Assembly: GCA_030445745.1 (NCBI GenBank)
Contig: JASUTE010000014.1
Coordinates: 1 to 42,582, forward strand
Direction of reading: 5' to 3'
DNA length: 42,582 nucleotides
DNA from: Candidatus Cloacimonadota bacterium
Lineage (GTDB): Bacteria > Cloacimonadota > Cloacimonadia > Cloacimonadales > TCS61
In this document: piece after piece, positions 1 through 42,582 of the stretch
Position numbering within the stretch: position 1 is the first letter of the stretch
Layout: each line of letters opens with the position of its first letter
Notes under the pieces: generated by a model
Told to the model about the DNA's origin: nothing
What the model saw: the letters and a program-made list of their open reading frames with translations, nothing else
Databases searched by the model: none
Translations under genes and position numbers: made by a program

Positions 1-135
1 GGTCTTTGAACAAACCATTTATACCGTTTTTTCAAGAAATTAATGAGTTCTGCAAAATTGGTAAAAAACAGAGTAAAAATTTTAAATATCGGGATTAAAA
101 TAAACCTTAATATAGACTGACGTAGATAAAATTTA

Positions 136-507
136 TTGGTTTCCCAGCAGAGCAAATCCGAGAATATTCTCGATAGCTTTCAGCGAGTATTGCTTTGGAT
201 TTTCCCAGCCAAGATGATTTTAGTGATTATAAATTATTTATTATTAATAAGTTATGAAATATTAAAAAGGGTTCTAATAATAATTTCATTGGAGGTTAAT
301 AATGATTACGAAAAAAGGCTGTTAAGCACTCTTGTATTTGCTATTTTTTTAACAGACAGTACAATAATATTTTATCAGGTAGGCCGTTGGGCAGCAATAG
401 GTGTAGCCTTAGAAGTTTTTGCGTTTTACTTATTGATTAAATTAGAAATTGAATCATCTGCTGATAATGAAACCAGTGATAGTGAGGAGGATAATGATAA
501 AGACTGA
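136..507 (+). CDS. small hypothetical membrane protein
   Basis: The 123-residue product is not recognised. It has hydrophobic stretches at about residues 18-50 and 62-103, consistent with two to four membrane segments, and ends in a highly acidic tail of about 17 residues rich in Asp and Glu that probably lies in solution. The frame is closed by a stop at 127-129, so it opens at a TTG at 136. No convincing ribosome binding site precedes that codon. An internal ATG at 211 is the alternative start and would remove the first 25 residues. A large gene-poor stretch follows. It could be a real orphan gene or a decayed remnant. The only support is an open frame with membrane-like composition. Confidence 0.35.
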   Translation: MVSQQSKSENILDSFQRVLLWIFPAKMILVIINYLLLISYEILKRVLIIISLEVNNDYEKRLLSTLVFAIFLTDSTIIFYQVGRWAAIGVALEVFAFYLLIKLEIESSADNETSDSEEDNDKD

Positions 508-1043
508 TCATAACATATTTTCTTCAGTTATTACACTTTACCTCATAAAACAGACTTAAATGTGATATTTGAATCCTTGAAATTCTCATTATTCATATAG
601 TTCATCCGAAAGATATGAAGTAGATGAGGAATTAATTTATAATCCAATCTAAATATAATAAATCAATCACCTTGAAATATGCTGAAATTAAATCAGTGAT
701 GGTGGTGTATAATAAAAGCCTCGTCGCTTTTAGCTGTGTGGTGGTTCTTGCCTGTATCTTTCGGGGCAGGGTTGGACTGTTTTTTACGACTGAATCCTTC
801 TAATTCCGCCGCACAGGCTAAGTAGGGTATGCTCGAAGCCAGGTGCATAACATTCACGTGACGTGTCGCGAGGCGCAAGGGTCACGGTCCCGGATCTTCA
901 GGTTCTTCTTGTGTTTTTCCAAGTTTTATCACAGGAAGTGAACTCTTATTTTTCCTTTCAATATGTCTGTTGTCATGCCTCACCTGCTGAGAAACTGCTA
1001 GAGCGAAGCAACGCGGCTTTTTGCGGCCGGGTTGACGCGGTTT
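508..1043. other. gene-poor gap entering a GC-rich island
   Basis: No convincing gene is seen. Up to about 690 the sequence is AT-rich like its surroundings. From about 700 it becomes clearly GC-richer, the same composition as wrbA next door. The minus strand carries an open frame of 61 codons (693-878) whose peptide ends in four histidines. It has no clear ribosome binding site and I do not recognise it. The composition boundary near 690-700 is the probable left edge of a transferred segment. No flanking repeat or transposase marks that edge. Confidence 0.5.
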
Positions 1044-1646
1044 TTAGGCCGATTGCTTCTTAGCCACTTCTGCAACGTGGGCTCCTTGAAAACGGGCAAT
1101 TTTCATTTCATTCTCAGATGGCTGGCGACTACCATCGCTGCCGGCAAGAGTACTTGCTCCATAGGGTGTTCCGCCGGTGATTTCACTCATATTCGCGAGT
1201 CCCTGGCAGGAATAGGGAACACCCACGATGATCATGCCATGATGCAGCAAGGTGGTGTGAAACGATGTGATAGTAGTTTCCTGCCCGCCGTGCTGTGTAC
1301 CCGTGGATGTGAATACGCTACCCACCTTGCCAATCAGCTTTCCGCCAGCCCACAGTCCTCCGGTCTGATCCAGGAAGTTGCGCATCTGCGCGCACATATT
1401 GCCAAAGCGTGTAGGGGTGCCAAATATAATGGCATCGTAATCTGCCAGTTCGCTTGTTGTTGCAAACGGCGCTGCTTGGTCGATTTTGGCGCCCGCCTTT
1501 CGAGCCACATCTTCTGACATTAAATCGGGCACACGTTTGATGGTGACTTCGGTGCCTTTGACCCTACGTGCGCCTTCAGCCACCTCTTTAGCTAAGGTTT
1601 CGACATGACCATACATACTGTAGTAAAGAATAAGAACTTTTGTCAT
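1044..1646 (-). CDS. wrbA: NAD(P)H:quinone oxidoreductase, WrbA type
   Basis: This 200-residue cytoplasmic flavodoxin-like protein is predicted to bind FMN and reduce quinones by two electrons, which protects against redox cycling. The FMN phosphate loop (YSMYGHVE) is at about residues 9-16. The family signature [10 protein letters not shown] lies in the middle, followed by FLDQTGGLW, and the C-terminal half has GGTPYGAS and DGSRQP, all typical of WrbA. Length is normal for the family. An AGGAG ribosome binding site lies 7 bases before the ATG at 1646. The gene stands alone on the minus strand. Its codons are much richer in G and C than the neighbouring genes, and the protein looks proteobacterial. 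I infer horizontal transfer, or less likely an assembly chimera. Confidence 0.93.
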
Positions 1647-2368
1647 ATTGCATCTCCTGTTTTTAGTGATCGTGCCGTAAGCTTATCTTAGTGACATCCC
1701 ACCAACAGGCGTGGTAACATCCTTATACACAAGCCTCATAACACTCTAACTTCTTTTTCATTTATTCTTCTTAAATTATTTTTAGATACAAAATTAATTG
1801 AATAGGTGTCAAGTATAAAAAAATAATTTTGCCAAAAACAAGTGTAATGAGTCCGCTTGATGTTTAATTCTTGCAAATTGGTATAACAAACAGCTCCACC
1901 CTAAGCAGGAAGAGCCCGCCAGAGGCAGATAAGTTTTGAAGAATTTTTCCACGTTTCCAGTTTTTTTAGCGTCAGTATAATTCTAACGAAAACGCAACTC
2001 TTCTCTATTTTCAGCTAACGATTCCGCAAATCTAAATATAAGTATAGCAAATTTTCATTTTTTCTTGACTAAAAATAATTATTTGTAAAATTCCCGGTTA
2101 ATCGAATCGCTTTTAAAAAAGTGATTAAATTTTATAGAAAATTCCAACGTTTGGAAAAGCAGAAAAATAACAGCGAAAATATAAAAATAAAGTAGAAAAT
2201 TTATAAATAAGTGAATTGAAAAAGCAAAAGTAACTTCCATCTGGAGTTGTTTGTTTTAAGGTTTGATGCAGCTAATAGGCGTAGAAGCAGTCGGGTTGGT
2301 TAGTTTGGGTTGCAAAATTAAATGACAGGTGATATATTGAGGTTTAAATAAAATAAAGGAGGATTATC
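1647..2368. other. 722-base gap between wrbA and VOC gene
   Basis: No gene is seen. The first 90 or so bases share the higher G+C of wrbA and must contain its promoter. From about 1740 the sequence returns to very AT-rich DNA, giving the probable right edge of the foreign segment. A short GC-richer patch sits at about 1890-1930. A TTGACT hexamer occurs near 2073, but no good -10 box is spaced correctly from it. The last 20 bases hold the ribosome binding site of the downstream gene. Confidence 0.5.
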
Positions 2369-2749
2369 ATGAGAATAGGTTTTAGCACGATAAAAGTAAA
2401 GGATTTAGTGGAATCAGTAAATTTTTATACAGATATTTTAGATTTAGAAGAGGTAAAGAATTTTAGTCCCCAAGATGGTGTCAACATTACATTTTTGCAG
2501 GATAAAGAAAAAAATATGATCGAATTAATAGAAGATGAAAAAATCACTGACTTATTTAATAAAAACGATTCTTTAGTATCGATAGGAGTAGAGGTAGAGA
2601 ACTTAGATAATACTATTGAGATGCTTAAAGAGAAAAGTATTAAGATTTTTAAAGGTCCTATTCAAGTACCAAGTGGAGAACGATTTGTGTTTATTAAAGA
2701 TCCGAATGGAGTAGAAATTGAATTTATTGAAGGATTTAATATACAATGA
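2369..2749 (+). CDS. glyoxalase/bleomycin-resistance (VOC) fold protein
   Basis: The 126-residue product has the paired beta-alpha-beta-beta-beta layout of the vicinal oxygen chelate superfamily. The first module begins with a strand and the SVNFYTDIL helix at about residues 16-24. The second begins near residue 70 and closes with FIKDPNGVEIEFIE at about 108-121, the classic VOC ending. The usual first metal ligand, a His in strand 1, is Ser or Thr here, so metal binding may be altered. The substrate cannot be told. A strong AGGAGG ribosome binding site precedes the ATG. The gene is isolated, with more than 300 bases on each side. Confidence 0.85.
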   Translation: MRIGFSTIKVKDLVESVNFYTDILDLEEVKNFSPQDGVNITFLQDKEKNMIELIEDEKITDLFNKNDSLVSIGVEVENLDNTIEMLKEKSIKIFKGPIQVPSGERFVFIKDPNGVEIEFIEGFNIQ

Positions 2750-3071
2750 TATTTACCACAGGTCGTTTAACCGTTTATTTGCACTTAAAAGTTTGCGCTT
2801 TTAGCCCTTCGGGACATAGTCTTTATTCGGAATTTGCAGGTTGAGGTAGCTTAATTTATTCAGAGTAGTCTTGGGACAAACACTGCGCCAATCCTGGTTT
2901 ATATAAAGGATGCTATCAAAATTTATAATAAAAAAGAATCATAATTACCAAAAACTATCGAATTCCACAAGAGACGTTAAATGTAGCGTAAAATATAAAT
3001 GTATTTGTAAACTATTTTAGGACTGAACAAAATGATTTCTGTTGAAAATTATTATTGCATAAAGGAATAAC
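2750..3071. other. 322-base intergenic gap before the cation transporter
   Basis: No gene or classical terminator is seen. Weak inverted repeats occur near 2787-2802 (AAAAG/CTTTT) and 2808-2818 (CCC/GGG), with no T-tract. The sequence just before 3072 carries a weak AAGGA ribosome binding site for the transporter. Confidence 0.4.
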
Positions 3072-3947
3072 ATGGATAAAAATAGAGCAGGATATACAGA
3101 AGGATTTGTTTCGATTCTGGTAAATACAGGTTTATTTGGATTAAAACTATGGGCTGGTATAGTTTCAAGTTCAATTGCCTTAACAGCTGATGCTTGGCAT
3201 AGTTTATCTGATTCATTTAGTTCGATAATCGTAATATTTGGAGTAAAACTATCGTCAAAAAAGCCGGATAAAGAACACCCGTTCGGTCATGGACGCTGGG
3301 AACAAATTGCAGCCATTTTTATTAGTTTTCTGTTAGCATTAATTGCTTATGATTTCCTAAAGGATTCAATACTACAATTTAATACCAAGAAGACTGCTAA
3401 TTTTGGAATTCTAGCTATTGTAGTTACTATTATTTCTATTTTGGTAAAAGAAGGATTGGCACAGTATGCTTTTTACATAGGTAAAAAAACAGGGAACCTT
3501 TCTGTAAAAGCAGACGGCTGGCATCACAGAACCGATGCTCTATCTTCTGTAATAGTACTAATCGGTATATTCTTTTCAGACCGTTTTTGGTGGATTGATA
3601 GCGTATTGGGCATAATAATAGCTTTCATGCTTTTTTATGCAGCTTATGAAATAATTAAAGATGCAATCAGTAAAATATTGGGAGAAGAACCAAGCAAAGA
3701 ATTGATTGAGAAAATTGAAACTCTTATTGAATCAAATTTTGATGGAAACGTATATCCACATCATTATCATATTCATAACTATATCAATAATCAGGAGCTT
3801 ACTTTTCACATAAAGGTGGACAACAAGATGGATGTTTTATCTGCTCATGCTATAGCAACTAATATAGAAGATATGATTAAAAAAGAATTGTATATTATTG
3901 CAACTGTCCATATCGAACCGAAAGGGGTTAGACATGATAATGATTGA
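3072..3947 (+). CDS. cation diffusion facilitator transporter
   Basis: This 291-residue inner-membrane exporter of divalent metals (Zn, Mn, Fe or Cd; specificity not determinable) belongs to the CDF family. Six hydrophobic helices lie within residues 10-200. The two metal-site motifs are visible: HSLSD in helix 2 (His43, Asp47) and HHRTD in helix 5 (His151, Asp155). HPFGHGRWE follows helix 2 at about 69-77, as expected. A cytoplasmic ferredoxin-like domain occupies about 205-285, with a His-rich stretch (YPHHYHIH, 228-235) and the family ending VHIEP. Length is normal. The gene is alone; downstream lies a structured intergenic element and a terminator. Confidence 0.93.
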   Translation: MDKNRAGYTEGFVSILVNTGLFGLKLWAGIVSSSIALTADAWHSLSDSFSSIIVIFGVKLSSKKPDKEHPFGHGRWEQIAAIFISFLLALIAYDFLKDSILQFNTKKTANFGILAIVVTIISILVKEGLAQYAFYIGKKTGNLSVKADGWHHRTDALSSVIVLIGIFFSDRFWWIDSVLGIIIAFMLFYAAYEIIKDAISKILGEEPSKELIEKIETLIESNFDGNVYPHHYHIHNYINNQELTFHIKVDNKMDVLSAHAIATNIEDMIKKELYIIATVHIEPKGVRHDND

Positions 3948-3988
3948 AATACAGCAAATAATCTATATTTATGTGCTAGAATAATAAA

Positions 3989-4022
3989 GCCCAGTGGCTA
4001 ACATTGTATATACAAAATGGGC
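3989..4022. repeat. nested palindrome downstream of the CDF gene
   Basis: A perfect 12-base palindrome, TTGTATATACAA, lies at 4004-4015. It is enclosed by the arms GCCCA (3989-3993) and TGGGC (4018-4022). The flanking GCTAAC motif is reminiscent of cassette recombination sites, but no matching partner site or integrase is present. It could equally be an operator or a hairpin at the end of the CDF transcript. Confidence 0.4.
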
Positions 4023-4041
4023 GGAATAGTAATAAATTCAA

Positions 4042-4141
4042 GGGGTTGTAGCCCGCTTCAACTTTCCTGTAACTTGACAGGAATCTACCACGCAATCGGC
4101 TACTACTTCACAGGTGTGGAATTTGGCAACAAACTAACCCC
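4042..4141 (+). ncRNA. candidate structured RNA or recombination-site-like element
   Basis: Within 100 bases, several complementary arms nest around each other. GGGGTT (4042-4047) pairs with AACCCC (4136-4141). GTAGCC (4048-4053) pairs with GGCTAC (4098-4103). An inner perfect 7-base hairpin joins TTCCTGT (4064-4070) and ACAGGAA (4077-4083). A further imperfect hairpin lies near 4106-4121. This gives a multi-branched fold followed 55 bases later by a strong terminator. It does not match any riboswitch or small RNA I recognise. It could be an untranslated RNA, the 3' end of the CDF transcript, or a folded recombination site. No coding frame crosses it convincingly. Confidence 0.35.
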
Positions 4142-4196
4142 GCACCTAAAGAATTCTACCCGACCTACTAGCAAATAACAACCAGATAGATAATAC

Positions 4197-4225
4197 CCCC
4201 GGGCTTTTGAGCTCGGGGTTTTTTT
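4197..4225 (+). terminator. rho-independent terminator
   Basis: CCCCGGGC (4197-4204) pairs with GCTCGGGG (4211-4218), with one G-T wobble, across a six-base loop, and is followed directly by seven T residues (4219-4225). It ends whatever transcript crosses the structured element and separates it from the lipoprotein gene. Confidence 0.85.
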
Positions 4226-4432
4226 ATTGGGAAAATTTTGCATAGAATTACTTGCAAATATTCTTGAGATATTTTCCTGAAATATAAATTATTTTTTATT
4301 TGACAAATGTTAATTGATTTTAGAAGCTCGAGTTGCTTGTAGAAATTGGGAAGATTTGTGTGGGAAATAATAATTTAAATCTAAATGAATACGGTTCAGT
4401 TTACAGAACCATTTATATATGTAGGAGAAAAA

Positions 4433-5335
4433 ATGAAAAATATAACTTGGGCTTTTTTATGTTTAAGTGTAATTGTAATTTTCGCAGGTTGTGCAACAAC
4501 ACAAAAATCAATTTCTTTTAAAGATTCAAATGCATACTTTATGCAAGAGAATATAAAAAAGATTGATTTAAATGAAATTACAAAACATGTGAGAAAAGAT
4601 GAAAATGTAGTTTTAGTATCTACTGAAAAGGAAGACACTTATGATCATTATTTAAATGCAACTATCGAAGATGTAATTCTAAAAAAATTAGTTGATGAAG
4701 GATATACTATTTTAGAAAGAGACAATGATTTAATATATCGTTTAATATCTGAATCAGAATCAAATTACACACATTATTTAAAAAATAAAAGAAAACTTAA
4801 TATGAATAGTGGTGCTGCTGATTTATCAAGCTCTTCTTATTATAATCCTACAATGTTATCATCAGATTATCGTGGTTCCATTTTCGCAGCCAATGCGAAT
4901 GCATTCGAGAAGGAGAATTTCGATGAAATGAAAATAACAACTAAATTAAATACCGCAGACAAAATAATTGCATATCGCGTTATAGAAAATGGTATCGTTT
5001 ATGAAGAAAACAGTGAAGCAATTTCTGATTCTTTGAATAGAATAGCTACTACAATTCTTTCTTTCAGAATTGAAGATTCGAAAACAAGTAGGATCCTTTC
5101 AATAAAAAATATAGAGCAAAATACTACTGATAAAATTTCTAATAAAGACAAAGATTTAATTGAGAACTTTCATTATAGAAATTATCCTTTTAGCTATCCT
5201 AATATTTATGGCAATCCATCTCAAACAGAATATAAAAAAGAAGGTAATTCCAAAGCGCCCAAAAAGGGTGTAATATTAGGTGGTTTAGCAAGTGTTGGAT
5301 TAATCATTTTATTAGTTAGTTCTGTGGGTTCTTAG
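4433..5335 (+). CDS. CsgG-like outer-membrane lipoprotein
   Basis: The 300-residue product starts with a lipoprotein signal (hydrophobic stretch then FAGC at about residues 17-20). The ATG at 4433 is chosen because a TAGGAG ribosome binding site precedes it by the right distance; an upstream in-frame ATG at 4385 has none. The middle resembles the CsgG/LpoB-type fold: a strand ending in VVLVS, a helix, then EGYTILERDNDL (about 92-103). Later comes KIIAYRV and a segment of the type SFRIEDSKTSRIL, as in proteins that assemble or stimulate envelope machines. A hydrophobic C-terminal segment (about 280-298) is unusual for the family. Family assignment is by pattern only. It leads a run of envelope proteins. 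Confidence 0.6.
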   Translation: MKNITWAFLCLSVIVIFAGCATTQKSISFKDSNAYFMQENIKKIDLNEITKHVRKDENVVLVSTEKEDTYDHYLNATIEDVILKKLVDEGYTILERDNDLIYRLISESESNYTHYLKNKRKLNMNSGAADLSSSSYYNPTMLSSDYRGSIFAANANAFEKENFDEMKITTKLNTADKIIAYRVIENGIVYEENSEAISDSLNRIATTILSFRIEDSKTSRILSIKNIEQNTTDKISNKDKDLIENFHYRNYPFSYPNIYGNPSQTEYKKEGNSKAPKKGVILGGLASVGLIILLVSSVGS

Positions 5336-5518
5336 GGTTGTCATGATTCAATTATTATAAATTCACATTGATTATTCGTTTTTAATTTATGTTCTTGATA
5401 TCTTTAATTTATGAATAGGGCAATAATTGAATTGCTTAAAAAAAAGCTTCTACATTAAGCAAGTAGGAATCAGTACGAACGTGGTGTGCGTAAACCACTA
5501 GCAACCTAGGAGGAAAAA

Positions 5519-6997
5519 ATGAGAGTTATAGTTGTACTAAGCTTTTTATTATTTATATCTCCCCTATTTGCTCAAGTGGATTTTGAGTATCAATACGATA
5601 TAAATTATCCCACAGACGATTCAAAGTTATGTAATATGCAGATGTATGATGTAAATAATGACGATGAGGAAGATATTGTTCTATTTTTTACTGATTACAG
5701 TGATGATCTACTAATGCTGAGTTACCAAACCAATGGGGATTTTATTTGTGAAAGAGTGCTTTCTGGTGAAAGTTTCTATCCTGAAAAGGGGTTAGTACAG
5801 GAATATGATGACGAATTAATTATAATTGGTTCTTTTACAGAAGAATACGAAATCATGACCAAAGTCTGCGATTTTGAAACCGGCTCTGTAATAGATTCCC
5901 TCATAATTGATCATGGCGGTACCACTTGGGATCTATTTCCTAATCAAATAAGCGAATTAAAAGTATACCATCACGATAATGATTTGATTCTAATGCTTGG
6001 TTTTGATAACACTTCTGGTATTATTGTTTATGAAACCAAAACCATCCGCATGACCTATGATGGCAGCCTATCTTTCGACCAGTTCTTTGAAGATATGGGC
6101 GAGGAAATAATTGATATCGATGATGCTGATGAATTATTCGTAAAGGGATATTATTATGGATTCTTCGAACAATTGTCCAACATAACTAGATATTTAAAAC
6201 TTATATCCAAATCAGATTACACTACCGTAACCGATTTCATGTCTGCTTCCGGAAGTTCAGGACCAAGCTATATCTCTCACTGGCCTGTTCAATTCGAAAT
6301 AGTTACCCAAAACGATAATAATTATTCGGATTACGGCTGGATGTTCTATAAAAATACCCATACTCAAAACGGCTATCATAACAAATTCATTAATTATGAC
6401 CCGAATAATTTTGAACAAACCTGGACTGTTGATTTCACAGAACCTGATTTAACCGGATTTTTTACTCCCACCTGTATCGAAGTTAACAACCAGCCCAATT
6501 ATGTAATGTATTTTCAAGAAAATTCTCTGGAAATTCGTAACCGGATAGATGGAAGTTTAGTACATGTGCAAGCTTCAGATATCTTACCAACAGATATCTT
6601 CAGAACTAGTTCTAATGAGCTTTTGTTCATTACAGATGATGACACTAACAATGTTATCAAGTTCTATAAACTCGAAAATGATATCTTTGTTGATGTTGAA
6701 GAGGACACCTTGCCAGAAAGTATTTCAAGTTTATCCAACTACCCCAATCCCTTCAATCCCAGCACAACCATTGAATTTTCGATCCAAAATAATTCCCAAA
6801 TCGAGCTAACAATCTACAACACCAAAGGCCAGAAAGTTAAAACTTTAGCAGATAATCAGTTCACGCCAGGGTCACATACAATCATCTGGAATGGTAAAGA
6901 TGAATCTGGGAAATCAGTAAGCTCTGGGATCTATTTTTATAAATTGCAGGTAAATGGCAAAGTAGAAGCTATGGAAAAATGCTTGCTGTTAAAATGA
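5519..6997 (+). CDS. secreted protein with C-terminal sorting tail
   Basis: The 492-residue product begins with a signal peptide ending near LFAQ (residue 19). The first part has an Asp-rich DVNNDDEED stretch (about residues 43-51), like an FG-GAP/VCBS calcium loop, and the body is probably a beta-rich propeller-like domain with no family I recognise. Residues about 405-492 form the sorting tail: YPNPFNPST, a TIYNTKGQ strand, WNGKDESGK, SGIYFYKL and a final CLLLK. Such tails are known in FCB bacteria as type IX-like secretion and anchoring signals. An AGGAGG ribosome binding site precedes the ATG. It is the only tail-bearing gene outside the 36-42 kb cluster. Surface location is inferred; function is unknown. 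Confidence 0.75.
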   Translation: MRVIVVLSFLLFISPLFAQVDFEYQYDINYPTDDSKLCNMQMYDVNNDDEEDIVLFFTDYSDDLLMLSYQTNGDFICERVLSGESFYPEKGLVQEYDDELIIIGSFTEEYEIMTKVCDFETGSVIDSLIIDHGGTTWDLFPNQISELKVYHHDNDLILMLGFDNTSGIIVYETKTIRMTYDGSLSFDQFFEDMGEEIIDIDDADELFVKGYYYGFFEQLSNITRYLKLISKSDYTTVTDFMSASGSSGPSYISHWPVQFEIVTQNDNNYSDYGWMFYKNTHTQNGYHNKFINYDPNNFEQTWTVDFTEPDLTGFFTPTCIEVNNQPNYVMYFQENSLEIRNRIDGSLVHVQASDILPTDIFRTSSNELLFITDDDTNNVIKFYKLENDIFVDVEEDTLPESISSLSNYPNPFNPSTTIEFSIQNNSQIELTIYNTKGQKVKTLADNQFTPGSHTIIWNGKDESGKSVSSGIYFYKLQVNGKVEAMEKCLLLK

Positions 6998-7069
6998 ACA
7001 CGATGCTAAACTATATCTCTACAGTAAGAGAGCTAATTAAGCATCCACCAAAAAGATAAGGGGAAGAAA

Positions 7070-7558
7070 ATAAAAAAAAGCATTTTAGTTATAATTTGGT
7101 TTATTTTAACCTCAACTGCATTTTCTGAAGAACAGAAAACTAAATATAACCAGGAAAGAATTTATACTGCTATGCTATCACCAAGCTTATTTGCAACAAT
7201 TGATTTAGGAACTGGAAAAATAGGAGTTGATGGCAAAACAGAGAAATTGATTGTATTACATGGTGGTGTGGGACCATTTCTAGAGGGAGCTGGATTATAT
7301 CTCCATAATAATTATTTTAAAGATTCAACCCGCTCAGGTTTATTCTACACTTTTGATTGCGGTGCAGATATTATAACCACCTATATACCCAATTCAGACG
7401 ATTCAGACGATGGTGTTGATCCTTCAACCTATTATTTACCAATTTTAGCAGGCGGCATTGGGTATAGTAAACAAATTGGAAATAACTCTTATTTCAGGTT
7501 TTCTATCAAATTAGCTATAGTAATTCATCTAAATCTTTCCTTTTCTATTACGTTTTAG
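7070..7558 (+). CDS. small beta-barrel-like outer-membrane protein with ATA start
   Basis: Reading from the ATA at 7070 gives 162 residues. They begin with an ideal signal peptide (a KKS start, a hydrophobic run, then TAFSEE), preceded by an AGGGGAAG ribosome binding site at normal distance. Starting at the first ATG (7172) gives only 128 residues and loses the signal, so I prefer the ATA start. The mature part alternates hydrophobic and polar residues in short strands, contains an Asp-rich turn, and ends SITF with a terminal aromatic typical of outer-membrane barrels. It is short for a barrel. Either the gene uses a rare ATA start, or a point mutation has silenced it, or there is a sequencing error. 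Confidence 0.55.
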   Translation: MKKSILVIIWFILTSTAFSEEQKTKYNQERIYTAMLSPSLFATIDLGTGKIGVDGKTEKLIVLHGGVGPFLEGAGLYLHNNYFKDSTRSGLFYTFDCGADIITTYIPNSDDSDDGVDPSTYYLPILAGGIGYSKQIGNNSYFRFSIKLAIVIHLNLSFSITF

Positions 7559-7590
7559 AAATAAAAAATAAATAAAAGTAGGAGGAAGAA

Positions 7591-8217
7591 ATGAAACGCA
7601 TAGTTTTAGTGCTGATCTTAGTATTATTTACCGTAATTCTAGCAGCCAGAGCAAAAACAGAATATGGATTTAAGTTTGGCGCAACTTATTCCAACCAGAA
7701 TTTTAACTACAAAACGGTGAATTTTGATTTGGATACAGAATATAAACTTGGTCTAGATTTAGCTATTTTCACTGAATTTAAAGTAGAAGAGAACCTGAGC
7801 CTTCTAACAGAACTACACTATTACCAAAAAGGTATGAAAGTAGAAATATTAACATTAGATCCAAACTATGGTAACAGTTATACAACAACAGAAGAAAATC
7901 GGGTTGATTATCTATCCCTTCCTGTTTTGGGAAAGTTCAATATAACCAAAAGATGGATTCCTACATATTTTTTGGTAGGGTTTCAAGCAGATTGCTTAAT
8001 TGGTTATGATTCTAACTATTTTGAAATACTTTACGAAGATTTTGATAGAGTTGATATTAGTTTTGTTACCGGTTTGGGATGTGAGTATTATATTCCAAAT
8101 TTTCATACTATCTTATTAGAGTTAAGGTATAACCCCACTCTTAACAGATCTTATTGCACAAGTTCTTTATCTGTCAGGAATACCTCATTTTCTATATTAA
8201 CCGGTATAAAGTTCTAA
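7591..8217 (+). CDS. outer-membrane beta-barrel protein (PorT-like fold)
   Basis: The 208-residue product has a signal peptide of about 21 residues and then about eight amphipathic strands. These include the family-like pattern GFKFGATYSN after the signal, a LTELHYYQKG strand, YLSLPVLGKF near the middle, FVTGLGCEYY, and a C-terminal strand ending GIKF. This is the layout of the outer-membrane barrel domain common in Bacteroidetes and relatives. A strong AGGAGG ribosome binding site precedes the ATG. It lies 32 bases after another barrel-like gene, so the two are probably co-transcribed. No substrate can be inferred. Confidence 0.78.
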   Translation: MKRIVLVLILVLFTVILAARAKTEYGFKFGATYSNQNFNYKTVNFDLDTEYKLGLDLAIFTEFKVEENLSLLTELHYYQKGMKVEILTLDPNYGNSYTTTEENRVDYLSLPVLGKFNITKRWIPTYFLVGFQADCLIGYDSNYFEILYEDFDRVDISFVTGLGCEYYIPNFHTILLELRYNPTLNRSYCTSSLSVRNTSFSILTGIKF

Positions 8218-8318
8218 TTTATTAGGTTTATTTTCGTAGGAAAGCTAGCTGGTCTAATGAGATCAAAATAATGTTAGCATAAAAAATACAGCTAAATTCC
8301 CAATATTAATCGTTTTCA

Positions 8319-8690
8319 TTAATCTAGCTGAAAAAGAATTAGCAAGGCTTCGTCAATATTGGCCATCACTTTATCAGATACCATACCAAGTATTTTAATT
8401 AATCTAGAATTAATATTAATCGGCCTTGTTTGAAGACAATCGGCAATAGATTTTTTATTTAACCCATTTGTCTTATTTTTTTCAATAACAACATTAGTTA
8501 GTATTCTCTCTTTCTTAGCATTCCATTCGGTTATAGGTACCACCTGTAACACCGGTAAGTAAGCGTTTTTATTATAAGCGTTATTGGTTACTATTACACA
8601 GGGTCTAACCTTTCCTGTTTCCGAACCCAAAACAGGATTTAGATCTACGCTTACTACCATTCCTCTTTTTAAGTTTCTCATTCTGGCCAT
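8319..8690 (-). CDS. mazF: MazF/PemK-family endoribonuclease toxin
   Basis: The 123-residue product matches the MazF fold: an N-terminal GMVVSVDLNPVLGSETGKVRPCVIVTNN block (Arg29 in the KVRP loop) and VVPIT (Thr54), the two positions that form the RNA-cleaving site in the family. The C-terminal half has QTRPI and a helix ending in LFQL. It is expected to cut specific mRNA sequences when its partner is lost. The start overlaps the end of the upstream antitoxin gene by 13 bases, as is usual for toxin-antitoxin pairs. It converges with the barrel gene across a 100-base gap. Confidence 0.92.
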   Translation of the reverse strand: MARMRNLKRGMVVSVDLNPVLGSETGKVRPCVIVTNNAYNKNAYLPVLQVVPITEWNAKKERILTNVVIEKNKTNGLNKKSIADCLQTRPININSRLIKILGMVSDKVMANIDEALLILFQLD

Positions 8691-8911
8691 TCACCAACTG
8701 CTGAATTAGTCAAAACCTGTAATTCATTATCTTTAGAATATATCTCAGCATATAGTTTCGCAGATTTCTCTAGTTGTTTTTTTTTATATTCTGCAATAAG
8801 TAAATCCAAAGCACGCCTGAACATTGAACTTTTATTTTTAAATCCATACGACTTGTAATTATTAATAAATTCCTGCTGCTTAACAGTTATACTTACTTTT
8901 GTCTGTATCAT
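8678..8911 (-). CDS. ribbon-helix-helix-like antitoxin of the MazF pair
   Basis: This 77-residue protein starts at the ATG at 8911, chosen because an AGGAGG ribosome binding site precedes it. A longer in-frame start at 8959 lacks one. Residues 2-10 (IQTKVSITV) look like the DNA-contacting strand of a ribbon-helix-helix domain, followed by two helices (about 11-20 and 26-42). The charged C-terminal part (about 43-77) is probably the toxin-wrapping region. By family rules it represses its own operon and neutralises MazF. It is not a close match to the classical AbrB-type MazE, so no symbol is given. Confidence 0.78.
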   Translation of the reverse strand: MIQTKVSITVKQQEFINNYKSYGFKNKSSMFRRALDLLIAEYKKKQLEKSAKLYAEIYSKDNELQVLTNSAVGEWPE

Positions 8912-8957
8912 GCGACCTCCTAAATAGGACTTTATTTTAGACCTGATTAATAGGCCC

Positions 8958-8986
8958 ATAAAACCAGGACCATACTAACTTGTCAA
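8958..8986 (-). promoter_or_regulatory. candidate promoter of the toxin-antitoxin operon
   Basis: On the minus strand, TTGACA (plus 8981-8986) is followed by a 17-base spacer and TTTTAT (plus 8958-8963), a fair sigma-70-like pair about 47 bases before the antitoxin start. Confidence 0.45.
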
Positions 8987-8993
8987 ATCTTTT

Positions 8994-9023
8994 TAAACAT
9001 ATATTTGTTAAATCTTATGTTTA
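8994..9023. repeat. inverted repeat upstream of the antitoxin gene
   Basis: TAAACATA (8994-9001) and TATGTTTA (9016-9023) form a perfect 8-base inverted repeat just upstream of the candidate toxin-antitoxin promoter. It could be an operator for the antitoxin, or a hairpin downstream of the bcp stop. There is no T-tract on the minus strand. Confidence 0.35.
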
Positions 9024-9067
9024 GTAAACGGTTTATTAGAGATTTTGGGATTCACACTATTCAATCT

Positions 9068-9541
9068 CTATTTTATTTCCTCTTTCAGTATCTCCAAAAC
9101 CTTATCGGCATGGCCTTGGGCTTTTACTTTATACATAGCTTTATAAATTTTGCCTTGTGGATCTATGATGAAGGTGCTGCGTACAGGGCCCATAACCTCT
9201 TTACCAAACATCTTTTTGGGTTGCCATACTCCATATTTCTGCATCACTTTGGTATCAGGGTCACTCAATAATTCTAAGTTCAGTTCTTGCTTGCTAATAA
9301 AATTCACGTGGCTTTTTACCGAATCTTTGCTAACACCAACCACTTGTACGCCCAATTTTTGGAACTCATCCACCAAGCAGGTGAAATCTTTGGCTTCTAA
9401 GGTACACCCGGGAGTGTTATCTTTCGGATAAAAATACAGCACTAACCATTTCCCTTTAAAATCACTTAACTTTACTTCTTCCCCATCCTGATTTTGCAAA
9501 GTAAACTCAGGTGCTTTATCATTTTGTTCTAATTTAGCCAT
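9068..9541 (-). CDS. bcp: thiol peroxidase, BCP/PrxQ family
   Basis: This 157-residue cytoplasmic peroxiredoxin is predicted to reduce hydrogen peroxide and organic peroxides using thioredoxin. It has the family start (KAPEFTLQNQDG), the FYPKDNTPGCT motif with the peroxidatic Cys46, and the conserved Arg in GPVRSTFIID. Length is normal. The second Cys usually five residues after the first is Lys here; another Cys is at 55. Resolution may therefore use Cys55 or an external thiol. A GGGAGG ribosome binding site precedes the ATG. The gene is divergent from murI across a 279-base gap that must hold both promoters. Confidence 0.93.
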   Translation of the reverse strand: MAKLEQNDKAPEFTLQNQDGEEVKLSDFKGKWLVLYFYPKDNTPGCTLEAKDFTCLVDEFQKLGVQVVGVSKDSVKSHVNFISKQELNLELLSDPDTKVMQKYGVWQPKKMFGKEVMGPVRSTFIIDPQGKIYKAMYKVKAQGHADKVLEILKEEIK

Positions 9542-9820
9542 CTTAGCCTCCCTTTTTCTTTTTACTTTTTTTTCTTTTCTTTCAATACCTTCATTATTTT
9601 ATAGTGTAATATCTTTCCTATTATTTCCCATACTATTTTTTATAACTTGAAAATATTGAAGATAAGTTCTTTAACTTTACTGTGGCTCTAGTTGAGGTGA
9701 ATAAAGATATCCTCAAATTTTGCATTCACTGTTTAACTGAAATATCATTTCACCAAAACTAACCCACTTGACAATAAAACAAAAACAGGAAATTTGGGTT
9801 AAAACTAAAAAGAGGCAATT

Positions 9821-10627
9821 TTGAAAAAACAACCGATCGGGATTTTTGATTCAGGAATCGGCGGACTTACGGTTTTCAAGGAAATTCGCAAGCAATTTCC
9901 ACAGGAAGACATCATCTATTTTGGCGATACTGCCCGTGTGCCTTATGGTCCCAAATCTCCCCAAACTGTGTTAAATTATTCAGTTCAAAATGCCAGATTT
10001 TTATTGCAAAACGGCGCTAAAATAATCGTGGTAGCCTGCAACACATCTGCTTCGGTAGCCCTGCAAAAATTGCGCGAGATCTTACCCATACCGATTATTG
10101 GAGTTATACAACCCGGTGCTGCCCACGCAACTAGCGTCACCCAAAATGGGAAAATTGGCATAATCGGAACCGAGGGAACTATTCGTAGCGATGCTTACAG
10201 CCATGCTATAAAAAATATCGACCCCAAAATACAAGTCTTTAGCAAAGCCTGCCCCCTACTGGTTTCTTTGGTAGAAGAAGGCTGGGAAGAACATCAAATC
10301 TCCGAGCTTATAATTCGTGAATACCTGCAAGATTTGCAACAGCAAGATATCGACACCCTGGTTTTGGGATGCACCCACTACCCCATTCTAAAAAAAGCAA
10401 TTGGTAAAATTGTGGGCAAAAATATTAAACTGGTAGATAGTGCTGAAGCTGTAGCTGCCAACCTGAAAGAAATGCTTCCTAATCCGGAAACAGAAACTGA
10501 CGGCTCTAACAAATTCTACGTTAGCGATAATGAAGATAAATTTCGCCAAATAGCAACCAGAATCCTGAACCGAGAAATTGAACCTTTACACCGAGTTACC
10601 CTAGGCGAAAGCTGGTTTGTGGAATAA
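9821..10627 (+). CDS. murI: glutamate racemase
   Basis: This enzyme interconverts L- and D-glutamate in the cytoplasm to supply D-Glu for peptidoglycan. The 268-residue protein has the family start GIFDSGIGGLTV, the catalytic Cys73 in VACNTSA, and the partner Cys184 with His186 in LGCTHYP. It begins at a TTG codon: a GAGG ribosome binding site is placed five bases before it and the first residues align with the family, while no suitable ATG exists. It is the first gene of a tight run; its stop overlaps the next start as TAATG. Confidence 0.95.
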   Translation: MKKQPIGIFDSGIGGLTVFKEIRKQFPQEDIIYFGDTARVPYGPKSPQTVLNYSVQNARFLLQNGAKIIVVACNTSASVALQKLREILPIPIIGVIQPGAAHATSVTQNGKIGIIGTEGTIRSDAYSHAIKNIDPKIQVFSKACPLLVSLVEEGWEEHQISELIIREYLQDLQQQDIDTLVLGCTHYPILKKAIGKIVGKNIKLVDSAEAVAANLKEMLPNPETETDGSNKFYVSDNEDKFRQIATRILNREIEPLHRVTLGESWFVE

Positions 10628-11664
10628 TGCAGGAATACACTCAATTCGTAGAAAAACTACTGGAAAATATCTTGGAGATTCACCAAGAGCAGGTGGTTAG
10701 CATCTCTGGTGAGCTACAAAATTCCGAAAATTCACCACAACCCTTGGCTGAAATACCTTTCCTAGAAGAACTTGCTTTGCAAATTAGGAAGAAAAAAGCT
10801 TTTCCTATTTTGGATATTTCTACCGCTAATCTGAAAAAACGCTTCTTTCAAGAATTGCCACCAGAAGCACAAAATTTAAGACCCAAATATATTGAAAAAC
10901 TGTTCCAACTCACCGATTTTTTCATTGAAATAAGTTGGAAAGGAATTGCGCGAGGCTTTCCTACTATGCCAACTAAACTTAACAGTATTTTCCAGAATAT
11001 ATCTCGTTCTATTTGGCAAAAACCACTGCAAAATGGCAAAAAAATGGTGCTGCTAAATTTCCCAGATGCCGAACTGGCTAATTTTATTCACTATGATAAC
11101 CGCCAGCTGCACGAGCTGTATTTGGATGCTGTGAATATAGACTATGAAGAGCAGGAAAAACTAGGCCACAATTATATTAAAAAGTTCAAAAAGTTTTCCA
11201 AATATCAACTCATTACTGCGGATGATAGCTTGGAATTAGAGATAACACCCAGCCAAATAGAGCTAAACGATAATAAACAAACCCATTTAGTTATCTTTCC
11301 CAGGGGTAACATCAAAATGAATATTGTTGCCGATAGTTTAAACGGAATTTTCGATGCTGAGAAAGTTTACTACAAGAACTATTTTTACCAAAATGCCAAG
11401 ATCTCTTTCCAGGCTGGTAAAATCCAGTTCATATCTTTCCAGCAAGAAAGCGAAGCCAACTATATTTTGCAGACCAAGTTAGAACACAGATCCAGTGAAT
11501 GTGAGATGATTTTGGGCATAAATAACGGTATAACAGAATTATGTGGTTATTATCTTTACGATACAGTAAGAGAGGGCAATCTCTCTTTAAAATTATATGA
11601 TGAGAAGGGGATGCCCATATTATTTTCCAATATGAACGTAAAAATAAAAAATATAAAGGATTAG
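10627..11664 (+). CDS. M29 aminopeptidase-like protein, probably inactive
   Basis: The 345-residue product has a weak but recognisable resemblance to thermophilic aminopeptidases of family M29. The N-terminal helix-strand unit reads like their substrate-side domain, and residues 222-262 parallel the family's PSGE block followed by a gapped NG turn. Here that block is FPRGN (224-228), so the expected Glu ligand is Asn. I also do not see the His-rich metal-site ending, so it is probably not a metallopeptidase in the usual sense. No signal peptide. It sits between murI (one-base overlap) and pyrG (three-base gap). Function unknown; the family call is tentative. Confidence 0.5.
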   Translation: MQEYTQFVEKLLENILEIHQEQVVSISGELQNSENSPQPLAEIPFLEELALQIRKKKAFPILDISTANLKKRFFQELPPEAQNLRPKYIEKLFQLTDFFIEISWKGIARGFPTMPTKLNSIFQNISRSIWQKPLQNGKKMVLLNFPDAELANFIHYDNRQLHELYLDAVNIDYEEQEKLGHNYIKKFKKFSKYQLITADDSLELEITPSQIELNDNKQTHLVIFPRGNIKMNIVADSLNGIFDAEKVYYKNYFYQNAKISFQAGKIQFISFQQESEANYILQTKLEHRSSECEMILGINNGITELCGYYLYDTVREGNLSLKLYDEKGMPILFSNMNVKIKNIKD

Positions 11665-11667
11665 GAG

Positions 11668-13272
11668 ATGGCTAAACATATTTTTGTTATTGGAGGAGTG
11701 TTATCGTCTTTAGGAAAAGGGATCGCTTCAGCTTCCATTGGATTACTTTTAAAGAAAATGGGTTACAACGTGGTGATGCAAAAGTTGGACCCCTATTTGA
11801 ATGTAGATCCGGGCACAATGAGTCCCTTCCAACATGGCGAAGTTTTCGTAACCGATGACGGCGCTGAAACAGACCTTGATCTGGGTCATTACGAAAGGTT
11901 TATCGGAAAACCTCTTAACAAAAATTCCAATGCTACTTCGGGACAAATCTACGATACTGTGTTAAAAAAAGAGCGGCGCGGCGATTATCTGGGAAAAACG
12001 GTACAAGTTATTCCGCACGTTACTAACGAAATCAAGCGCCTTATCCGCAAAATGGATGACGATAATGATTTTGTTATCACTGAAATCGGCGGTACTGTTG
12101 GCGATATTGAAAGCCAACCATTTTTGGAAGCTATTCGCCAGTTCAGAATGGAAAACGGACGTGAAAATTCTATGTTTATCTTTCTCACCTATGTTCCGCT
12201 TATTCGCTCTGCGGGTGAATTGAAAACCAAACCTACTCAGCATGCTACCTATAAACTCCGCGAAATCGGTATTCAACCAGATATACTATTGTGCCGTTCC
12301 GAAGAATATTTTAATGACGAGATTCGTAATAAAATAGCACTATTTACCAATGTGGATAAAGATCATGTGATAAATGCTGTGGATGTTCCCTGTATTTATG
12401 AAGTTCCACGAGTTTATATAAAAGCTAACCTGCCAGCTCTGATCTGTAAGCATTTCAATGTTTACCGCTACGAAATTGATTTCCGTGATTGGGATACTTT
12501 TCTAAATAATATCAAAAATCCTGAGAAAAAAGTTAAAATAGCCGTTTGTGGCAAATATGTAAAACATCAGGATGCCTACAAAAGTGTGGGTGAAGCACTT
12601 ATACACGCAGCTGCTCATCAAAAACTCGATCTCACTATCAACTGGGTTGATTCTGAAAAAAATCATACGGAAGCGATGATAAAAGAACAACTTCAGGATG
12701 CTGATGGCATCTTGATACCTGGCGGTTTTGGTGTGCGTGGCATCGAAGGAAAGATCGCGATAGCCAAATTTGCCCGTGAAAACAAAATTCCCTTTTTTGG
12801 AATTTGTTTAGGAATGCAAATAGCTGTTATCGAGTTTGCTCAGAATGTTTGCGGATTGGAAAACGCTTACAGCACCGAATTCGACGAAGGCTGCAAAAAT
12901 CCTGTAATCGATTTGATGAACGATCAACATTACATCGATATGATGGGTGGCAGTATGCGCCTGGGTGCTTTTCCTTGCCAACTGAAACCCCAAAGCCTGG
13001 CAGCAAAGGTTTATAAAAAAGAAAATATCTCAGAACGCCATCGCCATCGTTATGAATTTAATAATCAATATCGTGATATTTTGGAAGAAAACGGTATGCA
13101 GATCTCGGGGACATCGCCAGATGACCTGTTGGTGGAAATAGTAGAACTCCCCGATCATCCCTTCTACCTGGCAGTGCAATTCCATCCCGAATTCAAATCT
13201 CGCCCCGATCTTCCCCATCCTATTTTTAGTGAGTTTTTACGAGCTTCCGTAGAAAACCAAACAAAAAAATGA
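11668..13272 (+). CDS. pyrG: CTP synthase
   Basis: This cytoplasmic enzyme makes CTP from UTP, ATP and glutamine. The 534-residue protein has both expected domains. The N-terminal synthetase has the loop GGVLSSLGKGIASAS (about residues 9-23) and ITEIGGTVGDIES. The C-terminal glutamine amidotransferase (about 288-530) has Cys380 in GICLGMQ and the His506/Glu508 pair in QFHPEF. All catalytic residues are present. An AAAGGA ribosome binding site precedes the ATG. The stop overlaps the following gene by four bases (ATGA). Confidence 0.98.
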   Translation: MAKHIFVIGGVLSSLGKGIASASIGLLLKKMGYNVVMQKLDPYLNVDPGTMSPFQHGEVFVTDDGAETDLDLGHYERFIGKPLNKNSNATSGQIYDTVLKKERRGDYLGKTVQVIPHVTNEIKRLIRKMDDDNDFVITEIGGTVGDIESQPFLEAIRQFRMENGRENSMFIFLTYVPLIRSAGELKTKPTQHATYKLREIGIQPDILLCRSEEYFNDEIRNKIALFTNVDKDHVINAVDVPCIYEVPRVYIKANLPALICKHFNVYRYEIDFRDWDTFLNNIKNPEKKVKIAVCGKYVKHQDAYKSVGEALIHAAAHQKLDLTINWVDSEKNHTEAMIKEQLQDADGILIPGGFGVRGIEGKIAIAKFARENKIPFFGICLGMQIAVIEFAQNVCGLENAYSTEFDEGCKNPVIDLMNDQHYIDMMGGSMRLGAFPCQLKPQSLAAKVYKKENISERHRHRYEFNNQYRDILEENGMQISGTSPDDLLVEIVELPDHPFYLAVQFHPEFKSRPDLPHPIFSEFLRASVENQTKK

Positions 13273-14171
13273 GAAAAATCGTCACCATTCTACTAATTTT
13301 AGCTTTCTGTTTTTTAAACGCCGAGTATAAGATCTTCTCTGGCTATAAAGAGATAGATATACCTTTGCTGGCTGCAGAGCTACAAAGTTACGATGTTATC
13401 TTTTTTGGCGAATTGCACGAAGAAGAACTGCTGCATCAGTTAGAATTAGAATTACTTCAACAGTTTTATGCCCTGAATTCCGAAATTTGTGTTTCTTTGG
13501 AAATGTTCGAACGCGATGTACAATCCTTACTAAACAGCTATCTGCAAGGAAAAATAAACGAAGACGAATTTCTACAAAAAAGTCGTCCTTGGCATAATTA
13601 CACTACAGCTTACAAGCCCTTGGTAGAATTTTCCAAACAACATTCTTTACCTGTTTTAGCTGCCAATGTGCCACGTCGCTATGCTGCCATGCTGAATAAA
13701 CAAGGTAAAGCAGCGCTATACAGCCTACCAGCAGCCGAACAAAAGTTCATTGCAGATTCACTAGTGGTGCTTGATGACGAATGTAAACAGCGTTTTTTCC
13801 AAACTATGGCTATTAATATGGGTATTCAGCATGTTAGCCAAAAGCATAGTAAAATGTTGGATTCGGTTTATGCAGCCCAATGTTTAAAAGATGACACTAT
13901 GGCTGAATCTATTGCAGACTTTTTACAACAAAATCCCAATACCAAAGTAATTCACTACAACGGTGGATTTCACAGTGATTATCACCTGGGTACAGCCCAA
14001 AAATTAAAATTACTGGGACCAAAACTTAAAATCGCTGTTATTGCTTCTGAACCGCTACCCCCTGGTTCACAGTTAGTAGTTAGCGATAACCAAAAAGGGG
14101 ATTTTATAATCGTTTTTCATCGCAAGCCAGCAGAAAAACAACCTAAAATGCCACAATTTAAACATGAATAA
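13269..14171 (+). CDS. ChaN-family haem-binding-like secreted protein
   Basis: The 300-residue product has a signal peptide of about 18 residues (ending LNA) and then a ChaN/Tiki-type domain. IFFGELHEEELLHQ (about residues 44-57) and VSLEMFERDVQ (about 76-86) match the family's conserved acidic-His positions. LAANVPRR and a later HYNGGFHSDY (about 234-243) complete the pattern. Members are envelope proteins implicated in haem or iron handling; the exact job is unknown here. A lipobox is not convincing because Phe precedes the only nearby Cys. It overlaps pyrG by four bases and the next gene by eight. Confidence 0.8.
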   Translation: MRKIVTILLILAFCFLNAEYKIFSGYKEIDIPLLAAELQSYDVIFFGELHEEELLHQLELELLQQFYALNSEICVSLEMFERDVQSLLNSYLQGKINEDEFLQKSRPWHNYTTAYKPLVEFSKQHSLPVLAANVPRRYAAMLNKQGKAALYSLPAAEQKFIADSLVVLDDECKQRFFQTMAINMGIQHVSQKHSKMLDSVYAAQCLKDDTMAESIADFLQQNPNTKVIHYNGGFHSDYHLGTAQKLKLLGPKLKIAVIASEPLPPGSQLVVSDNQKGDFIIVFHRKPAEKQPKMPQFKHE

Positions 14172-14898
14172 ACTTTCCAAGAATCATCTAAAAGAGCTGC
14201 ACAAGCTGAAACAGAAAAAATATCGTCAACAAACTGGTAAGATAATTATAGAAGGCAAACGGCTGCTAAAACAGCTTTTAGAAAATGACCAGAAGCCTCT
14301 GGAAATAATCGTTAATGGTAATGTGGATTTTAGTTTACCAGATGATATTCCAATTTGGCAGGCAGAACAATGGCAAATAGATAAACTTACCGAGAGCAAA
14401 AATGCACAAAATATTGCTGCAGTTTTCAGTCCTACAACTTTACCGCTGCCTCAAAATTACGAATTTATTCTGTATTTGGATAACATCAAAGACCCTGGTA
14501 ATTTGGGAACCATTATTCGCACAGCTGCAGCAGCAGGTTTAGATGCCGTAGTTCTTTCGGAAAACAGTTGTGAAATTTTTAACCCTAAAGTAGTACGCGC
14601 TTCTTTGGGAATGGTGTTCCAAATACCAACTTTAAGCAAAAACTGGCAGTGGCTAACAGAGCAAACAGCACAAATCATCACCACTTCTTCGCATAACGCC
14701 AATGATGTTTTCAGCTTTCAACCACAAAAACCACTAATTCTGGTAATTGGTTCAGAAGCTTTCGGAGTAAATTCCAACATTGATAAACTAGCTGATGCCA
14801 AGGTAAAAATTCCAATGAGCAATAAAATAGAATCTTTAAATGCTGCAGCAGCTGCTGCCGTTACTATTTTTACTCTAAAAAATAGAATAGGAAAATAA
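14164..14898 (+). CDS. SpoU/TrmH-family RNA 2'-O-methyltransferase
   Basis: This cytoplasmic SAM-dependent enzyme probably methylates a ribose in 23S rRNA (RlmB-like) or tRNA. The 244-residue protein has an N-terminal substrate-binding unit and the knotted SPOUT domain from about residue 95. Motif 1 is DPGNLGTIIRTAAAAG with the catalytic Arg. Motif 2 is IGSEAFGV. Motif 3 is IPMSNKIESLNAAAAAA. The target nucleotide cannot be fixed from sequence. It overlaps the ChaN-like gene by eight bases and is followed by an 86-base gap before the dihydrouridine synthase, so translation may be coupled upstream. Confidence 0.9.
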   Translation: MNKLSKNHLKELHKLKQKKYRQQTGKIIIEGKRLLKQLLENDQKPLEIIVNGNVDFSLPDDIPIWQAEQWQIDKLTESKNAQNIAAVFSPTTLPLPQNYEFILYLDNIKDPGNLGTIIRTAAAAGLDAVVLSENSCEIFNPKVVRASLGMVFQIPTLSKNWQWLTEQTAQIITTSSHNANDVFSFQPQKPLILVIGSEAFGVNSNIDKLADAKVKIPMSNKIESLNAAAAAAVTIFTLKNRIGK

Positions 14899-14984
14899 TA
14901 AGATGTTCAAAGTATTTGATATTTCAGTTGGTAGTTTTAAAATAGCAGTAGCTTTAGTTTAGCATAGTTAGTTAATATAAATTT

Positions 14985-15935
14985 ATGAATTTACACAAAC
15001 TGATAGATGGTAAAATCTGGCTGGCGCCCTTGGCCGGCTATACCGATTTTGCTTTTCGCCAGATCTGTAAAAAAATGGGCGCCGATGTTATGGTTAGCGA
15101 AATGGTAAGTGCAGATGGGCTTATTTACAACTACGACCGCAGTATTTCCTATGCCCAGTTCAACGATTTTCAGCGTCCATTTGGCATCCAGCTCTTTGGC
15201 TCTGAAGCAAAAACGATGGCAGCTGCAGCCCAAAAAATACTACCTCTACAGCCCGATTTTGTAGATCTGAACATGGGTTGCCCGGTAAAGAAAGTAGTAA
15301 AACGTGGTGCTGGCTCAGCCTTGATGCAAACCCCACAAAAAGCAGCTCAAATAACTTCTTCAGTAAAAAAAGTATTAGAAAAAGTAGGAATTCCACTTAG
15401 TGTAAAATTTCGAGCTGGGTGGAAAGAAGTTACAGCAATAGAATTTGCCCAAAGAATGCAAGCTAGCGGTGCCGATATGCTTTGTTTACACGCTCGTACC
15501 CAAAAACAGATGTTTAGTGGTAAGGCGGATTGGCAACTGATTGCAGCGGTTAAACAAAAGCTACAAATTCCGCTGATTGGGAATGGTGATGTTGTTTCTG
15601 CCGAGAGTGCTCATCAATTGTTCCAAACAAGTGGCTGCGATAGTGTGATGATTGGACGGGGAATTTATGGAAAACCCTGGCTTTTTAGGGAAATAAAACA
15701 GAAAAAACTGCTTTCAGCTTTGCAAAAACTGGAAATAATAAAGCAGCATTTGCAATTGGCTCAGGAACATGCTAGCCGCCCTGAAGCTGGCATAAAAGAG
15801 ATGCGAAAACATCTGGCACATTACACAAAGGGTTTGACAGGTGGCTCCGATTTTAGAAATTCTATTAATCGTATTACAGATAAAAAAATAATTGTAGAAA
15901 AATTGGAAAATTTGTTTGAAGAAAATTATGAGTAA
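14985..15935 (+). CDS. dus: tRNA-dihydrouridine synthase
   Basis: This FMN-dependent enzyme reduces uridines in the tRNA D-loop using NADPH. The 316-residue protein shows the TIM-barrel start APLAGYTDFAFR, MVSAD, the catalytic Cys99 in NMGCPVKKV, LCLHARTQKQMFSGKADW, and the FMN-phosphate site GNGDV...GCDSVMIGRG followed by KPWLF. A DusB-type assignment is most likely from the motif set, but the subfamily is not certain. Its stop overlaps the start of the next gene by eight bases. Confidence 0.95.
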   Translation: MNLHKLIDGKIWLAPLAGYTDFAFRQICKKMGADVMVSEMVSADGLIYNYDRSISYAQFNDFQRPFGIQLFGSEAKTMAAAAQKILPLQPDFVDLNMGCPVKKVVKRGAGSALMQTPQKAAQITSSVKKVLEKVGIPLSVKFRAGWKEVTAIEFAQRMQASGADMLCLHARTQKQMFSGKADWQLIAAVKQKLQIPLIGNGDVVSAESAHQLFQTSGCDSVMIGRGIYGKPWLFREIKQKKLLSALQKLEIIKQHLQLAQEHASRPEAGIKEMRKHLAHYTKGLTGGSDFRNSINRITDKKIIVEKLENLFEENYE

Positions 15936-16803
15936 GATAGATAAAATAATTTGGCAGGCCAAATATGGCAAAAGCCGCAACTGGCTGGAAATAAAAAAAA
16001 CATTGGAAAATGGGATCAAACAGTTTCCACAAGCTACAGAGCTATATTTGGAGCTGGGAAAGCTATTCCAATATAAAAAATTGTATAAAAAAGCTATAAA
16101 CACCTACCAAAAAGCACTCGCAACCGACCCTCACAACGATGAGATCAAATTCAAGATTGGTAATTGCTTCCTATTCTTACGAGAATATAAATTAGCTTTA
16201 GACTATTACCTAAAAATAGAAAATGATATCCCTGAATTTTATTACAACAAAGCCTATGCCTATTCCAAATTGGGAAAATTAACCATTGCAGCAGATATTA
16301 TAAAGAAACTCATCTCCTTCAATATTAATTCTGAAATTCCTTATCTATTTTTGGCTGAGCTTAGCTTCAATATGGGAAAATATAATGATACAATAAAATA
16401 TGTTACTATTGCTGAAAAACGCTTCGGAGCTAAGCCAACAAAATTTTACTTACGCGGTTTAGCCTATTATCATCAAAAAATATGGCTGAAAGCTTATCTG
16501 GAATTTCAGAACGCTGCCAAAATGAAGTTTACCTCTCCCCAATTTTATCGCATCTACGGCATTACCTGCGAAAAAGTTGGCAAATCTAAAGAGGCAGAAG
16601 ATAACTTGCTATACAGCATCAAACTAGCTCCCTACGATCCTATTTCCTACATAGAATTAATTAAAGTTTATTTGGCACACGATAAAATATTGGAAGCTTA
16701 TAACATAATAAAATATGCAAAGGAAACATCTATCTCATCGTTTCCTTTGCAAATCCTGAAAAATCAAATCCTAAAGAAAATGGAAGAGAAAAACCGTAAG
16801 TAG
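15928..16803 (+). CDS. tetratricopeptide-repeat protein
   Basis: The 291-residue product contains about six to seven TPR-like helical pairs through its length, for example ELYLELGKLFQYKKLYKKAINTYQKALATDP near the N-terminus and a PQFYRIYGITCEKVGKSKEAE unit near residue 200. These form a scaffold for protein contacts. There is no signal peptide, so it is probably cytoplasmic. The ATG at 15928 is chosen over a TTG at 15916: it overlaps the dus stop in the ATGAGTAA arrangement common in this operon. The stop codon abuts the minus-strand protease stop with no bases between. Partner unknown. Confidence 0.8.
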   Translation: MSKIDKIIWQAKYGKSRNWLEIKKTLENGIKQFPQATELYLELGKLFQYKKLYKKAINTYQKALATDPHNDEIKFKIGNCFLFLREYKLALDYYLKIENDIPEFYYNKAYAYSKLGKLTIAADIIKKLISFNINSEIPYLFLAELSFNMGKYNDTIKYVTIAEKRFGAKPTKFYLRGLAYYHQKIWLKAYLEFQNAAKMKFTSPQFYRIYGITCEKVGKSKEAEDNLLYSIKLAPYDPISYIELIKVYLAHDKILEAYNIIKYAKETSISSFPLQILKNQILKKMEEKNRK

Positions 16804-19800
16804 TTATTCTTCCAGTTCTTTTTTCAGTTCCTCTACAGCCCGTTGCAGTTGGATATCATCGTCTGCAATAATTTGTTTGGGAGTTGGCTCCACGTAGATA
16901 TCAGGTTCAGCCCCATTCCCTTCCATGTTTACATTATTCAAATTATACCAGCCGTTAGAGGGCATTCGCATGCTGGAGCCATCCATAAAATAAACATGTC
17001 CAGTACCAATAACCGAACCACTAGTAGGCATACCAATAACCTTTCCTAATTTTAACTCTTTGAATAAATTGGGAAATATCTCGGCATCAGAAAACGAATT
17101 TTCGTTGATAATTAACACTACCGGTTTTTCCCAAACTTTACCTGGAGTTTTGAATTTTTTTCCACCAGCATAGCGCGGTGCTGTTTTAGCATAAGGCGAT
17201 TTGGTAAGCACTTCCACTAACCTATCGTGAATATTACCACCCGGATTGTTACGTACATCTATAATTAAAGCCTCTTTATCATAATTTTCGGCAAAAACAT
17301 CCTGCACAAATTTTTCATAGCTATTGTTGTTCATAGCGCGAATATGCACATAACCAAATTTCCCATTCGAAAGTTGATCCACCTTCTGCTGGCGTTCTTT
17401 TACCCAATCATCGTAATACATTGAATAATTTTCGCTGGAAGAAAGTCCTTTAATTGAAACATTTTTTTCTACGCCATCACTTAATATTTTCAAATCTATC
17501 TTTTCCCCAACTTTTCCCATAAAAAGAGGATATAAAGCTACACCTTTTCCTACTTTGTGGCCATCTACTTCCAACAAAATATCGCCTGCTTTTATGCCAA
17601 AAGGTTGGTTCAACTTGGAATTTTGATAAATCTTTTTAAACTGTAGCCCGCGCGGTGGGAAATTTTGTGTGTCTAATACAAATCCACCATAGGCACGTCT
17701 ACGGTTTTCCACCTGTGAATCTGAACGAGGATAAAATCCTGTATGTGAAGCATTTACATCGCCTATCATTTCGTTTACAATCGCTTTTAATTGATTTGGG
17801 CTATAAGCATATTGGGTATATTCTCCGTACATTTTCTTAGCTTTTTGCCAATCTACTCCATGCATATCAGGATCATAAAAGCCACTGCCAAATTTACTCC
17901 ATACCTGCTTGAAAATATCCTGATTCAACTTATATTCATTGTAAGTATATTTAAAATCGCTTTTCACTAATTCAGGAGATTTTTTGTTTACATCTAATGC
18001 ATAAAGCCTTTCTCCATCTTCGTAATACAATCTGTTATTAGCCTCACAAAACTCGAAATTAATTCTATCTTTCTTGAACTCATAGATCAATTCCTCATTT
18101 TTACCAAAATAATCACATTTATGCAAACTAAGTTTGTCTTCAAAGTTGTTCATGTAATAAAAGGTGGAATCGGAAGCTATATGAATTGGAAAATTCCAGC
18201 CATTTTGTTCCACAATTTTATGAACTCTATCTGCCAAATTTGTCCAATCAATAGAGAGCTCAGTTGTAGCTGGTTTTTTATTATCATTTTCATCTTTCTT
18301 CTTTTCAGATAGAATTTCTGCCCATTTATCTTCCCAGTTAGGAAAATCATCTTTAGCTTGTAAATCGATGCGATAGATATTTCCACCTCGAGCTATGAAA
18401 GCGCTTTTATCATCCTTACCCCAATAAAAATTGGAAAGATAATCTTCAGAGTTATAAACCAGTTTATCTGTTTTATCTTGCAGATCTCTTATATGCAAGT
18501 GTCTTGTCCAAATACCCGGTTTCAGCTCGATATAAGCCAAATATTTGCCATCTGGGCTCACAGAAGCGCTGTTGCTATCGCTATCTAAAAAAGGTTCTTT
18601 TATTTTAGTAAGTAATTTTCCAGTGCTGTCAACTATTGCTAGCATTCCAGCTCTTTTATAGTCGGAATAGTAAACTAAGATATGTTTATCACTCTTTTGC
18701 AAATTATTCACTAAAATATCTTCGCTCCACTTCACCAGCTTTTTCTGGAATGGTTCACCTAGTGAGATTTGATATAATTTGGGCTCTCCATCTTTGAAAC
18801 TGGTAAAGAATATTTCGTTATCTGGCATTATCGCAATATTTTCTATTCCTGCCTGATCTTTTGTGAGTTGCTTTACCTCTCCGCCTGTAGTTGGTATGGC
18901 AAATAGGTCATATTTATAGGAAAACACGATAAAATTGCCATCGGGAGAAATAGCAAAAGCTTTGGCTTTATTACGCACTTCTTCGCGTACTATTCCCTCT
19001 GAAATAGCATCTTCATTTATTCTAATTTCCAACTTGGAAATACTATTTTTTTCAGGCTCATATTTCCATATCTGGTCAAAAAGTTCAAATACAATTCTAT
19101 CGCTTTTTCTGGCTATTTCTAAATTCCTTACCGACCAATTCCCTAATTGTGCAGACTTAGAAATCTGATTTTTATCTTTAAAATCTACAGTTTTGAACAG
19201 ATGAAAATTTTTGCCTTTTGCTGCTGCATAATAGATTTTCTGGCTAATATGCGAATACACAGGGTACATCTCTGAATATTCTGTACTGGTTAAACGCTTG
19301 AATTCATCATTTTTTATGTCATATTCCCAAATATCTCCATTAAAACTGCCAGTATAAGTTTCACGGTAAGGTAAACCGCGTTTATTGAAAATTATCTTCT
19401 GGCCTGAACTATCTAATTTGGCATTATTAGCTCCCCACAGGTTCAATTGTTGGTAATTTCCCTCTAAATTTAATTTATAAAAGATATTTCTGAAGCCAGG
19501 CTCACTTCCACTTACTAATAAATGTTGGTTGTCTGGGAACCAATCTAAGATTCTAAACGGTTCACTACAAATCAATTTGGCATTTCCACCCTCAGCAGGC
19601 ATTAGATATATTTGTGTCCAGCCATTACGGTTTGTATTAAAAGCAATTTTTTCTCCATCTGGAGAATATTGAGCATTCCAGTCATTTCCAGCAACCGAGG
19701 TAAGCCTTTTAGCAATTCCGCCAGTATAATCCACCAACCACAGATCGTTTAAATAAGAAAAACACACCCGGCTACCATCAGCAGAAATTTCGGGATCTTT

Positions 19801-19872
19801 CATAAAATGTGGTTGATATGCTCCAAGTCCAATTGTTGCAAGTAAAACCAGCAATACGATAATCTTCTTCAT
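16804..19872 (-). CDS. tricorn-type S41 protease with beta-propeller and PDZ domains
   Basis: The 1022-residue product has a signal peptide of about 18 residues, then two propeller-like regions (about 20-300 and 300-560) built of PDG and DL repeats, as in tricorn core subunits. A helical linker follows, then a PDZ domain (about 720-805) and an S41 peptidase domain. IDVRNNPGGNIHDR and NENSFSDAE place the nucleophile at about Ser928. Tricorn-like proteases degrade peptides released by larger proteases; the signal peptide suggests a periplasmic or envelope role. The ATG at 19872 is chosen because AAGGAG lies seven bases before it; a TTG two codons earlier is the alternative. The gene is monocistronic and divergent from the foldase gene. 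Confidence 0.9.
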   Translation of the reverse strand: MKKIIVLLVLLATIGLGAYQPHFMKDPEISADGSRVCFSYLNDLWLVDYTGGIAKRLTSVAGNDWNAQYSPDGEKIAFNTNRNGWTQIYLMPAEGGNAKLICSEPFRILDWFPDNQHLLVSGSEPGFRNIFYKLNLEGNYQQLNLWGANNAKLDSSGQKIIFNKRGLPYRETYTGSFNGDIWEYDIKNDEFKRLTSTEYSEMYPVYSHISQKIYYAAAKGKNFHLFKTVDFKDKNQISKSAQLGNWSVRNLEIARKSDRIVFELFDQIWKYEPEKNSISKLEIRINEDAISEGIVREEVRNKAKAFAISPDGNFIVFSYKYDLFAIPTTGGEVKQLTKDQAGIENIAIMPDNEIFFTSFKDGEPKLYQISLGEPFQKKLVKWSEDILVNNLQKSDKHILVYYSDYKRAGMLAIVDSTGKLLTKIKEPFLDSDSNSASVSPDGKYLAYIELKPGIWTRHLHIRDLQDKTDKLVYNSEDYLSNFYWGKDDKSAFIARGGNIYRIDLQAKDDFPNWEDKWAEILSEKKKDENDNKKPATTELSIDWTNLADRVHKIVEQNGWNFPIHIASDSTFYYMNNFEDKLSLHKCDYFGKNEELIYEFKKDRINFEFCEANNRLYYEDGERLYALDVNKKSPELVKSDFKYTYNEYKLNQDIFKQVWSKFGSGFYDPDMHGVDWQKAKKMYGEYTQYAYSPNQLKAIVNEMIGDVNASHTGFYPRSDSQVENRRRAYGGFVLDTQNFPPRGLQFKKIYQNSKLNQPFGIKAGDILLEVDGHKVGKGVALYPLFMGKVGEKIDLKILSDGVEKNVSIKGLSSSENYSMYYDDWVKERQQKVDQLSNGKFGYVHIRAMNNNSYEKFVQDVFAENYDKEALIIDVRNNPGGNIHDRLVEVLTKSPYAKTAPRYAGGKKFKTPGKVWEKPVVLIINENSFSDAEIFPNLFKELKLGKVIGMPTSGSVIGTGHVYFMDGSSMRMPSNGWYNLNNVNMEGNGAEPDIYVEPTPKQIIADDDIQLQRAVEELKKELEE

Positions 19873-20009
19873 CACCAAACTCCTTGCGCAATTTTAATTT
19901 TGAGCATAAATGAAAGCATAAGTAAAATATGACAAGAAAAAAATCAGCTTGCCAGCTGTGAATATCATATAAAATGTGGTTTTGAAACTACTAATTGAGG
20001 ATAGCTAAA

Positions 20010-22646
20010 ATGAAAAAGTTATGGTTTTTGTTAATTATAATTGCTTTTTACAGCAGCCTGACAGCTAATGTTGTGGCAAAAATAGAAGATAAAATAATCG
20101 ATTCGGAAGAACTGTATGAACAAATGCAGCAGTATTCCGAAACCGATATTAGCCTCCAAGAAGCTTATCAAAAAGCTTTAGATAAATTAATCGAGGAAAA
20201 ACTGCTGCTGGTGTATGCAGAAGAAAATCAGATTAATGTGGAAGACAACGAAATTGAAGCTTTTATTATGAACGAATTTGGCAACCATCCTACCTTGAGT
20301 ACAAATAGTATTTTCGATCGCTCTAAATATGAAAAGTTTAAAAAAACACGCTCCGGTCAGCAGTTTATTCAAAAAATTCGTAATGATCTACTACTTAGTA
20401 AAACCAAAAGAGTGTTACAAAACAGGTTTGAAGTAAAAGACGAAGTACTATTAGAACAATATATTGTAGAAAACTCCAACATCGATCTCAGCTACGCTCT
20501 CTTGAATATTGATGACTTAAATTCAAGTGTAAAAGTCTCTCCCGTGAGAGCTTTCGACTTCTATCAGGAACATCGCCACCAATTTTTAACTGAACCTCAG
20601 GTTAATTTCCAATTTTTAGTAGTACCTTTCAGCAAATATCAACCTGAAATAAAAAAAGAGGTAGAAGCTGAATTGCAGTCTCTAGTACAAGCTGATTCTA
20701 GCCTGTCTGCAACCTATTTAGATAGTTTATATACCTTTTTGGTAGATGAAAAAACAAAAAAAACAGCTGCGCAAGCTGTCCAATACAACCAAGAACTCTG
20801 GCAGAAAGGACTGACAACCCAATTTCCTATTTGGGAAAGTGGATTTTTGAGTTATAAAGACAGTTTAGGATCACTGCCTGGTCGTGTAGTGAAAACTGCC
20901 TTTAAATTACATAAAAACCAGATTTCAGAACCCATTCTAGTTGAAGAAATAGGTTACTTATTAGTAAAAAATTATAGGCAAAAAGAACCGCAGCCAGCCG
21001 AACTGGCAGAGTGTAAAAGCCAAGTTTGGCAAAAGTTCTTAGCTACACAAAAAAGTATTCTGGTAGATAAAAAAGAGTATTATCGAAAGAATCCGGAAGA
21101 GTTCAGTATCCCGGCATCTGTGGTTAGAATCATTACCAATATTCCTCCAGAGGTCTGTGAAATTCTAACAGAAAATTTCCAAGATCTTGCAACTTTAAGA
21201 AAACTAATTCGTAAATACAACTTAACCGATGAAATTAAAGTTTTGTATCTGGATAAATTCAAAAATGATCTTCCCTATGAAGATGTAATTGCAAAAAATA
21301 TTTTAGTAGAAAGATATGATGATTTATTGCAACTAAAAAACAACAATGTTTTTTATACCACTATCTCCATTTTCCCGGAATATCTACCAGATTACCAAGA
21401 TATTAAAGACCAGATTAAGTTAGAGCAAGTGGAAACTATCGATTTTACCTCCCAGGATTTAAAAGATTACTACCAAAAGAATAAAGGTGATTTTGTGGCA
21501 GCAGACAGCCTGCAACTAGGCGGCGTTTTCTATCCGGTGCAACCAGATACAATCAAAATAGATACAGAAACTATCTCCAATTTCTATTTAAATAACCAAA
21601 AACTATTCTATCGCAATGATTCAGTAGTATTCGATTATATCTGCACAAATCACAGGTCAGAAAAATTACTCTCTTATTTACGCAATTCAGATGAATTCCA
21701 GTTATTAAAATTTTGTTTTGGAAGCTACCGCAATTTACCCGCCAATAAACTAACTTCCTATTCTGCTCTGCCCGATACAATCGCCAAGACTTTGAAAAAT
21801 ATCCCAGTTAATAGCTTTTCCCAACCAGTTTACTACCAAAATAATTGGTACATTTTGAAAAAAATAAAAGAACATAAAGCTGGTATTTTAAGTTTTCCCG
21901 ATGCCCGCCCACTTATCGAAAATCAACTAAAGTTTAGCCTGGCAGATAGTATAGCAAGGGCAAAAGCAGAAACTGTTTTCGATTCCACTACCTATTTCGA
22001 TAGTTGTTACCGTTATGCTGCAAGTGATAATATTTTTAAAACACAATTTCGTAGCGCAAGCGATGATTTTACTATTTTAGGTGATATATCCGATTACCGC
22101 AAAGAACTTTTGCAGTTGTGGCGTAATGAAAAATATGCCAGTATTATCCACTTAGAACAAGGATATGCTGTTATTTTCTTATTAAAGAAGAAATTAGGTA
22201 AACAGCTAAGTTATGAAAAAGCACTTCCACAAATAAAATCTATTTTTAACTACGAGAAAAAGCTAGGTAGAGCAAAAAATTACGCCGAATTTTTGAAGCA
22301 ATTAGTTAAAGATGGTTCGGATCCGGAAAAGATATTCTACTTCTTAGGGGGTTGGCATAATATAGAAAACTTAGACCTAAACAGTGAACTGCCAGGAATA
22401 AAATACAGCAAAATAATTATTGAAGATATCTCTCATCACAATGCAGGCTACATAAGCCCCATCATTAGAATTTCTGAAAACCAACTTTTAATATACAAGA
22501 TAAATTCTATTAATAAAGTAAATGAAGAAGATTTCCAAAAAAATCGAGAAAAGTATAGAAAACAAAAATTAGTAGAAAGCTATGAAAATTGGTTGCAAAG
22601 ATATCGTAAAACCCATAATATTATGATTTATGAAAAAGAAAATTAG
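20010..22646 (+). CDS. PpiD/SurA-like periplasmic foldase
   Basis: The 878-residue product starts with a signal peptide or membrane anchor ending near LTANV, followed by a SurA/PpiD-type N-terminal domain (VVAKIEDKIIDSEEL, then the EKLLLVYAEENQI helix). Two parvulin-like PPIase segments are visible. One, near residues 265-325, reads PGRVVKTAFKLHKNQISEPILVEE. The other, near 585-650, reads LKNIPVNSFSQPVYYQNNWYILK. It is expected to chaperone outer-membrane or secreted proteins across the periplasm. It is longer than SurA or PpiD, with extra sequence between and after the PPIase segments. The ATG at 20010 follows a GAGG site; an in-frame TTG at 19995 is less likely. Confidence 0.8.
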   Translation: MKKLWFLLIIIAFYSSLTANVVAKIEDKIIDSEELYEQMQQYSETDISLQEAYQKALDKLIEEKLLLVYAEENQINVEDNEIEAFIMNEFGNHPTLSTNSIFDRSKYEKFKKTRSGQQFIQKIRNDLLLSKTKRVLQNRFEVKDEVLLEQYIVENSNIDLSYALLNIDDLNSSVKVSPVRAFDFYQEHRHQFLTEPQVNFQFLVVPFSKYQPEIKKEVEAELQSLVQADSSLSATYLDSLYTFLVDEKTKKTAAQAVQYNQELWQKGLTTQFPIWESGFLSYKDSLGSLPGRVVKTAFKLHKNQISEPILVEEIGYLLVKNYRQKEPQPAELAECKSQVWQKFLATQKSILVDKKEYYRKNPEEFSIPASVVRIITNIPPEVCEILTENFQDLATLRKLIRKYNLTDEIKVLYLDKFKNDLPYEDVIAKNILVERYDDLLQLKNNNVFYTTISIFPEYLPDYQDIKDQIKLEQVETIDFTSQDLKDYYQKNKGDFVAADSLQLGGVFYPVQPDTIKIDTETISNFYLNNQKLFYRNDSVVFDYICTNHRSEKLLSYLRNSDEFQLLKFCFGSYRNLPANKLTSYSALPDTIAKTLKNIPVNSFSQPVYYQNNWYILKKIKEHKAGILSFPDARPLIENQLKFSLADSIARAKAETVFDSTTYFDSCYRYAASDNIFKTQFRSASDDFTILGDISDYRKELLQLWRNEKYASIIHLEQGYAVIFLLKKKLGKQLSYEKALPQIKSIFNYEKKLGRAKNYAEFLKQLVKDGSDPEKIFYFLGGWHNIENLDLNSELPGIKYSKIIIEDISHHNAGYISPIIRISENQLLIYKINSINKVNEEDFQKNREKYRKQKLVESYENWLQRYRKTHNIMIYEKEN

Positions 22647-23094
22647 TTTGGTAATTCTGGTAATATTTGTATCTGTGTGGGCACAAAACGATAGTTTAAA
22701 TGTGTTTACTTCTCCCCATTTAGAAAATTATTTTCTCCAGCATACCAATTCCATTTACAGGCAAAATAACCTCTCTTCTCTACTTTCTCGCAAAGAATAT
22801 TTGGAATATAAATTAAATCATACACCTTATATTAATGATATTACACTGTTTAAGAATATTGTAGATTATGTGCCGATAAATTTCATTGACAGATATTATA
22901 TAAACGATATTTACTTAATGAGTTTTTTTAATTTTGTTGACCTGAAAATAAATTTGCAAGATCCTGAATACCTTAAATTTAACATACCACTAGACAGGTG
23001 GAATGTTAATCGGAAAAATTTCTGGAAACCCAGTACATATTTTAAAAGCTGGTTTTCCAAACCAGAGGGAGAAAAAAATGTTAAAGAGAAATAG
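22630..23094 (+). CDS. small secreted hypothetical protein
   Basis: The 154-residue product is not recognised. It has a signal peptide (KKKISLVILVIFVSVWAQ) and a mature part rich in Tyr, Asn and Phe, with a basic C-terminus. The start lies 17 bases inside the end of the foldase gene, and its stop lies 17 bases inside the start of corA, so it is translationally coupled at both ends. By position it may work with the foldase in envelope assembly, which is inference only. Confidence 0.65.
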   Translation: MKKKISLVILVIFVSVWAQNDSLNVFTSPHLENYFLQHTNSIYRQNNLSSLLSRKEYLEYKLNHTPYINDITLFKNIVDYVPINFIDRYYINDIYLMSFFNFVDLKINLQDPEYLKFNIPLDRWNVNRKNFWKPSTYFKSWFSKPEGEKNVKEK

Positions 23095-24124
23095 AGTAAT
23101 TAATCAGATTCCTGGCACAATAAACTACACTGGTACCAGAGCTGAAAATACTCCTGTTTCCTATCAGCTAATTCAATATGATAGTAACGAGATGAAAGAG
23201 GAACAACCAGAAACTTTTTTACAAATACAGCCCTTTAAGAACAAAGTTACCTGGTTGAACGTCAATGGTATTCAAAATGCCAATATCTTGGAAAAAATAG
23301 GGGAAAAATTCCAGCTGCATCCACTTACCTTGGAAGATATCGCCAATGTACAGCAAAGAGCCAAAGTGGAAGTTTATCCAAACTACCTCTTTTTTGTATT
23401 CAAAATGCTGCAATTAGATGAAGATTACAATTTAAATTCTGAACAATTCAGTTTTGTGCTTACCAAAGATACTTTATTGAGTTTTCAGGAAAAAGAAGGT
23501 GACATTTTTGATCCTTTACGCCAGCGTTTACGTACTGCCAGTGGACGTATTCGGCAAAAAGGTAGCGATTATTTAGCGTTCTCACTTATGGATGCCATTG
23601 TAGATAATTATTTTGTTATTTTAGAACAGCTTAACGAAACAATGGAGACATTGGAAGATAAAACTATTACAGATCCAGACCAAGAAACACTACAGCAAAT
23701 ACATAAACTAAAACGTATTATCATCAGTATGCGTAAATCAATTTGGCCCTTGCGCGATACCTTAAGCCGACTATACAAAGACGCCGATGAATATTTCTCC
23801 GAATCTACTCTACCCTACCTGCGCGATCTTTATGATCACAGCTTGCAACTCATAGATTCGGTAGAAACATATCGTGATATTTTAAACGGTTTCTTAGATA
23901 TCTATATGAGTACAATAAATAACAAAACTAATGAAGTAATGAAAGTGCTTACTATCATTGCTACCATTTTCATTCCCCTCACTTTTATAGCAGGAGTTTA
24001 TGGAATGAATTTTGAATTCATGCCAGAGCTTAAACTACCCTGGGGTTACTTTGCAGTTTTGGGAGTAATGGCTCTAGTAGCTGTAATTATGTTAGTATTT
24101 TTCAAAAAAAAGAAATGGTTATAA
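23078..24124 (+). CDS. corA: CorA-family magnesium/cobalt channel
   Basis: The 348-residue inner-membrane channel for Mg2+ has the large cytoplasmic domain (with HPLTLEDI near residues 80-87) and long stalk helices. The C-terminus has two membrane segments separated by the signature GMN in YGMNFEFMPEL, and a basic end (KKKKW). The ATG at 23078 is used because an AGGGAG ribosome binding site precedes it; a longer frame from 23003 overlaps the previous gene deeply and has no site. It overlaps the small secreted protein by 17 bases and is four bases before nadC. Confidence 0.95.
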   Translation: MLKRNRVINQIPGTINYTGTRAENTPVSYQLIQYDSNEMKEEQPETFLQIQPFKNKVTWLNVNGIQNANILEKIGEKFQLHPLTLEDIANVQQRAKVEVYPNYLFFVFKMLQLDEDYNLNSEQFSFVLTKDTLLSFQEKEGDIFDPLRQRLRTASGRIRQKGSDYLAFSLMDAIVDNYFVILEQLNETMETLEDKTITDPDQETLQQIHKLKRIIISMRKSIWPLRDTLSRLYKDADEYFSESTLPYLRDLYDHSLQLIDSVETYRDILNGFLDIYMSTINNKTNEVMKVLTIIATIFIPLTFIAGVYGMNFEFMPELKLPWGYFAVLGVMALVAVIMLVFFKKKKWL

Positions 24125-24128
24125 AATT

Positions 24129-24944
24129 ATGTGCAACGATATTTTAAAGATCAGTTTTCAGGAAGATTTAGCTGGCCAGCAAGATGTTACCAGCAGTGCG
24201 ATCTTTTCTGACGAAATAGATGAGTATAAGCTGATAGCTAAACAAGATGGCATTTTATGTGGACAGCAGATTTTTGCAGACGCCTTCAACTATATCGATA
24301 ATGAAACTAAGGTTATTTTTCATTTTTCGGATGGTGATAAAATACAAAAATCGCAGCAAATAGCTATTTTAACAGGCAAAATTTGTAGTATATTAACAGC
24401 TGAGCGTGTTGCATTAAACTTTTTGTCGCATCTTAGCGGCATAGCTACCAAAACTGCTGCTTTTGTCCATGCCACTCGAGGTAAAGCTACCATTTTAGAT
24501 ACTCGCAAAACTCTACCAGGCTTACGCCATTTGCAAAAATACGCAGTTCGTTGCGGTGGTGGACAAAATCATCGGATGGGACTGCACGATATGGTGATGA
24601 TAAAAGATAATCACATTGATGGTGCTGGTAGTATTGAAAAAACCATTAAATTAGTAAGAGAAAAATGGCAAAACAAGTTTAAAATCGAAGTAGAAACACG
24701 TAATATTTTTGAAGTAAAACAAGCTTTAGCCCAAAAAGTTGATGTAATAATGTTAGATAACATGAGCTTGGAAACAATGAAACAGGCAGTGAAAATAATT
24801 GACGGAGCCTGTTTAACTGAAGCTTCCGGGAATATGAGTTTGGAAAGAATTCCCCAAGTTGCCGAAACCGGAGTAGACTACATCTCTGTGGGCGAATTAA
24901 CTCATACGGTTAAAGCTTTCGATTTTTCATTAAGAAAAGGATAG
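24129..24944 (+). CDS. nadC: nicotinate-nucleotide pyrophosphorylase (quinolinate phosphoribosyltransferase)
   Basis: This cytoplasmic enzyme converts quinolinate and PRPP to nicotinate mononucleotide, the third de novo NAD step. The 271-residue protein has AERVALNFLSHLSGIAT, LDTRKTLPGLRHLQKYAVRCGGG and HRMGLHDMVMIKDNHID, which line the active site, then EVETRN, MLDNM and a C-terminal EASGNMS/GVDYISVGELTH. All expected motifs are intact. It is four bases after corA and four before nadA, so the three nad genes form one unit in the order C-A-B. No clear ribosome binding site; coupling is likely. Confidence 0.97.
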   Translation: MCNDILKISFQEDLAGQQDVTSSAIFSDEIDEYKLIAKQDGILCGQQIFADAFNYIDNETKVIFHFSDGDKIQKSQQIAILTGKICSILTAERVALNFLSHLSGIATKTAAFVHATRGKATILDTRKTLPGLRHLQKYAVRCGGGQNHRMGLHDMVMIKDNHIDGAGSIEKTIKLVREKWQNKFKIEVETRNIFEVKQALAQKVDVIMLDNMSLETMKQAVKIIDGACLTEASGNMSLERIPQVAETGVDYISVGELTHTVKAFDFSLRKG

Positions 24945-24948
24945 AATT

Positions 24949-25953
24949 ATGCAAGAAATTAACAAAATGAAAGAAAAGTACAAGATAACTATTCCCGCCC
25001 ATCATTACGAGTCAGATGAAATAGTAGAATTAGCCGATTTTGTCGGTGATTCCTATAAATTGGCTGTGGAATGTACCAAAACTGATTCAAATTACATAGT
25101 ATTTTGCGGTGTGAAATTTATGGCCGAAGGTGCTAAAATTTTAGCTCAAGAACATCAGAAGGTGCTATCACCCGATCTAACCGCTGGCTGCCCCATGGCC
25201 GATATGATAGATGCAAACCAGCTACAGCAGATTTTTCAGAAATTGAATGACCCCAATCTGGTGCCAATAGTATACATGAATTCCTATGCCGATATCAAAG
25301 CTTTTAGCGGAAATCACGGAGGAGCTGTATGTACTAGCTCCAATGCAGCCAAGATTTGTAAATACTATCAAGATCAAGGTAAAAAGATATTTTTCGCTCC
25401 CGATTATAATCTGGGAAGAAATACAGCTAACAAACTGGGATTAACAGATACCGAGATTGTGAAAATAAATCAGGACCTCACTTTTACCCCCAATAAAAAC
25501 GCTAAAATGTATATTTGGGACGGTTATTGCCACGTACATAAAATCTTCGCTGTAGAACAAATAAAAACACTTCGGAAAAAATACCCAGAAATTAATATAA
25601 TAGTTCATCCCGAAAGTGCCCCTAAAGTTGTGGCGATGTCCGACTTTGCTGGCTCTACCCAGCAGATATTGCAAGCAATACAGGAATCTTCAACTGGTTC
25701 TATTTGGGGAATTGGTACAGAAATTCACTTTGTGGAAAGATTGGCAAAGCAAAATCCTGATAAACAAATTTTTCCACTTCTGCCCTCTTCCTGCTACAAT
25801 ATGACCAAAATCAACGAAGCAAAATTAACTCGAACACTTCAAGCTATCGAAAATGGTCATATAAGCCAATACGAAGTAAAGGTAGATAGCCAATATATTG
25901 AACCAGCCAAAGCTGCTTTACAAAAAATGATAGAGATTGTAGAGGAAAAATAA
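24949..25953 (+). CDS. nadA: quinolinate synthase
   Basis: This cytoplasmic [4Fe-4S] enzyme condenses iminoaspartate with dihydroxyacetone phosphate to quinolinate. In the 334-residue protein the three cluster cysteines are visible: Cys81 in AGCPMADM, Cys194 in WDGYCHVH and Cys282 in LPSSCYNM. AHHYESDEI and HPESAP are also present. The oxygen-labile cluster fits an anaerobic host. Its last base overlaps the first base of nadB (TAATG). Confidence 0.97.
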   Translation: MQEINKMKEKYKITIPAHHYESDEIVELADFVGDSYKLAVECTKTDSNYIVFCGVKFMAEGAKILAQEHQKVLSPDLTAGCPMADMIDANQLQQIFQKLNDPNLVPIVYMNSYADIKAFSGNHGGAVCTSSNAAKICKYYQDQGKKIFFAPDYNLGRNTANKLGLTDTEIVKINQDLTFTPNKNAKMYIWDGYCHVHKIFAVEQIKTLRKKYPEINIIVHPESAPKVVAMSDFAGSTQQILQAIQESSTGSIWGIGTEIHFVERLAKQNPDKQIFPLLPSSCYNMTKINEAKLTRTLQAIENGHISQYEVKVDSQYIEPAKAALQKMIEIVEEK

Positions 25954-27527
25954 TGAGCAACATCATCTACGATGCGATAGTTGTGGGTAGCGGTATTGCC
26001 GGACTTACCGCAGCTATTTATCTGCGAGATGCTGATAAAAAAGTTTTAGTTTTAACCAAAACTGAAGATATTAGCGAAACTAACACCTATCATGCCCAAG
26101 GCGGCATTATAGCTTGGAAAAAAGGAGACACACCCCAAACTTTGAAAGAAGATATTCTCCAAGCTGGAAACCACTACAATAACTTACGGGCAGTAAATAA
26201 ATTCGTGAATTTTGGACCAAAATTGGTATTCGATTTTCTAATTGATAAATTAGGCATCGATTTCAACCGCGATAATCATGGTTCCTACGACTACACCGAA
26301 GAGGCAGCTCATTCGCAAAGACGCATTTTACACTACCAGGATCATACAGGAGATAAAATCGAGTTTTCTCTTCTTGAATTTTGCCAGAAAAATAATATTG
26401 AAATACGCAACAATTACACAGCTATCGATTTAATAACAAATAATCATCACTCTACCGATACTCAAGAACTCTATCGGCAGCGCCAAACTATGGGAATATA
26501 TGCTTTAAACAACCAGACTGGAGAGGTAGAGAAAATTCTTTCCAGAAATGTGATTTTAGCTACTGGCGGCATTGGTAATATCTACCAGTACACTTCCAAT
26601 CCAGCAGCTGCAACCGGCGATGGCATGAGTATGGCACATCGCGCTGGTGTAGAAATAATCAATGCCGAATTCATTCAGTTCCATCCAACTTTACTGTTTC
26701 ATAAAGATATAAAACGATTTTTAATTTCAGAATCGATGCGGGGCGAAGGTGCAAAACTAATCGATCATGATGGCAATGAGTTTATGCATAAATATTCCCC
26801 TCTAAAGGAATTAGCTCCACGTGATGTGGTAGCTAGAGCCATCTATACCGAAATGAACAAACAAGGTAAGGAATATATGCTGCTGGATATTGCTTCTCAT
26901 TATCAAGGCGACACACCTTTACCAAAACGTTTTTCCAAAATCTATGAAACTTGTCTACGCGGCGGTATCGATATCACCAAAGAACCTATTCCAATAGTGC
27001 CAGCAGCACACTATTTTTGTGGTGGAATAAAAGTAGATTTAAAAGGTAGGACCTCATTGCATCATCTGTACGCCATCGGCGAGGTTAGCTGTACCGGTTT
27101 GCATGGTTCCAATCGGCTAGCTTCCTCTTCCCTATTAGAAGGGTTACTTTGGGCCAAGCTGGCTGCTGAAGATATCATTTCCCAAAAAAATATGGTAACA
27201 CCAGATCGCTTTGCCACAATTCCTGAATGGCAACAACCTAACTATAATGAAGAATTCGATCCAGTTCTGCTCCACCAAGATTGGAAATTGATTCAGATGG
27301 TGATGTGGAACTATGCTGGCATAATTCGCAATAATAAAGGCCTTATGCGAGCTACAGCTGATTTAAATTATCTCTATCATAGAATTTTAAAATTTTATAA
27401 AAGCGCTAAACTAAGCCGCGATATTATCGAACTACGCAATGCTGTGGTTAATGCCTCTATCATAGTAAATGCCGCTATTCACAATAGGCACTCTATTGGA
27501 TGTCATTATTTGGAAAATAGAAAATAG
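25953..27527 (+). CDS. nadB: L-aspartate oxidase
   Basis: This flavoenzyme oxidises L-aspartate to iminoaspartate, feeding NadA. The 524-residue protein has the FAD-binding GSGIAGLTAAIYL near residues 11-23, the HAQGGI motif, ATGGIGNIYQYTSNP, and EFIQFHPT. It also has MRGEGAKL, PAAHYFCGGI, and GLHGSNRLASSSLLEG at the FAD site. The C-terminal helical domain carries the RHSIGCHY ending. In anaerobes fumarate can serve as acceptor for this family. It closes the nadC-nadA-nadB unit; no clear terminator follows. Confidence 0.97.
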   Translation: MSNIIYDAIVVGSGIAGLTAAIYLRDADKKVLVLTKTEDISETNTYHAQGGIIAWKKGDTPQTLKEDILQAGNHYNNLRAVNKFVNFGPKLVFDFLIDKLGIDFNRDNHGSYDYTEEAAHSQRRILHYQDHTGDKIEFSLLEFCQKNNIEIRNNYTAIDLITNNHHSTDTQELYRQRQTMGIYALNNQTGEVEKILSRNVILATGGIGNIYQYTSNPAAATGDGMSMAHRAGVEIINAEFIQFHPTLLFHKDIKRFLISESMRGEGAKLIDHDGNEFMHKYSPLKELAPRDVVARAIYTEMNKQGKEYMLLDIASHYQGDTPLPKRFSKIYETCLRGGIDITKEPIPIVPAAHYFCGGIKVDLKGRTSLHHLYAIGEVSCTGLHGSNRLASSSLLEGLLWAKLAAEDIISQKNMVTPDRFATIPEWQQPNYNEEFDPVLLHQDWKLIQMVMWNYAGIIRNNKGLMRATADLNYLYHRILKFYKSAKLSRDIIELRNAVVNASIIVNAAIHNRHSIGCHYLENRK

Positions 27528-27629
27528 CGGGAAATCAGTAACAAAAAAAAATGAAAATGCCCCAATTTGCCAAATTTAGATGAGCATATTACCAATTTAC
27601 AGACCTAAAATTTGCAAAAAAATAGCAAA

Positions 27630-28850
27630 ATGAAAATTTTACATGTACTAGCTCAACAACCTGGCAGAACTGGCAGTGGAGTATTCTTGAACTCGCTCCT
27701 TACTCATGCAGCAGGAAATAAGCAAGCTTTAATCGCTGGCGTTCCCAAAGATAGACAAATATCACATCCCAACCTAAACCAGAAAAACATCTTTCCTGTT
27801 TATTTTGAAACCCCGCAACTACCATTTCCTGTAGTAGGAATGAGCGACCAGATGCCCTATAACAGTACCCGTTATAGTGATTTGGATGATGAAATGCTGG
27901 CCAGGTGGAAAAGTGCTTTCTTAGAACAACTTTATATTGCTATGGAAAAATTTAAACCAGACATAGTTTTATGCCATCATCTATGGCTACTTACTTCACT
28001 TTGCAAGCAAACTTATCCTAAACTTCCTATGCTCGCTTTTTGCCATGGTACTGGTTTAAGGCAACTGAATAAATTAACGAACTACCGTCAATTCGTAGTC
28101 CATGGCTGCCAAAAATTGGAGAGAATATTTGCACTTAGCCACTTCCAAAAAGAACAAATTATTCTTCACTATCAATATCCATCCGATAAAATTGTAGTTT
28201 TGGGAAGCGGATATAATTTAGACTTATTTTACCCACCCTTAAAGCAAAGAAAGGGTAAAACCACGAAGTTAGTTTATTGTGGAAAATTAGCTGCTGCTAA
28301 AGGTGTTTTTTCTTTATTACAAGCTTTCCAAAAGTTAGATAAAAACCTATTTGAATTACACCTGGTAGGTTCCGGAACTGGCCAAGAAGCCAATCAAATA
28401 CGCCAAATTGCTAAATCTACAAAAAATGTTTACCTGCACGGGGTAGTAAGCCAGAAAAAGTTGGGCGATATCTTTCGCTGTTGCGATATTTTTGTGTTAC
28501 CTTCCTTCTACGAAGGCCTGTCACTGGTTATTTTGGAAGCGATGGCTTGCGGGTTGCCAGTGGTGGTGAGCAGATTACCTGGCCTGCAGGAATGGCTGGG
28601 TAAAAATTTATGCAACTCCGAAAATATAAAGTTCGTTCCTCTGCCCCGCTTGGAAAATGTGGATAAACCAGTAGCAGCGGATCTACCTGAATATGAGAAT
28701 AATCTGGCCAAAGCGATTAAAGAAGTTGCAAATATTCAACTCAGTTCGCATTTCACCGATTTCATTCAAGATAAGAGCTGGCATAATATTTACCAAAAAG
28801 CCGAGATGGTAATGAAAGCTGTTTTGGAAAAATCAGAAAAACATCTTTAA
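27630..28850 (+). CDS. GT4-family glycosyltransferase
   Basis: The 406-residue product has the two Rossmann-like halves of GT-B enzymes. The N-terminal half begins MKILHVLAQQPGRTGSG with FLNSLL. The C-terminal half has LVYCGKLAAAKG (about residues 216-227), LVGSGTG, VYLHGVVSQKKL, and the donor-site motif SFYEGLSLVILEAMACG with the two Glu residues of the EX7E pattern. It probably adds a sugar in lipopolysaccharide, exopolysaccharide or another glycan. The ATG at 27630 is chosen over a TTG at 27612 because the family start aligns there; the ribosome binding site is weak. A 102-base gap separates it from nadB. Confidence 0.9.
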   Translation: MKILHVLAQQPGRTGSGVFLNSLLTHAAGNKQALIAGVPKDRQISHPNLNQKNIFPVYFETPQLPFPVVGMSDQMPYNSTRYSDLDDEMLARWKSAFLEQLYIAMEKFKPDIVLCHHLWLLTSLCKQTYPKLPMLAFCHGTGLRQLNKLTNYRQFVVHGCQKLERIFALSHFQKEQIILHYQYPSDKIVVLGSGYNLDLFYPPLKQRKGKTTKLVYCGKLAAAKGVFSLLQAFQKLDKNLFELHLVGSGTGQEANQIRQIAKSTKNVYLHGVVSQKKLGDIFRCCDIFVLPSFYEGLSLVILEAMACGLPVVVSRLPGLQEWLGKNLCNSENIKFVPLPRLENVDKPVAADLPEYENNLAKAIKEVANIQLSSHFTDFIQDKSWHNIYQKAEMVMKAVLEKSEKHL

Positions 28851-28958
28851 CTTTTTCCAAACTACAAAATTAGCAAAATTTGACTTATTTTTTCTAGGTT
28901 AAGATTAATTTTTTATTTGACACAAGTGGACGAAATTTTGTTCTGTCCTTGCACTCGT

Positions 28959-29034
28959 GGCGGGATAGCTCAGACGGTAGAGCAGAGGCCTGAAAAGCCT
29001 TGTGTCCCCAGTTCGATTCTGGGTCCTGCCACCA
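28959..29034 (+). tRNA. tRNA-Phe (GAA)
   Basis: A 76-base cloverleaf with encoded CCA. Acceptor arms GGCGGGA and TCCTGCC pair with one G-T wobble. The D-arm is GCTC/GAGC, and the anticodon stem GAGGC/GCCTT carries loop CTGAAAA with anticodon GAA at 28992-28994. The T-arm is CCCAG/CTGGG with loop TTCGATT, and the discriminator base is A. A short T-run follows the CCA. Confidence 0.97.
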
Positions 29035-29109
29035 TTTTTGTATCTATAATTCTTACCTACCGGCTTGACATATTTCTTGTAACCTATTTAAAAGCATCAG
29101 GAATAAATT

Positions 29110-30648
29110 ATGAAATTAATTAAAAATATTCTGGTACCTGTAGCAGCTAATATCGATTTACAGAGGGAAATTGCTAAAAAGCTGACAATTTCTACCACCA
29201 GCATTACTAATTTGCAAATTTTACGCCGTTCGCTAGATGCCCGCCACAGAAATAGATTGAAATACAACTTCACTGCTATTGCCAATCTTCCTCGCCTAAC
29301 TCACCCAGATGTTTTAGACTACAAACTGCCTACTGCATATTTACAAGAAGTTAACTTCTGTGCCGATAAACATCCCTATATTATTGGTGCTGGCCCAGCA
29401 GGACTTTTTGCAGCACTTGCCTTAACGGAGAAAGGTTATCAACCATATATTTTTGAAAGGGGCCAAACAATAGCCGAGCGCAGCAAAAAGGTAGATTTAT
29501 TTTGGCAAACTGGCCAACTTGACCCTGAAAGTAATGTTCAATTTGGCGAGGGTGGCGCTGGCACTTTTTCAGACGGTAAACTCACCTCACGCAATCGTGA
29601 TTTTTACACAAACCAGGTATTTGCCCTATTTATCAAATTTGGTGCTTCTGCTGACATAAAAATAGATGCTAAACCACACCTAGGCACTGATAAACTTAAA
29701 TTTATCATCACTAATATCAGGAAATATTTGGAACAACAAGGTTGTCGCTTTTTCTGGAACCACAAACTAGATAAAATAATAGTTAAAAATGGAAAATTAA
29801 TCAGCATAACCATCAACGGAGAACCACATCAGCCTGCCTGTGCAATTTTGGCACTGGGTAATGCTGCCCGCGATACCTTTTCCCTCCTAAAGAACCAATT
29901 GATAATGCTTCCCAAACCTTTTGCTGTTGGTGTACGCATTGAACATACACAGGAATACATTAATGCCACTTTTTATGAAAACAAAACAAACTTTACTCTT
30001 ACTGGGCCAGCCACTTATCGCTTAACTGCCAAGCATCAAAACCGCGGAATTTACAGCTTTTGTATGTGCCCAGGTGGCCAGATTATAGCAGCTGCCAGCC
30101 AACCAAACACAGCGGTAACAAATGGTATGAGTTATAGCAGCCGTGATGGCAAGATGGCTAATAGTGCCCTGGTGGTAAATGTAGCGCCCCCAGACTTTGG
30201 TTCCTCTGCTTTGGATGGCGTGCAATTCCAAAAACATTTGGAAAAAACCGCTTTTAACCCAGATCTACCCTATTTTGCACCTGCGCAGTTAGCCTCTGAT
30301 TTTCTGAATAATAAAACTTCTAAAACTTTGAATTCCAGTTACCGTCCAGGTACCTACTCCAGAAATTTGCAGGAATTATTTCCTGAATACATAAACCAGG
30401 CACTGAAAACTGCGCTAAATAAATTTGCTAAGTGTTATCCTGGATTTGTCCAGAAGGGTAAATTACTTGCTCCGGAAACTAGAACCTCCTGCCCCCTCAG
30501 AATCCTGCGCCAAAAAGACAATTTTGCCTGCCAAGGTATTAAAAATTTATTTGCCATAGGCGAAGGTAGCGGTTATGCCGGGGGTATTATAAGTAGTGCA
30601 GCCGATGGCTACAAACTGGGCAGTACCTTTAGTACAAAAAATAATTGA
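29110..30648 (+). CDS. FAD-dependent dehydrogenase (COG2509-like)
   Basis: The 512-residue cytoplasmic flavoprotein has an N-terminal region of about 90 residues of the kind seen in this uncharacterised family. Then comes the FAD-binding GAGPAGLFAALALTEKG near residues 93-109, with ERG at the end of the second strand. NVQFGEGGAGTFSDGKLTSR (about 141-160), an ALGNAARDTF strand-loop, CMCPGGQI and the C-terminal AIGEGSGYAGGIISSAADG, which contacts FAD, complete it. The substrate is unknown. It stands between the tRNA and the regulator gene, with 75 and 54 bases on its two sides. Confidence 0.88.
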   Translation: MKLIKNILVPVAANIDLQREIAKKLTISTTSITNLQILRRSLDARHRNRLKYNFTAIANLPRLTHPDVLDYKLPTAYLQEVNFCADKHPYIIGAGPAGLFAALALTEKGYQPYIFERGQTIAERSKKVDLFWQTGQLDPESNVQFGEGGAGTFSDGKLTSRNRDFYTNQVFALFIKFGASADIKIDAKPHLGTDKLKFIITNIRKYLEQQGCRFFWNHKLDKIIVKNGKLISITINGEPHQPACAILALGNAARDTFSLLKNQLIMLPKPFAVGVRIEHTQEYINATFYENKTNFTLTGPATYRLTAKHQNRGIYSFCMCPGGQIIAAASQPNTAVTNGMSYSSRDGKMANSALVVNVAPPDFGSSALDGVQFQKHLEKTAFNPDLPYFAPAQLASDFLNNKTSKTLNSSYRPGTYSRNLQELFPEYINQALKTALNKFAKCYPGFVQKGKLLAPETRTSCPLRILRQKDNFACQGIKNLFAIGEGSGYAGGIISSAADGYKLGSTFSTKNN

Positions 30649-30702
30649 CAAATCCGGCATTTCTGATTTGTTGCCCCAAAATTAACAACAGATTGGAGAA
30701 GC

Positions 30703-31533
30703 ATGGAAGAATATCTTGATAAGTTGGTAAAATCTGGTTTAACAGAAAATGAGGCTAAGGTTTATTGCTGTCTTTTGCAGAAGCAGTTATTCACAGCTAC
30801 CGAAATTTCTCGTTGTGCTTCAGTGAATCGCTCCCGGATCTATTCTGTGTTAGATTCCCTGCAAAAAAAAGGGTTATGCATAGAAAAATTGGGCAAAGTG
30901 CGTAAATTTGAAGCAGTAAACCCCGAGGTAGCTTTCGATAAACTAATTCAGCAACAAAACGCTAAAATTAATATGCTGAAAGACCTTTCCAAAACCCTAT
31001 CACCAGTCTACAATTCTCAGATGCAAAACTCTTCTCCTCTCGATTTTATCGAAGTTTATGGAACAGCCCCCAGTATTATAAAAAAACATCACTCATTGGA
31101 GCTGGCAGCCCAAGATTGCGTACTTTCTTTTTGCAAAGCACCTTATGCTATGAACCGTGATGAAGTCAAAATCCACGATTCGCAATGGCAAAGTATGCAA
31201 AAAGGTGTAACTTTTAAATCGATATACGAAGTGGAACCAGAAAACAAAGAATTCTTTGCTTATCGCATGCAGAAATATGTAGAGGGAGGAGAATATATTA
31301 AAGTGGCCTATCATCTTCCCATAAAATTACACATTTTCGATAATAATACCGTAATGTTCTCGATGATAAATAACCTGTCAGATTCCAAAAACCAATTAAC
31401 TTATATGGTTGTGGAACACAAAGACCTGGCCGAAGCTTTGGTTACTACTTTCTATACATATTGGGAAAATGCCATAACCGTGGCTGAGTTCAGAGAGAGG
31501 GAAAATATTAAGGAACGAAACTTGCACAAGTAG
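30703..31533 (+). CDS. TrmB-family transcriptional regulator
   Basis: The 276-residue product has an N-terminal winged helix (about residues 1-75): LVKSGLTENEAKVYCCLL, TATEISRCASVNRSRIYSVLDSLQKKGL, then the wing. This is the typical TrmB/sugar-regulator layout. A coiled linker (about 80-100) joins a phospholipase-D-like C-terminal domain (about 105-270) of the kind that in some members binds sugars. Four Cys lie in the N-terminal half and two close to position 140. It is directly upstream (31 bases) of the dsbD cluster on the same strand, so it is a candidate regulator of that cluster, by position only. Confidence 0.85.
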   Translation: MEEYLDKLVKSGLTENEAKVYCCLLQKQLFTATEISRCASVNRSRIYSVLDSLQKKGLCIEKLGKVRKFEAVNPEVAFDKLIQQQNAKINMLKDLSKTLSPVYNSQMQNSSPLDFIEVYGTAPSIIKKHHSLELAAQDCVLSFCKAPYAMNRDEVKIHDSQWQSMQKGVTFKSIYEVEPENKEFFAYRMQKYVEGGEYIKVAYHLPIKLHIFDNNTVMFSMINNLSDSKNQLTYMVVEHKDLAEALVTTFYTYWENAITVAEFRERENIKERNLHK

Positions 31534-31564
31534 TTGCTAATATCAAATATGCGAGGTAAAAGAG

Positions 31565-33244
31565 ATGGTTAAAAAGTATTTTGTGATAGCATTCCTAATA
31601 CTAATGGTATTTGTACCACAAATATTTGCTGAAGAAAGAGAGACTGTGACCGCTCGAGTTGAAGATGGCAAGATTCTGGTAACATATTCCATTCCAGAAG
31701 GTTATCATCAAACACTTCAGGAAGATTATTTCTATATTGATGTAGAACCATACCCCGGATTACAATTTTCAGATACAATTTATCCGGAAGGTCACCTCGA
31801 TGCTGACGGCAACACTGAATACAAAGGTAACACCACTCTGGTTAAAAAGTTTACAGTTACCGGTGGATTTGAACCTGGTCAGATAACAATTTATGCTGGC
31901 TATCAGTTTTGTGAAGATAGCGGAGCCTGTTTATTTCCAGAAGAAAAAGAGATAAACCTTGCTATAGATGAAACAGCGCTACCGGCTGCTGAACCAAAAC
32001 CAGCGACCAGTTTTCCCAAAACTTTACAATACTTATTAATGGCTTTTTTAGGTGGAATTATTCTGAACGTGATGCCCTGTGTGCTGCCTGTACTTTCTAT
32101 TAAAGCGATGAGCTTGGTAAAGCAAAGTCAGCAAGATAGAAAGCATATATTCCAAGGCAGTATGGCCTATACTCTGGGAATTTTATTCTCTTTTATAGTT
32201 CTAGCAGCTATTATTATAATTTTAAAAACAACTGGCGAAAGTGTGGGTTGGGGCTTCCAATTCCAAAGTCCCGGATTTGTGATGGCACTACTCATAGTTA
32301 TTTTCGTGTTCGCACTCTCACTCTTTGATGTTTTTATAATTCGAGCACCCGGCATGCAAGTAGCCACTAAAGCTTCCAGCAAAGGTGGGCTTACCGGATC
32401 ATTTCTTAGTGGAATCTTTGCCGTATTGCTTGCTACACCTTGCACTGCCCCACTTTTGGGCGCAGCCTTGGGTTTTGCTTTCTCGCAACCACCACTTATG
32501 ATCTTAGCTATATTCCTACTTATCGGCCTGGGTTTAGCATTTCCGTTTATTATTATAGGAATTTGGCCTAAAGCTATTAGAATCATCCCCAAACCAGGTG
32601 AATGGATGAACATATTTAAAGAGGTTATGGGCTTCTTATTACTCGCAACAGCTTTCTATTTAATACGCTCACTCTACTTTTTGGTTGGAGGAAAAGAGCT
32701 GCTCTCGGTTCTGGTATATCTGCTTATTTTGGCTTTTGCTGCTTGGATTTACGGTCGTTTTGCCAAGCCAGAGTTTAGTAAAACCAAGCAATGGATAGCT
32801 ACTATCTTGGCAATTGTTATAGCTGTAGGTGGAGGATTTTTAACCTTAGATTTTTCGGAAGAAAACATTACAGCCAGTTTGGAAGAAGAATCACATCTAC
32901 GCCCCGGTTGGGAAAAATTCTCACCCGAATTGTTGCAAAAGTATCGAGAAGCTGGGCAACCTGTATTCATAGATTTTGGGGCTGAATGGTGTTTAACCTG
33001 TAAAACCAATGAAACAACTGTTCTTTTCACCGAAGATATCGAAACCGCTTTCCAAGAAAAGGGGATAAAACTTTTAAAAGGTGATAATACCAAGAAAAAT
33101 CCAGTTATAGGTGAATGGCTCTCCCGATTTAACCGTGCTGGCGTTCCCTTGTATATTTTTTATCTACCAGGACAAGAAGAACCGATTGTTCTTCCCGAGT
33201 TAATTACCAAAGATATGATCTATAATATTTTAGAAAAATTATAA
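31565..33244 (+). CDS. dsbD: thiol:disulfide interchange protein DsbD
   Basis: This inner-membrane reductant conduit takes electrons from cytoplasmic thioredoxin to periplasmic thiol proteins. The 559-residue protein has a signal peptide (about 1-22). An N-terminal periplasmic domain carries Cys116 and Cys122. Eight hydrophobic helices (about 152-430) hold the paired Cys172 (NVMPCVLP) and Cys293 (LATPCTAP). A C-terminal thioredoxin domain has WCLTC (Cys476, Cys479). All six functional cysteines expected for DsbD are present. It heads the redox cluster, 12 bases before the CxxC lipoprotein. Likely acceptors are the TlpA-like, lipoprotein and Omp28-like thioredoxins downstream. Confidence 0.95.
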   Translation: MVKKYFVIAFLILMVFVPQIFAEERETVTARVEDGKILVTYSIPEGYHQTLQEDYFYIDVEPYPGLQFSDTIYPEGHLDADGNTEYKGNTTLVKKFTVTGGFEPGQITIYAGYQFCEDSGACLFPEEKEINLAIDETALPAAEPKPATSFPKTLQYLLMAFLGGIILNVMPCVLPVLSIKAMSLVKQSQQDRKHIFQGSMAYTLGILFSFIVLAAIIIILKTTGESVGWGFQFQSPGFVMALLIVIFVFALSLFDVFIIRAPGMQVATKASSKGGLTGSFLSGIFAVLLATPCTAPLLGAALGFAFSQPPLMILAIFLLIGLGLAFPFIIIGIWPKAIRIIPKPGEWMNIFKEVMGFLLLATAFYLIRSLYFLVGGKELLSVLVYLLILAFAAWIYGRFAKPEFSKTKQWIATILAIVIAVGGGFLTLDFSEENITASLEEESHLRPGWEKFSPELLQKYREAGQPVFIDFGAEWCLTCKTNETTVLFTEDIETAFQEKGIKLLKGDNTKKNPVIGEWLSRFNRAGVPLYIFYLPGQEEPIVLPELITKDMIYNILEKL

Positions 33245-33256
33245 ATGGAGTAGAGA

Positions 33257-34657
33257 ATGAGAAAGTTATTGCTGTTTTTTATCGTAACCTTGCTGTTAAT
33301 GATTGGTTGCGACAGATTCGACAACACTTTTGAATCTGATGACACTAATGAACCGGAAGAGATTAGTTTGGCAGAATACTTTGTAAACTTTAATGATAGC
33401 TTACAGATAATTGAAACTGATAATTTAGAACCCATTATGGCATTTTACCCTGCCAATTACCTGAATAGTGGCAGCACTTCCGAAACTGTACTCGAGTTTT
33501 ATACAGATTTACTAAACACTGGGTACAATAATATTTCCGCCACTCTATTGGCAAACTCTAACCACAAAGTGCAATGGCAGCTTTTAGCAACCGATGCTGC
33601 CGATAAGGCAGTAGTAGATTCCACAATCGTGGATGTGGTTAATTCCACCAATACTGCTTTTATCGGAAATCAATCGCTGGTTAGTTTTGCGGACTACGTT
33701 AGCAACTTTAGCAATACCCTGAGAACTGCACTTGTTTCCAATAATATTAATTTAGTTATGTCCTATTACGCTGAAGAATACAATAACAATGGCATGGACA
33801 AAGCAGCCATGCGTATTTACTACAATTCACTGGCAGCCGTTACCACTTCCAACCTGCTGGTAACAGTTAACTATGCCAAACCTTACGAAAATGAATTTTC
33901 CTATTGGATCTACGATGAAGACGGCGTAATTAATGCCAATAATATCGATTATGCTGAAGCAGTTCCAGATAGTTTTCTTATCACTGGTTCGCAGATAGGT
34001 GGCGAAAACAACAATACCCAAAAAGTATTGGTAGAGCTAGGAACTGGCATCTGGTGTTCCAACTGCCCCTATGCTGAAGCTGCTTTACATATTTTAAAAG
34101 AAGAACTCGGCGACCAATTCTATTATATTGAATACCATATAAACGATGTGCTGCAAGTTGACGGCAACCTGGAAATCTTAAGTTACTACGGCGATACTAC
34201 TCTACCAATAGCTAAATTCCAGGGACAAACTACGCTTTCCCATAACCAGGAAGCTACCGTGGATTATTACCGCAATGCTTTGAATATTTACCTAGCACAG
34301 GAAGCAAAAGCATTTTTAACAAATCAGAGTGTTAGCATGAGCGAAGATATTCTTACCGGAGAAGTAGATATTAGCTTGGAAGACATAGAAACAACTAATC
34401 TTTTCCTAAAATACTCTTTGGTAGAAAAAGAATCGGATAAAACTAATTTTGCCGGCGAAAACTGCTTACAGGTAGTTTTGGCAAATGGTTCTATGAGTTT
34501 GGAAAACGCTGACTTGACCCAGCCAGTAACCTACAACTTAGATCTGCCCGCTTACCTGCCGGAAGACATCGTGCTCTACCTATGGTTACAAACTTTAGAT
34601 GAACCCTATGATGAAGAGACTTGCAAAGTGCATAATATAATAGAAGTTAATTTATAA
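33257..34657 (+). CDS. lipoprotein with duplicated N-terminal domain and CxxC thioredoxin-like domain
   Basis: The 466-residue product has a lipoprotein signal with MIGC (Cys18). Residues about 36-115 and 140-230 are two divergent copies of one domain, each built around a FxNxL start, a long helix, PANY/AEEY and a second helix (EFYTDLL/IYYNSL). From about residue 255 an Omp28-like thioredoxin-fold domain follows, with WCSNC (Cys267, Cys270), LHILKEELG and a likely cis-Pro in TTLPIAKF. It is probably anchored in the periplasm-facing leaflet or on the outer membrane. A GGAG site precedes the ATG. It lies between dsbD and the TlpA-like gene. The duplicated domain was not recognised. Confidence 0.75.
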   Translation: MRKLLLFFIVTLLLMIGCDRFDNTFESDDTNEPEEISLAEYFVNFNDSLQIIETDNLEPIMAFYPANYLNSGSTSETVLEFYTDLLNTGYNNISATLLANSNHKVQWQLLATDAADKAVVDSTIVDVVNSTNTAFIGNQSLVSFADYVSNFSNTLRTALVSNNINLVMSYYAEEYNNNGMDKAAMRIYYNSLAAVTTSNLLVTVNYAKPYENEFSYWIYDEDGVINANNIDYAEAVPDSFLITGSQIGGENNNTQKVLVELGTGIWCSNCPYAEAALHILKEELGDQFYYIEYHINDVLQVDGNLEILSYYGDTTLPIAKFQGQTTLSHNQEATVDYYRNALNIYLAQEAKAFLTNQSVSMSEDILTGEVDISLEDIETTNLFLKYSLVEKESDKTNFAGENCLQVVLANGSMSLENADLTQPVTYNLDLPAYLPEDIVLYLWLQTLDEPYDEETCKVHNIIEVNL

Positions 34658-34668
34658 AGGAGTTTAGG

Positions 34669-35184
34669 ATGAAAAAAATATTGATAGTTTTAGCCCTAGT
34701 AATGGCAGTAAGTTTATTTGCAGAAGATGTCTTTCCTAATTTTAGTTTGGAAAATATAAAAGGCGACAAAATAGATTTGGAAGATTATCTGGTTGATGGC
34801 GAATTGGTGATTATAGATTTTTGGGCTACTTGGTGTAAACCTTGCATGAAAGAACTGCCGGAGCTGGATAAAATAGATAAAGAATACGACAAAGTAACCG
34901 TTATTGCCATCTCTAGCGACCGTCCTCGCCATGTAAACAAAGTAAAACGTGTCATACGTTCCAAAAATTTCGGGTTCATAACCCTATTGGACTCCGATAA
35001 AAAGTTACAACGCGAACTTAACCTAAAAACTGTACCACGTACCATAATTATTGACAGCCAGCGCCAGATCCTATACGATCACTCAGGTTTCAAAATTGGT
35101 GATGAAGTTGAATTGAAGAAAAAATTAGATTCATTCCTGCAACCACAAACCGAAAAAGAGATACAGCAGGAGACAGAACTATGA
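34669..35184 (+). CDS. TlpA/ResA-like periplasmic thioredoxin
   Basis: The 171-residue product has a signal peptide (about 1-18) and a thioredoxin domain. PNFSLENIKGDKIDLEDYL leads to VIIDFWATWCKPC (Cys56, Cys59), then ELPELDKI and the cis-Pro in LKTVPRTIIID. It is expected to reduce disulfides in periplasmic partners with electrons from DsbD. A GGAG site precedes the ATG. Its stop overlaps the next gene by four bases (ATGA). Confidence 0.93.
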   Translation: MKKILIVLALVMAVSLFAEDVFPNFSLENIKGDKIDLEDYLVDGELVIIDFWATWCKPCMKELPELDKIDKEYDKVTVIAISSDRPRHVNKVKRVIRSKNFGFITLLDSDKKLQRELNLKTVPRTIIIDSQRQILYDHSGFKIGDEVELKKKLDSFLQPQTEKEIQQETEL

Positions 35185-36617
35185 AGCAAATAGCCGTTGC
35201 AATCCTGATATTGATATTGGCTAGCAGCTTGGCAGCTGAGCTAAACATTAATGGTGGAAACGACATTGAATATGTTTATAAAGCAGCCGAGGACAGTTTG
35301 AACCACTTTTTCAAAGATGAATTCAGTTTTAGAATGAACTACGATAAATTTTCTTTTGGTATGAAATTTATTGCTGAGCTACCGAAATATGACGATTTTC
35401 AGAAAGTACAATATTTGAATAATGATGATATAAGTTACCGTTGGGATGAAAGATATTTGGAATATGAAACTGATGCTCTTTATCTACGCGGCGGTAATTT
35501 TGAAGAAAACTTCGGTTCTGGCATCATCTTACGCGCTTACCAAGATAAAGATTTCGACATTGATACACGCCTGGAAGGTGGCCTGGCAAAATATGATTCC
35601 AAACTATTTAAACTTACTGCTCTTTATGGCACTTTAACTAGCGAGAACCGACCAGATAAGAATAATTTGGCCTACGGACTAGATTTGGAAACCGATATTA
35701 TAGATAATCTGCAATTAGCAGGTTCGGCTGTTTCCTATCGCAACATTTACGATGTAGGTAATCGATACAGCACTACCAATGTGCTGGGTGGCCGCCTTAG
35801 CTACTATCATGACTGGTTTGATGTGTATGCTGAAGCTGCCAATCTGCAAGAAGAAGATGCTGAATTTGCTGCTGAAGACGGCTATGCTTATTATTCCAAC
35901 CTGAATACCTATTTTAACAACTTCAGCCTTTCTGCTGGCTACAAAAACTACAAAGATTTCGATTTCAGGATGAACGACCTGCCAACTTTAAACCATAGTG
36001 GAGAACCAATTTCGGAAAACTTAGATAGCGGTTACGATGAAATCGGATTTATGGGCGAATTCAGATATAATCCCAACTACGATAACGAGCTTATCTTAAA
36101 TTATTCGGAAGCCTGGAATGAAGATGATACTATTCAATTAAGCAATTTCTATGCTGAATATCGTAGAGATTTTGCCACCTGGAGTATTACAGCCAGCTAT
36201 GAACAAATCGAGAAGTTAGAAGAACCGATCTCGCTTTGGAATAAAGAAATGAAACCCAGCTTGATGGCTGAGCTTACCCTTTATGAAAAACCAGTTTACC
36301 TTAAATTTGAATATAAAATAAATGATGAAAAACATGGTAATGATGAAAAAAACTACTACGAACCATTGCTGCAAACAGATTTCGAAATTGGCAGCATTGG
36401 AATCTCGCTAATATCTCAATTCAAGTATGAAGAGTTAAACAAGATTACCGATAACGAAGCCTGGCTAGGTGCTGAAGTAGTTAAAGATATAAATGACGAC
36501 AGTCAACTGAAGATCTTCTTAGGAAAAGAAAAGGGTGGTAAAATATGCCGCAATGGCACCTGCCGCTATCAGTCAGCTTTCAAAGGAGTAAGATTGGAAT
36601 TGACAACTAATTTCTAG
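35181..36617 (+). CDS. outer-membrane beta-barrel-like protein (DUF6029-like)
   Basis: The 478-residue product has a signal peptide (about 1-19) followed by many alternating strands. NGGNDIEYVYK opens it, and an N-terminal part near residues 75-130 (LEYETDALYLRGGNFEENFGSG) resembles the plug/strand region of large barrels. It ends KGGKICRNGTCRY, then GVRLELTTNF with a terminal aromatic. The CxxxxC pair lies at about 457-462. This ending is typical of an uncharacterised barrel family in Bacteroidetes (DUF6029-like, from memory). It is translationally coupled to the TlpA-like gene, so it may be a surface or secretion partner of the thioredoxins. Role not known. Confidence 0.7.
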   Translation: MKQIAVAILILILASSLAAELNINGGNDIEYVYKAAEDSLNHFFKDEFSFRMNYDKFSFGMKFIAELPKYDDFQKVQYLNNDDISYRWDERYLEYETDALYLRGGNFEENFGSGIILRAYQDKDFDIDTRLEGGLAKYDSKLFKLTALYGTLTSENRPDKNNLAYGLDLETDIIDNLQLAGSAVSYRNIYDVGNRYSTTNVLGGRLSYYHDWFDVYAEAANLQEEDAEFAAEDGYAYYSNLNTYFNNFSLSAGYKNYKDFDFRMNDLPTLNHSGEPISENLDSGYDEIGFMGEFRYNPNYDNELILNYSEAWNEDDTIQLSNFYAEYRRDFATWSITASYEQIEKLEEPISLWNKEMKPSLMAELTLYEKPVYLKFEYKINDEKHGNDEKNYYEPLLQTDFEIGSIGISLISQFKYEELNKITDNEAWLGAEVVKDINDDSQLKIFLGKEKGGKICRNGTCRYQSAFKGVRLELTTNF

Positions 36618-36652
36618 CAAAATTAAATATAATTTGATTTGAGGAGGAGATC

Positions 36653-37372
36653 ATGAAAAGATTTGGGGGTATTTTTATTTTAGTTCTGTTCAGCAGCTTA
36701 TTGCTGGCAGACTTAAGTGTTAATGTGCCTTTCGATAGTAATATCGTAGGGCCTGCCTATGCCGATGAAGGCAACTATACTTTTACAAGTGAACAGTTTT
36801 ATGTAATTAATAATGGCCAGACAGCTATATTTACCTTAGATACAGAAACGGAAAATCTACCAGCAGGCTGGTCGCTTACCTGGTGCCACGAATTAGAAGG
36901 TGTGCCTGGTTGTCATTTTGGAGAGTGGGAATTTGAATTTCCTGCTGGTGCCGAGTTAGGCCTGGATGCAGTGATTCAGGTAGCTTCTGCCGGTAGTTTC
37001 GATTTTAGTTTTGTTTTCGAATCGGAAAGTTTAACTGAACCAGTTACGATAGATTTCAGCTTTGCTACTGCCGATGCTGCTTCCAACGATGAAAATCCAA
37101 CACCGACATCTCTTAGTTTAACTAACTTCCCCAATCCGTTCAATCCGCAAACTACTATACTGTTAAACAGTGGTATGCAAACAGCAGACCTTACTATATT
37201 CAATACGAAAGGCCAAATAGTGAAAACCTTTAAACAGCTCCCACCTGGCCAAAACAGTATTGTTTGGAATGGCACAAACAACAGTGGAAAATCAGTACCC
37301 AGTGGAATTTACTTTTCTAAACTAGAAACTGAAAATAAAATTATAACCACCAAAATGCTGCTATTAAAATGA
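36653..37372 (+). CDS. secreted Ig-like protein with sorting tail
   Basis: The 239-residue product has a signal peptide (about 1-19), then an Ig-like domain (about 25-145) with two cysteines 10 residues apart (WCHELEGVPGC), and the sorting tail at 156-239 (NFPNPFNPQT, IFNTKGQ, WNGTNNSGK, SGIYF, KMLLLK). The central domain resembles the middle region of the next gene product, so it looks like a version that lacks the thioredoxin domain. A strong GAGGAGG site precedes the ATG. Its stop overlaps the next gene by four bases. Probably exported to the surface; function unknown. Confidence 0.72.
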   Translation: MKRFGGIFILVLFSSLLLADLSVNVPFDSNIVGPAYADEGNYTFTSEQFYVINNGQTAIFTLDTETENLPAGWSLTWCHELEGVPGCHFGEWEFEFPAGAELGLDAVIQVASAGSFDFSFVFESESLTEPVTIDFSFATADAASNDENPTPTSLSLTNFPNPFNPQTTILLNSGMQTADLTIFNTKGQIVKTFKQLPPGQNSIVWNGTNNSGKSVPSGIYFSKLETENKIITTKMLLLK

Positions 37373-38700
37373 AACGCTTTCTGTTAGCCTTTTTACTTTT
37401 GCTACTTAGTGGAGCTCTTTTCGCTGAACTGCAAGGGTATCCTAAAACCATAATCGCCGAAGATTTCACGGCGGGGTGCGCTAATTGTACCGATAGCTAC
37501 TCCGGTCTGGATGTAGTTCATAGTCAATACGATAGAACAGAGTTCAATAGTGTGCGATATTATCCGTTAGCACATCCGTTGGGAAATGCAGAAACCAATG
37601 CAATGTTTGAGTTATACGATGTAAGTTATACGCCTTATGTTTTCTTCAACGGTATCATCGAATATGGTGGTGGAGGTAGTGTGGTTGCTTCCGGAGAACC
37701 ATATTTGGAAATAATGCAGCAGCTTTACTTTCAGGAATCTCCCATAAAGTTGGTAATAGACAGCTTTAATGCCACAACAGGCGATATTCAAGTGACTGTA
37801 GATATGCTGTCTCCTAACTATACTTTAGAAAATAAGACGATTAAATTTTTATTATTGGAAGATAATGTAATTTCCTCTGAAACTCATGTAACTCGCGACA
37901 TCATAAAAGACAACATATCCCTGCAAGGCCAGGGCAATACAGCTTTTTTCCAAAACACTTTCAAAACTAACGATGAATGGGTAACCGAAAACTTACAGGC
38001 TGTTGCTTTTGTGCAGGTTAACGGACTGGAGATAATTCAATCTGCATCTACTTATCCCACCCCGCAGTACAAAGTTCGTGGCTGGGTACCTTTCCCACTG
38101 CAACAAACCAGTGGAGTTAGTGGTAGTTACAACAGTGAAGATTTCGCGGTTGTGAATTTTGGCGATAACTTAGATATTACAGCTGAGCTTATTGTAGATT
38201 CAGCACCAGCAAACTGGCAGATATTTTTAGCTGATGATCAGAACACCTATACCGAGCCCGTTACATTTAATTTGGCAGCTAATGAGCATAAGAATTTTTA
38301 TTATTTGGTAGAGAGCACTAATTCTGGGAGTGCTGAATTTCATTTGCAAATTACTTCTAATGTTCTAGACGAACCTTACCAAATACCTTTCACCTTTGCA
38401 GTTAATACAGCTAACCAAGAGGAAACTGTTCCTGCTATTTCAAAAACCTACAACTTTCCCAACCCGTTCAATCCCTCTACCAGTATTTTCTGGGAAGGAT
38501 TTTCCCAAAACGAATCGGTGCAAGTGCAAATTTTTAATAGTAAAGGTCAAATTATTCGCAGTTTTACCAATATCGAAAATAACTATATAGAATGGAATGG
38601 TAAAGATAACCAAGATAACATTGTTAATAGCGGAATCTATTTTTACAAAGTAAGTTCAAAAGATAAAAGCAAGTATGGCAAAATGCTGCTACTTAAATAA
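37369..38700 (+). CDS. Omp28-like CxxC surface protein with sorting tail
   Basis: The 443-residue product has a signal peptide (about 1-20), then an Omp28-type thioredoxin-fold domain: EDFTAGCANC (Cys37, Cys40), RYYPLAHP, then SYTPYVFFNG with the cis-Pro position. An Ig-like domain (about 235-345) shares its pattern with the preceding protein. The sorting tail is at 360-443 (NFPNPFNPST to KMLLLK). It is probably a surface-displayed redox-active or thiol-binding protein. The start overlaps the previous stop as ATGA, so expression is coupled. Confidence 0.78.
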   Translation: MKRFLLAFLLLLLSGALFAELQGYPKTIIAEDFTAGCANCTDSYSGLDVVHSQYDRTEFNSVRYYPLAHPLGNAETNAMFELYDVSYTPYVFFNGIIEYGGGGSVVASGEPYLEIMQQLYFQESPIKLVIDSFNATTGDIQVTVDMLSPNYTLENKTIKFLLLEDNVISSETHVTRDIIKDNISLQGQGNTAFFQNTFKTNDEWVTENLQAVAFVQVNGLEIIQSASTYPTPQYKVRGWVPFPLQQTSGVSGSYNSEDFAVVNFGDNLDITAELIVDSAPANWQIFLADDQNTYTEPVTFNLAANEHKNFYYLVESTNSGSAEFHLQITSNVLDEPYQIPFTFAVNTANQEETVPAISKTYNFPNPFNPSTSIFWEGFSQNESVQVQIFNSKGQIIRSFTNIENNYIEWNGKDNQDNIVNSGIYFYKVSSKDKSKYGKMLLLK

Positions 38701-38709
38701 GAGGTAAAG

Positions 38710-39981
38710 ATGAAAAGATTTATCTGGATAGGAATATTATTATTTATTATAAGCTTTCTACAAGCTGGCCAAAGGTATGTTCTGGGGGAACTTTTCTCCT
38801 TAGAGGACTGCCCCTCTTGCGTACCCGCGCGGTCGGCGTGGCAAGATATGATAACAGCAGATGACACCCAATTTTTTATTCCCTTAATGTGGCAACTAAC
38901 CGGGCCACATCAGTCACCTGGTGCAAATACACGTTTTTATATGTATTCAGAACAAGGCTATACTCCCCATGCGGAATTTAGTGGTATACTGCACGTAATT
39001 GGCTCGGGTGGTGCTTACTATCATTATCATCAGAATTACGAGCAAATAGCAGCTATGGACAGCCCTATCGAGATGAACCTGCAACCCAGATTCACAGGAG
39101 ATTATCAATTGGAACTTACCTGTGAAGTAACTGCGACAGATGAGATTGAACCTGGTGATTACCGCATTATGTATGTGATAACTTATTACGATGGCTCCAG
39201 CTACAATTCCTCTGTATTCGTAAAAACTACTGCCAATAGCATTGAATTGCCCGATGTTGACGAAACTGTTGAATATACAACTGAACTGGAATTCATTCAT
39301 ACCTTTACTCTTGATCAGCTGAAAGCAGTAGCTTTTGTGCAGAACTGGGATGATTATTCGGTTTTGCAGGCTACTCAAACCGATTTTCTGAATATTATCT
39401 ATCCGCTTTCCTGTCAAACTTTAGATTTTGGCGAAGTAGAAACCGGTGAAACAGCCAGTATGAACTTTATAATAACCAATAATTGGAACTATGAATTGCA
39501 AGGCGATATCTATTCAATCCCAAATTTCCAGGTTGAATCCAACTATTCTGTTCCACCCTTTTCCCAACAAGAAGTAACCATTAACTTCTGTGCCACAGAA
39601 ACAGGAACTTATAGTGGAGATATTATTCTAACCTCGAACGACCCTCAATTTCCAACTTTATTCCTAAGCGTTTCGGCAAATGTTATAAATACGAATAATA
39701 ACCAAGAAACTGTACCTAATGTAAAGCTTTTGGGAAACTATCCCAATCCGTTTAATCCGGAGACCAAGATCGAATTCCAATTAAACAACCAAGCAGATGC
39801 ACAAATAGTTATTTACAACCTAAAGGGTGAAAAGATAAGAACCTTTTCCAATTTGGAAGGTAAAAACGAAATAATTTGGAACGGAACCGATCAGCAGGGC
39901 AATAGAATTGCCTCTGGAATCTATTTGTATAAGATAGCAGGCTCAGATAATTCCCCGCGGAAGATGATTCTGCTAAAATAG
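38710..39981 (+). CDS. Omp28-like CxxC surface protein with HYDIN-like Ig domain and sorting tail
   Basis: The 423-residue product has a signal peptide (about 1-20), an Omp28-like domain with CPSC (Cys34, Cys37) and the family pattern FIPLMWQ...SPG then GYTPHAEFSG, an Ig domain of the ASPM/HYDIN type (about 232-335: LDFGEVETGE, TSNDPQFPT), and the sorting tail (340-423) ending KMILLK. It is a clear paralogue of the following gene product in its first 130 residues. It lies 10 bases after the previous gene; same strand and probably the same transcript. Confidence 0.78.
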   Translation: MKRFIWIGILLFIISFLQAGQRYVLGELFSLEDCPSCVPARSAWQDMITADDTQFFIPLMWQLTGPHQSPGANTRFYMYSEQGYTPHAEFSGILHVIGSGGAYYHYHQNYEQIAAMDSPIEMNLQPRFTGDYQLELTCEVTATDEIEPGDYRIMYVITYYDGSSYNSSVFVKTTANSIELPDVDETVEYTTELEFIHTFTLDQLKAVAFVQNWDDYSVLQATQTDFLNIIYPLSCQTLDFGEVETGETASMNFIITNNWNYELQGDIYSIPNFQVESNYSVPPFSQQEVTINFCATETGTYSGDIILTSNDPQFPTLFLSVSANVINTNNNQETVPNVKLLGNYPNPFNPETKIEFQLNNQADAQIVIYNLKGEKIRTFSNLEGKNEIIWNGTDQQGNRIASGIYLYKIAGSDNSPRKMILLK

Positions 39982-40017
39982 GCTAAATTAAGAAAATTAA
40001 CTGAGGAGGAAGATCGT

Positions 40018-42261
40018 ATGAAACGTTTTTATGCGTTTTTGTTTGTACTTCTCTTCATATTACCCGTTTTTGCTTCGCAAACCTGGGTGGTGGGAGAAGT
40101 ATTCACCGAATCATGGTGCTCATTTTGTCCAGCAGCTCGGTCTGGGTTGCATCAACTAGCAGATAACGATGAAGAGGCTCCCTTCTTCATTCCGCTTATC
40201 TGGCAAGGTGACTCTGAATATCAGAGCCCTAATTATGGCGGCAGAGGAAGTTTATATGGTGTAAGCGGTATTCCCCATTCACAATGGCAAGGTTATTTGG
40301 ATGATGTAGGCGGCGGAGACGCTTATCCCCGCTATCTCAGTCACTATCAGAACATTGTTCAAAACGACAGCCCCGCTACAATAGATATCGATTTAAACGT
40401 AAATGGTTCTAATCAGCTGGAAATTACAGCAGATGTTGAGCTAACTGGCGATATTACTACTACCAACAACAAGATATGCTACATTCTTACCTATGACCTT
40501 ACCGGAGTAGAAGAGCCAGATTATTTTGCCTCAGTTACCAACTATGAAGATGAAGATTTCATGTTAACCAATGCAGGCGAAACCGGCATGTATTCAGCAG
40601 CTTTTCCGCTAGATAGCAGCTGGGAATTGCCTAAAGTGAAAGCTGTTGTTTTAATTCAAACATTCGCTGGCGACCATTACATTCACCAGGCAGCAACAAC
40701 CGGTTTTACTGGCACACTGGCGCTATTTTCGGCCAATGTAACCAGCGGACCTGCTCAGTTAGGTGTTCGATTTAACGATATGTCGCTTCCTACTGGTGAA
40801 ATAGACAGCTGGGAATGGGATTTGGATGGTGATGGCGAAGTAGACAGCACCGAAGAAAACCCATATTTCCTATATGAAACACCTGGTACTTATGATGTTT
40901 CTTTAACCATAACAAAAGACGACGAAACAGATACTATGTTAGCTGAAGAGATGATAACAGTTACCGAAGGAGACGAAATATCAGGAAGTCTGTCAGGTAT
41001 ATGGGTGGCAGAATACAGCCCCTACACTATTGTGGAAGATGTCACTATCGATCAGGGTGCTATGCTGCAAATTGAACCCGGTGTAACTATAAATGTAGAA
41101 AATGAAGCTGAGTTTTATATTTATGGAAGTTTGCAGGCCAATGGCAGTGATGAAGAAAAAGACGAGATCGTATTCACTACCGCATCTACTTGGAACGGAT
41201 TACGTTTTCTGAATAACATGAACGATAATATCATAAACAATTGTGATATCAGTGGCTCTATAAGTGCGGCTATCAAAGCCAATGCTTCCAAGCTGGAAGT
41301 ACTGAATTCTACCCTACACCACAACAATGCTATTTCCACTGGAGCCGCCATTCACATTACCGATTCCGATGATGTAGTTCTTTTCAACAATATTATAGCC
41401 AACAACAATGGCTCCAACCTTAGTGGGGCTATTAGTTTAAATAACGCCAGTCCACTAATTATAAATAATGTCATCGTGAACAATACTTCCAATATGACAG
41501 GTGCAATCAGCATGAAACAAGGTTCTGATGCTACCTTGATTAACAACACAATTGCCAACAACCTGGCCAATAACTCCATGATCTTTCTCTTCAACTCCAT
41601 GCCAGTGTTGAAAAATAACATTCTGCGCGATAACAACAATGTTTTCACTTTAATCAGCAGTGCACCTACCATTTCCTACAGCAATATTAGCGGTGGTAAT
41701 GAAGGAATGGGCAATATTGATGAAGATCCTATGTTCGAAGCGCCCACAGAAGGCGATGGTGATGAATATGATGGTTTGAATGCCCAGTGGAATCTGCTGG
41801 AAGGTTCGCCTTGTATTGATGCTGGCGACCCGGCAGCAGAATACTACGATTTGGAAGACCCGCAAAATCCGGGACAACCACTATGGCCAGCTATGGGAAC
41901 ACTTACCAATGATATGGGAGCTTACGGAGGACACAATTACCAAAATTACGTTCCCAACCAAGATCCACAGGTAACACCTATTACAGCCAATCCAATCAAG
42001 GTCTATCCCAATCCGTTCAATCCTAGCACTAATATCAGCTTCAGTTTACAAAATGCTGCTGTAGCAACAGTGAACATTTACAATCTGAAGGGACAATTGG
42101 TGAAAACTCTGGTTCATAATCAAACTCTGCCAGCTGGCGACCACACTTTAGCTTGGCATGGCAATACAGATGCAGGAGAAAATGCTGCGAGTGGAATTTA
42201 CTTTGTGAAATTACAAACTAAAAGCAACACTTCTACGCAGAAGATGCTATTATTGAAATAA
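40018..42261 (+). CDS. Omp28-like CxxC surface protein with PKD, beta-helix and sorting tail
   Basis: The 747-residue product joins five parts. They are a signal peptide (about 1-20), an Omp28-like domain with WCSFC (Cys34, Cys37) and FIPLIWQ...SPN then GIPHSQWQG, a PKD domain (about 245-320: WEWDLDGDGEVDSTEENP, TYDVSLTI), a right-handed beta-helix-like region (about 350-610, rich in NN and NNxI turns), and the sorting tail (660-747) ending KMLLLK. Beta-helix regions often bind or cut polysaccharides, but no catalytic motif is obvious. A strong GAGGAGG site precedes the ATG. It is the last gene of the cluster and is followed by a terminator. Confidence 0.8.
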   Translation: MKRFYAFLFVLLFILPVFASQTWVVGEVFTESWCSFCPAARSGLHQLADNDEEAPFFIPLIWQGDSEYQSPNYGGRGSLYGVSGIPHSQWQGYLDDVGGGDAYPRYLSHYQNIVQNDSPATIDIDLNVNGSNQLEITADVELTGDITTTNNKICYILTYDLTGVEEPDYFASVTNYEDEDFMLTNAGETGMYSAAFPLDSSWELPKVKAVVLIQTFAGDHYIHQAATTGFTGTLALFSANVTSGPAQLGVRFNDMSLPTGEIDSWEWDLDGDGEVDSTEENPYFLYETPGTYDVSLTITKDDETDTMLAEEMITVTEGDEISGSLSGIWVAEYSPYTIVEDVTIDQGAMLQIEPGVTINVENEAEFYIYGSLQANGSDEEKDEIVFTTASTWNGLRFLNNMNDNIINNCDISGSISAAIKANASKLEVLNSTLHHNNAISTGAAIHITDSDDVVLFNNIIANNNGSNLSGAISLNNASPLIINNVIVNNTSNMTGAISMKQGSDATLINNTIANNLANNSMIFLFNSMPVLKNNILRDNNNVFTLISSAPTISYSNISGGNEGMGNIDEDPMFEAPTEGDGDEYDGLNAQWNLLEGSPCIDAGDPAAEYYDLEDPQNPGQPLWPAMGTLTNDMGAYGGHNYQNYVPNQDPQVTPITANPIKVYPNPFNPSTNISFSLQNAAVATVNIYNLKGQLVKTLVHNQTLPAGDHTLAWHGNTDAGENAASGIYFVKLQTKSNTSTQKMLLLK

Positions 42262-42286
42262 ACTAAACAAGTTACAATTAAATACA

Positions 42287-42317
42287 GGCGGAGAAGCAAT
42301 TCTCCGCCTATTTTTTT
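42287..42317 (+). terminator. rho-independent terminator ending the redox cluster
   Basis: GGCGGAGAA (42287-42295) pairs perfectly with TTCTCCGCC (42300-42308) across a GCAA tetraloop, followed by TA and seven T residues. It closes the operon 25 bases after the last stop. Confidence 0.93.
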
Positions 42318-42582
42318 CATGCACCTGTACTGAAGTTTCAAATAGCTGATACAGAAACATGTCCCTACATTGCTAAAATAAGACCATGCACCCTCTCTAT
42401 CGTCAGATGGAGAGGGCTGGGGTGAGGATGACTGGCTTTGCCGATTCCATAGGGCTGGCCCAGTGGAATGCAGCTTTGCTGCCGGCTTTGCCGATTCCAT
42501 AGGGCTGGAGTGAGGATTTTCTCCTCGAACCTCTCAAGTATTCTTAGTGCATTTTTGGAATGCATTGACTACGTCAATGTGT
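42318..42582. repeat. cluster of direct and inverted repeats at the window end
   Basis: No gene is seen. An imperfect hairpin joins CCCTCTCTATC (42391-42401) and GATGGAGAGGG (42406-42416). A perfect 25-base direct repeat starting GGCTTTGCCGATTCC lies at 42434-42458 and 42484-42508, a 50-base period. A 17-base element, AGGGCTGGRGTGAGGAT, lies at 42413-42429 and 42501-42517. Smaller hairpins lie at 42470-42482, 42548-42564 and 42563-42579. The patch is GC-richer than its surroundings. It looks like a dispersed intergenic repeat, but copy number elsewhere cannot be seen. Confidence 0.7.

Follow-up and report, generated by a model that had tools for sequence, protein, structure and literature searches.

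The window, by which we mean the whole 42,582-nucleotide stretch of a Candidatus Cloacimonadota contig analysed here, carries at positions 3995 to about 4106 what we read from its sequence as a degenerate attC-like cassette site, one of a family apparently recombined by a tyrosine recombinase without I2 and decayed in this genome; we put the probability of this reading at roughly four in five. Judged by its sequence organization, the family would work like an integron, and by strict features neither its sites nor its enzyme belong to described families: the sites are not strict members because they lack unpartnered extrahelical bases and rarely have full R boxes, and the enzyme is not because it lacks I2 and falls below the curated cut-off.

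Anatomy of the window element

The element lies between a cation-efflux gene and a terminator, with the following features, all on the plus strand:

3072..3947, +, CDF (Cation_efflux) gene, an ORF of 291 aa, presumed cargo of the former cassette (Pfam Cation_efflux, 161.6 bits)
3992..4002, +, R''-side end CAGTGGCTAAC, with AAC at 4000-4002, read from the sequence; the same 11-mer stands before AAC in the site on contig C36 of the same genome
3995..4123, +, attC-like site with degenerate right end (covariance models R1 and R2)
4006..4024, +, left outer arm GTATATACAAAATGGGCGG, whose partner arm is unrecognisable
4048..4103, +, conserved core, inner stem GTAGCC/GGCTAC and hairpin TTCCTGT/ACAGGAA (homologue alignment)
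4097..4105, +, right-arm start CGGCTACTA, where homology to relatives ends
4197..4225, +, intrinsic terminator, separate from the site: a stem of 9 pairs (4197-4218), then seven T

The initial annotation had described a branched, highly structured element at 4042-4225 in a gap without a gene. Its three pairs of arms are present (GGGGTT 4042-4047 with AACCCC 4136-4141, GTAGCC 4048-4053 with GGCTAC 4098-4103, TTCCTGT 4064-4070 with ACAGGAA 4077-4083), as are its rho-independent terminator and the gap, which holds no ORF of at least 60 aa between 3948 and 4332. The fold is stable (z -3.53 for 4030-4230 and -4.04 for 4030-4150, with none of 200 dinucleotide shuffles as stable in either test), and the minimum-energy RNA fold omits GGGGTT/AACCCC, a pair that forms under DNA parameters. 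The element itself is real, but its proposed interval started too late and took in a terminator that is a separate feature. The conserved part starts at about 3992-3995, and homology within the family extends to near 4106; in a DNA search of 40 relatives, the matches in seven genomes other than the window's own all lie inside 3986-4105, short of the terminator, and a 36-nt terminator resembling it stands elsewhere in the same genome, on contig C37.

The window copy scores 104.3 bits in a covariance-model search with R1, whose training sequences include the window itself; R2, built without the window, finds it at 3995-4120 with 73.5 bits (E 6.4e-19). Its left arm and core are sound and its AAC is present. 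The right arm and GTT expected of an attC site are missing: homology stops, and no GTT follows the right-arm start before 4218, inside the terminator. By eye, about 4159-4184 could pass for a degenerate right arm; an equal or better score, however, is seen in 4064 of 5000 shuffles, and we do not claim a right arm near 4160, because it is indistinguishable from chance.

A family of hairpin sites in Bacteroidota and related phyla

Searching DNA of the 40 relatives with the window element matched 8 genomes, its own included, and read on one strand these homologues are imperfect inverted repeats, about 125 nt long, that have AAC and GTT at their ends. R1, the covariance model built from these first homologues with a structure that we set from the locus L004, found sites in 18 of the 40 relatives (again with the window genome), up to 6 per genome and some close together on one contig. 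In the species collection, 98 stretches contain an exact 24-base piece of the right arm; judged by their titles, they come mostly from Bacteroidota and also from Cloacimonadota, Chlorobiota, KSB1, Calditrichia, Neomarinimicrobiota and a few others, and the element is found on eight plasmid records (Persicobacter, Riemerella, Myroides). The relatives G002, G012 and G022, which belong to the window's family, have loci identical to named Cloacimonadota contigs, and this assigns the window to the same phylum. On 80 of these 98 loci R1 gave 146 matches, or 140 sites after opposite-strand readings of the same place were dropped; the more sensitive R2, run on 86 loci, adds sites, and an arm finder returned 14 sites against 2 in reversed controls. 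These sequences show that a site begins with xxxxxxAAC, continues as an imperfect hairpin of about 130 (up to about 200) nt, and runs up to the next GTT; the cassettes that such sites close usually contain a gene.

The arms of the family keep pairing. Compensatory changes, the check proposed at the outset, are present in the homologues, in outer arms that the initial annotation had not named: 28 of 31 outer-arm pairs have changes on both sides, with 485 cells against 170 in shuffles, counts that lean towards the R1 structure because the alignment (A5) was fitted to it, and that include a few opposite-strand readings of the same sites. Sliding the partner columns by one to three destroys the signal. 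At a stage when the outer arms had not yet been anchored, RNAalifold predicted 8 pairs for the first 8 homologues, with a covariation term that was unfavourable. At two places in the stem the left arm has A and the right arm C, in 130 and 135 of the 140 sites, and these fixed mismatches (T·G on the opposite strand) distinguish the strands and probably mark which of them is used.

Sites delimit gene cassettes

How are the sites arranged? With R1, all 33 multi-site loci keep their sites on one strand, at spacings of 476 to 4,123 bases; with R2, strand counts made by eye show a single exception, L092, with three sites on each strand. Most sites (111 of 140) stand no more than 400 nt downstream of the stop codon of an ORF that is on the same strand and at least 100 aa long, the median distance being 9 nt, and at 6 of the 140 such an ORF stands on the other strand instead.

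The ends of the units between sites match. In a Lutibacter array (L204), every cassette opens with GTTxxxxxx, and the first bases of its own site are the reverse complement of that start; what stands behind a site's GTT is part of the next cassette. Across all arrays, 53 of 69 neighbour pairs agree at 6-7 of 7 bases (42 of 57 without L204), after 20 of 165 sites had been dropped for lacking AAC or GTT or lying at an end; one L204 pair (6596) scored low because the wrong AAC was taken, and was kept as counted. The baseline is 2.23 of 7 within one site and 2.17 for random pairs, 1.3% of which agree at 6 or more positions. Chance-level R-box pairing within a site is what one would expect where the next cassette supplies the bases that follow GTT, and ends that match across the unit are expected of integron cassettes, not of a scattered hairpin.

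Two units are shared between genomes, with different neighbours. L114 and L156 have a cassette of 1,505 bp in common at 86% identity, from GTTACCAAC to the GTT behind the site, and L161 and L162 share 1,288 bp at 97%; this second stretch starts with the GTT of GTTAGGCTT and stops a few bases short of the closing G. That G has no TT after it in L161, as if the cassette had been placed somewhere other than at another site. Both cases come from the 45 longest of 4,086 alignments, most of which are overlaps of the same records; the diverged alignments among these 45 (about 66-77% identity) show no break at GTT.

This organization bears on two other accounts of the element. A MITE- or REP-like hairpin that scatters by inserting behind genes would explain an inverted repeat found in many genomes and also on plasmids of Persicobacter, Riemerella and Myroides, but it would leave the two ends of a gene unit lying between neighbouring copies unmatched, and it would not move units together with their gene; we regard it as very improbable. 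We give just as little credence to a structured RNA, whether the small RNA or the regulated 3' end of a transporter transcript that had been suggested. The stable fold and the terminator would suit it, but the window element has no Rfam match at the gathering score, and the sites repeat between unrelated genes, with matching cassette ends and shared units that break at GTT. Against the small RNA, the relatives of the element are repeated, mostly one-strand sites that delimit cassettes behind unrelated genes. From the transporter proposal it stands that site and terminator follow a cation-efflux gene, but at other loci the sites stand behind different genes, and no site lies near any of 11 CDF-family genes of relatives. 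The third suggestion, a folded recombination site, agrees with what we find for the family to which the window element belongs.

Beyond the window, the recombinase of Candidatus Cloacimonas sp. SDB is followed first by a cassette (L067, 1065-2827) that encodes a SMODS-domain protein and a second protein without a Pfam match, possibly a defence pair.

A recombinase without I2 heads the arrays

We read the cassette system as served by a tyrosine recombinase that stands beside the arrays, as the integrase does in an integron platform. In the tyrosine-recombinase stretches of 9 named site-rich genomes, sites follow the recombinase on its strand in 8:

Lutibacter, 13 sites behind the recombinase
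Aureibaculum, 4 sites
Maribacter, 2 sites
Draconibacterium, 2 sites
Aequorivita, 2 sites
Cyclobacterium, 1 site (recombinase frame split)
Psychroflexus, 1 site (cut by the contig end)
Flavivirga, 1 site (weak, E 0.002)

The Prolixibacteraceae stretch has no site. Among six recombinase stretches of Cloacimonadota relatives, sites (two) occur only at L067, and the stretches L021-L025 have none. A motif search of the 80 loci found 5 recombinases, of which three lie upstream of sites on the sites' strand and one is divergent; the fifth, on the other strand, is of another type. For attI, the regions read by eye yielded no common motif. Tandem pairs of I2-less recombinase genes lie on single contigs of relatives, at G006:C75, G006:C89, G012:C140, G013:C172 and G021:C341.

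A recombinase profile of 14 rows, a canonical IntI among them, has VchIntIA (2a3v) as its best solved relative. The positions Arg, Lys, HxLRH, GH and Tyr, which we take to be the catalytic residues, are conserved, and many of the recombinases carry an extra N-terminal domain. Compared with the canonical IntI L019 of the relative G006, all 13 aligned recombinases are about 41 residues short, spread over three alignment gaps; the gap is also seen against 2a3v, and the missing region is where the I2 helix lies. Beside that canonical IntI, a small minus-strand ORF (L019, 129-476) looks by eye like the N-terminal domain of the I2-less recombinases. With the profile A7, the family scores up to 472.9 bits, against about 170-215 for other tyrosine recombinases.

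In the Lutibacter family, sites (1e-6 or better) occur in 102 of 120 genomes and the recombinase (1e-65 or better) in 86, with both in 83, sites only in 19, the recombinase only in 3 and neither in 15 (counts read by hand from the two tallies; Fisher p 1.8e-7, uncorrected for the kinship of genomes). The recombinase threshold was chosen after its two-humped distribution had been seen, and at 1e-40 the match extends to 119 of 120 genomes; site counts are low because at most 28 candidates per genome were scored. Among the 150 sites listed, 39 have a listed recombinase no farther than 50 kb away, and these lie downstream on its strand in 34 cases and are divergent in 5; 99 are on contigs without a listed recombinase, and 12 lie beyond 50 kb in mixed orientation.

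Could these sites be served by a canonical, I2-bearing IntI, either of the same cell or of donors, with the I2-less recombinase as a bystander? The sites do resemble attC in ends, spacer and size, 19 of the 102 site-bearing genomes have no I2-less family member at the threshold used, and G006, one of the 40 relatives, combines an IntI over the cut-off (442.7 bits) with one family site. We nonetheless consider this unlikely: in G006 the IntI lies on a contig of 5,928 bases that is free of sites, the proteins of 11 site-rich named genomes all stay below the IntI (TIGR02249) cut-off, and it is the I2-less recombinase that heads the arrays, on the arrays' strand.

With the I2-less recombinase as the enzyme, the cycle would run as follows. 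One strand of the site would fold, the A·C positions pointing out which strand is used, and a tyrosine recombinase related to IntI, without the insertion that bears I2, would cut beside GTT, so that cassettes could be excised, inserted and shuffled. In the window genome, the right end of the site would then have been lost and the recombinase reduced to C-terminal fragments.

Relation to described integrons and Xer recombinases

The likeness to attC sites (59-base elements, VCR) is extensive: position behind the cassette gene, AAC...GTT ends, a spacer, a variable tip, strand-distinguishing irregularities in the stem, matching cassette ends and one-strand arrays. The R-box consensus of attC is RYYYAAC and GTTRRRY. 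AAC and GTT were found in 120 of the 140 sites of our family, and unlike in attC the full boxes are rare, in 13 and 12 of these 120. In attC there is an unpaired spacer, a variable tip and extrahelical bases, that is, single bases of the R''-L'' arm without a partner, whose loss weakens strand choice while attC x attI recombination still occurs (PMC2727003). The family described here has its two A·C mismatches instead of unpartnered extrahelical bases.

IntI (TIGR02249; VchIntIA) is the best solved relative of the enzyme and has the same conserved residues. The family differs in lacking the residues of the I2 region, in often having an extra N-terminal domain, and in its score, the L067 recombinase reaching 217 bits against a cut-off of 265. 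Its gene usually lies on the array's strand, whereas a divergent intI is usual in integrons. XerA-like recombinases (NF040815, which NCBI names 'site-specific tyrosine recombinase/integron integrase') likewise have a catalytic core without the IntI insertion, and here the L067 protein passes the cut-off (236.6 against 220); unlike them, the family recombinase heads cassette arrays and reaches the high A7 scores given above.

According to PMC7790495, I2 docks the extrahelical bases and is seen as the key innovation, the step that enabled single-strand recombination, and its authors name a 'lack of intermediates' in the origin of integrons; our system would bear on that origin. Site and enzyme lack both halves of this lock between I2 and extrahelical bases, so that the system would be either a descendant of a state before I2 or an independent route to single-strand capture. 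We lean, with some reserve, towards a second kind of integron in the FCB bacteria, of one or the other origin, with A·C-marked hairpin sites and an I2-less integrase, present in most sampled genomes of the Lutibacter family.

If this is true, cassette capture is common in Bacteroidetes. The phylum is listed among integron carriers (PMC8618304, PMC2426708), and the IntegronFinder 2.0 survey reports for it only In0 in the first round and, later, a single complete integron, that of Salinibacter ruber, with further complete integrons in Chlorobi and Ignavibacteriae (PMC9024848). IntI is identified by its specific domain (PMC9668308), and a cassette-capture system may have escaped detection for that reason. 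Among the titles and abstract openings listed in a literature search, with preprints and most subscription journals outside its scope, none describes I2-less arrays in Bacteroidota and relatives; an earlier description may exist. The sites would also open a pool of mobile accessory genes, such as that for the SMODS-domain protein of L067.

State of the system in the window genome

Besides the window site, its genome has two weaker ones, of 35.1 and 25 bits, and remnants of a recombinase:

L212 (G000:C36), 3137-3264, the better second site, 12 nt behind an MgtE-type transporter gene, with the end CAGTGGCTAAC in common with the window copy
L201 (G000:C24), about 477-692 and 8038-8301, reverse strand, two C-terminal recombinase fragments about 7.6 kb apart, each in a similar stretch of some hundred bases

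In one fragment HxLRH has become HxLSH. Apart from these fragments, the recombinase profile matches only three proteins of this genome: two score 174-178 bits, as other tyrosine recombinases do, and the third is weak, at 48 bits. The lost right end, a complement of one good and two weak sites, and a recombinase left as C-terminal fragments lead us to regard the window site as a probable dead scar: the cation-efflux gene in front of it would have been acquired, and the terminator after it would be an ordinary one. No matching cassette start was found upstream of this gene in 1-4000. The genome holds a second, divergent CDF copy on contig C15, 51% identical, which by sequence fits an acquisition of the window gene and is no proof of it. 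Further upstream, at 1044-1646 on the minus strand of the window, lies an ORF with 51% G+C in a contig of 37%, which we take to be WrbA/flavodoxin-like.

Follow-up and report, generated by a model that had tools for sequence, protein, structure and literature searches.

DsbD passes electrons outward and TlpA accepts them, and the DsbD-fed reductive pathways known to us, including DsbD-DsbC, DsbD-CcmG/TlpA and ScsB, end in the periplasm. Electron export across the outer membrane is, to our knowledge, mostly achieved by cytochromes, and in MtrCAB of Shewanella a large barrel is combined with a periplasmic and a surface redox protein. Shewanella also reduces extracellular disulfides, for which it uses the Mtr cytochromes, DsbD having an indirect part (PMC10986466). 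A surface thioredoxin is known from Porphyromonas gingivalis, where HBP35, exported by the type IX secretion system (T9SS), joins an N-terminal thioredoxin fold with CxxC to a beta-sandwich (PDB 5y1a). HBP35 catalyses insulin disulfide reduction in dependence on its two cysteines; the role of its thioredoxin domain was called unknown, and DsbD, TlpA or a barrel were not reported alongside it (PMC2907840). Further, NCBIfam holds an Omp28-related selenoprotein (NF045500) of the same domain type as the proteins described below, but its name carries no pathway.

Here we describe a nine-gene operon in a stretch of 42,582 nucleotides from a Candidatus Cloacimonadota bacterium (hereafter the window). 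As in the described pathways, its DsbD has a C-x5-C alpha domain, a transmembrane domain and a WCxxC gamma domain, and a TlpA/ResA-type acceptor is present, here in the same operon. Unlike in those pathways, the acceptor is coupled, or in some relatives fused, to an outer-membrane barrel, which is followed by T9SS surface proteins. Surface proteins of many relatives differ from HBP35 in carrying selenocysteine (Sec) in place of cysteine. NF045500 scores 64 bits in the window and 45 in relatives, far below its cut-off of 200. MtrCAB serves as a working analogy between unrelated proteins: the operon has thioredoxin folds, cysteines and, in relatives, selenocysteine, whereas the multihaem cytochromes and haem ligation system of a porin-cytochrome conduit were not found. 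Each part is of a known kind, and the NCBIfam selenoprotein and the PDB surface thioredoxin precede this work. The assembly as a whole was not found in the open-access literature on DUF6029, Omp28/T9SS selenoproteins and Cloacimonadota selenocysteine, subscription papers lying outside the search. The original prediction, that DsbD linked to surface thioredoxin-fold proteins was undescribed, therefore needs dividing: T9SS-displayed thioredoxins are known (HBP35, PMC2907840), whereas their link to DsbD by way of a barrel is new. We consider it somewhat probable that the operon encodes an outward-facing thiol-reducing relay from the cell interior to the surface.

Operon layout and components

Nine open reading frames occupy positions 30703-42261 of the forward strand (Table 1), with intergenic gaps of at most 36 nt and 4-nt overlaps at two junctions, tlpA/barrel and small tail gene/first Omp28-type gene. 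The site at 42286-42309 is the sole strong forward-strand terminator-like site from 30703 onward, so that the predicted run of same-strand genes from a TrmB-type regulator to a terminator agrees with coordinates, gaps and terminator alike. No promoter could be singled out for the operon, promoter-like sites being no commoner than in shuffled sequence, and an Rfam scan returned nothing but one tRNA, upstream at 28959-29031.

Table 1. Features of the operon, with supporting matches and motifs
Feature	Position	Strand	Matches and motifs
TrmB-type HTH regulator	30703..31533	+	PF01978 6e-17; lineage-specific
DsbD	31565..33244	+	PF02683 5.9e-24; Thioredoxin_7 2.9e-15; alpha domain C-x5-C (CEDSGAC) 31910-31930, then transmembrane domain; gamma domain WCLTC, CxxC 32990-33001
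Omp28-type lipoprotein	33257..34657	+	NF033782 6e-5; CDRF after signal; C-terminal thioredoxin-fold domain, CSNC 34055-34066
TlpA/ResA-like periplasmic thioredoxin	34669..35184	+	PF00578 9e-22; CKPC 34834-34845
DUF6029 outer-membrane barrel	35181..36617	+	PF19494 2e-24; ~24 strands; overlaps tlpA stop by 4 nt
CRNGTC (CRxGxC)	36546..36563	+	sole conserved barrel cysteines; last predicted extracellular loop
Small protein, Ig-like domain	36653..37372	+	Cys pair C-x8-C 36884-36913; T9SS tail 37127-37357; TIGR04183 36.6 bits
Omp28-type thioredoxin-fold protein 1	37369..38700	+	CANC 37477-37488; T9SS tail 38455-38685
Omp28-type thioredoxin-fold protein 2	38710..39981	+	CPSC 38809-38820; Ig-like domain; T9SS tail 39739-39969
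Omp28-type thioredoxin-fold protein 3	40018..42261	+	CSFC 40117-40128; PKD + beta-helix domains; T9SS tail 42001-42246
Intrinsic terminator	42286..42309	+	10 pairs, then ATTTTTTT; closes operon

Profile searches assigned the nine products to TrmB, DsbD, a lipoprotein only weakly similar to Omp28 lipoproteins, TlpA/ResA, DUF6029 and four T9SS type A tail proteins. Paired cysteines had been claimed for seven of the eight structural genes; the pairs are real, but the count is eight of eight with C-x4-C in the barrel and C-x8-C in the small protein included. Cysteine and domain checks bore out the further claim of five proteins, besides DsbD, with CxxC in thioredoxin-type domains. DsbD passes the DsbD_TM cut-off (PF02683, 85 bits against 27.1) and falls below that of NCBIfam NF001419 (187.7 bits against 330), and is thus DsbD-type but outside the curated subfamily. 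Its alpha-domain cysteine pair is invariant across 27 aligned relatives, which were picked for having that pair. A genome-wide profile search found it to be the single DsbD_TM protein of the window genome. The lipoprotein's Omp28-type domain belongs to the same domain family as those of the surface proteins (183.7 bits), and TlpA has an AhpC-TSA/Redoxin domain with a CxPC site, which reads [WYF]CxPC in nearly all relatives. The barrel scores 86.5 bits against PF19494 (cut-off 27).

Conservation of the cluster and a probable TlpA-barrel unit

Relatives were sampled as 31 neighbourhoods and 70 loci from named genomes, the latter all from Cloacimonadota, which gave 79 distinct barrel-centred loci; 54 of them extend 4.5 kb or more upstream and 58 extend 3 kb or more downstream. 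Upstream of the barrel, TlpA is found in 54 of 54 loci, the lipoprotein in 52 and DsbD in 50, counting matches to a full DsbD profile only; the exact order DsbD-lipoprotein-TlpA-barrel is kept in 47. The gene right after the barrel is T9SS-tailed in 53 of 58 loci, and 44 have an Omp28-tail gene downstream. The conserved linkage on which the original prediction depended is therefore present. Its inclusion of the TrmB regulator holds at the window locus but not in the conserved core (11/54 loci). The barrel is encoded in 105 of 125 Cloacimonadota genomes and in 66 of 71 good genomes, almost always in a single copy. A search by one CRxGxC-derived pattern placed none of the 70 named-genome loci outside Cloacimonadota, and a sequence scan of plasmid and viral contigs found no DUF6029 relatives.

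The AlphaFold2 (AF2) model of the barrel, built from 51 aligned sequences, has a pLDDT of 92.9 and 24 strands by count. In the model, odd-numbered connections average 10.7 residues and even-numbered ones 2.7 (p 0.0003), as barrel topology predicts for extracellular loops and periplasmic turns, respectively. The CRxGxC motif is invariant in 51 of 51 aligned barrels, and its loop has the highest conservation of all barrel loops (0.80). A structure search with the model matched only generic large barrels in the PDB, such as ushers. The usher lumen lets through folded domains of about thioredoxin size. A polysaccharide-secretion role has been suggested for DUF6029 by similarity in one paper, with no redox role proposed (PMC9603273).

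In five species of four genera (loci L045, L046, L048, L044 and L106), TlpA and the barrel form one polypeptide. The fusion frames, 647-662 aa long, run from a signal peptide through a TlpA domain (WCxPC) and a brief linker into a full barrel, and match the Pfam families of both parts. With an N-terminal thioredoxin and standard barrel topology, the fused thioredoxin should occupy the periplasmic mouth. The fusion is the strongest single argument that TlpA and the barrel operate as one unit. It also bears on the notion that the envelope genes are merely co-located, with no joint function: nothing beyond adjacency in one genome was found in its favour, the order kept across the phylum and the gene fusion speak against it and the linkage counts contradict it, so that we give it almost no credence.

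Tentatively, and with more doubt than for the relay as a whole, we propose that TlpA and DUF6029 might form a haem-free conduit, in which the thioredoxin would enter or seal the barrel and pass reducing equivalents by thiol-disulfide exchange to the CRxGxC loop, recharging surface thioredoxins or selenoproteins. Such a conduit, if true, would be the thiol/selenol equivalent of a porin-cytochrome conduit, and a barrel conducting thiol electrons would be categorically new. It would give a strict anaerobe a cytochrome-free means of reducing extracellular disulfides or sulfur, with DsbD or a membrane ferredoxin as input.

Surface proteins and their selenocysteine-containing relatives

All four T9SS type A sorting domains pass their cut-off (33.8-46.4 bits against 23), and SprA, the T9SS translocon, is encoded in the window genome (502 bits). 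From tails and translocon together we infer that the operon's tail proteins are T9SS cargo, presumably displayed at the surface. The genome has 67 T9SS-tail matches, so that tails by themselves mean little. More specific is the Omp28-type domain, which is N-terminal in three of the four tail proteins; a genome-wide search found five such domains, and the four strong ones all lie in the operon. The Omp28-like assignment stands in part: the match to Omp28 (PF11551) reaches 23.9 bits, under the gathering cut-off of 34.9, but the predicted fold supports it. In the AF2 model (pLDDT 93.5), the domain of the 40018-42261 protein is a thioredoxin fold followed by a beta-sandwich, as in HBP35, which is also its best PDB match (5y1a; Foldseek E 9e-12, TM 0.74). 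In relatives' loci, CxxC or UxxC occurs in 44 of 62 Omp28-type T9SS-tail proteins, compared with 1 of the 35 T9SS-tail proteins outside this type; the roughly 18 of 62 distinct Omp28-type genes with neither motif imply that part of the cargo is non-catalytic, a point against the relay. The small protein's cysteine pair is invariant (27/27). Homology of its Ig-like Cys domain to the DsbD alpha domain, which has a similar CxxxGxC motif, was considered and rejected (hhalign probability 6%).

The likeness to HBP35, which is required for growth without haemin (PMC2907840), also suits nutrient uptake, in which the barrel would import a metal, haem, a sulfur compound or an oligomer, the surface proteins would bind the ligand, and TlpA would reduce or release it at the periplasmic mouth. 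In size the barrel resembles transport barrels, and a TlpA at its mouth would suit an importer too. We nevertheless regard uptake as improbable, given that neither a TonB-type plug nor a SusD partner was found in the operon, and the haem site of HBP35 lies outside its thioredoxin motif. The conserved cargo residues moreover include the thioredoxin active-site Cys/Sec and cis-Pro positions rather than a ligand pocket.

In relatives, an in-frame TGA gives UxxC at the position of CSFC in the 40018-42261 protein, as in GEVFTETWUGYCPDAR, where the window has GEVFTESWCSFCPAAR; 12 such cases were used as the Omp28-type Sec set. Another family of T9SS-tail proteins encoded near the operon is ResA-like, with AhpC-TSA in 11 of 12 members and the site FWGGTGUGGC. 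A SECIS-type hairpin lies 3' of the TGA. Its covariation in the Omp28 set (0.283) exceeds that of all 500 shuffles (mean 0.130), and its mean z is -2.16 in both Sec sets compared with -0.70 in 32 Cys homologues (synonymous-codon shuffles; p ~0.003). Read by eye, one hairpin register suits about eight of the 12 Omp28-Sec genes, the others apparently having a shifted register. A tRNA-Sec gene scores above cut-off in 43 of 59 genomes, including the window genome, and in none of seven sampled genomes of family f10, where cargos use Cys. Three genomes with TGA-bearing cargo have no tRNA-Sec above cut-off (G010, 92% complete; G015 and G026, 61-67%). None of the window's own genes has an in-frame TGA; Cys stands at every site, even though a tRNA-Sec is encoded in the genome.

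A plain ORF caller cuts the TGA-bearing genes short, as it would if the codons were real stops and the genes pseudogenes or assembly errors. That reading is hardly credible to us, as the TGA falls at the first CxxC position across many species with a conserved signal peptide upstream, and exactly one TGA is present in 25 of 26 full-length ResA-type matches, in addition to the hairpin strength, covariation and widespread tRNA-Sec described above. With TGA, SECIS-type hairpin and tRNA-Sec all found, the relatives' surface cargos are candidate selenoproteins; no report of T9SS-displayed selenoproteins was found in the open-access literature. Selenocysteine at the first-Cys position argues that the surface site is catalytic.

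Electron input and the proposed relay

The source of electrons appears to vary. In place of DsbD, loci L045, L046, L048 and L056 encode a free-standing DsbD-alpha-like protein, a NapH/MauN-type membrane 4Fe-4S protein and a further TlpA, a set that L044 carries in addition to DsbD. A swappable inner-membrane electron source before a constant lipoprotein-TlpA-barrel core would fit outward reduction.

The window genome is 99.3% complete, and profile searches of it found no DsbB, VKOR or cytochrome-c assembly, which weakens the usual grounds for keeping DsbD. PF01578 was not found in the genome, and the operon has no cytochrome family matches. These results bear on periplasmic housekeeping, in which DsbD, TlpA and the lipoprotein would ensure that the cysteines of the barrel and T9SS clients are reduced or properly paired ahead of export, after which the surface thioredoxin domains would work by themselves, with no recharging from the cell. 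DsbD-TlpA pairs classically act in protein maturation, and all partners here carry cysteine pairs needing correct pairing. However, with the oxidants missing there would be little oxidative folding to correct, and housekeeping would leave unexplained why TlpA should be fused to a barrel of the outer membrane and why exported proteins that would turn over just once should carry a catalytic Sec. We therefore think it unlikely.

In the outward relay that we favour, DsbD, or in some relatives the NapH/MauN-type membrane ferredoxin with the separate DsbD-alpha-like protein, would draw cytoplasmic electrons and reduce two extracytoplasmic thioredoxins, namely TlpA and the lipoprotein of Omp28 type. 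TlpA would dock at the periplasmic opening of the DUF6029 barrel, where some species have it physically fused, and reducing equivalents would cross via the barrel and the CRxGxC loop outward to the surface thioredoxin-fold proteins placed by T9SS. These Omp28- and ResA-type proteins, with selenocysteine at the catalytic position in many relatives, would reduce a substrate outside the cell, most likely disulfides or sulfur compounds of the polymeric material on which these anaerobes feed. The relay is favoured by the phylum-wide linkage, the TlpA-barrel fusion, the predicted extracellular CRxGxC, the T9SS tails with SprA, and Sec, and further by the ferredoxin set in place of or beside DsbD, the sole DsbD of the window genome and the reductase activity of HBP35. 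The DNA itself shows the gene order, the fusion, the Sec sites and their SECIS-type hairpins, the sorting tails and the domain identities; the direction of flow, transfer by way of the barrel and the nature of the final acceptor are inferred. The original prediction had extended the path to the cell surface; the fusions, the extracellular cysteine loop and Sec point that way, localisation and electron flow being presumed. DsbD coupled to a barrel and to surface thioredoxins or selenoproteins would let a largely uncultured phylum reduce extracellular material, and gives DUF6029 a role that can be tested; candidate T9SS-displayed selenoproteins are described here as well. In three loci, a tRNA-Sec gene lies between the TlpA-barrel fusion gene and the NapH-type set.

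Electron input and tRNA-Sec in related clusters

In three Cloacimonadota relatives (loci L045, L046 and L048), the tRNA-Sec gene within the cluster lies between the TlpA-barrel fusion gene on one side and a DsbD-alpha/NapH-like/TlpA set on the other. The barrel frame of L055 (genome G029) is broken by one TAA into ORFs of 128 and 319 aa, reflecting either decay or an assembly error.

Features of the relatives' loci (coordinates within each locus) and of the window outside the operon
Location	Feature	Coordinates	Strand
L045	tRNA-Sec gene within cluster	6461-6555	
L046	tRNA-Sec gene within cluster	10737-10831	
L048	tRNA-Sec gene within cluster	6646-6740	
L056	NapH/MauN-type membrane ferredoxin, stand-alone DsbD-alpha-like protein and second TlpA, in place of DsbD	11582-13624	
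L044	Same set, alongside DsbD	10443-12433	
L045	TlpA and DUF6029 barrel, single open frame	3793-5718	
L046	As above	8071-10002	
L048	As above	6879-8810	
L044	As above	13541-15469	
L106	As above		
Window	Bcp-type peroxiredoxin, unlinked to operon	9068-9541	minus
Window	Additional T9SS-tail protein without CxxC	5519-6997	

Cargo active sites and hairpins

Among the T9SS-tail Omp28-type cargo genes, the first after the barrel frequently has no CxxC or UxxC match (U, selenocysteine) and yet keeps its fold signal, which suggests a binding or scaffold role. The Omp28-type cargo gene of L047 carries adjacent C and U (GCUGMDA) rather than UxxC, U being a putative reading of TGA. In the Cys cargo genes of L033, L036, L039 and L043, the Cys codon is followed by hairpins that match those of Sec genes in strength (z < -3, against synonymous-codon shuffles) and are possibly SECIS relics left by a Sec-to-Cys change.
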